A DNA stretch of 43,140 nt from Burkholderiales bacterium (GTDB lineage: Bacteria; Pseudomonadota; Gammaproteobacteria; Burkholderiales; Burkholderiaceae_C), in assembly GCA_025363275.1 (NCBI GenBank), contig JANYEE010000140.1, positions 1 through 43,140 on the forward strand, read 5' to 3'. Shown here piece by piece: positions 1 to 43,140 of the stretch. The position numbers and the translations under genes are program-made. Under the pieces are notes generated by a model, which saw only the letters and a list, made by a program, of their open reading frames with translations, was not told the origin of the DNA and made no database searches. Numbering within the stretch: position 1 is the stretch's first letter; each line of letters starts with the position of its first letter.

Positions 1-1
1 C

Positions 2-910
2 GTGCTGGGTGCGCTAGGTGGCGTGCTGCTGGTGGCGCCGCTGCCGCCTGCACTGCGGGTGCTTGGGTTGCCGTTGTTGCTGCCAGTGTTGCTGTGGCAA
101 GCGCCCCGTCCACCAGATGGCGAATTTGAGTTGCTGGCCGCCGACATTGGCCAGGGTAACGCGGTGTTGGTACGCACGGCCCAGCATGCGCTTTTGTTTG
201 ACGCCGGCCCGCGTTTTAGCCTGGAAAGTGATGCCGGTCACCGGGTGCTGGTACCCCTACTGCAGTCCCTGCAGGAGCGGCTCGACACGGTGGTGCTGAG
301 CCACCGCGATCTGGATCACGTGGGCGGCGCGCCGGCGGTGCTGGCCATGCAGCCGCAGGCGGAGTTACTGAGTTCTATTGAGGCCGACAACGCACTGCAA
401 AGCCTGCGCCCCGCGCGCCGCTGCCTGGCAGGCCAACAGTGGGACTGGGATGGCGTGCGCTTTACGGTACTGCACCCGCAGGCGGCGGACTACGACGCAC
501 CTGCTAAATCCAATGCCATGTCCTGTGTTTTGCGTATCAGTACGGGTGTACAAACCGCTTTGCTGACGGGTGATATTGAGCAGCCCCAAGAGGCACGCTT
601 GGTGGCGGCCGGCATCGATCTCAAAGCCGATGTACTTTTAGTGCCCCACCACGGCAGTAATACCTCCAGCAGCGCGGCGTTTCTGGATGCTGTGTCCCCC
701 AGCGTGGCCATTGTGCAATCGGGGTACCGTAACCGCTTTGGCCACCCCACAGCACTGGTGTCCGCGCGCTACGCCGAACGCCAGATTACCGTCGTCGATT
801 CGCCCCATTGCGGGGCGTATGTCTGGCAGTCTTGGCGGGCCGATGTGAACCGTTCTGGGGCGTGCACGCGAATCTCCAGCCAGCGCTACTGGCACCATCG
901 CGTGCCGTAG
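2..910 (+). CDS. comEC: ComEC/Rec2 DNA uptake channel, C-terminal part (5' end outside window)
   Basis: This is the C-terminal 302 residues of a larger protein; the reading frame is open to the left edge of the window. After a short hydrophobic tail of the membrane (competence) domain comes a complete metallo-beta-lactamase-like domain. It begins LLAADIGQGNAVLV and holds LSHRDLDHVGG (metal-binding H-x-D-x-D-H pattern), LLTGDIE and LLVPHHGS. This arrangement is typical of ComEC/Rec2, the inner-membrane channel that passes single-stranded DNA into the cytoplasm during natural transformation; the lactamase-like domain is thought to act as a nuclease on the incoming DNA. The missing part should carry the N-terminal OB-like domain and most membrane helices. 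The next gene is on the same strand but unrelated. Confidence 0.93.
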   Translation: MLGALGGVLLVAPLPPALRVLGLPLLLPVLLWQAPRPPDGEFELLAADIGQGNAVLVRTAQHALLFDAGPRFSLESDAGHRVLVPLLQSLQERLDTVVLSHRDLDHVGGAPAVLAMQPQAELLSSIEADNALQSLRPARRCLAGQQWDWDGVRFTVLHPQAADYDAPAKSNAMSCVLRISTGVQTALLTGDIEQPQEARLVAAGIDLKADVLLVPHHGSNTSSSAAFLDAVSPSVAIVQSGYRNRFGHPTALVSARYAERQITVVDSPHCGAYVWQSWRADVNRSGACTRISSQRYWHHRVP

Positions 911-972
911 TGGTGCGCATGGATGCCGACGTGGGCCTGAAACTTGCTATCCTGTGCTCAGGAGATTACCTT

Positions 973-2430
973 ATGCGGAAATTCGACGAGATGTACACCC
1001 ACTTGCCGTATGCATTCTTTACGGACGGCAAGCAGGTGCGGGACCACTACAAAATCTATGACGCTTGGCTGGCGCGCCAACCCGGCGACATGATGGCCAA
1101 GCGCCGCGAAGAGGCGGAGATGATCTTCCGCCGCGTGGGCATCACCTTTGCCGTATACGGCGAGAAGGACGAAGACGGCGCTGGCACAGAGCGCCTGATC
1201 CCGTTTGACCTGATTCCGCGCATCATTCCGGCGGTTGAGTGGGCCACGATGGAAAAAGGCCTGGTGCAACGCGTGACCGCGCTGAACCGCTTCATCCACG
1301 ACATTTATCACGACCAAGAAATTCTGAAGGCCGGCATCGTGCCGCGCGAGCAGATTGAGGGCAACGCCCAGTACCGTCCCGAGATGGTGGGCGTGGACGT
1401 GCCGCACGGCATCTATTCGCAGATCGCGGGTATCGATATCGTCCGTGCCGCTGATGCCAATGGCAAGGGGGAGTACTACGTATTGGAAGACAATTTGCGT
1501 GTACCCAGCGGCGTGAGCTATATGCTGGAAGACCGCAAGATGATGATGCGGCTGTTCCCCGATCTGTTCAGCGCCCACCGCGTCGCGCCTATTGCCCACT
1601 ACCCCGATTTGCTGCTCGAGACTTTGCGCGAAAGCAGCCCTGGCACTGTGGCCGACCCCACGGTGGTGGTGCTGACACCGGGCATGTACAACAGTGCCTA
1701 CTTTGAGCACGCTTTCCTGGCCCAGCAAATGGGTGTGGAGCTGGTCGAGGGGCAGGACCTGTTTGTCAAAGACAACTTCGTGTACATGCGTACCACCCGC
1801 GGCCCGCATCGGGTCGATGTGATCTACCGCCGTGTGGACGATGACTTTCTGGACCCCACGGCATTCCGCCCCACGTCCACACTGGGCTGCGAAGGTTTGC
1901 TCAATGCCTACAAAGCTGGCAATGTGACCATCTGTAACGCCGTGGGTACCGGCATTGCCGATGACAAGTCCATCTACCCCTATGTGCCCAAGATGATCGA
2001 GTTCTATTTGGGCGAGAAACCCATCCTGAACAACGTGCCCACCTACATGTGCCGCAACAAGGACGACCTGGCGTTCACGCTGGCGAACCTGAAAGACTTG
2101 GTGGTCAAAGAGGTGCATGGGGCTGGCGGCTACGGCATGTTGGTGGGGCCTGCTTCCACCACTGCCGAGATTGAAGACTTCCGCAAAGCGCTGCTGGCCA
2201 ACCCCAGTGGTTACATCGCACAGCCCACACTCAGTTTGTCGAGCTGCCCCACGTTTGTGGAGAGCGGCATTGCGCCGCGCCACATAGATTTGCGACCTTA
2301 CGTTTTAAGCGGCAAGACCGTGCAGATGGTGCCCGGTGGTTTGACCCGCGTGGCGTTGAAAGATGGATCGCTGGTGGTCAACAGCAGCCAGGGCGGTGGC
2401 ACTAAAGACACCTGGATCCTGGAAGTTTAA
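973..2430 (+). CDS. Circularly permuted type 2 ATP-grasp protein (DUF404/DUF407)
   Basis: The 485-residue product matches the circularly permuted ATP-grasp family: MRKFDEMYTHLPYAFFTDG at the start, VLEDNLRVPSGVSYMLE about one third in, KEVHGAGGYGMLVGP and a C-terminal SSQGGGTKDTWILEV. The family is predicted to ligate amino groups to carboxylates in peptide-like products, but its substrate is not established. I chose ATG 973 because a CAGGAG ribosome site lies just upstream and family members start with this sequence; a longer frame runs back into comEC. The alpha-E gene follows after 8 bases, so the two are co-transcribed. In most genomes a transglutaminase-like gene completes the set; here it is absent and the next gene is on the other strand. 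Confidence 0.93.
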   Translation: MRKFDEMYTHLPYAFFTDGKQVRDHYKIYDAWLARQPGDMMAKRREEAEMIFRRVGITFAVYGEKDEDGAGTERLIPFDLIPRIIPAVEWATMEKGLVQRVTALNRFIHDIYHDQEILKAGIVPREQIEGNAQYRPEMVGVDVPHGIYSQIAGIDIVRAADANGKGEYYVLEDNLRVPSGVSYMLEDRKMMMRLFPDLFSAHRVAPIAHYPDLLLETLRESSPGTVADPTVVVLTPGMYNSAYFEHAFLAQQMGVELVEGQDLFVKDNFVYMRTTRGPHRVDVIYRRVDDDFLDPTAFRPTSTLGCEGLLNAYKAGNVTICNAVGTGIADDKSIYPYVPKMIEFYLGEKPILNNVPTYMCRNKDDLAFTLANLKDLVVKEVHGAGGYGMLVGPASTTAEIEDFRKALLANPSGYIAQPTLSLSSCPTFVESGIAPRHIDLRPYVLSGKTVQMVPGGLTRVALKDGSLVVNSSQGGGTKDTWILEV

Positions 2431-2438
2431 GGAAACTT

Positions 2439-3398
2439 ATGTTGTCGAGAACTGCTGATCACCTGTACTGGATGTCCCGCTACACCGAGCGGGCCGAAAA
2501 TACCGCGCGCATGCTGGATGTGAATTACCAGACCTCGTTGCTGCCACAAAGCGAAGCGGTGGCGCAATTAGGCTGGCAGGGTTTGCTGTCAATCAGCGAA
2601 CTGCTGTTCAGCTATAAAGAGCGCCATGGCGAAATTCAAGCCCGTGAAGTGATGGATTTCATGGTTAAAGATGAGGACAACCCATCGAGTATTTTGTCGT
2701 GCTTAGGTGCCGCCCGTGAGAATGCGCGTGCCGTGCGCGGCACACTCACTACCGAAGTGTGGGAAACCCAAAACACGACCTGGCTGGAAGTCAAACGTAT
2801 GGTCAAGAGTGGCGAGTTTGAACGCGATCCTGCGCAATTTTTTGAGTGGGTAAAGTTTCGCTCGCATCTGTCACGCGGCGTTACCGTGGGCACCATGCTG
2901 ATGGATGAAGCTCTGTATTTCATGCGTATGGGGACCTTCCTGGAGCGGGCTGACAACACGGCACGCCTGGTAGATGTGAAGTTCCATGCGCTGCAAAGCG
3001 ATTTCTATGGCACGGCCAATGAGAAAGACCAAGAGTACGATTTTTACCACTGGAGCGCGATACTGCGCAGCGTGTCGGGCTTTGAGGTCTACCGCAAGGT
3101 CTACCGCGATGTCATCAAGCCCGAGCGTGTGGCTGAGCTTTTAATCTTGCGCGCGGACATGCCGCGTTCGTTGCATGCCAGTCTCAATGAGGTGGTCAGT
3201 AATTTACGCTTGGTTGCCAGTGATCCGCACAGTGAAACTCTGCGCCGCGTGGGCAAACTGCGCGCCGAGCTGATGTTTGGCCGTATCGATGAAATTCTGG
3301 CTACAGGTTTGCATGCGTACCTCACGCAGTTTTTAGACCGCGTGAACGATCTGGGCGCGCACATCAGCCGCGAGTTCTTGGTGGCTTCAGACGCCTGA
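2439..3398 (+). CDS. Alpha-E domain protein (DUF403)
   Basis: The 319-residue product is all helical in character and begins MLSRTADHLYWMSRYTERAENTARMLD, the standard opening of alpha-E (DUF403) proteins. The internal FLERADNTARLVDVKF repeats the R-A-[ED]-N-T-A-R signature of the N-terminus. The family occurs beside the circularly permuted ATP-grasp protein and is predicted to work with it in peptide or amide-bond chemistry; its biochemical role is not known. It has a GGAAAC ribosome site and lies 8 bases after the ATP-grasp gene. Its stop codon is one base from the stop of the convergent cupin gene, so there is no room for a terminator between them. Confidence 0.93.
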   Translation: MLSRTADHLYWMSRYTERAENTARMLDVNYQTSLLPQSEAVAQLGWQGLLSISELLFSYKERHGEIQAREVMDFMVKDEDNPSSILSCLGAARENARAVRGTLTTEVWETQNTTWLEVKRMVKSGEFERDPAQFFEWVKFRSHLSRGVTVGTMLMDEALYFMRMGTFLERADNTARLVDVKFHALQSDFYGTANEKDQEYDFYHWSAILRSVSGFEVYRKVYRDVIKPERVAELLILRADMPRSLHASLNEVVSNLRLVASDPHSETLRRVGKLRAELMFGRIDEILATGLHAYLTQFLDRVNDLGAHISREFLVASDA

Positions 3399-3399
3399 T

Positions 3400-4269
3400 T
3401 CAAGTGCCAGAAGGCGTGGAGGGTGTGTAGGCAACGCGCAGCTTGTGCATCAACGCATCCAATACCGAAGCAAAGTGGGCCTGCGCCGGGTCGGCCTGCC
3501 ACCAGTAGTTCAGCAGAATATTCAAAGGGCTGAGTGAGCGCACATGGTGCCACCACAGGGTCGGAATGTAGATGGCATCACCTGGCTCCAGGTCGGCCAC
3601 CAGCGCCGACTCCAGGGCCTGCGCGAACTGCGGAAAGCGTTCCCAATCAGGTTGGTCAAAATCGACCAGACTGATGGGGGAGCCGGTCGGCGTCAAGTCC
3701 AGCGGACCCAAATACAAATTGCAGTATTGTTCTGGCGGAAACAGCGTAAAGCGGCGCTTGCCGCTGACCACACAGGCAATGTTGTCAGACCCATCGATGT
3801 GGGCGGGCGTAGTGATGCGGTTGCCCAGCCAGATACGCGCTTGCACTGCGTTGGGCAGCACAGGCAGCGGGTGGGTGCCATGCAAGCCCGCAAGGCAATC
3901 GGGTACCCAGGCGCTTTGCACGGCCACGGCCGGTGCGGTGTCAAACTGGGCGTAGCGCAGTACCTGTTCCATCACCTTGGTGAGTGGCACCTGGTTGCGC
4001 AAAAAATTAAAACCGGTTTGTGTGCTGTTGTAGAAAATTCGCCCCCGTTCTTGTGCTGGAGTCATGATGACTTCGACTGGTTTACCGCTGTCCAGTGCGT
4101 GCAGGTAGTGGCACACCGCAGTGTCGGATTGCAATGCAAGCTGCACCGCCGGCCAGTGTCTGACCAAACCACTAAGGACGGCCGGCTGGTACTGCGTAGC
4201 AATTTCTTGCGCAAATACCGCCGGTGTTACGTCATGCCAGCGGCGTACGGTTTGCAGTGCGTGGGTCAT
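3400..4269 (-). CDS. Cupin-like (cupin_8/JmjC-type) putative 2-oxoglutarate/Fe(II) oxygenase
   Basis: This 289-residue protein has a cupin_8 (JmjC-like) fold. The metal-binding set is visible as THIDGSDN preceded by TPA (H-x-D) and, about 90 residues later, WWHHVRSLSPLN; AVLSGLVRHWPAV near the N-terminus is also typical. Members are usually Fe(II)/2-oxoglutarate hydroxylases, but genes of this kind next to TonB-dependent receptors are mostly of unknown substrate. It follows the GH18 gene by 3 bases, so it is the last gene of that transcript. Its placement suggests a role linked to carbohydrate uptake, though hydroxylation of a protein or sugar cannot be told apart from sequence. There is no signal peptide, so it is cytoplasmic. 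Confidence 0.85.
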   Translation of the reverse strand: MTHALQTVRRWHDVTPAVFAQEIATQYQPAVLSGLVRHWPAVQLALQSDTAVCHYLHALDSGKPVEVIMTPAQERGRIFYNSTQTGFNFLRNQVPLTKVMEQVLRYAQFDTAPAVAVQSAWVPDCLAGLHGTHPLPVLPNAVQARIWLGNRITTPAHIDGSDNIACVVSGKRRFTLFPPEQYCNLYLGPLDLTPTGSPISLVDFDQPDWERFPQFAQALESALVADLEPGDAIYIPTLWWHHVRSLSPLNILLNYWWQADPAQAHFASVLDALMHKLRVAYTPSTPSGT

Positions 4270-4272
4270 GGC

Positions 4273-5304
4273 CTATTGCAAACCTGCCAGAAAGGCCTGT
4301 AGGTAGGCTCGGGCGGGCACGATATTTAGGCTGCTGCATGTGGGCGACACCACAGTGGCACCGTTGATGCAGGGCGCATCGCGATCCAAAGACCAGTAGT
4401 GCAAACCCGCCAGTCCTTGGGCTTTGGCAAAGCGGGCCAGTTGCGTTGCATCCTGGGGGGTGAACACGTTTTCCACTACGTCATTGACGCCGAGCATTGC
4501 GGTTACAGCAATTTGCGAGGGAGCTAGCGCGTATTTGGTGCGCAAATTTTGAACCGCTTGTTCAGCAGATGCTGCCATGTCGCAACGTCCCTGGCGCACC
4601 ACACAGCTTGTCGCAGCGGCGGAGCCGTAGTTCATCACCATCAGGTTAATGACGTAGTCGCGTACGCCAAAATCTTGCAAAGCCCGCACGACGGATTGGC
4701 CGGTGGCATTCAGGCTGGCACCGCTGCCATCGTTGGCGGCAAACGTAGCCACCGTAAAGCTAAAGCGCAAATGGGGCTGGGCCTGTTGCGCAAACTTTAC
4801 GCGCTGCACCAAGTCGAGAATCATGGCTTCTGTCTGGTTGGCCTCGATGTCAAAATCAAAACCAATCAAAGCGGATGTGGTGTAGCGCTGGATAAATGCT
4901 GCAAAGCCTGTGTCGGTGCCACACGTGAAAACACCACCTTCACCGCCGGTGGAGATGATGTAGGGCAGGCGCGCCCGGACCAGGGCGTGCAGATTGGCAT
5001 CGGCCAATGCCGCCGCTGGTACGCCACCCCACTGTTCTTGCCCACATTCTCCGGAAGCAAAGGCCAAAGAAATGGCATTGACCCCCGGCGGCAGTACGTG
5101 GCTCGCGCCCTCGATCAAAGCAACGGGCTGGCCGTTTTGTAGGCTGGAAATGCGCTTGTGCTGCGCATCCAAACCCATATTGACGTGCTTGTAGGGGCCA
5201 AAGAGCAGCGTTGTGCTCTGGGGCGGTATCGTGGTGCAGGCTACTGCAAGCAGGCTGGCTGCAAGCACCAGGCCTGCACGAATCAAGCTGGGATGAAGAA
5301 ACAT
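4273..5304 (-). CDS. GH18 chitinase-like lipoprotein
   Basis: The 343-residue product has a lipoprotein signal: a hydrophobic stretch ends in LLAVAC, with Cys23 as the lipidation site. The mature part looks like a GH18 TIM barrel. IGFDFDIEAN (Asp150, Asp152, Glu154) fits the D-x-x-D-x-D-x-E catalytic motif with Glu154 as acid/base, but the first Asp is replaced by Ile. LMVMNYGSA fits the later M-x-Y substrate-assisting strand. The expected substrate is chitin or chito-oligosaccharide at the outer membrane. ATG 5304 is chosen; a GTG four codons upstream is possible, and neither has a strong ribosome site. A terminator separates it from the upstream receptor gene, so it depends on read-through or a promoter within about 100 bases. 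Confidence 0.8.
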   Translation of the reverse strand: MFLHPSLIRAGLVLAASLLAVACTTIPPQSTTLLFGPYKHVNMGLDAQHKRISSLQNGQPVALIEGASHVLPPGVNAISLAFASGECGQEQWGGVPAAALADANLHALVRARLPYIISTGGEGGVFTCGTDTGFAAFIQRYTTSALIGFDFDIEANQTEAMILDLVQRVKFAQQAQPHLRFSFTVATFAANDGSGASLNATGQSVVRALQDFGVRDYVINLMVMNYGSAAATSCVVRQGRCDMAASAEQAVQNLRTKYALAPSQIAVTAMLGVNDVVENVFTPQDATQLARFAKAQGLAGLHYWSLDRDAPCINGATVVSPTCSSLNIVPARAYLQAFLAGLQ

Positions 5305-5334
5305 GGTGATTGTCACGATCTGGGTTTATATCGA

Positions 5335-5365
5335 CAAAAAAACGGGGCCCTGTGGGGCCCCGTGA
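5335..5365 (-). terminator. Rho-independent terminator after the TonB-dependent receptor gene
   Basis: A GC-rich perfect stem (ACGGGGCC pairing with GGCCCCGT, with one more C-G pair inside) is followed on the minus strand by a run of seven T. It lies about 70 bases after the receptor stop and 30 bases before the GH18 start, so it would end or reduce transcription before the GH18-cupin pair. Confidence 0.88.
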
Positions 5366-5435
5366 AAAATTGGTCCGTGTGAGCGCAAGCGCCCGTTGGA
5401 CCATCCCCTATCACATTGATTTGAAGATTGCGCTA

Positions 5436-8186
5436 TCAGAACTTGAAGCGCATACCTACATAGTGTTGAGCACCGTTCGAGTAAAAGCGGCCTGGCTGAT
5501 CCGGATTGAACACGTAGTTCTTCAAGATCGGGTTGTTCAGGTTTTGGCCTGAATACGACAGCGTCAGATCCTTGGTCAGCGAGTAGTTCAGAGAAATAGC
5601 CAAGCTGCCCACGGCGTCTTGGTAAAGTGGCGTACCGCGGTCCAGAGCAGCCAGGTACGACGAGCGCCATGAGTAGCCCACGCGTGCGTTGAACGTGTCG
5701 TTCTCAAAGTACATACCGAAGTTGGAGGTGTACTTGGAAGCACCTAACAAATCGCAAGGACTGGATGTAGTGACATTGGTCACAGCCGCGCAGGTACCAA
5801 AGTTTTGTGCACCGTCTGCAATGGTCAAGTTACCGTCTACACCGAAGCCCATGCCCACGGGCATTTGCAATGCAAACTCGGCACCCTTGATGGATGCGCC
5901 TACGTTAATGGGGGCGGTAATCTCGTAGTTGTCGAATACGGCCGTACCGCTCTTCTCAGACTTGGTCGCGTTGATGAACTGGGCGTTGTACTTGCCGTAG
6001 CCAACGTAGTTGCGCAGGTCCATGTAGAACACGCCCACGGATGCCAAAGCGCGGGGAGCAAAGTACCACTGCACAGTCGCGTCGTAGTTGTTCGACAGGA
6101 TAGGCTGCAAGTAAGGGTTGCCGCCGTTGCCGCGTGCCTTGTCGCCAGCCGTCAGTGGATCGGTTAGGCTCACCGTACCTGCCAGCGCGCCAAAATCAGG
6201 GCGCGTCATGGTGCTGGACACGCTGAAGCGGGCCACTACATCCTTGTTGACGTCGATCTTCAGGTTAGCCGATGGCAGGATGTTGGTGTAGGTATTGCTG
6301 ATGTCAGTCTGATTGACAAATCCACCCCAAGGGAAGGCTGGCAGCTTGCCGGTCGCATTCGCTGGAAGGATCTGGTAGTTGTGTGTCACGCCCTTGGTGT
6401 TGACGATACGCACACCGACATTACCGCTCCAGCCTGGGCCTTCCAAGTCACCCGAAATGTAGGCCGCCGTAGTGTCTTCGGTCAGGCTGAACATGTCGGG
6501 GTAGTAGGTACGCTCTGTTGAGCGGTTGGAGTACTTGTCACCCCAAGCGTTCAGTACGCTGCGATCGAGTTGCCATACGTTCTTGGGGAAGTCGCCACCC
6601 AGGCCCGTGCCGAAATCGGACGGGTAGGTTTGATCATTCCATGCGGGGGCATTGCCAGCCGCGAAGGGATCAGCACTCCATTTTGGACCTTGTGCCACGG
6701 CAAAGTTGCTACGCTCATGCTTGGTACCTCGCATGCCGAATTTGATTTCGGTCAGCGGGCCCATGTTTACCGCGTAGGCCGCATCCAATTGGGCGTAGGC
6801 TTCCTTGTCTTCGGTGGAGGCTGGGCTGTAGCCGAAGATCCAGTCCAGCGTCGTACCCGCGAAGTTGGCAACATTGCCCGATGGGAATTTGACGGTGGCG
6901 GGGCTACCCAGTCCGTTGAGTTGGTAGTTCAGGCCGGTGTTGAACACGTCACCTTCGTACACGCCTTGGGTCGGTGTCTCGCCGATACCTTTGGTTTGCC
7001 CGATTTTTCCTTTAATAGTCAACACATCGCTAACGCGGAACTTGCCGTCCAGGTCAAAGAATTCGGTCGAGGACTTGGCACCTTCGCGCACGATGTTGTC
7101 AACGATGGCGTACTGCAAGGGTGCTGCAGCTGTGCCTTTGTTGGAATAGTTGGCCGAAGTCAGTGTGCCGTTTTGGATGGTGTAGCTGTCAGGCAACTTA
7201 CCACCAATCAAGGTACCAGAGCCGCCCATATAGGCCATGAAGTTGCGGTTGTAGTTGGAGGCATCCATCTTCGAGCTAAAGTAGGTGGCTTCCAAGGACA
7301 GGTCACTGGTGGGCTTGAATTGCACATCGATCAGACCACCTTGGCGCTTGCGCTCTTGCTCAAATAAAGAAGAGCCAATCAGGCGCGGGAACCAGACGCC
7401 GGTCAGTTTGGGGTCCAGGGCTACGACCGGGTTGTCAGATGCCACCTGGCGCCAATCCAGCAGCTCCTGGCCATCGCGGCGCAGGGATCGTTTTTCAGAG
7501 AACACGTGGGCCATGATGCCCAAGGTGTTGCTGTCGTTCTTCCAGTTGAACAAGACGCTGGCCTGTGGGTCGTTTTTGTTGGCCAGTGTGGAGTACACGT
7601 TTTCAATCGAGCCGTCCACAGAGAATTGCTTCTTGGCATCCAGTGGGTGGCGGGTGATGATGTCGACGGTACCGGCAGCGCCGCCTTCAACCAAATCCGC
7701 GGTGGGGGATTTCTTGACCACCACCTGGCCGACGATTTCCGAAGGCAACAAAGAGTAACTGGCACTACGACCGACCGCACCGCCTACTTGGTCTAACACG
7801 AACCAGTCGCCCGAGGACATCGCGTGGCCATTGATCAGAGTTTGCGTCAAGCTGGGACTGGTACCGCGTAGGCTTACACGATCATTTTCGTCAAAACCAC
7901 CGGAGCCCGCAGCGGACGAGCTGATATTTACGCCGGGAATGCGTTGCAAGGAGTCCGCAACGTTTTTGTCAGGCATCTTGCCAATGTCTTCAGCGGTGAT
8001 CACTTCAACATTGGAGTCGGCATTGCGCTTTCTGGAGATCGATTGCTCCAATGAGGCGCGGATACCGGAAACGGTCACCGTGTTCAATTCGGCTTCGGTC
8101 TTACTCGTTTGCTGGGCCTGTACGGATGCAATGCTCAGCAAAGTGAGTGCAACAGCGGTGGCTATGGGGGTGCGTATCAGCTTCAT
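5436..8186 (-). CDS. TonB-dependent outer-membrane receptor, probable chito-oligosaccharide/GlcNAc uptake
   Basis: The 916-residue product starts MKLIRTPIATAVALTLLSIA and has a signal peptide ending near SVQAQQ. Next come a TonB-box-like LNTVTVSGIRAS, a plug domain (EDIGKMPDKNVADSLQRIPGV, DRVSLRGTSP) and a long beta-barrel ending in the aromatic GMRFKF. This is the large carbohydrate-type receptor class common in Caulobacter and Xanthomonas. ATG 8186 is chosen for its AAGGAAACC ribosome site and because the signal peptide begins there; the frame extends upstream through the regulatory region. The neighbours (nag genes, GH18, GH16) point to chitin fragments or GlcNAc as ligand. Upstream half-sites resemble those before nagK. 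Confidence 0.93.
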   Translation of the reverse strand: MKLIRTPIATAVALTLLSIASVQAQQTSKTEAELNTVTVSGIRASLEQSISRKRNADSNVEVITAEDIGKMPDKNVADSLQRIPGVNISSSAAGSGGFDENDRVSLRGTSPSLTQTLINGHAMSSGDWFVLDQVGGAVGRSASYSLLPSEIVGQVVVKKSPTADLVEGGAAGTVDIITRHPLDAKKQFSVDGSIENVYSTLANKNDPQASVLFNWKNDSNTLGIMAHVFSEKRSLRRDGQELLDWRQVASDNPVVALDPKLTGVWFPRLIGSSLFEQERKRQGGLIDVQFKPTSDLSLEATYFSSKMDASNYNRNFMAYMGGSGTLIGGKLPDSYTIQNGTLTSANYSNKGTAAAPLQYAIVDNIVREGAKSSTEFFDLDGKFRVSDVLTIKGKIGQTKGIGETPTQGVYEGDVFNTGLNYQLNGLGSPATVKFPSGNVANFAGTTLDWIFGYSPASTEDKEAYAQLDAAYAVNMGPLTEIKFGMRGTKHERSNFAVAQGPKWSADPFAAGNAPAWNDQTYPSDFGTGLGGDFPKNVWQLDRSVLNAWGDKYSNRSTERTYYPDMFSLTEDTTAAYISGDLEGPGWSGNVGVRIVNTKGVTHNYQILPANATGKLPAFPWGGFVNQTDISNTYTNILPSANLKIDVNKDVVARFSVSSTMTRPDFGALAGTVSLTDPLTAGDKARGNGGNPYLQPILSNNYDATVQWYFAPRALASVGVFYMDLRNYVGYGKYNAQFINATKSEKSGTAVFDNYEITAPINVGASIKGAEFALQMPVGMGFGVDGNLTIADGAQNFGTCAAVTNVTTSSPCDLLGASKYTSNFGMYFENDTFNARVGYSWRSSYLAALDRGTPLYQDAVGSLAISLNYSLTKDLTLSYSGQNLNNPILKNYVFNPDQPGRFYSNGAQHYVGMRFKF

Positions 8187-8255
8187 GGTTTCCTTATTTA
8201 CGGTGACGGTGTGGATCGGTTGGCGGGTTAACTTAGGATGCATCGTGCGGCAATA

Positions 8256-8302
8256 TTGGTTTGATACCACATTATTCATTGTAGATGCCACTATGCTACC
8301 AA
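8256..8302. promoter_or_regulatory. Putative NagR-type operator upstream of the TonB-dependent receptor
   Basis: The dyad TGGTTTGATACCA lies at 8257-8269. Two further related half-sites (ATGCCAC at 8285 and CTACCAA at 8296) follow at roughly helical spacing. They resemble the ATACCAA/TTGGTAT half-sites before nagK and sit in the 195-base gap upstream of the receptor start. A TTGCAA with a 17-base spacer to CATAGT on the minus strand, around 8290-8318, may be the promoter, but it is weak. Control by the GntR-family NagR is inferred from this similarity. Confidence 0.5.
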
Positions 8303-8382
8303 TTATGCGGATTTGCAATCGCTAAGTCGTATTAAAGTGCTATGGAAAACCCTAGTTTGTGGTTTTTTTGAGGTGCTGGTAT

Positions 8383-9324
8383 TCAAAAATCGCAGCTACT
8401 GACGAGGGCGGGCGTTGCGGGTGCAACGCTATCCACTGCAAGTACTTTGCTGGTGCGCATGTGCACCACTATGGTGTCAATTTCCGCTGGGGTGAGCACC
8501 TGGTTCTTCACGTGCAGCACCCAGTCAATGTCTTGCTGGTATATCCGTAGGCTGCTCACGCCGGGCAATTGGCCTCCGGGTGAAAACCACACGTTGAAAT
8601 TGATCGACATGGGAACGACGGGATAGTTACGTCCACCGTGATCGGCCACCACCACACCATCGAGGATGTGACGTGTGCGGCCATCGGCAACTTGCATCAC
8701 CAGCGTATGCCAGCCGCCCAGCGGGCGAAACTCCTCATGCGCTTGATTAAAGGCCAGCCAGGGCTCGATGCGCACGGTTTGCCAGGTGATGCCGTACAGA
8801 CGGGGGCGCATATCGCCCCAGCCGCCATTGGGCAGATATTCCCAGTCCACTTCACTGAACTCAGGGTCAAAGTCATATTTAAGGGGGCTTACAGCGTAAA
8901 AGCTTTGCACCACTACATCCCCAGTGGGGCCTTGCACTGGTGCATCGGAGAACCGTACCCGTGCGGCGTAGGTGCCTTCGAGGTATTTGCGGGCATGGCA
9001 CAACTGGGCCTGGGCGGTGCCCGGACCAGTGCCATCGGTACTGGCTTGCAAGCGTAGCAGTTGGTTGCCGGGGCGCTCGGGGTCGGCTACCAGGCTAACG
9101 GTGCCAGGGCTCCACTGTGCGCCGGGTATGCCGGGGTGGCCGGGTTGGCTGCGTTGAATCCAGCCACCCCTTATCAAGTCGGCGGTACTGGCGTAGCTGA
9201 AGTCGTCAAACAGCACACCCGAGGTGGGTAGTACTCGCGCAGGTGCCGCGTGTGCCGCGCCATGTGTCGCGACCTCCAGGGCCAGCAGTACCCAAGCGAA
9301 TGTGAGGCCATGGCGCACGCGCAT
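8383..9324 (-). CDS. GH16-like secreted glycoside hydrolase
   Basis: The 313-residue protein has a signal peptide (MRVRHGLTFAWVLLALEVAT, ending near AHAAP) and a concanavalin-like fold with FSEVDWEYLPNGG. Glu158, Asp160 and Glu162 match the E-x-D-x-E catalytic motif of GH16, with Trp in the middle. GH16 enzymes cleave beta-1,3 or beta-1,4 glucans and related polymers. In this amino-sugar locus it might act on a mixed chitin-glucan substrate or on a GlcNAc-containing polymer; the sequence does not decide. A clear AAGGAG precedes the ATG. It begins 9 bases after the permease gene. The C-terminal 40 residues are not recognised and may be a short tail. Confidence 0.72.
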   Translation of the reverse strand: MRVRHGLTFAWVLLALEVATHGAAHAAPARVLPTSGVLFDDFSYASTADLIRGGWIQRSQPGHPGIPGAQWSPGTVSLVADPERPGNQLLRLQASTDGTGPGTAQAQLCHARKYLEGTYAARVRFSDAPVQGPTGDVVVQSFYAVSPLKYDFDPEFSEVDWEYLPNGGWGDMRPRLYGITWQTVRIEPWLAFNQAHEEFRPLGGWHTLVMQVADGRTRHILDGVVVADHGGRNYPVVPMSINFNVWFSPGGQLPGVSSLRIYQQDIDWVLHVKNQVLTPAEIDTIVVHMRTSKVLAVDSVAPATPALVSSCDF

Positions 9325-9333
9325 CGTGACTCC

Positions 9334-10623
9334 TTATGCCGAGCTTGTTTCTGCCGCGGGGAATTTGACAAAGAACATTAGCACTAGTGCCGGGATACCG
9401 CAGCCAATCGTCCACAGGAAGAAGGTCTGATAACCCATGGCCAGCTGAATATCACCACTGATGGTCTTGGAAATGATGAAGCCGAGCTGCATAACGCCCG
9501 AGCCCAAGGCGTAGTGGGCCGTCTGGAAGCGACCCGGTGCTACAGCCTGCATGATGTACAAAATCATGCCGACAAAGCCAAAGCCATAGCCCAGCATTTC
9601 AATGGCCACCGCAGTGCCAATGTGCAACATGTCGGATGGTAGGGCAGTGGCCAGGTAATAGAACACTACGTTGGGTACAGCCATCGCAATGATCAGCACC
9701 GGCATGGCGCGGCGCAAGCCCAGCCAGGCGGTGAAATAGCCGCCCAAAATGCTGCCGACCAAAAACGCTGCTGTGCCTGCCGTGCCATAGATGCCGCCGA
9801 CCTGTTCAGTGGTCAAGCCCAGGCCACCCTTGGCGCGCGCTTCAATCAGAAACAGGGGACCGATGGTTTGCACTTGGCCTTCGGCAAAGCGAAACAGAAT
9901 AATGAACAGGATAGCCAGCCAGACACCGGGTTTGAGCAGAAAGTCAGCCACCACTTCCTTTAGGGTCTTGAACACCGAAGCCACGTTCAGATCCGAGTGG
10001 GTGGTGTTCAACGTGCCCGGCAGTGCCCAGGCGTTGTAAGCGGCCAGTACGGCCAGCAGAATGGACAGCATTACAAAGATCGTGGACCAGGCATTGAACA
10101 CGCCAATTTTTTGTTCCAAATGCCCAGCCAGCACCAGCAGGCCGCCCAGCGTCAAGAATTTGGAGGCGTTGAAGAATGCGCCCTGCCAGCCAGCGTAGGC
10201 TGCCTGTTGCTTACTGCCCAAGCTGGCCATGTACAGGCCGTCGCAAGCAATGTCATGCGTAGCCGATGCATAGGCCAGTACAAAAAACACCGCGATACTG
10301 AGCGCAAAGTAAGCTGGCATCTGCAGCGCTAGTGCCAGCAGCGCCAAGCCCGCCGCACCGGTGAACTGCATCACCACGACCACCATCTTTTTGCTGCGCA
10401 GCATTTCCAGAAACGGACTCCACAGCGGCTTGAAGGCCCATGCCAGGCCCAGCACGCCGGTCCAGCGGGCTATTTTGTCGTTCTCCACGCCCATGTTCTT
10501 GTACATCAGGCCAGCAATCAGCATGACCACAAAGAATTGCATGCCTTGCACGAAGTACAGACTGGGCATCCAGACCAGGGGTGAGCGTGCTGGAGCAGCC
10601 GAAGAGGTTAAGGGTGTGGACAT
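9334..10623 (-). CDS. AmpG-like MFS permease, probable GlcNAc or chitobiose importer
   Basis: The 429-residue product is a polytopic membrane protein with about 12 hydrophobic segments. ASATHDIACDGLYM is close to the AmpG signature (D-x-A-x-D-G), and LGLAWAFKPLWSPFLEML also matches AmpG-type transporters rather than classical sugar MFS proteins. AmpG imports anhydromuropeptides with a GlcNAc-anhydroMurNAc core. Here the gene sits between a cytoplasmic GH3 hexosaminidase and GH16 in a GlcNAc locus, so uptake of GlcNAc, chitobiose or a related disaccharide is the likely job. A true muropeptide permease role cannot be excluded. It has no signal peptide and is separated by 36 bases from the GH3 gene. 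Confidence 0.85.
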   Translation of the reverse strand: MSTPLTSSAAPARSPLVWMPSLYFVQGMQFFVVMLIAGLMYKNMGVENDKIARWTGVLGLAWAFKPLWSPFLEMLRSKKMVVVVMQFTGAAGLALLALALQMPAYFALSIAVFFVLAYASATHDIACDGLYMASLGSKQQAAYAGWQGAFFNASKFLTLGGLLVLAGHLEQKIGVFNAWSTIFVMLSILLAVLAAYNAWALPGTLNTTHSDLNVASVFKTLKEVVADFLLKPGVWLAILFIILFRFAEGQVQTIGPLFLIEARAKGGLGLTTEQVGGIYGTAGTAAFLVGSILGGYFTAWLGLRRAMPVLIIAMAVPNVVFYYLATALPSDMLHIGTAVAIEMLGYGFGFVGMILYIMQAVAPGRFQTAHYALGSGVMQLGFIISKTISGDIQLAMGYQTFFLWTIGCGIPALVLMFFVKFPAAETSSA

Positions 10624-10659
10624 GGCGGATCTCGGGTTAGAGTCTGAGTGCGAGGGAAG

Positions 10660-12147
10660 TCAGGCCGTGGTCAGCGGCACAGGCGCACTGCCCGGCGTAC
10701 CCGCCTGGCCCAGCAGCCAGGCGCGCAGGGCCACTAGTGCGCCGTCGGCATAACCCCAGGTGATCACCGCAGGGGCGGCAATGTCAAACACCTGAAATGG
10801 ATTCCACACGGCCAGGTGCAAATCAATCGGCCAGGCGTGGGCCGCGGCTGCGTAGCGGCCATGGTGGTTGGACACCAGGATGTTGATGCGGCCATCACGC
10901 GGCAACGTCGTCGCTCCGAGTGCGCGCAGGTCAGGCACTGGCACAAATTCGACATTACTAAAGCCTTCAAACAAGGCACGAATCTGCGCGAAAGGCAGCC
11001 CGGCTTCAGAGACGCCGTCGCTGACTACTTCAGCTTGTGCAATGACGCGAATCGCCTCAGCAGATTGCGGCGCGTGCGTGCTGCCTACGGAGGTCAGGCC
11101 GCTGGCCCAGGCCTGCTGCATCAATTGCTGGTCCTGGGCTTGTTGGGTTTGGGAGTAAGTCGTCTGCGTGAGCGGGAAGCGCATTGCCAGCGTATCGATG
11201 CGCACGCGCGCAGTCTCCAGACTGGCTGCATTCAGCACCCCAGCGGTAATGGCGGCGCCAATGGATTCCAGTGCTGCCAATTGCTCGTGGCGTGCACCCT
11301 GGGCCAGCACCATATCGGCACCAGCTTGCAAGGACAGTACTGCCGCGCGCGCATGGCCGTATCGGTCATGTATGGCCTTCATCATCAGCGCGTCGGTAAT
11401 GATCACGCCCTGGTAGCCAATGGCGTCGCGCAGTATGCCGGTCAGCAGCTTGCGCGATAGCGTAGCGGGGTGCTCCGGGTCAATTTGCGGGTAAACGATA
11501 TGCGCCGTCATGACGGCGGGCGCGGTGTCGGCCAGCGCCCGGAAAGGAATCAACTCCAGCGCTTCCAGTTCGGCCAACGACTTGTCGACGCTGGGCAGGG
11601 CGCGGTGCGAGTCGGTATGGGTATCGCCGTGGCCCGGAAAGTGTTTGACGCAGCAGGCCACACCCTCGGACATCGAGCCCTGCATCCAGGCCTCGGCCAA
11701 GCGCGCCACGGCGTGGGGATCGGCGGAAAAGCTGCGCTCGGCAATCACCGGGTTGGCCGGGTTGTTGTTCACGTCCAGCACGGGTGCAAAGTTCCAGTTG
11801 ATGCCCAGGCTGCCCAAACCGCGGGCGACCGCAGCGCCTACTGCGTACGCCGTTTCGGTGTCATCTGCCGCACCCAGTGCCATGGCTGCGGGCGCTTGGG
11901 GCAAAAAGGTAGCGCGAATCACCGAGCCGCCCTCTTGGTCAATGCCGATCAGGCCCAGTGGGCCAAGTACGGCACGCAAATCTGTGGTGAGCTTTTGCAC
12001 CTCTTCGCGGGTGCCCAGGTTTTTACGAAATAGGCAGACCGCACGGACCCGGTGGTCGTGCAAAAATTGGGCAGTCTCCGCGTCCAGGGCGGTGCCTTCG
12101 ATATCGACCATCACGAGCTGGCCAGGGTGCAGCACAGGGGTGTTCAT
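10660..12147 (-). CDS. GH3 beta-N-acetylhexosaminidase, two-domain, cytoplasmic
   Basis: The 495-residue enzyme carries the NagZ-type motif KHFPGHGDT (from Lys168), followed by TDSH, whose Asp179-x-His181 is the catalytic dyad special to GH3 hexosaminidases. The nucleophile is expected at Asp252 in IITDALMM. A second domain of about 150 residues follows the barrel, whereas the usual Gram-negative NagZ is a single domain of about 340 residues; the layout is nearer to Bacillus-type NagZ. No signal peptide is present, so it should act in the cytoplasm and release GlcNAc from chitobiose or muropeptide-like disaccharides. It lies 12 bases after the deaminase gene, within the nag operon. Confidence 0.88.
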   Translation of the reverse strand: MNTPVLHPGQLVMVDIEGTALDAETAQFLHDHRVRAVCLFRKNLGTREEVQKLTTDLRAVLGPLGLIGIDQEGGSVIRATFLPQAPAAMALGAADDTETAYAVGAAVARGLGSLGINWNFAPVLDVNNNPANPVIAERSFSADPHAVARLAEAWMQGSMSEGVACCVKHFPGHGDTHTDSHRALPSVDKSLAELEALELIPFRALADTAPAVMTAHIVYPQIDPEHPATLSRKLLTGILRDAIGYQGVIITDALMMKAIHDRYGHARAAVLSLQAGADMVLAQGARHEQLAALESIGAAITAGVLNAASLETARVRIDTLAMRFPLTQTTYSQTQQAQDQQLMQQAWASGLTSVGSTHAPQSAEAIRVIAQAEVVSDGVSEAGLPFAQIRALFEGFSNVEFVPVPDLRALGATTLPRDGRINILVSNHHGRYAAAAHAWPIDLHLAVWNPFQVFDIAAPAVITWGYADGALVALRAWLLGQAGTPGSAPVPLTTA

Positions 12148-12159
12148 TGCAAAAAATCC

Positions 12160-13182
12160 TCAATGTGTGCGGGTCACTTTGGCCAAAAATCGGGGCTCGT
12201 CCGGGTTGCGTCCCCGGGTACGGGCCAGGGCTTCTACCATCGGGTAGAAGCTTTGAATCAGTGAGATCGGGTCCAACTCAATCGATGCGGTTTCTGCCAT
12301 GGGCAAATTGGCACCCGGTGTGCCGACGGGCGCGGCCAGCAAGACATTGGCGCCGCGCAGGTGCATTTCTTCGGCCAGTGCCAGCAGGCCCTCCTGCGCC
12401 GGACCGCGGGGGGCGAACACCAGCAGCGGGTAGCCTTCTTCGATCAGCGCCATGGGGCCGTGTTTGACTTCAGCGCTGGAGAAAGCCTCCGCCTGGATTC
12501 CACAGGTTTCCTTGAACTTGAGCGCGGCTTCCAGGGCCACCGGCATGCCGGTGCCACGACCGATCACCAGCAGACGGTCTACGTCCTTGAGGATATCAAC
12601 GGCGCTGGTCCAGTCCATATTTGCGGCGCGGGACAAGTCACCGGGTAGGGTCGACAGCGAATCCTGCAGGGCCAGGTCGTCTTGCCAAGCTGCGACCACG
12701 CGCGCGCCCGCGACCATTTGCGTGATGAAGCTCTTGGTGGCCGCTACGCTGATTTCCGTGCCAGCATGCAAGGGGAATACCCACTGCGCGGCTTCTGCCA
12801 AAGGCGAATCCGGTTTGTTGACAAACGCTGCTGTGATCGCACCGCCTTCGTGGAGGAAACGGGTGGGGGCTACTAAGTCCGGGCTTTGGCCCGACTGCGA
12901 GAAGGCCAGCGAGACCAGACCTTCACACCGGATTTGCGACTGGTACAGCGTGATCAGCGACATGGGCAACGAGGTGACGAGACGACCCATGCGCGCCATC
13001 ACTAAATAGGCAAGAAAGTGGGCTGCATGGTCCGAGCTGCCGCGGGCTATGGTGAGCAGGGATGCGGGTGGTTGGTTGCGCAGCAGAGCTCCAAATTCGG
13101 AATACTCTTTGTCGTTGTGGGCGAGTTGGGATGCAACGGCATCCGGGGCTTCTCGGCATTCAGCCAGCATGTGCGTGGTCAA
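12160..13182 (-). CDS. nagB-II: GlmS-like SIS-domain glucosamine-6-phosphate deaminase (NagB-II type)
   Basis: This 340-residue protein has two SIS domains and no glutamine-amidotransferase domain. Sugar-phosphate motifs are LLTIARGSSDHAAHF and SLAFSQSGQSPDL, with EISVAATKSF and VIGRGTGMPVALEAALK later. The end, NPDEPRFLAKVTRTH, matches the C-terminal loop of GlmS-like deaminases. Such enzymes replace hexameric NagB in many proteobacteria and convert glucosamine-6-phosphate to fructose-6-phosphate and ammonia. The start overlaps the nagA 3' end by 23 bases, which indicates translational coupling. The alternative is an AgaS-type isomerase, less likely beside nagA and nagK. Confidence 0.9.
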   Translation of the reverse strand: MTTHMLAECREAPDAVASQLAHNDKEYSEFGALLRNQPPASLLTIARGSSDHAAHFLAYLVMARMGRLVTSLPMSLITLYQSQIRCEGLVSLAFSQSGQSPDLVAPTRFLHEGGAITAAFVNKPDSPLAEAAQWVFPLHAGTEISVAATKSFITQMVAGARVVAAWQDDLALQDSLSTLPGDLSRAANMDWTSAVDILKDVDRLLVIGRGTGMPVALEAALKFKETCGIQAEAFSSAEVKHGPMALIEEGYPLLVFAPRGPAQEGLLALAEEMHLRGANVLLAAPVGTPGANLPMAETASIELDPISLIQSFYPMVEALARTRGRNPDEPRFLAKVTRTH

Positions 13183-14290
13183 TGGAATTTCCTTCTACAA
13201 AAACGTTTTCAATATGGAGATCGCGGTTCAGGACCACGATGTCGGCCCAACTGCCCACGCTCAGGCGGCCGCGGTCAGCCAGGCCCAGGTAGTCCGCCGC
13301 ATGGGTGGATACGCGGCGGGAGGCGTCGTGCAGAGGCAAGCCCAGCGTGTCCACCAGATTGCGCAGGGCTTGGTCTAGCGTGAGAGTGGATCCCGCCAGC
13401 GTGCCGTCCGCGAGGCGCACGCCACCCATGCATTTGTAGACCTTGTGGCTACCGAGTCGGTATTCTCCTTCGGGCATGCCAGTGGCAGACGTGGAATCCG
13501 TCACGCAGTACAGGCAGGGAATAGCGCGCAGTGCGACGCGAATCGCCCCGGGATGTACATGCAGCAGGTCGGGGATGATCTCGGCGTATTTGGCATGTGC
13601 CAGGGCAGCACCGGCCATGCCGGGCTCGCGGTGGTGCAGGCCAGTCATCGCATTGAACAGGTGCGTAAAACCACCCGCACCGCGGGCCAGGGCGTTCACG
13701 CCGTCCTCATATGTGCCCGTGGTATGGCCGATCTGAATGCGGTAGCCCGCCTTGCACAGTGCATCAATCAGCGCCATATTGCCCGGCACTTCGGGGGCCA
13801 TGGTGATCAGTCGGATCGGGGCCAGCAGGTTCAATGCGTTCAATTCATTGAGTTGTACCGGACGCGCAAAGTCTGGCTGGGCGCCCAGCTTTTCATCGTT
13901 GATGTAGGGACCTTCCAGGTGCACACCGAGCACACGTGCGCCTTGGGCCGAACGCTCGGCGCAGACGGTTTTGAGTGCTGTCAGCGCCATCACCAAGTCT
14001 TCTTTCGGCGCCGTCATCGTAGTGGCCAGCATGGAGGTCGTGCCATGGCGAGCATGGGTCACGCTCACCTGCGCCCCCGCGTCGCCACCCTGCATGATGT
14101 CGCCCCCGCCGCCGCCGTGCACGTGCAGATCAATGAAGCCCGGCAGCACCAGCGGCTGGCCGGATTCCCGCGCCTGGCTTTCAGCAATACGGATACCGTC
14201 AATACGGGTCACACGGCCGGTGTCGTCAAAGCTGATATGGCCGCGCACGAACCCCGCTGGGGTCAGGATATTGCCCTGAATGGTTGTCAT
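13160..14290 (-). CDS. nagA: N-acetylglucosamine-6-phosphate deacetylase
   Basis: The 376-residue amidohydrolase shows the NagA metal and catalytic set. FIDLHVHGG has His56 and His58, GVHLEGPYIN has Glu126, IGHTTGTYEDG has His189, FTHLFNAMTGLHHREPG has His210, and VTDSTSATGMPEGEY has the catalytic Asp265. It removes acetate from GlcNAc-6-phosphate, giving glucosamine-6-phosphate for the next enzyme. The start overlaps the nagR stop by 4 bases (ATGA), with AAGG just before it. Length is normal for the family. Confidence 0.95.
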   Translation of the reverse strand: MTTIQGNILTPAGFVRGHISFDDTGRVTRIDGIRIAESQARESGQPLVLPGFIDLHVHGGGGGDIMQGGDAGAQVSVTHARHGTTSMLATTMTAPKEDLVMALTALKTVCAERSAQGARVLGVHLEGPYINDEKLGAQPDFARPVQLNELNALNLLAPIRLITMAPEVPGNMALIDALCKAGYRIQIGHTTGTYEDGVNALARGAGGFTHLFNAMTGLHHREPGMAGAALAHAKYAEIIPDLLHVHPGAIRVALRAIPCLYCVTDSTSATGMPEGEYRLGSHKVYKCMGGVRLADGTLAGSTLTLDQALRNLVDTLGLPLHDASRRVSTHAADYLGLADRGRLSVGSWADIVVLNRDLHIENVFVEGNSIDHAHAG

Positions 14291-15027
14291 CCTTCGCGCC
14301 TCATTTCGGCCACGAAGTCGTAGTAATCACTGCGGCAATAGGAGTGGGTGAGCTCTACGGCCTGACCAGATTCGAGGTAACCAATCCGAGTGATGAACAA
14401 CACGGCCTGGCGATCGGGAATGCCCAGTTGCTCGGCCAGGCGGGGCTGGGCGTTGAGTGCGCGGATGTGTTGCAAGGCCCGTACCGGGGCTTGGCGAATG
14501 CGGGTCAGGTGTTCGTACAGCGAACCCTCCACCGCCATCGGGTCGGCAATGACCGACTGCGGCAAGATGCTGACTTCAAACGCCATGACCACATCGTCGG
14601 CCAGGCGCAAGCGCTCCAGCCGTGCCACGCGCGCCCCGGGCGACAGGCCCAATGTGAGTTGCTCATCGGTCATCGCAACGCTGATGCTGCGGTTGAGCCA
14701 GCGCGACGACGGCGTGTAGCCACGCCGCTCCAATTCTTCTGAGAAGCTAGTCAGGCGCGACAGGGGCTGCTCCAGCAGCGGCGCGATGTAGTTGCCAGAG
14801 CCGCGCTTGCGGATGATCAGGCCTTGTTCGACCAATTGGTCAATCGCCGAGCGGGCTGTCACCCGCGACACATTGAGGGTTTCGGCCAGCAGACGCTCGG
14901 AGGGCAGGGCTTCGTCGGGCTTATAGCCGCCTTCGCGGATGGTCTGGGCTAGCAGGCGTGCCACCTGCAGGTAAATCGGAGAACTGTCTTGCGGGTCTGG
15001 CGAAAACGTCAACGGACCACGGATCAT
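14287..15027 (-). CDS. nagR: GntR/HutC-family regulator of amino-sugar genes
   Basis: The 246-residue regulator has an N-terminal GntR winged helix (PIYLQVARLLAQTIREG, ALPSERLLAETLNVSRVTARSAIDQL cut as two motifs) and a C-terminal UTRA effector domain. The family includes NagR/YvoA of Bacillus and DasR of Streptomyces, which release DNA on binding GlcNAc-6-phosphate or glucosamine-6-phosphate. It is encoded inside the operon it probably controls, between nagK and nagA, with 4-base overlaps on both sides. The phased half-sites upstream of nagK are its likely operators. Whether it represses or activates is inferred (repression) from the family. Confidence 0.9.
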   Translation of the reverse strand: MIRGPLTFSPDPQDSSPIYLQVARLLAQTIREGGYKPDEALPSERLLAETLNVSRVTARSAIDQLVEQGLIIRKRGSGNYIAPLLEQPLSRLTSFSEELERRGYTPSSRWLNRSISVAMTDEQLTLGLSPGARVARLERLRLADDVVMAFEVSILPQSVIADPMAVEGSLYEHLTRIRQAPVRALQHIRALNAQPRLAEQLGIPDRQAVLFITRIGYLESGQAVELTHSYCRSDYYDFVAEMRREG

Positions 15028-15899
15028 TGCGGTGTCTCCAGGGCTTTTCGTACCAAAAGCAGCGCACCGTAGGGCGCATCGAAGCGAGCGTCTACGCAGC
15101 GGGCCAAGGTGGTCCTGGTAAGGTGGGGTTTAAGTTGTTGCCCGATGCTGCCGCACAAGGCCAGCGGTAGCGTGCCGCCGGGGTCCATGGCCAGGGCTAT
15201 GGTGTCGAGGGCCGCTGCAGCCTGGATCAACAAATCGTTGGCCGCCGGGTCGACAGGGGCGCAGTCAAACACCAGGCGGGCCAACTGCGCGTACTCAAAT
15301 TGGCGGGCTGCGGCGCACCAGGCCTGCAAGGCTTCGCGGCTGGTGCCGCAGCGGGCCTGCACAGCCGCCGCCAGGGGGCTGGCAGGGCGGCGTTGGTCCA
15401 TCGTCTGCTGGGCGATGGCCATGGCGCGTAGGCCCAGCCAGGCGCCACTGCCTTCATCGCCAACCGGAAAACCCCAGCCGCTGACCTCATGGCGGCTGCC
15501 ATCAATGCGCAAGACTTCGCCCACGCTACCGGTACCTGCTGCCACCATGGCACCCGGCTGCCCGCCGTGGGCGCCCAGCAGCATGGTGTGGGCATCGGTA
15601 GCCACCACCAGCTTGGCAAATCCAGGGTCTTTCGCTTGAAATTCATCGGCCCAAGGGCGATAGTGGATGCCGGATAGCCCGGCGCCCATCGCGCAGACCG
15701 ACCACGCGGGTGTTGCCCGCCCGATACACGCAAAAGCGGCGTTAACCGCCAGCAGAATATGCTGCCATGCGGTGTCTATACCTTGACCCAAAGCGGAAGG
15801 GCCAGCTTGACCCTGGGCCAACACCGCTCCGTCGGTTTGGGCTACCGCCACGCGGGTTCCTGTGCCGCCGCCGTCTACGCCTATCAAATACTCGATCAT
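15024..15899 (-). CDS. nagK: N-acetylglucosamine kinase, BadF/BadG/BcrA ATPase family
   Basis: The 291-residue product starts with the ASKHA phosphate-1 motif, IGVDGGGTGTRVAVAQ. Further motifs are VAAGTGSVGEVLRI (adenosine/phosphate region) and GWGFPVGDEGSGAWLG. This is the BadF-type sugar kinase group, which phosphorylates GlcNAc (or glucosamine) with ATP. It is the first gene of the nag operon; its stop overlaps the nagR start by 4 bases (ATGA). A kinase together with a non-PTS permease implies that sugar enters unphosphorylated. A glucosamine kinase role is the main alternative. Confidence 0.85.
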   Translation of the reverse strand: MIEYLIGVDGGGTGTRVAVAQTDGAVLAQGQAGPSALGQGIDTAWQHILLAVNAAFACIGRATPAWSVCAMGAGLSGIHYRPWADEFQAKDPGFAKLVVATDAHTMLLGAHGGQPGAMVAAGTGSVGEVLRIDGSRHEVSGWGFPVGDEGSGAWLGLRAMAIAQQTMDQRRPASPLAAAVQARCGTSREALQAWCAAARQFEYAQLARLVFDCAPVDPAANDLLIQAAAALDTIALAMDPGGTLPLALCGSIGQQLKPHLTRTTLARCVDARFDAPYGALLLVRKALETPQ

Positions 15900-15963
15900 G
15901 GTGGGTCTCGGTACACTAGAAAAATGCCTAAAGTGGTATTTCCCAGTCTCTAGAAATCATAAC

Positions 15964-16005
15964 ATACCAATTTAATACCAATACAACTGGTCTGCATATT
16001 GGTAT
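15964..16005. promoter_or_regulatory. Cluster of four phased NagR-like half-sites upstream of nagK
   Basis: In the 226-base region between nagK and the divergent HDOD gene there are two ATACCAA heptamers (15964-15970 and 15975-15981). They are followed by two inverted partners, ACTGGTCT (15986-15993) and ATTGGTAT (15998-16005). Starts are 11-12 bases apart, about one helical turn, and the whole block is a near dyad. The half-site resembles TGGTnT/AnACCA operators of GntR-family GlcNAc regulators. A further TGGTATTTCCCA lies near 15934-15945, close to the nagK start. Binding by NagR is inferred. Confidence 0.65.
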
Positions 16006-16125
16006 TTACCCAAATAGAGCTTGAGCCGCCCCTGCGTTTTTCTGTCATTCGGTCTGGGTGGAGTGTGGGGATTCAGATGCCAGGGTAATAATGCACAGGA
16101 ATTCCCCCCCCACCCAAGGATTCGT

Positions 16126-17016
16126 ATGCGAGCCTCGCACGTGCCCCAATCGTCTGGCATTGACACGGACCGCGAACTGGATAAGGCGCTCGCGTCTGGT
16201 CCGCTGCGGGACATCGTGATCCCACCCTGCCCGGAATTGCTGGTCGCACTGCGCAAGGAAATGGGCAACGCGGACCCCGAGCCGCAGGTGATTGCCGACA
16301 TTGCCGGGCGCGATGTGGCCATGGCTGCCTCGGTAATTCGCACCGCCAACAGCCCGTTTTACGCCCGCGCGCGCGCCGTGACCTCGGTGTCAGAAGCCAT
16401 GGGAGTGTTGGGCGTGCGCATGACAGAAAAGCTGCTGACCGCTTTTTTGACCCGCAATGCAATTCGCATCCACTCACCGGTGCTGGAGCACTTTTGGGAA
16501 ACCTCTACGCGCCGCGCGATGGCCATGGCCCATATTGCGCGCGAGCTCTACGGTGTGGACGCCGATCTGGCCTATACCTGCGGTTTGTTTTACCACGTGG
16601 GCATTCCAATTCTGATGCAGGGCGTTAGAGGCTATGCCGGCACGCTGGCGGAGGCCCTGGCCCGCCAAGACCGCAGCTTTACCGCTACCGAAAACGCCGC
16701 CCACCGTACAGACCACGCTGTCGTGGGGGCTTTGGTGGCACGCACCTGGCGCTTGCCCAGCCCGATTTACCAGGCGGTGCGCCTGCACCATGATTTCACG
16801 GTGTTGCGCGCCAGCAGCGTGCCACCCGAAGTGCGCACACTGGTCGCCATGGCTTTGGTAGCGGATCATTTGGTAGCCCAGCACGAGGGTGTGGCTCAAG
16901 GCAAAGAGTGGGACCAATATGGCCCGGAGTGTCTAGCCTACATACGGGTCACGGAGATAGAAGTCGATGCCTGGGTAGACGCGCTGCACCCGGTGTTGGA
17001 AGGCGTCACGCTGTAG
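16126..17016 (+). CDS. HDOD-domain protein
   Basis: The 296-residue product is an HDOD domain over most of its length. VIPPCPELLVALRKEM is followed by DVAMAASVIRTANSPFY, TSVSEAMGVLGVR, and TCGLFYHVGIPIL in place of a catalytic HD pair. LVARTWRLPSPIYQAVRLHHD and MALVADHLVAQ close the domain. HDOD proteins are usually non-enzymatic signalling or scaffold proteins. ATG 16126 is chosen because AAGGA lies 5 bases upstream; a longer frame through the C-run at 16104 has no conserved residues. It is transcribed away from the nag operon and converges on the SPOR gene with a 14-base gap. Confidence 0.85.
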   Translation: MRASHVPQSSGIDTDRELDKALASGPLRDIVIPPCPELLVALRKEMGNADPEPQVIADIAGRDVAMAASVIRTANSPFYARARAVTSVSEAMGVLGVRMTEKLLTAFLTRNAIRIHSPVLEHFWETSTRRAMAMAHIARELYGVDADLAYTCGLFYHVGIPILMQGVRGYAGTLAEALARQDRSFTATENAAHRTDHAVVGALVARTWRLPSPIYQAVRLHHDFTVLRASSVPPEVRTLVAMALVADHLVAQHEGVAQGKEWDQYGPECLAYIRVTEIEVDAWVDALHPVLEGVTL

Positions 17017-17030
17017 CCGCTGATTTCACT

Positions 17031-18137
17031 TTAGTCCTGGTAGGTCTTGGCTTCCAGGCCCAGTGCGCGGATTTTGATGGCGGCTTGCTCGGCTTGGGCT
17101 TCGGTGGTGAACGGCCCGACACGAATGCGGGTGCGCAGGCCGCGCTGCATTTGCAAGGTGTCAACCCGTGTTGGGAGTTGTGCAGCTTCCAGTTTGGCCT
17201 GCGCGTTTTTCGCATTGGCTGCCTTGGCAAACAATCCCACATTCACACCATAACGGCCCGCCACGGTCACCGGTGCCGATACCGCAGATGCCGGGCGACT
17301 CGTAACTTTAGTGGCGACAGCCGCGGGTGCTACCGGAGTCGATGCGACTGGCTTATCGGCGGCTGCGACTACTGCCGCCGAAGAGGCTGGTGCTGAAGGT
17401 GTTGAAGGGGTTGAAGGTGCTAAAGGTGCTAGGGGTGCTACCGCGCTAGCAGGGGTGGATAGCGGTTTCGGGGCTGCAACCGCCACCGGCGCCGAGGCGG
17501 CTACCCCTGGCATCTCTTTGACTTTGCCGCTGGCCATTTGGGGTGTGGTCGGGGTTACACCCGCCAGCTTGATACCAGCGTGTTGCATCAAGGCGGAGAA
17601 CTGCAGCGCGCTGAGCCCCAAGGCCACTAACAAACCCAGTTGCACCGAGCCCACCGCTATCGCGCGGCGCGGCTGGCTAGACTGACGGGCCAGCGCTGCA
17701 CACGACTGCGCTACCTCGGTATGGGCGGTCAGGGCCACGGCCATGCGCTTGCGGCAGTGGCTGTGGAACCAGACATTGCCCCAAAGCCCCGGAACCAGAA
17801 CAGCAGTGAGAAGCCAGATGAGGAACATGGTGATTTGCCCTGTTTCAGAAAGATCGAAAAACAAACGCCCGATGCCAAATACCAGCAGCATACTGCCCGC
17901 CAGTGCGCCCACATAAGCCAGCGCTGCGCCGCCCATTTTGCGAAACGCCAGCCAGCCCAAGGTCCAAAGTCCAGCGGCCGTATTCCAGTGGGGTTTCCAT
18001 CGACTCGCGCTTTCCCAGGCGGTAAAGAGTGGGAGGTAGTAGCCAGTGCTCACCGGCCCAATTGCAGCGCGGTACAGCGCCGTAGTGAAGTCTTCGTCTT
18101 CGCGGAGTTCACCGGGCTGGGCGGTACTGGGTGGCAT
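17031..18137 (-). CDS. SPOR-domain membrane protein with N-terminal DUF2628-like region
   Basis: The 368-residue protein has three parts. The N-terminal 150 residues contain a cytoplasmic segment and two to three membrane segments (ALAYVGALAGSMLLVFGIG and following), resembling DUF2628. A further hydrophobic segment lies near residue 170. Then a long Ala/Pro/Ser linker (residues about 195-290) contains a short tandem repeat. The C-terminal 75 residues form a SPOR domain (YGVNVGLFAKAANAKNA, RIRVGPFTTEAQAEQAA). SPOR domains bind denuded peptidoglycan, mostly at the division septum. It follows the mltB gene by 28 bases, which fits a wall role. Confidence 0.82.
   Translation of the reverse strand: MPPSTAQPGELREDEDFTTALYRAAIGPVSTGYYLPLFTAWESASRWKPHWNTAAGLWTLGWLAFRKMGGAALAYVGALAGSMLLVFGIGRLFFDLSETGQITMFLIWLLTAVLVPGLWGNVWFHSHCRKRMAVALTAHTEVAQSCAALARQSSQPRRAIAVGSVQLGLLVALGLSALQFSALMQHAGIKLAGVTPTTPQMASGKVKEMPGVAASAPVAVAAPKPLSTPASAVAPLAPLAPSTPSTPSAPASSAAVVAAADKPVASTPVAPAAVATKVTSRPASAVSAPVTVAGRYGVNVGLFAKAANAKNAQAKLEAAQLPTRVDTLQMQRGLRTRIRVGPFTTEAQAEQAAIKIRALGLEAKTYQD
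17389..17442. repeat. 9-base tandem repeat in the SPOR-protein linker
   Basis: Six adjacent 9-base units of the form GGTGCTGAA, GGTGTTGAA, GGGGTTGAA, GGTGCTAAA and so on code on the minus strand for a repeating Leu/Ser-Ala/Thr-Pro triplet in the linker of the SPOR protein. Copy number could vary between strains without breaking the frame. Confidence 0.8.
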
Positions 18138-18165
18138 GTTGAGTCAGTTGGGGACAGAGCAAAGT

Positions 18166-19305
18166 TCACGGGGTGTAACTCTTGGTCTGACCCCCAAGTC
18201 TATTGGCTTGCATGGCGGCCGCTACTTCCTGGCCTAATTCAATGACCGCCATCGCGTAATAACTGCTCCAGTTGTAACGGGTGATGGTGTAGAAGTTAGC
18301 GGTGCCCGCTACGTACTGCGCAGCGGCTGCGCCATTTTGTAATTCCACCAGCGCTAGCAGGCCTGGGTGTAAGAGCGCGTCGGCATCCAGCTCGGCGCCC
18401 TTGTCGGCCATCACGGCTGGGCTGAAGGTAGGCAAGATGTCGGGCGCCATCAACGCCGTCATGTCGAGCTTGGCGGGGTTAAATTGCACTTTGTAGTGCG
18501 TGGGCATGCCACTCTGCCAGCCGTAGGACTTGAAGTAATTGGCCACCGAGCCAATCACATCCGCGGCGCTGTTGAACAGGTCGATGCGGCCATCGCCATC
18601 AAAGTCCACCGCGTACTGGCTCCAGCTCGATGGCATGAACTGCGGTAGTCCCATGGCACCGGCATAGCTGCCGCGCAGGGCTAGCGGGTCGGTGCCAGTG
18701 CGCTCCGTCAATACCAAAAAGGCCTCTAGTTCTGACAAGAAGTAGGCACTGCGTGCCTTGGCGCGTGGGTGGCTTTGCGGAAAGTCAGACGCCAGCGTGG
18801 TGAGCGCGTCCATCACCCGGTAGGTGCCGATCTGCTGGCCGTAAATCGTCTCCACGCCAATGATGCCCACAATGATCTCGGGCGGCACGCCAAATTCTTG
18901 CTGGGCGCGCTGCAGTGCATCGGCATGGGCCAGCCAGAACTTGACCCCGGCGGCGGTGCGGATGGAATCAACAAAGCGGCTGCGGTACACCGCCCAGTTT
19001 TTGGGCATGCCAATGGGGGCGGGTGCCATGGCGCGCACGACAGACGGCATCAAGTGCGCGTGGCCGATGGCCTGACGCACCCAGTCGGCGCTCAAGCCCG
19101 AGCGCTGGGCTATGGCATCTGCGGCTTGCATGGCATCGGCCCGGGTGGCGTACAGCGGGCCGGTAGTTGTTGTAAGTGCTCGAGTTGCCTTAGAAATCGA
19201 CTTTTTAGCGTGTTTTAGGCCGCTGGCCCAGGTGTTTCCTGCCTGAGTAGCTATAAAAAATGTAGCAATGAGGCTAAAGGCCCATCGTTTTGAAGGTCGG
19301 TTCAT
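18166..19305 (-). CDS. mltB: Lytic murein transglycosylase, MltB family
   Basis: The 379-residue product is an MltB-family lytic transglycosylase. GIIGVETIYGQQIGTY holds the catalytic Glu152; GAMGLPQFMPSSW and FDGDGRIDLFNSAADVIGSVANYF follow as usual. It cuts the MurNAc-GlcNAc bond in peptidoglycan with formation of 1,6-anhydroMurNAc. A signal peptide is present, and there is no lipobox Cys, so the protein is periplasmic. Residues about 13-32 of the signal region are encoded by a copy of the local hairpin repeat. The start overlaps the transglutaminase stop by 4 bases (ATGA). Confidence 0.9.
   Translation of the reverse strand: MNRPSKRWAFSLIATFFIATQAGNTWASGLKHAKKSISKATRALTTTTGPLYATRADAMQAADAIAQRSGLSADWVRQAIGHAHLMPSVVRAMAPAPIGMPKNWAVYRSRFVDSIRTAAGVKFWLAHADALQRAQQEFGVPPEIIVGIIGVETIYGQQIGTYRVMDALTTLASDFPQSHPRAKARSAYFLSELEAFLVLTERTGTDPLALRGSYAGAMGLPQFMPSSWSQYAVDFDGDGRIDLFNSAADVIGSVANYFKSYGWQSGMPTHYKVQFNPAKLDMTALMAPDILPTFSPAVMADKGAELDADALLHPGLLALVELQNGAAAAQYVAGTANFYTITRYNWSSYYAMAVIELGQEVAAAMQANRLGGQTKSYTP
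19211..19266 (-). repeat. Hairpin repeat copy inside the mltB signal-peptide codons
   Basis: On the minus strand this reads GCTACATTTTTTATAGC, then CTCAGGCAGGAAACACCTGGG and CC..GGCCTAAAA, the same order of parts as the intergenic copies at 29424, 36552 and 42993. It is in frame in mltB and codes for IATFFIATQAGNTWASGLK. Confidence 0.8.
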
Positions 19306-21341
19306 GGGTGCAGATTGTCGGGCCAGGGCAGGCGGCGAAACGCACGCTGCAGGCTGGTGAAAGATTCAACGTTTGGTTGGCCCGCATAACGCCAGGCCTC
19401 CAGGCGCAGTAGCCAGTCGGTCAGTGGCGCGGCGGTGGTTTCGGGCAAGCGCTGGCGCAGCAGGTCCGCTATCTGGCGCGGTGGTGTGTTCTCCGGCAGT
19501 GTCAGCCCGACGCGCGCCAATCGGGCTTGAGCTCGGTGCAGCAGGCGCAGCCAGGGGTCCTGGCGGTGGCGCTCCCACAGCGTCCAGGCGGCGCCCACCA
19601 GGCTCACCGCCACAATGATGCCAATCAGCACATAGCTCAGGTCTTCCCAGCTGGGCGACTCAAAACCGATGTTGCGCAGCAAATCGAGCTGTTTGCTCTG
19701 CGAGTAGTTCAACACCCACTGGTTCCAGCGGTTGTTGGCCGCATCCCAGAAGGCGCGCAGGTTCAAGGCCACTTGTGGACTCAAAGCGCCGGCCAGCACT
19801 TGGGTGACCGCATTGCGTGGCGCCTGCAGGCGCTGGAAGCTACCGGTGCGCCCCGGTGATACGGCCGAGGTCGGGTCCACCCGAACCCAGCCGCGGCCTG
19901 CATACCAGACCTCGGTCCAGGCGTGGGCATCGCTTTGGCGCACGGTCCAGTAGCCGTCGACACTATTGACCTCGCCGCCCTGGTAACCCGTGACGACGCG
20001 GGCCGGAATGTCCAGCGCCCGCATAAGCAGTACAAAGGACGAGGCGATGTGTTCGCAAAAACCTTCCTTTTTGTCGAACCAGAATTCATCGGCCGAGTGC
20101 GTGCCATAAACGCCAGGCTCCAGCGTATAGGTGTAGCCACCGGTGCGCAGCCTCTGCAGCACGGCAGCCACCAGTGCTGCCGCGTCTGCTGTAGCCAGCG
20201 CTGGGTCGCGGCGCATGTCGGCGGCGAGCTGCAGCGTGCGCGGATTGAAGGTGGGCGGCAGGTCAATGAAATCCTGTAACCCCGTGTTGAGCCGCGTGGG
20301 ACCATGGGTGAAGCTGGTGTAGCTTTGCACGTTGTAGCGCACCAGGTCGGTTAGCGGCTTGTCGACGACCCACTGAAGATCAGCATTCATGTACGGTGTG
20401 TAGCCCACGATGCCGGGGGCTTCGGGCGTTGCGTCTAGCACCAGCATCCAGGGGCGGTTATTGCCCTCCAGCGTTACCTGGTATTTGACCGGATCACCCT
20501 GCACCTGCAGATTGGGGCCAAGCTGCAAGCGCTGCGGAAAATTGGAGCGCAGCGGTAACCACTCGCGTCCGGTGAAGGTAGACAACACGGGCCCGCGGAA
20601 ATACAGCTCACGCTGGGGCGGTGGGCGTCCTTCAAATCGCACGCGTAGCGCAATGCTTTCGTCTAGTGCCAATGTTGCCATTGTGCCCACCTGCATGGTG
20701 GCGGACAAACCACTGCGTCCGGCCATGGCGTCAGAGGGCACGCCCCATAGCGGCGCCACGCGTGGGAACAGTGCAAACAGCACCACCATGATAGGCGCGC
20801 CTAGCAAGCACATCCAGCCCGCGGTGACTGCCGCCACGCGCAGCGGGGGCTTACCTACCGGCATATGGCTACTCACTAGCGCGGTGAGTAGCCCCATCAG
20901 CCCGATCAGCATGGACACGGCCAGCAGCAGGCTCTGTGAGAAAAAGAAGTTAGAGAGCAGCGTGAAAAAGCCCAGAAAGAACACCACAAAGGCATCGCGC
21001 TGGGCGCGTAGCTCCAGGGTCTTCAGGGCCAGAAGCACCACGATGAACGTGACACCCGCATCGCGCCCCAACAGCGTACGGTAGGTGAAGTATGTGCCGC
21101 CCATGGCCAAGCCCAACAGCACCACCAGCCACCAGCGTGAGGGCAGGCTCTGGCTGCGCAGGGCAATAGCACCGCGCCACAACAAAATAGCTGCCGCCAT
21201 GGCGCTGCACCACACCGGCAGGCGGCCCACCTGGGGCAAGATAAGCCAGGCAATCACCAGCAATAGAAACAGCGTGTCGCGGGCTTCTCGCGGCAAATGC
21301 GTCAGGCGCTGCAGCAGGCCGGGCGTGGTGATCTCTTTCAC
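19302..21341 (-). CDS. TgpA-like membrane transglutaminase (DUF3488, transglutaminase core, DUF4129)
   Basis: The 679-residue product has an N-terminal block of about six membrane segments (DUF3488), then a periplasmic transglutaminase-like domain. The Cys-His-Asp triad is seen in EGFCEHIASSFVLLMRAL, SDAHAWTEVW and VRVDPTSAV (about residues 428, 472 and 487). One more membrane segment (YVLIGIIVAVSLVGAAW) and a short cytoplasmic tail follow. TgpA is essential in Pseudomonas aeruginosa and is thought to act on the cell envelope. GTG 21341 is chosen for its 4-base GTGA overlap with the DUF58 stop; ATG 21368, nine codons upstream, is possible. It follows moxR and DUF58 in the usual order. Confidence 0.9.
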   Translation of the reverse strand: MKEITTPGLLQRLTHLPREARDTLFLLLVIAWLILPQVGRLPVWCSAMAAAILLWRGAIALRSQSLPSRWWLVVLLGLAMGGTYFTYRTLLGRDAGVTFIVVLLALKTLELRAQRDAFVVFFLGFFTLLSNFFFSQSLLLAVSMLIGLMGLLTALVSSHMPVGKPPLRVAAVTAGWMCLLGAPIMVVLFALFPRVAPLWGVPSDAMAGRSGLSATMQVGTMATLALDESIALRVRFEGRPPPQRELYFRGPVLSTFTGREWLPLRSNFPQRLQLGPNLQVQGDPVKYQVTLEGNNRPWMLVLDATPEAPGIVGYTPYMNADLQWVVDKPLTDLVRYNVQSYTSFTHGPTRLNTGLQDFIDLPPTFNPRTLQLAADMRRDPALATADAAALVAAVLQRLRTGGYTYTLEPGVYGTHSADEFWFDKKEGFCEHIASSFVLLMRALDIPARVVTGYQGGEVNSVDGYWTVRQSDAHAWTEVWYAGRGWVRVDPTSAVSPGRTGSFQRLQAPRNAVTQVLAGALSPQVALNLRAFWDAANNRWNQWVLNYSQSKQLDLLRNIGFESPSWEDLSYVLIGIIVAVSLVGAAWTLWERHRQDPWLRLLHRAQARLARVGLTLPENTPPRQIADLLRQRLPETTAAPLTDWLLRLEAWRYAGQPNVESFTSLQRAFRRLPWPDNLHP

Positions 21342-22396
21342 GGATGCACCGCCAGCGCCATCAGACATTTTTGTTGGTGGGTAGGGCCACAACCCGGAAC
21401 AATCTCTTGGCTGGGTAAGCGCAGGCCGTATTGCAAGCCCTGTTTCTCGGCCAGCAGCACCCAAGCGCACAGGCGCGACAGGCCAGCCTCTACATGGCTG
21501 CGTGCGCCGCCCAGGCCCGTGTGCGCCAGGTCCAGCCACAGCTCAAAACGCTGTACTTGCTGGGCATCACGGCTTACTAGCTCGTCTGACTTTGCGGCCT
21601 TTTTCCAGACCACCAGTTTGAGCGGGTCGCCCCGACGGTAGGCGCGCACACCATCAAACTCGCCAGTCGTTTGCTGGTGCACCGCCACGCTGCCGCCCGC
21701 ACGCGGTTCGCCGGGGGGAAGTGGCGGTGGGTGCAGTTCGGGCGCGGGGTAGACCAGCACGCTGGCGGCAGGCCGCCACACCGTCCAGACCCGAAACGTG
21801 CCCAAAGGAAAGTGCGTTTGTGCGGTGAGGGTGGGCAGGCGGTGCAGGCCGCGTTGCGGTGGGCTAAAGCCCACTTGCACCTTGCTGGCACCCTGGGCGG
21901 GCACATCGGTCCAGCTCCAATGGTTGGTGCCCAGCACCGCCAGGCCAATACCGTAGCGTACGGATGTGCGCTGACTCAGCACATTGATGGCAATTGTGAC
22001 GCTGGCCCCCGCAAACTGTGCCTCGGGTGCTATCAAAGTCATAGTGATGCCGCGCAGGTTGCTGTGGCACACGTGCATGCCCACCAGCGCGCTGCCGGCT
22101 AGCAAAAAGGTGAGTACGTAGCCCAGATTAAGCTGGTAATTGATGGATGCAACAAGCAACACCCCTAGCGTCATCGCCAGCATGATGCCGGGGCGCGTAG
22201 GTAGGATGTAGACGTTGCGCTGCGTGAGAAAGGTTTGGTCCTGCAGCTTGAGCCGCGATTCAAACCACCGCTGGAATCGCTGACGCAGCAAGGTGAGGGG
22301 ATTCCAAGTCAGTGCACCCGTGGAACCGGCTTCGCCGGGCCACTGGGTGCGCCCCCTTGAGGGGGGAGCGCCGGAGGCGCTTCGGGGGGGAGTCAT
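21338..22396 (-). CDS. DUF58 domain protein
   Basis: The 352-residue product has two adjacent membrane segments (PTRPGIMLAMTLGVLLVASI, LGYVLTFLLAGSALVGM) and a C-terminal DUF58 region with FDGVRAYRRGDPLKLVVWKKAAK. DUF58 proteins are partners of MoxR-family AAA ATPases and are structurally close to von Willebrand A domains; the biochemical role is unclear. ATG 22396 lies 2 bases after the moxR stop and is the only ATG that fits. The first 20 codons (MTPPRSASGAPPSRGRTQW) come from a GC-rich palindromic repeat, so the N-terminus is probably not conserved and a later non-ATG start is possible. Confidence 0.88.
   Translation of the reverse strand: MTPPRSASGAPPSRGRTQWPGEAGSTGALTWNPLTLLRQRFQRWFESRLKLQDQTFLTQRNVYILPTRPGIMLAMTLGVLLVASINYQLNLGYVLTFLLAGSALVGMHVCHSNLRGITMTLIAPEAQFAGASVTIAINVLSQRTSVRYGIGLAVLGTNHWSWTDVPAQGASKVQVGFSPPQRGLHRLPTLTAQTHFPLGTFRVWTVWRPAASVLVYPAPELHPPPLPPGEPRAGGSVAVHQQTTGEFDGVRAYRRGDPLKLVVWKKAAKSDELVSRDAQQVQRFELWLDLAHTGLGGARSHVEAGLSRLCAWVLLAEKQGLQYGLRLPSQEIVPGCGPTHQQKCLMALAVHP
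22343..22390. repeat. GC-rich palindromic repeat at the DUF58 5' end
   Basis: Two hairpins lie side by side: GCGCCCCCTTGAGGGGGG, and GCGCCGGAGGCGC followed by TTCGGGGGGG. From memory, elements of this CCCCCTTGAGGGGG/AGCGCCGnAGGCGCT type are dispersed in Comamonadaceae genomes. This copy is within the predicted coding start of the DUF58 gene. Confidence 0.6.
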
Positions 22397-22398
22397 AC

Positions 22399-23319
22399 CT
22401 AGGGCAAGGGAACGGCGGCCAACATCGCGCGCACCTGTTCGGCGGCACCCCGGCCCGAGTCGCCCACGGGAATCATGCGGTGTGCCGTCGCCTGCGGCAA
22501 GATGGCCTGCACATCGTCGGGGGCGACATAGTCGCGTCCGCTCAGCAGCGCTTGCGCCTTGGCCGCACGGATAACGGCAATACCGGCGCGGGGCGATAGC
22601 CCCTGAACAAACCATTGCCCAGAGCGGGTGGCGGCAATCAGATCTTGCACGTAGTCCAGCAGCGGGTCGGCCGCATGCACAGCCAGCACCAGTCGCTGAA
22701 GTTCATGCAGTTCGTCCAGCGTCAGCAGGCTGGGCAGTTTGTCCACCACGTCACGGCGGTCTTCGCCCGATAACAAAGCGCGCTCCGCGGCGCGGTCTGG
22801 GTAGCCCAAAGAGATGCGCATTAAAAAGCGATCTAACTGTGACTCGGGCAGCGCGTAGGTGCCAATCTGGTCCAAGGGGTTTTGCGTGGCGATCACAAAA
22901 AAAGGGTGGGGCAGGGCGCGAGTCTCGCCCTCCACAGTGACTTGTTTTTCCTCCATGGCTTCCAGCAACGCACTCTGCGTCTTGGGGCTGGCGCGGTTGA
23001 TCTCATCGGCCAACAACACCTGGGCAAAAATCGGGCCGGGGTGGAATACAAAGGCCTCTTTGCCGCGCTCGTAGACGGACACCCCGGACAGATCGCTGGG
23101 CATCAAATCGGAAGTGAATTGCACGCGAGAAAACTGCAAGCCAAAGGTACGGGACAGCGCATGGGCCAGGGTCGTTTTTCCGACCCCCGGCACATCGTCT
23201 ATCAGCAGGTGGCCACCGGCTAGCAAGCACGCTACACAGTCTTGTATCTGGGCCGGCTTGCCGACGATCACCGTGTTAAGCTGTTCCAGTAATGATTTGA
23301 GCTTGTGTTGTGCGTTCAT
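22399..23319 (-). CDS. moxR: MoxR-family AAA+ ATPase
   Basis: The 306-residue ATPase shows Walker A in DVPGVGKTTLAHAL (residues 42-55), Walker B in VLLADEINRASPKTQSALLEAMEE, sensor I in FFVIATQNPLDQIGTYALPE and the arginine-bearing ESQLDRFLMRI. MoxR ATPases act as chaperone-like partners of von Willebrand A or DUF58 proteins. Here it heads a block with DUF58, tgpA, mltB and SPOR genes, with gaps or overlaps under 30 bases, so it probably assists envelope proteins. Its start is 41 bases from the divergent hydrolase gene, which gives a very compact bidirectional promoter region. Confidence 0.93.
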   Translation of the reverse strand: MNAQHKLKSLLEQLNTVIVGKPAQIQDCVACLLAGGHLLIDDVPGVGKTTLAHALSRTFGLQFSRVQFTSDLMPSDLSGVSVYERGKEAFVFHPGPIFAQVLLADEINRASPKTQSALLEAMEEKQVTVEGETRALPHPFFVIATQNPLDQIGTYALPESQLDRFLMRISLGYPDRAAERALLSGEDRRDVVDKLPSLLTLDELHELQRLVLAVHAADPLLDYVQDLIAATRSGQWFVQGLSPRAGIAVIRAAKAQALLSGRDYVAPDDVQAILPQATAHRMIPVGDSGRGAAEQVRAMLAAVPLP

Positions 23320-23360
23320 GGCATGACGTTAACCGAAAATTTTGAATAACGAGTGCTTTG

Positions 23361-24314
23361 GTGAAGAAGACCGGATACTTTAGCCACCCCGATTGCCGCA
23401 AGCACGACATGGGCGAAGGACACCCTGAGTGCCCAGAGCGCTTGGATGTCATTGAGGACCGTTTGCTCATCACTGGCGTGGGTGATGCATTGGATCGCCG
23501 AGAAGCGCCGCAAGCTTCCCTTTCTGATTTGGGGCTGGCGCACGGTCGCATGCACATTGCGTCGATTCGTGGCCTGACTGATGGACTGTGTGATGACGTG
23601 AATGCCGGTGGCCCCACGCATGCCCAGATCGACCCCGACACTTGCATCAATGTCTACTCTTGGAACGCTGCGTTGCGCGCTGCGGGGGCCGCGCTGGCTG
23701 CGACCGATGCGGTGATCGCCGGCGAGCTGGCCAACGCCTTTTGCGCGGTGCGCCCGCCCGGTCACCATGCTTGCCGAGACCAGTCCATGGGTTTTTGCCT
23801 GTTTAATAATGTGGCTGTTGCGGCGCGCTATGCGCTGGAGCGCCATGGCCTCAAGCGCGTGGCGATTGTGGACTTTGATGTGCACCACGGTAACGGCACT
23901 GAAAATATCGTCGCGGGTGATCAGCGCATCCTTATGGTGAGTTTCTTTCAGCACCCGTTTTACCCCGAAGGCGGTAGCCATTCCAACGCCAGTAATTTGG
24001 TCAACCTGCCGGTACCCGCCTATACCAAGGGGCCGCAAATACGCGAGCTGGTCACCTCCCAGTGGTTGCCACGTCTGGAGGCCTACCGGCCCGAGATGAT
24101 TTTTATCAGCGCCGGTTTTGATGCCCACCGCGACGACGATCTGGGCCAGATGGGCCTGTTGGAATCGGATTTCGCGTGGATGACTGAACGTATCAAAACG
24201 GTTGCGGACCGCCACGCCCACGGGCGCATTGTGTCTTGCCTGGAAGGTGGCTATAACCTCGACGCGCTGGCTCGCAGTGTGGAAGCGCATGTGCGTGTGC
24301 TGGCAGATTTATAG
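23361..24314 (+). CDS. Histone deacetylase family (HDAH-type) amidohydrolase
   Basis: The 317-residue product belongs to the arginase/deacetylase superfamily. RPPGHHACRDQSMGFCLFNN holds the His135-His136 pair, VDFDVHHGNGT (Asp171 to His176) and FISAGFDAHRDDDLG give the zinc ligands, and CLEGGYNLDAL closes the site. Bacterial members deacetylate small acetylated amines (for example polyamines or acetoin-related substrates) or proteins; the substrate is not clear. The start is taken as GTG 23361; TTG one codon upstream is possible. The MscS gene follows after 4 bases, so the two are co-transcribed, with no obvious functional link. Confidence 0.92.
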   Translation: MKKTGYFSHPDCRKHDMGEGHPECPERLDVIEDRLLITGVGDALDRREAPQASLSDLGLAHGRMHIASIRGLTDGLCDDVNAGGPTHAQIDPDTCINVYSWNAALRAAGAALAATDAVIAGELANAFCAVRPPGHHACRDQSMGFCLFNNVAVAARYALERHGLKRVAIVDFDVHHGNGTENIVAGDQRILMVSFFQHPFYPEGGSHSNASNLVNLPVPAYTKGPQIRELVTSQWLPRLEAYRPEMIFISAGFDAHRDDDLGQMGLLESDFAWMTERIKTVADRHAHGRIVSCLEGGYNLDALARSVEAHVRVLADL

Positions 24315-24318
24315 ACCT

Positions 24319-25587
24319 ATGCGAACTCCGACTCCGCAACCTATTGACGACCTGGACGCCTGGATGGCGGCCTTTGGCAAACCGACGGTGCTGATCGAGG
24401 TGTTGCTACTGATGGTGTGCGGTGCGTTGGCTTGGGCGCTAGTTGCCGGGATCCGCCGCGTCTTTACCAGCCTGGATGAACGCTCCATTTGGTTTGGCCG
24501 GCGCAATGTGGACGGCGTGTTGTTCCCGGCAATTCTGCTGTGCTTTGCCTATGCCTGCCTGGAAGTAGCCGATATTTACATGCCTGTGGCGGTGCTCAAG
24601 CTGGCTATTCCTATCCTGATCTCGTTGGTGGTCATTCGGGTGGGCGTCAAGGTGCTGCAGGCCGCCTTTGCGCAGGCCCGCTGGGCGCGGGTGCTGGAGA
24701 CTACTATCTCGTGGTTTGCCTGGCTGATGGTGGTGCTGTGGGTGAGTGGCTTGCTACCCGTTGTCCTCAATGAGCTGGACCAAATTACCTGGAAGGTCGG
24801 TGGCTCTACACTGTCGGTGCGCACCATGATTGAGGGGGTGCTTACCGGCGGTGCGGTGTTGATCTTCACACTGTGGATATCCGCGGCGATTGAGAGTCGG
24901 CTGCTCAGCACGGCCACTGGCGGCGAGTTGTCGCTGCGCAAAGCCATTAGCAATGCGGCGCGCGCGATGCTTATATTTGTTGGAATGATGGTGGCCTTGT
25001 CCGTGGTCGGCATTGACCTGACAGCCCTGTCGGTATTGGGCGGAGCCATTGGCGTGGGTATTGGCTTCGGTCTGCAGAAGCTGGCGGCCAACTATGTCTC
25101 TGGTTTTGTCATTTTGGCCGAGCAGAGCATGCGCATTGGCGATAGCGTGCGGGTCGACAATTTTGAGGGTGTCATTACCCAGATCAATGCGCGCTACACC
25201 GTAGTGCGCTCCCTGGCTGGGCGCGAATCCATCGTGCCCAATGAAATGCTGATCACCAATCGGGTAGAAAACCTCTCGCTGGTGGACTCCAAGGTCAATT
25301 TAAGCACCGTGATCTCAGTGGGCTACGACAGCGATGTGGAGCAAGTGACGGCGCTGCTGGTGCAGGCCGCCGCAGCGCAAACCCGCGTCTTGGTGGATCC
25401 ACCGCCCGCAGCACACCTGTCAGCGTTTGGCGCGGACGGATTGGAATTCACGCTCGGTTATTGGGTGACCGATCCCGAGAACGGCGCCCTGAATCTGCGC
25501 TCGGCGATCAACAAGGCCATCCTGGCTTCCTTACGACAGCATGGTATCGAAATCCCCTACCCGCAGCGGGTCGTGCACAACCGCTGA
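24319..25587 (+). CDS. MscS-family mechanosensitive channel
   Basis: The 422-residue membrane protein has about five N-terminal membrane segments. The MscS pore and beta domain follow: LSVLGGAIGVGIGFGLQKLAANYVSG (given here as the TM3-like glycine-rich helix), FVILAEQSMRIGDSVRV, and RSLAGRESIVPNEMLI with ENLSLVD. The C-terminal alpha/beta vestibule ends PYPQRVVHNR. The family releases solutes under osmotic downshock. The length exceeds that of the small E. coli MscS (286 residues), owing to extra N-terminal helices. ATG 24319 is preceded by the end of the hydrolase gene, 4 bases away. No terminator is seen downstream. Confidence 0.92.
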   Translation: MRTPTPQPIDDLDAWMAAFGKPTVLIEVLLLMVCGALAWALVAGIRRVFTSLDERSIWFGRRNVDGVLFPAILLCFAYACLEVADIYMPVAVLKLAIPILISLVVIRVGVKVLQAAFAQARWARVLETTISWFAWLMVVLWVSGLLPVVLNELDQITWKVGGSTLSVRTMIEGVLTGGAVLIFTLWISAAIESRLLSTATGGELSLRKAISNAARAMLIFVGMMVALSVVGIDLTALSVLGGAIGVGIGFGLQKLAANYVSGFVILAEQSMRIGDSVRVDNFEGVITQINARYTVVRSLAGRESIVPNEMLITNRVENLSLVDSKVNLSTVISVGYDSDVEQVTALLVQAAAAQTRVLVDPPPAAHLSAFGADGLEFTLGYWVTDPENGALNLRSAINKAILASLRQHGIEIPYPQRVVHNR

Positions 25588-25655
25588 TCTGCGGCAGTTG
25601 AAGTATTGCCCCTATTTTTAGTTACTTAAGCGCCCGAAGGTTGTGACCGCTTCGT

Positions 25656-25683
25656 TATAATCATAAAAAAGCACGACCGTTCT
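25656..25683 (+). promoter_or_regulatory. Probable etf promoter with an overlapping operator-like dyad
   Basis: A consensus -10 box, TATAAT (25656-25661), lies about 150 bases before etfB; no good -35 is seen at the right distance. Just downstream, around the expected start site, is AGCACGACCGTTCT (25670-25683), an imperfect dyad of the type bound by TetR-family regulators. A repressor of fatty-acid genes (FadP or PsrA-like) is a possible binder; this is inferred from the neighbouring genes. Confidence 0.5.
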
Positions 25684-25754
25684 ATTTTCTGGGGTCGCTT
25701 TAGCAACTGCCCCTTGAACAGGGTCGGAAAGCCGGGCGACATAGAATCAATAGA

Positions 25755-25770
25755 TTGACGTGCACGTCAA
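25755..25770. promoter_or_regulatory. Perfect 16-base palindrome in the etfB leader
   Basis: TTGACGTGCACGTCAA is a perfect inverted repeat 38 bases before the etfB start. It resembles TTnACGTnnACGTnAA operators that I recall for LiuR-type MerR regulators of branched-chain acyl-CoA catabolism. Binding by such a protein is inferred. Confidence 0.5.
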
Positions 25771-25808
25771 CCCGACAGACCTATTTCTAACACTCTGGAG
25801 CCGCAGCC

Positions 25809-26558
25809 ATGAAAGTACTGGTACCCGTCAAACGCGTGGTCGACTACAACGTCAAAGTCCGAGTTAAGTCGGATGGCAGTGGCGTGGATATTGCCAACGT
25901 CAAAATGAGCATGAACCCTTTTGACGAAATCGCAGTGGAAGAAGCCGTGCGTTTGAAGGAAAAAGGCGTGGTCACCGAGGTGATCGCGGTGTCTTGCGGC
26001 GTGGCCCAGTGCCAGGAAACCCTGCGCACGGCCATGGCCATTGGCGCCGACCGCGCGATTTTGATTGAAACTTCCGAGGAGCTGCAGCCGCTAGCAGTGG
26101 CCAAGCTGCTCAAGGCGTTAATCGACAAAGAGCAGCCGGGCCTGGTAATTTTGGGCAAACAAGCAATTGATGACGACTGCAACCAGACAGGCCAAATGCT
26201 GGCGGCCCTGGCGAATCTGCCCCAGGCCACTTTTGCCTCTAAAGTTGAGATCGTTGATGGCAAAGCGCATGTGACCCGTGAAGTGGATGGAGGTCTGGAA
26301 ACTCTGGCCATAACCTTGCCAGCCATCATCACCACTGACCTGCGTCTGAACGAGCCCCGCTATGTGACTTTGCCCAACATCATGAAGGCTAAGAAGAAGC
26401 AACTCGATATCTTCAAGCCCGAAGACCTTGGCGTGAACGTGGCTCCGCGCATCAAGACCCTGAGCGTGGCTGAGCCTGCCAAGCGCAGCGCGGGTATCAA
26501 GGTGCCTGATGTGGCAACTTTGGTGGACAAGCTTAAGAATGTTGCAAAAGTAATTTAA
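25809..26558 (+). CDS. etfB: Electron transfer flavoprotein, beta subunit
   Basis: The 249-residue product is a standard Etf[20 protein letters not shown] opens the protein, [19 protein letters not shown] and [19 protein letters not shown] (AMP and dimer contacts) follow, and the family signature [22 protein letters not shown] is near residue 160. Together with EtfA it takes electrons from acyl-CoA dehydrogenases and passes them to ETF-ubiquinone oxidoreductase. A strong CTGGAG ribosome site precedes the ATG. etfA follows after 27 bases. Confidence 0.96.
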
Positions 26559-26585
26559 AGCACTGCGCTGATTAAAGGAAATTCC

Positions 26586-27518
26586 ATGACTGCTCTCGTT
26601 ATCGCTGAACACGACAACAATTCCATCAAGGGCGCAACCCTGAACACCGTGACCGCTGCTGCACAAGCCGGTGGTGAAGTGCACGTATTGGTGGCTGGCA
26701 GCAATGCCGGCGCTGCGGCGGCGGCGGCTGCGCAAATCGCCGGTGTGTCCAAAGTGATCCACGCCGACGAAGCCGGCCTGGCCCACGGCTTGGCCGAAAA
26801 TGTGACTGCGCAAATCATGGCTATTGCCGCCAGTTACACCCATTTGGTTTTCCCAGCAACGGCGTCGGGAAAAAACATTGCCCCCCGGGTGGCGGCTAAG
26901 CTCGATGTGGGCCAAGTATCTGACATCACGAAGGTCATCAGCCCGGATACCTTTGAGCGTCCGATTTACGCGGGCAATGCAATTGCCACCGTGCAGGCCA
27001 CTGATGCCGTGAAGGTGTTGACCGTGCGTACCACCGGTTTTGATCCTGCGGCCACAACCGGCGGTAGCGCTGCTATCGAGGTATTGGCCGCGGTGGCTGC
27101 CAGTGCCGGCACTACTTTTGTGGGCTCCGAGATCGCCAAGAACGACCGCCCCGAGCTGACCGCTGCCAAGATCATCGTGTCCGGTGGACGTGCGCTGGGT
27201 TCCAGTGAGAAGTTCATGGAAGTCATGACACCGCTGGCCGACAAGCTGGGTGCAGCACTCGGTGCCTCGCGCGCTGCGGTGGACGCGGGCTACGCACCCA
27301 ACGACTGGCAAGTGGGCCAGACCGGCAAGATCGTCGCACCCCAGCTGTACATCGCCGCCGGTATCAGCGGCGCCATCCAGCACTTGGCCGGCATGAAGGA
27401 CTCTAAAGTCATCGTGGCGATCAACAAAGACCCCGAAGCACCGATCTTCAGCGTAGCGGACTACGGCCTGGAGGCTGATTTGTTTGCGGCCGTACCGGAA
27501 CTGGTTGCGGCACTCTGA
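26586..27518 (+). CDS. etfA: Electron transfer flavoprotein, alpha subunit
   Basis: The 310-residue product has the N-terminal EtfA domain ([20 protein letters not shown], then an Ala-rich stretch) and a C-terminal FAD-binding domain. The latter contains [40 protein letters not shown], and the signature [39 protein letters not shown]. It holds the FAD of the EtfAB heterodimer. It is in the conventional beta-alpha gene order, and a terminator lies just downstream. Confidence 0.96.
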
Positions 27519-27530
27519 TGCCAGTGCGAA

Positions 27531-27560
27531 AAAGGGCATCGCGAGCGATGCCCTTTTTTT
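27531..27560 (+). terminator. Rho-independent terminator after etfA
   Basis: A perfect 12-base stem (AAAGGGCATCGC pairing with GCGATGCCCTTT, across a 2-base centre) is followed by eight T in total. It is 12 bases after the etfA stop and would separate etfBA from the acyl-CoA dehydrogenase gene. Confidence 0.93.
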
Positions 27561-27612
27561 TGGTCTGAATAAATTCGTAACCCGCGTGTAACAAGCATTT
27601 TTGGAGATTTTC

Positions 27613-29403
27613 ATGAGCTACATCGCCCCCGTTAAAGACATGATGTTCAACATTGAACACCTGGCCAATATCGAACAAATCGCACTACTCCCCGGCTTTG
27701 AAGATGCCGGTCTGGACACGGCGCTGGCTGTGCTCGAAGAGTCGGCCAAATTTTCTGAGGGCGTGCTGAGTCCGCTAAATTGGGAAGGTGACAAAAACCC
27801 GTCGAGCTGGAAAGACGGTGTGGTTACGGCCACCCCGGGTTTTAAGGAAGCCTTCAAGCAATTCACGGATGGCGGATGGCAGGGCCTGCAGCACCCCACC
27901 GCATTTGGCGGTCAGGGTCTGCCCAAGACCATTGGTGCTGCCTGCGGCGAGATGGTCAACAGCGCCAACATGAGCTTTGCGCTGTGCCCGCTGCTCAGCG
28001 ACGGTGCGATTGAAGCGCTGCTCACGGCAGGTTCCGACGCATTGAAGGCGACCTATCTTGAAAACCTGGTCAGCGGCAAGTGGACTGGCACGATGAACCT
28101 GACTGAGCCCCAAGCCGGAAGTGACTTGGCGGCGGTACGCAGCCGTGCAGAGCCGCAGGCCGATGGAACTTACAAAGTATTCGGTACCAAAATCTATATC
28201 ACTTGGGGTGAGCATGACATGGCCGAAAACATCGTCCATCTGGTGCTGGCCCGCGTGACGGGTGCGCCCGAGGGCGTCAAGGGCATTAGCCTGTTTGTCG
28301 TGCCGAAGTTCATGGTCAACAAGGATGGGTCCTTGGGTGCGCGCAACGATGTGCATTGCGTTTCCATTGAACACAAGATGGGCATCAAGGCCAGCCCAAC
28401 GGCCGTGCTGCAGTACGGCGACCATGGTGGTGCCGCGGGTTACTTGGTGGGCCAGGAAAACCGCGGCTTGGAGTACATGTTCATCATGATGAACGCCGCG
28501 CGCTACGGCGTGGGTGTGCAAGGCATTGCGATTGCCGAGCGCGCCTACCAGAAGGCCGTGCAGTTCTCTAAAGACCGCGTACAAAGCCGCCCGGTAGATA
28601 GCTCCATGCCGGCGGCTGCACCCATCATTCACCACCCCGATGTACGCCGCATGCTGATGACTATGCGCGCCTATACCGAAGGCTGCCGGGCAATGGCGAG
28701 CGTTGGTGCGAGTGCTTTTGATGCGGCCCACCACCATCCTGATGCCGAGGTACGTAAGCAGAACCAAGCCTTTTACGAATACTTGGTGCCGCTGATCAAG
28801 GGCTACAGCACCGAGATGAGTTTGGAAGTCACATCCTTGGGCATACAAGTGCATGGTGGTATGGGCTTTATCGAAGAAACCGGTGCCGCCCAGTACTACC
28901 GCGACGCCAAGATTTTGACTATCTACGAGGGCACGACCGCCATTCAGGCCAATGACCTGGTGGGCCGCAAGACGGCACGTGATGGCGGCCAAACAGCCAA
29001 GGGCATTGCCGCACAGATCGAAACGACCGAGGCTGAACTGGCCGTCAGCGGCTCCGCCCATGCGCGGGCGGTGGCCCAGCGCCTGAAGGCCGCGCGTTTG
29101 GCCTTCGTCGATGTGGTGGAGTTTGTGGCCGGTAACACCAAGGCTAGCCCCAACGCCGTGTTCGCTGGCAGCGTGCCCTATTTGATGCTGGCGGGCAACC
29201 TGATGGCGGGCTGGCAACTGGGCCGTGCACTGCTGGTGGCCGAAAAGCAAATTGCCACTGGCACCGACGTGCCCTTTATGCAAGCCAAGGTCACCACCGC
29301 GCGTTTCTATGCCGACCACCTGCTCAGTAAAGCCGGCGGCCTGCGAGACAGTATTGTGGAAGGCGCTGACAGCGTGACCGCACTGGCGCTGGATGCTTTC
29401 TAA
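27613..29403 (+). CDS. Acyl-CoA dehydrogenase, large (about 600-residue) type
   Basis: The 596-residue flavoenzyme has the acyl-CoA dehydrogenase core: an N-terminal helical part, GTMNLTEPQAGSDLAAVRS in the middle domain, YKVFGTKIYITWGEHD, and LGIQVHGGMGFIEETGAAQYYRDAKILTIYEGTT (quoted as HGGMGFIEETG and YEGTTAIQANDLVGRK) in the C-terminal helical domain. About 130 extra C-terminal residues match the domain found in the DmdC and FadE-like long subgroup. The chain-length preference cannot be read from sequence. The start is ATG 27613, with TTGGAGATT upstream. It is next to etfBA, its likely electron acceptor. Confidence 0.93.
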   Translation: MSYIAPVKDMMFNIEHLANIEQIALLPGFEDAGLDTALAVLEESAKFSEGVLSPLNWEGDKNPSSWKDGVVTATPGFKEAFKQFTDGGWQGLQHPTAFGGQGLPKTIGAACGEMVNSANMSFALCPLLSDGAIEALLTAGSDALKATYLENLVSGKWTGTMNLTEPQAGSDLAAVRSRAEPQADGTYKVFGTKIYITWGEHDMAENIVHLVLARVTGAPEGVKGISLFVVPKFMVNKDGSLGARNDVHCVSIEHKMGIKASPTAVLQYGDHGGAAGYLVGQENRGLEYMFIMMNAARYGVGVQGIAIAERAYQKAVQFSKDRVQSRPVDSSMPAAAPIIHHPDVRRMLMTMRAYTEGCRAMASVGASAFDAAHHHPDAEVRKQNQAFYEYLVPLIKGYSTEMSLEVTSLGIQVHGGMGFIEETGAAQYYRDAKILTIYEGTTAIQANDLVGRKTARDGGQTAKGIAAQIETTEAELAVSGSAHARAVAQRLKAARLAFVDVVEFVAGNTKASPNAVFAGSVPYLMLAGNLMAGWQLGRALLVAEKQIATGTDVPFMQAKVTTARFYADHLLSKAGGLRDSIVEGADSVTALALDAF

Positions 29404-29423
29404 GCCTGGTGTACCTAGATTAT

Positions 29424-29480
29424 GCTACTGAAATAATAGCAGCCCAGGCTTTAAATACCTGGGCCCCAGCCTGATTTGAT
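29424..29480 (+). repeat. Hairpin repeat copy between acyl-CoA dehydrogenase and nitronate monooxygenase
   Basis: GCTACTGAAATAATAGC is followed by CCCAGG...CCTGGGCCCCAG and CTGATTTGA. It shares its order of parts and the CCTGGGCCCCAG core with the copy at 36552 and, reversed, at 30484. It fills most of the 103-base gap. Confidence 0.85.
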
Positions 29481-29506
29481 TAAAAAACACGTCTACAGGA
29501 GCCCCT

Positions 29507-30478
29507 ATGTCCCATTTGCCAGCCCCGCTCAATAGCCTGCCGTTTCCGGTCATCGGCTCACCGCTGTTCATCATCAGCAACCCCAAACTGGTAATTGCCC
29601 AGTGCACTGCCGGCGTGGTGGGTTCCATGCCTGCGCTGAATGCCCGCCCGGTCGAACTATTGGAAGAGTGGTTGATCGAAATCACCGAGACATTAGCCGC
29701 CTACAACAAGGCCCACCCAGATACGCCCGCTGCGCCGTTTGCGATCAATCAGATCGTGCACAAGAGCAACGACCGTTTGGAGCACGATATGGCGCTGTGC
29801 GTGAAGTACAAAGTGCCCATCATCATTACCAGCCTGGGGGCGCGCGAAGAAATCAACGCCGCAGCCCACAGCTACGGTGGTGTGGTGCTGCACGACATCA
29901 TCAACAATAAGCATGCCCACAAAGCGATCGAGAAGGGCGCTGATGGCCTGATCGCTGTAGCCGCGGGGGCTGGTGGTCACGCGGGCGTGAAGAGCCCGTT
30001 TGCGCTGATCCAGGAAATTCGCCAGTGGTTTGACGGCCCCATCGCTTTGAGCGGAGCTATTTCGACTGGCGCCGCTGTGCTGTCAGCCCAGGCCATGGGC
30101 GCCGACTTCGCCTACATCGGCTCGGCCTTTATCGCCACCGAAGAGGCACGCGCCGCACAGGCGTACAAAGATGCCATCGTAGCCCATGACTCCGACGAGA
30201 TTGTCTATAGCAACCTCTTTACGGGCGTGCATGGCAACTACCTGGCTCCTAGCATCCGCGCTGCCGGCCTGGACCCGGCTAACCTGCCCGAGAGCGACCC
30301 CAGCAAGATGAACTTCGGTGGGGCATCGGCCAAAGCCTGGAAAGACATCTGGGGCTGCGGCCAGGGGATTGGTGCGGTGACCAAGGTGCAAGCGGCGGGC
30401 GAGTACATCGCCCAGCTCAAGCGCGAATACGCAGTGGCTAAGGCTGGGTTGCTGGCGCACCAATACGTTGGCGTTTAA
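29507..30478 (+). CDS. NAD(P)H-dependent flavin oxidoreductase, nitronate monooxygenase type
   Basis: The 323-residue TIM-barrel flavoprotein starts LPFPVIGSPLFIISNPKLV. It has IVHKSNDRLEHDMALCVKYK and the FMN/catalytic region AVAAGAGGHAGVKSPFALI, in which the His matches the catalytic base of nitronate monooxygenases. ALSGAISTGAAVLSAQAMGADFAYIGSAF completes the FMN phosphate site. The enzymes oxidise alkyl nitronates, though many homologues act on other substrates such as enoyl compounds. An AGGAG site precedes the ATG. The gene is flanked on both sides by inverted copies of the hairpin repeat. Confidence 0.9.
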   Translation: MSHLPAPLNSLPFPVIGSPLFIISNPKLVIAQCTAGVVGSMPALNARPVELLEEWLIEITETLAAYNKAHPDTPAAPFAINQIVHKSNDRLEHDMALCVKYKVPIIITSLGAREEINAAAHSYGGVVLHDIINNKHAHKAIEKGADGLIAVAAGAGGHAGVKSPFALIQEIRQWFDGPIALSGAISTGAAVLSAQAMGADFAYIGSAFIATEEARAAQAYKDAIVAHDSDEIVYSNLFTGVHGNYLAPSIRAAGLDPANLPESDPSKMNFGGASAKAWKDIWGCGQGIGAVTKVQAAGEYIAQLKREYAVAKAGLLAHQYVGV

Positions 30479-30483
30479 ACATC

Positions 30484-30538
30484 TTTTGGGCCTGGGGCCC
30501 AGGTGTAATATGCGTGATACGCTATCAAATCGATAGCG
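30484..30538 (-). repeat. Hairpin repeat copy after the nitronate monooxygenase gene
   Basis: On the minus strand this reads GCTATCGATTTGATAGC, then ACACCTGGGCCCCAGGCCCAAAAGA. The orientation is opposite to the copy at 29424, so the two bracket the gene. The second hairpin is less regular than in the other copies. Confidence 0.8.
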
Positions 30539-31199
30539 CATCAGTTTGACTCTGGTCCCACCAGATAGGTGCATCACCCAACTGCCAGAGCGCGTATTTG
30601 CGCATCAGCAAGACAAAGCGGGGTGAGTTTTCCCAGGCATTTAACCAGGCCTGCAGCGCGGGCCAAGGCTGAGCCGCAAACCAGGTCGGGTCGGTGTGGG
30701 CCCACTGGCGGGCAAAGGGGGCAATCGCCGCGTCTGATAGGCCCCAAGTGCTGCCCGCCAGATACGCGGTGCGCGCCAGCTTGCCGTTAAGTTCCGCCAA
30801 GAACACACTGCCTTGCGCTCGATGCGCCAGCCCATCGGGCAGGTCATAGCGGTTGGGGTATTTGTAGCGGTCCAGATGTGTCTTGAACTCGCCGTCGCAC
30901 TCCGCAATCATCGCCAATTCTTCAGCACATATCGCATGGTTGGCCGCCAACCAGTGTTCCGGATCGTGGCGCTGCAGGGCCCACAGCATGATGTCCAGGC
31001 TTTGTTCCAGTACTTGGCCGTCGTGCAATTGCAAAACCGGTACCGTACCCTTGGGTGAAATGGCCAACAACTCTGCAGGCTTGCTGCGCAGTGCTACTTC
31101 GCGCAGTTCACACACCACGCTACTGCTCAGTAGCGCCATGCGCGCCCGCATGGCGTAGGGGCAGCGGCGAAAGGAATAAAGGATTGGAGGGACGATCAA
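30525..31199 (-). CDS. Glutathione S-transferase family protein
   Basis: The 224-residue product has an N-terminal thioredoxin-like domain: [19 protein letters not shown] with a Cys-Pro-Tyr-Ala active site, [12 protein letters not shown] with the cis-Pro, and [12 protein letters not shown] with the gamma-glutamyl-binding Ser. An all-helical C-terminal domain follows. The Cys motif suggests an omega-like or glutaredoxin-like GST, with thiol-transfer or dehydroascorbate-type activity. The start is taken as TTG 31199, which overlaps the trhO stop as TTGA; a longer frame reads back into trhO without conserved residues. Its 3' end reaches into the repeat copy. Confidence 0.85.
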
Positions 31200-32131
31200 G
31201 GCAGCTTGGCGCCAATGTGGGTTTGCGCGCGCGATTTGGCCAGCTCCCACTGGCGCTGGCGTTCTCGCCCGCTGTTCTTTTGTGTCTTGCTGGTGTGGGC
31301 ATGGCAGCGCGGGCAGCTCACGCCTGCCTCATACAGCGGCGACTCGGTGGCACCTTCGGGCAGCGGCTGGCGGCAGGCGCGGCACAGCGCGTGTGCGCCA
31401 GGCACCAGTGCATGGCCCACCGAGACGCGCTCGTCAAACACGAAGCATTCGCCTTCCCACAGGCTATGTTCGGGCGGCACGGTCTCCAAATATTTCAGGA
31501 TGCCACCTTCCAGGTGGTAGACCTCGTCATACCCTAGGGATTTCATTAGTGCGGTGGATTTCTCACAGCGAATACCGCCGGTGCAAAACATTGCGACCTT
31601 GGGTTTTTTGCCAACCGCTTTGCCCAGGCGCTCCGCGTCTTCGACCCACCTCGGCAGCTCGGAAAAGGACCGGATATTCGGGTTCACCGCGTAGGAGAAA
31701 GTACCGATCTCCACCTCGTAGTCATTGCGCGTGTCCACCACCACCACTTCAGGATCAGCGATCAGCGCGTTCCAGTCGGCGGGTTTCACATAGATTCCCG
31801 CCCTATGGATCGGGCTGATACCCGGCACGCCCAGGGTCACGATCTCTTTTTTCAAGCGCACTTTCATGCGATAAAACGGTGCACGCTCGGACCACGATTC
31901 CTTGTGTTGCAGGTCCGCCAGCAGCGGATCGCTGCGCAAATAGGCCAGTACGGCGTGCACGCCCTCAGCCTGCCCGGCAATGGTGCTGTTGATGCCCTCG
32001 CAGGCCAAAAGTATCAGACCTTTGACGCTGTGCTGTTCGCATAGCGCCTGCAGAGGGGCACGTCGATCGGCAAAGTCGGGCAGATCGACAAACTTGTAGA
32101 AAGCGGCGGTAAGGTAAACGGGAGTGGACAT
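31196..32131 (-). CDS. trhO: tRNA uridine(34) hydroxylase, rhodanese-domain protein
   Basis: The 311-residue product starts [20 protein letters not shown], has an N-terminal acylphosphatase-like part ([18 protein letters not shown]) and a central rhodanese domain with the active-site loop [16 protein letters not shown]. The C-terminus has two Cys pairs (LCRACRQP and SCPRCHAH), probably a zinc site. TrhO (YceA) proteins use O2 to hydroxylate uridine 34 in tRNA, the first step to 5-methoxyuridine or 5-carboxymethoxyuridine. ATG 32131 is chosen over a longer frame that runs into the dnaJ terminator. The GST gene is coupled by a 4-base overlap. Confidence 0.93.
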
Positions 32132-32159
32132 GGGTGTATTTTCCCACTGGAGTACACAA

Positions 32160-32199
32160 AAAAATACCGCCCCGTCTGACATGACGGGGCGGTATTTTG
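32160..32199 (-). terminator. Rho-independent terminator after dnaJ
   Basis: A perfect 13-base stem (ATACCGCCCCGTC pairing with GACGGGGCGGTAT, 6-base loop) is followed on the minus strand by a T run. It lies between the dnaJ stop and the trhO start. Confidence 0.93.
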
Positions 32200-32206
32200 G
32201 CAAGCC

Positions 32207-33340
32207 TCAACTAAACAGGTTCTTCAAGCGGTCGGTCCAGCTGTCACCGGACGGCGAATGCTTGCTGCCGCCTTTTTTGAACGAGTCGTCTAGCTCGCGC
32301 ATCAGCTTACGCTGGTGCTCGCTGAGCTTGACCGGCGTTTCCACTGAGATATGGCAGTACAAATCGCCAGGGTAGCTGGCGCGCACGCCCTTGATGCCCT
32401 TGCCACGCAGGCGGAATTGTTTGCCGCTTTGCGTGCCTTCGGGGATATCAATAGCCGCTTTACCAGCCAGCGTGGGCACTTCAATCTCGCCACCCAGCGC
32501 TGCGGTCACCATGCTGATGGGCACGGAGCAGTGCAGGTCATCACCATCGCGCTCAAAGATGTCGTGTTTCTTGATGCGGATCTCGATGTACAGATCGCCC
32601 GGGGGGCCCCCATTGGTACCGGGTTCGCCATTGCCCGCCGAGCGAATCCGCATGCCGCCGTCGATACCCACAGGGATTTTGACTTCCAGCGTCTTCTGGC
32701 GCTTGATCTTGCCTTGGCCACTACACGCCGTGCAGGGCTCAGGAATGACCTTGCCTGTGCCGCGGCAGGTAGGACAAGTTTGCTGCACACTGAAAAAGCC
32801 CTGGCGCATTTGTACGGTGCCCGCACCGCTGCAGGTCCCGCAGGTCTTGACCTGGGTGCCCGGCTTGGCGCCGGCACCTTTGCAGACCTCGCAGCTGTCC
32901 CAGCTTGGAATACGAATCTGGGCGTCTTTGCCTTTGGCTGCTTCTTCCAGCGTGACTTCCATGGCGTAGCTCAGGTCAGAGCCGCGGAACACCTGTCGCC
33001 CACCGGCGCCTGCACGTCCACGTTGCTGGCCAAACATGTCGCCAAAAATGTCACCAAAGGCCTCGGCAAAACCACCGTAGCCATCGCCACCGGCGCCACC
33101 GCGGTTGGGGTCCACACCGGCGTGACCGTACTGGTCATAGGCAGCGCGCTTTTGCGCGTCCGAGAGCATCTCGTAGGCTTCCTTGCCTTCTTTGAATTTC
33201 TCCTCGGCCACCTTAGAGCTGTCTCCCTGGTTGCGGTCTGGGTGGTGCTTCATCGCCAACTTGCGATAGGCCTTTTTGATGTCTTCCTCGGAAGCGTTCT
33301 TGGGAACGCCCAGAGTTTCGTAGTAGTCTCGTTTGGCCAT
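32207..33340 (-). CDS. dnaJ: Chaperone protein DnaJ
   Basis: The 377-residue co-chaperone shows a J domain with HPD (KHHPDRNQG), a Gly/Phe-rich linker, and four zinc-binding C-x-x-C-x-G-x-G repeats: [24 protein letters not shown] and CTACSGQG. The C-terminal substrate-binding domain follows. It stimulates DnaK ATPase and delivers clients. It lies 106 bases after dnaK, across a long hairpin, and ends at a strong terminator. Length and layout match the type I family. Confidence 0.97.
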
Positions 33341-33370
33341 GTTCTCTCTGCGCCTGGTTACAACACAAAA

Positions 33371-33405
33371 GCCGCGTTAGGCGCCAACTTGGCGTCCAAC
33401 GCGGC
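33371..33405 (-). terminator. Long hairpin between dnaK and dnaJ, terminator or attenuator
   Basis: GCCGCGTT pairs with AACGCGGC around an inner GGCGCCAA/TTGGCGTCC stem with one bulge. On the minus strand TTTTGTGTTG follows. The T run is interrupted, so partial termination or mRNA processing between dnaK and dnaJ is more likely than a full stop. Confidence 0.6.
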
Positions 33406-33446
33406 GCGCGTGGGATCGGTCACCGCTTGCCGATGACCTCTCTGTC

Positions 33447-35405
33447 TCAGCCCTTCTTAACTTCCTTGACTTCCGCGTCCACTACGTTGTCGTCATCCGG
33501 CTTGGCGGACGATTGCGCGTGGGCTGCGTGGTCTTGTGTAGCACCTTCCGGGCCAGCGCCACCCGCAGCGGCTTCTTTGGCTTGCTGGTCGGCGTACATC
33601 TTCTCGCCCAGTTTCTGGCTAGCCGCCATCAGAGCGTTGCCCTTGTCTTCAATGCGGGACTTGTCATCGCTCTTCAGGGCTTCTTCCAGTTCCTTGATTG
33701 CCGCTTCAATCTTCTCCTTCTCGCCTGCGTCCAGCTTGTCGCCATACTCGGTCAGGCTCTTCTTCACGCTGTGCATATTGCTGTCAGCGGTGTTCTTGGC
33801 CTGCACCAGTTCCAGCTTCTTCTTGTCGTCCGCAGCGTTAAGTTCAGCATCTTTCACCATTTGCTGGATCTCAGCTTCCGACAATCCGGAGTTGGCCTTG
33901 ATGGTGATCTTGCTTTCTTTGCCAGTGCCCTTGTCCTTGGCGCCCACGTGCAAGATGCCGTTGGCGTCAATGTCAAAGGACACTTCAATTTGCGGTGTGC
34001 CACGGGCCGCCGGAGGAATACCCTCCAAGTTGAACTCACCCAGCATTTTGTTGCCCTGGGCAATCTCGCGCTCGCCCTGGAATACCTTGATGGTCACAGC
34101 GGGCTGGTTGTCTTCCGCGGTCGAGAAAGTTTGTGCAAACTTGGTCGGGATCGTGGTGTTCTTGGTAATCATTTTGGTCATGACACCGCCCATGGTCTCG
34201 ATACCCAGGGACAGAGGTGTCACGTCCAGCAGCAACACGTCTTTGCGGTCGCCAGACAACACCTGGCCTTGAATCGCAGCACCTACGGCCACGGCTTCAT
34301 CAGGGTTCACGTCCTTGCGTGGCTCTTTGCCAAACAATTCCTTGACCTTCTCTTGTACCTTGGGCATGCGGGTCATACCGCCGACCAAAATCACGTCATG
34401 GATGTCGGCTACGTTAACTCCAGCGTCCTTGATCGCTGTGCGGCACGGCGCAATGGTACGCTCGATCAGCTCTTCGACCAGGCTTTCCAGCTTGGCGCGC
34501 GTGAGCTTGATGTTCAAGTGCTTGGGACCAGACGCATCGGCGGTCACGTAGGGCAGGTTGATGTCGGTTTGCGCGCTGCTGGACAACTCGATCTTGGCCT
34601 TTTCAGCAGCTTCCTTCAGGCGTTGCAGAGCCAGCACGTCCTTGCCCAAGTCGACGCCTTGTTCTTTCTTGAACTCGGTGATGATGAAGTCGATGATGCG
34701 TTGGTCAAAGTCTTCACCGCCCAGGAAGGTGTCACCGTTGGTGGACAACACTTCGAATTGCTTTTCACCGTCAACGTCAGCGATTTCGATTATGGATACG
34801 TCAAACGTACCGCCACCCAAGTCATACACAGCAATCTTGCGGTCGCCCTTTTCGTTTTTGTCCAAGCCAAAGGCCAGCGCAGCAGCGGTAGGTTCGTTGA
34901 TGATGCGCTTGACATCCAGACCGGCAATACGGCCAGCGTCTTTGGTGGCTTGGCGCTGTGCGTCATTGAAGTACGCAGGCACCGTGATAACGGCGTCGGT
35001 TACCTCTTCGCCAAGATAGTCTTCGGCGGTCTTCTTCATCTTGCGCAGAATGTCAGCGCTGACTTGCTGAGGTGCCATGCGATTGCCGCGCACTTCGACC
35101 CAGGCGTCACCATTGTCGGCTGCAGCAATCTTGTAGGGCATCAGGTCGATGTCCTTTTGCACTTCCTTCTCGGAGAACTTGCGGCCGATCAAACGTTTGA
35201 CCGCGTACAGCGTGTTCTTGGGATTGGTCACCGATTGGCGCTTGGCGGATGCACCGACCAGCACTTCGCCGTCTTCCTGGTAGGCAATGATCGACGGTGT
35301 GGTGCGCGCACCTTCCGAGTTCTCGATCACTTTGGCAGTGTTGCCTTCCATGATGGCCACACAACTGTTGGTGGTTCCCAAGTCAATGCCGATGATTCTT
35401 CCCAT
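33447..35405 (-). CDS. dnaK: Chaperone protein DnaK (Hsp70)
   Basis: The 652-residue Hsp70 starts [20 protein letters not shown]. It has the three HSP70 signatures ([38 protein letters not shown]), a nucleotide-binding domain to about residue 385, the linker [13 protein letters not shown] and a C-terminal lid ending [12 protein letters not shown]. It binds unfolded proteins with ATP turnover and works with the DnaJ and GrpE encoded alongside. A sigma-32 promoter match lies upstream. An uninterrupted frame on the opposite strand is a coding shadow. Confidence 0.98.
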
Positions 35406-35483
35406 GATTTACTCCTAGTGTCATTTGAGGACAGAGCTAAAGATCTGCCCACCAAGTTGTTTGAAAAAATTTAGATGTGTTTA

Positions 35484-35511
35484 AGGTGCGGCGATTGCGC
35501 GACTTTTCAAG
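35484..35511 (-). promoter_or_regulatory. Sigma-32 heat-shock promoter candidate before dnaK
   Basis: On the minus strand CTTGAA (35511-35506) is followed, after a 14-base spacer, by CCGCACCT (35491-35484), against the sigma-32 consensus CTTGAA and CCCCATnT. It lies about 80 bases before the dnaK ATG, at the grpE 3' end. Confidence 0.72.
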
Positions 35512-35517
35512 GGGCGA

Positions 35518-36075
35518 CTACTTCGGGGCCGACACGGTGATCAGGGCAGGGCGTAGCACGCGGTCGGCAATCAGGTAACCCTTTTGCAGCACGCTAACCA
35601 CGGTGTTGGCGTCGTGCTCGGAGGGAACCACGCTGATAGCCTGATGCTGGTGCGGATCAAATTTCTCGCCCGGGCCCGGGTTGATGGCAATCACCTTGTT
35701 GCGCTCCAGCGCGGCCAGTAGTTGGCGCAAGGTGGCTTGGGCGCCTTCGCGGATTTGCTCGTTAGTCGCGTCCTTGATGATCAGGCCGGCCTCCAAGCTA
35801 TCGGCCACGGGCAGCAGGCTTTCGGCCAGGCTCTCGACAGCAAACCTGCGGGCTTTGGAGACTTCGTCCTCAGCGCGGCGGCGGGCGTTTTCTGCCTCGG
35901 CCTTGGCACGCAGGAACTGGTCGGCCAGCTCCGCGCTCTTGGCTTGCAAAGTGGTCAACTCGGCTTGTACCCGGGTCAGCTCGGCCTCGGGCGAGGCCAG
36001 GGCTGCCATGATCTCTTCGGGGGTAGCGTGCGGGGTGCTTGCGGCGGCGGTGTGGGTGTTGGCGTTATCAGACAT
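35518..36075 (-). CDS. grpE: Nucleotide exchange factor GrpE
   Basis: The 185-residue product has a disordered Ala/Thr-rich start and a long coiled-coil ([19 protein letters not shown]...). The GrpE core includes [18 protein letters not shown] and the C-terminal beta domain with [17 protein letters not shown] and [20 protein letters not shown]. It releases ADP from DnaK. It is the first gene of the grpE-dnaK-dnaJ block and has its own sigma-32 promoter match. dnaK follows after 112 bases. Confidence 0.96.
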
Positions 36076-36107
36076 GCTGGTTGGGGGTAATAAACTTCTA
36101 AGCCCCC

Positions 36108-36135
36108 AAATGGGGGCCTAGACAGGGTTTTCAAG
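36108..36135 (-). promoter_or_regulatory. Sigma-32 heat-shock promoter before grpE
   Basis: On the minus strand CTTGAA (36135-36130) is followed, after 14 bases, by CCCCATTT (36115-36108), a full match to the sigma-32 consensus. The -10 box lies inside the small palindrome GCCCCCATTTGGGGGC. Confidence 0.85.
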
Positions 36136-36167
36136 GGCACTTTGCCCTGTTTGCGACCAGTTTTTGT

Positions 36168-36521
36168 TTAACCAGCGACTTTGAGCAACTCAACGTCAAA
36201 TTTCAGGGTGGCGTTCGGCGGAATCACGCCACCAGCGCCGGACGTACCGTAACCCAACGCCGCTGGAATGATTAGTGTGCGGGCGCCGCCGACCTTCATG
36301 CCCGCCACGCCTTCGTCCCATCCGCGGATCACCATGCCAGCGCCCAGGCTGAACACAAAGGGATCATTACGGTCCTTGCTGGAATCAAATTTGGCGCCTT
36401 GCACGCCGTCGTTGTAGAGCCAGCCGGTGTAATGCACCGTGACGCTTTGGCCCTTGGTGGCTACGGGGCCGCTGCCCTCGGTTGTGTCGTCGTACTGGAG
36501 GCCGGTCGCGGTAGTTTGCAT
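36168..36521 (-). CDS. FKBP-type peptidyl-prolyl cis-trans isomerase
   Basis: The 117-residue protein is a single FKBP domain: VTVHYTGWLYNDGVQGAKFDSS, FSLGAGMVIRGWDEGVAGMKVGG, TLIIPAALGYG and NATLKFDVELLKV. All main FK506-pocket positions (Tyr, Asp, Phe, Val-Ile, Trp, Tyr, Phe) appear present. It has no signal peptide, so it is a cytoplasmic proline isomerase that may assist folding. ATG 36521 starts the domain; the frame extends upstream only into a repeat. It is upstream of grpE on the same strand, but the heat-shock promoter lies between them. Confidence 0.94.
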   Translation of the reverse strand: MQTTATGLQYDDTTEGSGPVATKGQSVTVHYTGWLYNDGVQGAKFDSSKDRNDPFVFSLGAGMVIRGWDEGVAGMKVGGARTLIIPAALGYGTSGAGGVIPPNATLKFDVELLKVAG

Positions 36522-36551
36522 AGTGATCCTTGCGTGGTTTGTTGTTTGTTT

Positions 36552-36614
36552 GCTATCAAATAAATAGCTGCACAGGCAGGTTTTACCTGGGCCCCAGCCC
36601 TGAAATGGCATAAA
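36552..36614 (+). repeat. Hairpin repeat copy upstream of the FKBP gene
   Basis: GCTATCAAATAAATAGC, then ACAGGCAGGTTTTACCTGGG, CCCCAGCCCTGAAATGG and CATAAAA. This is one of the most complete copies and shares the CCTGGGCCCCAG core with the copy at 29424. Confidence 0.87.
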
Positions 36615-36649
36615 ACTGCCCATGGGAGGACCTAAATTATGCCGCACAC

Positions 36650-36676
36650 AAAAAAAGACAGGCTATACCTGTCTTC
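36650..36676 (-). terminator. Terminator after the winged-helix regulator
   Basis: The stem AGACAGG/CCTGTCT with a 5-base loop (36656-36674) is followed on the minus strand by seven T. It lies about 50 bases after the regulator stop. Confidence 0.85.
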
Positions 36677-36723
36677 TGTGGTGCACCTCAGGCCCAAAAG
36701 GCAGGTGCCGCTCTGCCGCTACT

Positions 36724-37035
36724 TTACTTGGCTTTTTTGGTTTGGCTAGCCGCCCATTTGGTGGCGAAAGCCTGCAAATCGCCCAGGCGCTTGAGCAAAT
36801 CTGCACCGGATGCAGTAACGCTGTAGCCTTCGGAGCCGTGCGTTAATAAACCTACTTCACGCAGCTCTTTGATGCGGGTATTCAGAGTATTTGGGGTGAT
36901 GCTTCCAACGCTGTCTTGCAGCAAACGGAAGGTTTGAGCATGACCGTCTCGCAGAGCCCAGAGGACGCGCATCGCATAACGGGACTCCAGCAGCCCCAAC
37001 AGTTGTCCGATGGCGACCGATTCTTTTGAACTCAT
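36724..37035 (-). CDS. Small winged-helix transcriptional regulator, HxlR-like
   Basis: The 103-residue protein is one winged helix-turn-helix domain. LLGLLESRYAMRVLWALRDG is followed by FRLLQDSVGSITPNTLNTRIKEL (recognition helix region) and VGLLTHGSEGYSVTASGADLL (wing). The pattern fits HxlR/MarR-type regulators, without the conserved N-terminal Cys of HxlR sensors. The regulated genes are unknown. It is divergent from the ComFB-family gene, with a 254-base intergenic region that may hold its operator. A Lys-rich tail (TKKAK) ends the protein. Confidence 0.8.
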   Translation of the reverse strand: MSSKESVAIGQLLGLLESRYAMRVLWALRDGHAQTFRLLQDSVGSITPNTLNTRIKELREVGLLTHGSEGYSVTASGADLLKRLGDLQAFATKWAASQTKKAK

Positions 37036-37141
37036 TAACTACCTCTCCTATTTGTCGTCACGGGCCGAAGCCGCGCATTATCGCGCTGAAAAAGCATACC
37101 TGCTAATCGGTGCCTGTGGACTATATCGCAGTTTTTTGGCT

Positions 37142-37175
37142 GCTACAAGTTTCATAGCTGAACTGACCCAAATAT
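37142..37175 (+). repeat. Possible degenerate hairpin repeat in the divergent intergenic region
   Basis: GCTACAAGTTTCATAGCTG matches the first hairpin of the repeat family, but only ACTGACCCAAA follows and the CCTGGG arm is missing. I see no other clear signal in the 254 bases between the winged-helix and ComFB genes. Confidence 0.35.
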
Positions 37176-37289
37176 CACGGCTTCGTTGTATCCCTGTTTG
37201 CAGCCGCGTTCTTTCCTATTGTCAGTCCCTCGGTGACATGCTAAGGTTGATGATAATTGGCCCGCACGGGCAGTGAACTGGAGAAGCCC

Positions 37290-37574
37290 ATGGTGTTCAA
37301 TTTCGAGCAGGTCCACAACTACTTTGAGCGATTGATCTTCGAGGAGGTAGCCAAGCGCTCCGAGGATCACTCCGAGTTCACCATCGATATGTTGTCTGAC
37401 GTGGCCTGCGTGGCTCTAAACCGCTTGCCACCGCGCTATGTGCGCCACGATGTGGACATGATGTTTTACCTCACAGAGCGCGAACGTCATGCGATTGAGC
37501 TGTCGATGGAAGAAGCTCTGCATTTTGCGTTTGGCTTTGTGATGGAACGCGCCACCAAAACCACTGCTGCCTGA
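37290..37574 (+). CDS. ComFB-family protein
   Basis: The 94-residue protein begins MVFNFEQVHNYFERLIFEEV and has the ComFB family pattern: DMLSDVACVALNRLPPRYVRHDVDMMFYLT, given here as the motifs ALNRLPPRYV and DVDMMFYLT. The family is named from the Bacillus late competence operon; some cyanobacterial and other members have been reported to bind cyclic di-GMP. In this genome a signalling role is as likely as a competence role. ATG 37290 has GGAGAAG upstream. It converges on aroE, with stop codons adjacent. Confidence 0.82.
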   Translation: MVFNFEQVHNYFERLIFEEVAKRSEDHSEFTIDMLSDVACVALNRLPPRYVRHDVDMMFYLTERERHAIELSMEEALHFAFGFVMERATKTTAA

Positions 37575-38411
37575 TTAAAAGCTGGCGTGTACTTTGCCCA
37601 GCAGGGCATTTGAGATCGTCGGCATCACACCAAACCAGGCGTTAAAAGCGGGCCGCGCCTGGTTCAGTAGCATCCCCAAGCCGTTGACCGTACTATTGCC
37701 CCGCAGCCTGGCGGCGGCTAATAGCGGTGTTTCCAGCGGCGCATAGATCACATCCGATACCAGAGCCTGTGGGCTTAAAACACTTAGATTTAGATCTAAC
37801 TCGGGTTGCCCTTGCATGCCTAAATTGGTGGTGTTGACCACCAAAGCCACGTCCTCTACCGCCGCATGGCGCTCGGCCCATGCCACCGCGACCACTTGCG
37901 GACCAAAGGCCGCCACCAGTTCCTGTGTTTTGTCGGGGCTGCGGTTGGTCAGGCGAATCGATGGCACGCCGCTGTCCAGCAGACCCGCGATCACCGCGCG
38001 CGCCGCACCGCCAGCACCCAGCACCAAGGCTGGGCCTGCATTGGCTTGCCAGTTCGGCCGGGCATCGCGCAGACTTTGTATATAACCAAAGGCATCGGTG
38101 TTGCAGCCCGACAAACTGCCATCGGTTTCCACCACAATGCAGTTGATGGCTCCAATGCGCTGGGCAAGCGGGTCAATCTGGTCAACGATGGACATTGCCG
38201 CCACTTTGTGCGGAATGGTCAGATTGCAGCCCGAAAACCCCAACACCGGCAGTGCGCGCAAAGCCTGCTCCAGCGTCTCGGGCGCTACTGGTAGCAGCAC
38301 GTAGCTGCCGCGCAGGCTGTGCTCGGCAATCCAGTGGTTGTGGATGATGGGCGAGCGGGAGTGGCCCACTGGCCAGCCCATCACACCGACCAGGGTGTAC
38401 GGGACTTGCAA
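37575..38411 (-). CDS. aroE: Shikimate 5-dehydrogenase
   Basis: The 278-residue enzyme has the substrate motif GWPVGHSRSPIIHN, the catalytic Lys in LTIPHKVAA, Asp in NTDAFGY, and the NADP motif VLGAGGAARAVIAGLL followed by LTNRSPDKTQ. It reduces 3-dehydroshikimate to shikimate in aromatic amino acid synthesis. The start is TTG 38411, two bases after the rpoD stop, and no ATG or GTG fits better. It is therefore probably translated by coupling to rpoD. Confidence 0.95.
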   Translation of the reverse strand: MQVPYTLVGVMGWPVGHSRSPIIHNHWIAEHSLRGSYVLLPVAPETLEQALRALPVLGFSGCNLTIPHKVAAMSIVDQIDPLAQRIGAINCIVVETDGSLSGCNTDAFGYIQSLRDARPNWQANAGPALVLGAGGAARAVIAGLLDSGVPSIRLTNRSPDKTQELVAAFGPQVVAVAWAERHAAVEDVALVVNTTNLGMQGQPELDLNLSVLSPQALVSDVIYAPLETPLLAAARLRGNSTVNGLGMLLNQARPAFNAWFGVMPTISNALLGKVHASF

Positions 38412-38413
38412 GA

Positions 38414-40726
<2,313 letters not shown>

Positions 40727-40980
40727 GCGGGAACCTCTGGACATCAAAAAAACGATCGGGCGAGCAGAACATGTGCCTTCTAGGCCCTTCATTGGTTCGT
40801 GCAAGGGCTTTAGTTGGCTGTGCGGGAGCTAAATTCAAGAGTGAATCTAGCTCACCGTGGGCAAGATGGGAGGGCGAACATTTGGCGTGCAGTCCTTGCG
40901 GTGAGGTGGCCGGTTGAGGTTTTATCAACGCTTGGCCTGATCCGGAGGTGCTGCTGTCGCTCTTGCCTGACTAACCCTGC

Positions 40981-40986
40981 ATTATA
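40981..40986 (-). promoter_or_regulatory. Consensus -10 box for rpoD at the dnaG 3' end
   Basis: TATAAT on the minus strand lies just past the dnaG stop. A weak CTGGAA 17 bases upstream, inside dnaG, may be the -35. Transcription from here would give a leader of about 245 bases before rpoD. I see no other signal in the 268-base gap. Confidence 0.5.
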
Positions 40987-40994
40987 GCGCCCGT

Positions 40995-42944
40995 TTAAGA
41001 CTTTTCCAGCTGTTTGACCAATTGTTGGTGCCGCAGGCGCAGATCGTTGTAGCGTTGCTTGGCGGCCGGGTCGGTGGCAAACGTCGCGATCGCTTCGTCC
41101 TGCTCCCGCTTGATGCGCTCCACCAGCATGCGGTTGAGCAGGTCGCGTAGTTCTGCCGCGGTGTCGGCGGCGCTGGGCGTATCCCCATTGGTTTCTGCCA
41201 TCAGCTGGGTCACCCATTCCTGTGCCGGGTTACCCCCCAAATCGGCCTGCAACGCAGTCCAGGTGAGTGGGCCATGCTCGTGCAATTGTCCTTCCAGCCA
41301 GGCGATCAGTGGTCCGTGCGGTGGAGGCAGGGAGCACAGCATGCCGTGGTCTTCGTTGGACAGGGTTTCCCACAGCGCCGTGTGGGATAGCAACAAGCGG
41401 GTGGCGTGGTCTGCGCGGCTGGTCGGGCGCGCGCGGCGTCCGGCTACGCTGCTGTACGACGGCTCATCCCGGTCTCCATAGCTCCCCTTGCGGTAGCTGC
41501 CCTTTGCGCCGCCTTTCTCCCACTTTTTGGACCAGGGTTTGTCCGAATTACCAAAGCCCAAGTTGTAGCCACTGTCTCGCTGCTCACCATCACGGTTAGG
41601 TGGCGCCCGTTGTGCATACTGCTTTGGTGTTGGGGCGGCGGGATGCCACAGTGCGTCGAGCTTGGCGCTGTCAATTTGCACCAGCCCAGACAGTTCGCTT
41701 AACAACTGCAACTTCAAGGCGCCTTCGGGCAATTGCATCCACAAAGGCTTGGCGTTGGCCGCCATGTGGGCACGGCCCTCAGCGGTTTGCAGGTCGCATC
41801 CCTCGCTGGCGGCTTCTACCAGAAAGCGGCTCAGCGGCGTAGCCTGAGCGATGTACTCGGCAAAGGCGGCGTTGCCGTGGGCGCGGATGAAGCTGTCGGG
41901 GTCATGCTCCTGCGGCAAAAACAGGAATTTGATGCTACGTACATCGGTGGCATAGGGCAGGGCGGCGTCCAGCGCTTTGCGCGCGGCGCGGCGGCCCGCG
42001 CCATCGCCATCGAAGCTGAAAACCACCGCGTCAGTAAACCGAAACAGCTTGTGCACATGGTCGGCTGTACAGGCCGTGCCCAGCGTAGCCACAGCATTGG
42101 CAAAACCCAGCTGCGCCAGCGCCACCACGTCCATATAGCCCTCAGTCACCAGCGCAAAGCCATGGTCGCGCAGCGCGTTGCGCGCTTCAAACAGGCCATA
42201 GAGTTCGCGGCCCTTGCTAAACACCGGGGTTTCTGGAGAGTTGAGGTATTTGGGCTTGTCGTCGCCCAGCACGCGCCCGCCAAAGCCGATGCACTCGCCT
42301 TTGATGTTGCGGATCGGGAACATTACGCGGTCGCGGAAGCGGTCGTAGCGCTTTTCTTCCGTCGCGCCGTCTTCTTGGTTAGAGATCACCAGGCCGCTTT
42401 CTACCAGTAGCGGCTCGTCGTAATTTGGGAACACACTGGCTAAGGTGCGCCAGCCTTCGGGTGCGTAGCCCAGGCCAAATTGCTTAGCGATCTCGCCCGA
42501 CAGGCCGCGGCCCTTGAAATAGGCAATCGCGCGAGGCGAGTCTTTCAGGTGTTTGCGGTAGGCCTCCCCCGCGCGCTCCAGCACGGTGGTGAGTGTGTTT
42601 TGCTTTTGCCGCTGTTCCTGCGCACGGGCACGGTCCTCGGGGCTGCCTTCGTCCTCAGGTACCTGCATGCCGTATTGCTGGGCCAGGTCTTGGACGGCCT
42701 CTACAAAGTTCATACCGGCGTGGTCCATCAAGAAGCTGATGGCGTTGCCGTTTTTGCCACAGCCAAAGCAGTGGTAGAACTGTTTGGCCGGGCTGACCGA
42801 AAACGAGGGCGACTTTTCACCATGAAATGGGCACAGGCCCATGAAGTTGGCGCCGCCCTTTTTAAGCTGCACATAGCGACCCACGATCTCCACCACGTCC
42901 GCGCGCGCGATGAGTTCCTGGATAAAGCTTTGTGGGATGGCCAT
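40995..42944 (-). CDS. dnaG: DNA primase
   Basis: The 649-residue primase starts MAIPQSFIQELIARADVVEI. It has a zinc-binding domain (CPFHGEKSPSF and YHCFGCGKNG), a TOPRIM core (VTEGYMDVVAL, SFDGDGAGRRAARKAL) and a C-terminal helicase-binding domain ending in QLVKQLEKS. A charged, Gly/Lys-rich linker (residues about 430-500) separates core and C-terminus. It makes RNA primers for replication. rpoD lies downstream on the same strand, as in the macromolecular-synthesis operon. The upstream genes rpsU and yqeY are not in the window. Confidence 0.97.
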   Translation of the reverse strand: MAIPQSFIQELIARADVVEIVGRYVQLKKGGANFMGLCPFHGEKSPSFSVSPAKQFYHCFGCGKNGNAISFLMDHAGMNFVEAVQDLAQQYGMQVPEDEGSPEDRARAQEQRQKQNTLTTVLERAGEAYRKHLKDSPRAIAYFKGRGLSGEIAKQFGLGYAPEGWRTLASVFPNYDEPLLVESGLVISNQEDGATEEKRYDRFRDRVMFPIRNIKGECIGFGGRVLGDDKPKYLNSPETPVFSKGRELYGLFEARNALRDHGFALVTEGYMDVVALAQLGFANAVATLGTACTADHVHKLFRFTDAVVFSFDGDGAGRRAARKALDAALPYATDVRSIKFLFLPQEHDPDSFIRAHGNAAFAEYIAQATPLSRFLVEAASEGCDLQTAEGRAHMAANAKPLWMQLPEGALKLQLLSELSGLVQIDSAKLDALWHPAAPTPKQYAQRAPPNRDGEQRDSGYNLGFGNSDKPWSKKWEKGGAKGSYRKGSYGDRDEPSYSSVAGRRARPTSRADHATRLLLSHTALWETLSNEDHGMLCSLPPPHGPLIAWLEGQLHEHGPLTWTALQADLGGNPAQEWVTQLMAETNGDTPSAADTAAELRDLLNRMLVERIKREQDEAIATFATDPAAKQRYNDLRLRHQQLVKQLEKS

Positions 42945-42992
42945 GGAGTGATTGTAGAAAGACAGAGCTGTTGACTGGGGCCGAGAGTGGGT

Positions 42993-43058
42993 GCTATAAA
43001 TTCAATAGCTACTCAGGCAGTCTTTACTTGGGCCTCAGGGTGATTTGACCCATAAATG
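42993..43058 (+). repeat. Hairpin repeat copy upstream of dnaG
   Basis: GCTATAAATTCAATAGC is followed by TACTCAGGCAGTCTTTACTTGGG, CCTCAGGGTGATTTGACC and CATAAATGG. The second stem has one changed pair compared with the 36552 copy. The rest of 42945-43140 shows no gene. Confidence 0.85.
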
Positions 43059-43140
43059 GCTCAGGAGACCTGGTTTTTGGCATTTTTGGAGTGTCTTGGG
43101 ACGGCTTGGTGGTTTTTTTTGTGGGCGATCGCGGGCTGGC

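Follow-up and report, generated by a model that had tools for sequence, protein, structure and literature searches.

A dispersed ~70-nt repeat family of Comamonadaceae with a species-specific central hairpin that may be overwritten in place

A repeat of ~70 nt is dispersed through the 3.7-Mb genome of a Burkholderiales bacterium (G000; G001–G015 are genomes of relatives). At sites shared with a syntenic relative (G009, probably Burkholderiales bacterium PBB3), the 5' half of the repeat retains locus-specific sequence while its core retains little or none. The best explanation, which we hold with middling confidence, is a process resembling gene conversion in which cores are overwritten from a template and so become uniform. 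The element consists of three short hairpins followed by ATTTGA..AAAA, and five copies lie in the window, the whole stretch of 43,140 nt that was analysed (table). These copies had been claimed in an earlier note; all five are real and read as described there. The one at 19211 runs in frame within mltB.

Coordinates of the repeat copies in the window, the hairpins of one copy, and the gene carrying another
Feature	Position	Strand	Remarks
mltB-like lytic transglycosylase gene	18166-19305	-	379 aa; PF13406, E=5.2e-88; carries the 19201 copy
Repeat copy	19201-19270	-	in frame near the mltB start; peptide IATFFIATQAGNTWASGLKHAKK; the orthologous G009 copy has another core
Repeat copy	29420-29489	+	between + strand ORFs 27601-29403 and 29507-30478
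Repeat copy	30472-30541	-	between convergent ORFs (30478 + end, 30525 - end)
Repeat copy	36548-36617	+	at the 5' end of a called - strand ORF, 36168-36647 (predicted)
Hairpin 1 of the 36548 copy	36552-36568	+	GCTAT-n7-ATAGC
Hairpin 2 (species-specific core) of the 36548 copy	36573-36589	+	CAGG-n9-CCTG
Hairpin 3 of the 36548 copy	36590-36599	+	GGC-n4-GCC; register varies between copies
Repeat copy	42989-43058	+	5' of - strand ORF 40995-42944

The GCTAT-n7-ATAGC reading of the first hairpin held in general, except that the copies at 29424 and 19211 have GCTAC in its place. The proposed order of two hairpins was kept in all five copies, but the second is directly followed by another hairpin, weaker than the first two, of the form GGCC-n3-GGCC or GGC-n4-GCC. 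GCTAT-n-ATAGC occurs three times in the window, where 0.16 occurrences would be expected; none of 100 shuffles reached three. The string CCTGGGCCCCAG alone, with up to two mismatches, gave 11 window matches versus 9.4 expected, which is not above chance; this indicates that the combination of parts is what counts. Against Rfam, the window as a whole yielded nothing that reached gathering scores, and 29300–30700 only a chance miRNA match (E=1.4); a search of plasmid records with the 36548 copy (E up to 0.01) found none.

A search of the whole G000 genome found at least 150 copies, far more than the five of the window, and family matches were present in 90 of 250 sampled Comamonadaceae genomes (55 of 133 genera). 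Together with pair changes in stem 2, these numbers bear out the earlier view that Comamonadaceae harbour a dispersed and structured family of the REP-like kind, and they go against both refuting conditions set in the note, a lack of further copies and a lack of any covariation. Over 77 copies, 94.0% of the cells of hairpin 1 were paired. Stem-2 pair 28-40 was G-C in 45 copies, C-G in 16, G-U in six and unpaired in ten, across several species. The claim that the stems vary with pairing mostly kept stood for this pair, but RNAalifold supported stem 1 only. Single copies folded weakly or not at all (z = -1.97, -3.13, 0.25, -1.27 and 0.03 for the five copies). Three further structural candidates were rejected. 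A + strand RNA was sought in an excess of G.U over A.C; C>T exceeded G>A in the stems (29 versus 6), but the other conserved columns were skewed too (17 versus 4), so the asymmetry is not stem-specific. A pseudoknot was sought by mutual information, whose strongest signals were short-range A/T switches (columns 54-57, 33-36 and 32-35) rather than pairs, with the exception of one pair, 26-70, which involves the ragged last column. Inspection for an intrinsic terminator revealed no T tract.

The CAGG/CCTGGGCC core, which the earlier note took for the family motif, proved to be one species' version, and the hairpin is replaced wholesale in other species. The G009 core, AGCTNCTCCCGCACTATCCA, has 381 exact copies in G009 and none in the 79 other genomes of the genus that were searched. 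The G000 core pattern has 46 copies in G000, one in G009 and none in 78 others. Over 898 kb of G009, 71 exact 15-mers lay next to AGC, along with 14 carrying one mismatch and seven carrying two. Even the loop is uniform in G009; in G000 the stem is uniform and the loop is of many types, among copies collected with a model that was built on the CAGG core and favours it. The genome-specific part, of about 20–25 nt, spans hairpin 2 and extends into hairpin 3.

The 5' half and the core differed when sites were compared one by one from G000 to G009. We compared 26 sites, 23 by both flanks and three by one flank plus synteny: L060, 30472, whose G009 counterpart was placed via its left flank, and 42989, whose counterparts in G009, G007 and G001 were placed in the same way. 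Both genomes carry a copy at 25 of these sites, and G009 has none at the other. In G009 the core was of the G009 type (up to three mismatches in 15) at 22 sites and of an older type at three; at the 36548 site an older, CAGG-like core is retained. In a permutation test over the 25 pairs (20,000 permutations, giving a floor of p=5e-5), identity was 0.791 against 0.669 permuted in columns 1-9 (p=5e-5) and 0.631 against 0.462 in columns 10-18 (p=5e-5). The core (columns 24-42) reached 0.520 against 0.497 (p=0.016), and over the 22 converted pairs it fell to 0.483 against 0.472 (p=0.08).

Copies inside genes bear on whether the core replaces or is added to existing sequence. The mutS segment measures 204 nt in five carriers and in three of four non-carriers, a non-carrier being a genome with no R1 match, a definition that likewise favours the CAGG core. 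This equality of length with and without the element indicates replacement rather than insertion. G000 and G009 each have their own core in mutS, in frame, although R2 gives the G009 copy a score of only 21.0 bits. The leuS segment was 138 nt in five carriers and in the non-carrier G006, but two further non-carriers fell short of this by 12 and 21 nt, as insertion would give. The leuS cores of G001 and G007 are nearly identical, so the process would be episodic at best. No gap is seen at the site in ImuC homologues, which may, however, all carry the repeat and therefore prove little; querying the PDB with the G009 polymerase (E up to 1e-150) returned nothing. Weak intragenic matches in aroA-cmk and mutL of G009 were not counted, as alignments to solved homologues suggest native look-alike codons.

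Whole copies are also gained or lost. At the junction of the 29420 copy, copies are found in G009, G007 and G003, and none was seen in G001, G004, G005, G006 or G008. In the reverse direction, only three of ten G009 copies in two 20-kb stretches have a G000 partner; three others lie at junctions lacking a copy in G000 and four in segments absent from G000. An intergenic site without a copy can be ~90 nt shorter, as insertion would give, and two direct copies bound an 8.6-kb segment absent from G000. These presence and absence differences in both directions, the direct copies around the missing segment and the hundreds of hairpin-bearing copies would suit a non-autonomous transposon of REP or MITE type, moved by a RAYT, an IS200/IS605-like Y1 or another transposase, with species subfamilies arising from insertion bursts. 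By eye, a copy or remnant was also made out immediately 3' of a Y1 gene in each of G009, G000, G012, G013 and G015, of which R2 scores the G015 one only (14.6 bits). We nevertheless consider this origin rather unlikely. Y1 genes, the family searched, occur in all eight carriers but also in seven of eight non-carriers of the genus, and several are flanked by GGGGTC/GGGGCC repeats of their own. Most Y1 flanks looked at carry other repeats, and one Y1 gene of G015 has a copy on each side plus its own repeats. Further, the occupation of 25 of 26 G000 sites in G009 with inherited 5' halves, and mutS without added length, speak against it. The consensus has a sharp 5' boundary and a conserved tail that on inspection is not the inverse of the 5' end; it contains no terminal inverted repeat of the MITE type, and the empty sites are too diverged for a target-site duplication to be read. 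Nothing with the linked transposase and terminal repeats of a conventional mobile element was found, though sites are gained or lost between species.

The genomic setting raises another possibility, that the repeat is a selected nucleic-acid signal (an mRNA 3'-end stabiliser, a terminator or a protein-binding hairpin) co-evolving with a trans-acting factor, whose changing specificity all sites follow. Most classified intergenic copies lie within 50 nt of a gene edge (61 of 64 and 47 of 54), and divergent promoter regions are avoided: they hold two of the 54 copies classified in G009, but account for 83 of the 355 gene gaps longer than 40 nt. Stem 2 changes on both sides, and the fixed stem and variable loop of G000 are accounted for about equally well by copying and by selection acting on the stem. 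On the other hand, copies inside called genes have the same new core against coding constraint (20 exact G009 cores lie inside called genes and 51 outside), and the G009 loop is uniform too. The T tract of an intrinsic terminator was not seen on inspection, and the strand-asymmetry test failed its control. We judge such a signal to be unlikely.

Templated replacement beside a retained half is what retron- or DGR-like systems do, and RVT_1 matches exist in G009. Rewriting by a reverse transcriptase is disfavoured by the carriers G000, G001 and G003, in which there is no RVT_1 match, and we regard it as highly improbable. The stretches around two of the three G009 matches contain no core; the third has one core ~0.7 kb away, and G009 cores recur roughly every 13 kb.

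For gene-conversion-like overwriting, copies would serve as templates for one another, the core passing non-allelically from donor to recipient, perhaps when a nascent strand pauses at a hairpin and switches template. The GCTAY..AGC half would act as the anchor, and native sequence resembling that half might also be convertible. A template in trans seems to be needed, since the loop CACTATCCA appears not to be encoded nearby. Wholly new intergenic sites may arise either by overwriting or by insertion. The analysis turned up no donor, enzyme or intermediate, which counts against overwriting. Tentatively, and with less confidence than in the homogenisation itself, we suggest a class of dispersed repeats that spreads by overwriting and not only by inserting, in which each of hundreds of copies retains its own 5' half as the short central hairpin is rewritten genome-wide to one sequence, and look-alike codons in mutS and leuS are converted in frame at unchanged length. 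Should copying between dispersed repeats of ~70 nt be able to overwrite hundreds of sites within a lineage, codons for a tRNA synthetase and a mismatch-repair protein among them, concerted evolution in bacteria would reach far shorter and more scattered sequences than repeats of the rRNA type, and a repeat, instead of selection for protein function, could drive protein change. The species-specific core might serve as a strain marker, and G000 and G009 together offer a good system for seeking the machinery.

REP elements are short, hairpin-forming and gene-proximal with hundreds of copies, and the repeat family is like them in these respects. REPs are described as 20–40 bp long, many with GTAG or CGTC tags, and none of six Comamonadaceae-related names occurs in the cited text (PMC3733652). 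The family here has three hairpins over ~70 nt, and most of the RAYT genes seen carry other repeats. In the open-licence literature we found no description of in-place core replacement, and the relevant Comamonadaceae papers were PMC3110155 and PMC5217627 only. The beta-proteobacterial repeat element BRE of Bordetella, Polaromonas and Rhodoferax is likewise mostly intergenic with some copies within coding sequence; as described, without a printed sequence, it differs in having a length of ~90 bp, sometimes in tandem, and an average GC content of 69.0% in Bordetella, compared with ~70 nt and 34–51% for the window copies (PMC3110155). Rickettsia palindromic elements also lie both between genes and in frame within conserved protein genes, but they are described as inserts of 105–146 bp with 12 bp terminal inverted repeats (PMC2229807). 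The repeat here is shorter and has no such termini, and net insertion of that kind was absent in mutS and mixed in leuS. A Polaromonas naphthalenivorans motif, ATAGCT(N)22CAAAAG, had hairpin 1 upstream in none of 32 viral-contig matches to a narrowed pattern, and the loci examined held no match to the motif. The closest likeness is a spaced motif of Acidovorax ebreus TPSY, GCTTAT(N)5AAGCG, listed in 2017 as a 'potential novel motif' in an account whose cited passages give no full element, species-specific core, in-frame reading or replacement (PMC5217627). In viral contigs only, seven of 11 matches to ATAGCT plus this motif, a pattern that itself already required ATAGCT, had a GCTAT or GCTAC arm directly 5'. 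The A. ebreus motif is mostly intergenic (44 convergent and four divergent cases) and generally <50 bp from genes, a gene-edge context shared with the repeat family (PMC5217627), and judging from these sequence matches it is very likely the family's central hairpin.

All five copies of the dispersed hairpin repeat that an earlier note had named in the window were present, and they aligned without gaps through both hairpins. R1, a covariance model built from these five, matched the genome of origin, G000 (3.706 Mb, 269 contigs), at least 150 times, 150 of 1080 first-look candidates having been scored. From 90 matches in 65 sources (222,813 bases) we obtained 88 distinct copies, with the consensus TTGCTAT-n7-ATAGCTACTCAGGCA-n5-TACCTGGGCC-n-CAG(G/C)CC-n-ATTTGA-n5-AAAA. 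Each repeat has three consecutive hairpins, GCTAT/ATAGC, then CAGG/CCTG, then a short GGCC/GGCC or GGC/GCC, and is bounded sharply on its 5' side and gradually on its 3' side. One further weak match in the window (20.7 bits, E = 0.0026), with matches also at the syntenic places in two relatives, is perhaps an old copy or a look-alike coding sequence.

Positions of individual copies, sites and genes
Sequence	Genome	Position	Feature
window	G000	19201	copy
window	G000	29420	copy
window	G000	30472	copy
window	G000	36548	copy
window	G000	42989	copy
window	G000	21980-22049 (-)	weak match
L122	G001	6643	syntenic with weak match
L125	G007	19636	syntenic with weak match
window	G000	between 38388 and 38413	site without copy
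L123	G001	5549	copy at that site
L124	G007	19055	copy at that site
L061		2120	shared site, initial 26 nt identical
L038		3283	shared site, ACTAT variant
L199	G009	16386	copy, G000 junction empty
L183	G009	10267-10335	copy, G000 junction empty
L183	G009	18838-18906	copy, G000 junction empty
L100	G015	1462-2202	Y1 gene
L100	G015	1333-1402	weak copy beside Y1 gene
L100	G015	2216-2284	weak copy beside Y1 gene

In an alignment of 77 ungapped copies taken from several species, pairing held in 88.1% of cells, compared with 85.3% after shuffling and at most 47.2% when slid. Both-sided changes occurred in 24 cells of this alignment, 16 of them at pair 28-40. RNAalifold accepted hairpin 1 alone, and folding of single copies was no better than shuffles for two of the five window copies. 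As inverted repeats the hairpins are credible; an RNA function is a candidate. Alignment A3 also has, at columns 32-36 and 54-58 (70-column numbering) in loop 2 and the tail, switches from A-rich to T-rich blocks or back, and no pairing partner accounts for them.

Copies from other species share hairpin 1 and the tail but have different stems (CACG/CGTG, CTCG/CGAG, CCCG/CGGG and more). The core, comprising hairpin 2 and some of hairpin 3, is CTCCCGCACTATCCA in the syntenic relative G009. The pattern AGCTNCTCCCGCACTATCCA occurred 381 times in G009 (189 on the forward strand, 192 on the reverse strand) but not once in 79 other genomes of the genus, and its reversed control gave zero matches; the G000 core pattern was found 46 times in G000 and a single time in G009, and 78 other genomes lacked it. 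Next to AGC, the 15-mer of the G009 core was present within 898 kb of G009 sequence in 71 exact copies, 14 with one mismatch and 7 with two.

For each of the 88 G000 copies we searched 1.3 Mb of G009 for the two flanks. This located 23 sites, and three more were added on one flank plus synteny (window copies 30472 and 42989, and L060, whose contig ends inside the copy). Both genomes carried a copy at 25 of these 26 sites, a count in which a spurious script match at L009 was scored as no copy and a copy that the script had overlooked at L028 was included. G009 had its own core at 22 sites and an older CAGG-like or other core at three (36548, L028 and L060), which points to the G009 core as derived. 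True partners were more alike than permuted ones in the 5' flank and arm and in loop 1 (p = 5e-5 each, the floor). The core had almost no locus memory (p = 0.016 for all 25 pairs, p = 0.08 for the 22 converted), and the tail had some (p = 0.002, earlier set of 16 pairs). Partners at the L061 site are identical at the start and differ in the core; those at L038 have an unusual variant of hairpin 1 in common, with the core replaced. Separately, G001 and G007 have copies with nearly identical cores at a site where both G000 and G009 have none.

Looking from G009 to G000 gave a less orderly picture. Two 20-kb stretches of G009 held 10 copies matched by R2, a model made from 77 copies of several species. 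Three of the 10 had a G000 partner, with an older or G000-like core; at three junctions G000 was without a copy, and four copies sat in segments missing from G000. Gain or loss of whole copies, or of segments with copies, has therefore also occurred, and stability is overstated by the 25 of 26 counted from the G000 side. Two of the L183 copies are direct copies flanking an 8.6 kb segment missing from G000, whose matching junction lacks a copy.

Within the genus, which organism names in a protein search suggest to be Rhodoferax, R1 carriage appears all-or-none: eight of 16 genomes, G000 included, had 34 to 150 matches (the 150 of G000 being a lower bound), and eight had zero. R1 is biased to the CAGG core, and 'non-carrier' here means a genome without an R1 match. 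R1 matched none of nine genomes of other families; R2 had matches in 90 of 250 sampled genomes from the family, spread over 55 of 133 genera. R2 matches were also found in seven of eight viral or proviral contigs (L285-L292), and 11 pattern matches in another set (L330-L339), so phages may ferry the repeat family. By eye, several viral-contig copies end directly before an ATG.

A simple ORF caller placed 20 of 88 G000 copies inside genes, and 44 of 101 in G009, the latter figure being inflated by weak matches; of exact G009 cores, 51 fell outside called genes and 20 within them, 16 in sense and 4 in antisense orientation. Clear in-gene copies included those in mltB, comEC (two copies), an amiC-like gene and a xanthine dehydrogenase-like gene, and, in G009, in leuS, mutS and a DnaE-type polymerase whose homologues are named error-prone DNA polymerase. 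Intergenic copies sit close to gene edges and seldom between divergent pairs (3 of 64 classified in G000 and 2 of 54 in G009, versus 83 of 355 gaps longer than 40 nt in G009).

No added length was seen in mutS with the in-frame copy. The segment measured 204 nt in carriers (G009, G000, G003, G007, G001) and non-carriers (G006, G008, G002) alike and 222 nt in non-carrier G004, and three proteins from other families were of equal length within a few residues. In frame, the site reads CTCAGGCAGGAAATACCTGGGCCCCAG in G000 and CTCCCGCACTATCTACGGGCTG in G009; the G000 core is letter-for-letter that of other G000 copies, and the G009 copy, although it scores only 21.0 bits with R2, has a core one mismatch off the G009 15-mer. 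G003, G007 and G001 have sequence there that looks repeat-like. Non-carrier G008 has ACGCTACAAAAAACGCAGCAGCTCACGCA, already similar to the 5' half of the repeat. Copying of the core onto sequence already present is the simplest reading of mutS. The leuS segment was 138 nt in five carriers and non-carrier G006 and shorter in non-carriers G004 (126 nt) and G005 (117 nt), which makes the length argument mixed for this gene. The error-prone polymerase had no gap at the site in 15 sequences, though all may carry the repeat.

The data show a dispersed family with shared sites, a species-specific core, 5' halves that were kept and a mutS of unchanged length. In the proposed overwriting, a donor copy would serve as template, held by a short anchor on each side, and the hairpins may favour template switching. 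RAYT-type genes, candidate movers of the repeat, occurred both with and without it, and reverse transcriptase gave zero matches in three carriers. At a conserved RAYT-like Y1 locus of five carriers (L218, L221, L225, L226, L227), a copy or truncated copy follows closely, by eye, on the 3' side of the gene. It lies within the GGGGTC-type repeats that belong to this gene, and its hairpin 1 is altered. A Y1 gene of G015 has a weak repeat copy on each side and its own GGGGCC-type repeats.

In the open-licence literature we found no description of the element as a whole, of in-frame copies or of the replacement. Motifs of this sort are in part already in print: the Acidovorax ebreus motif (PMC5217627) is very likely the family's central hairpin, and it has the same bias, with proximity to gene edges and avoidance of divergent pairs.
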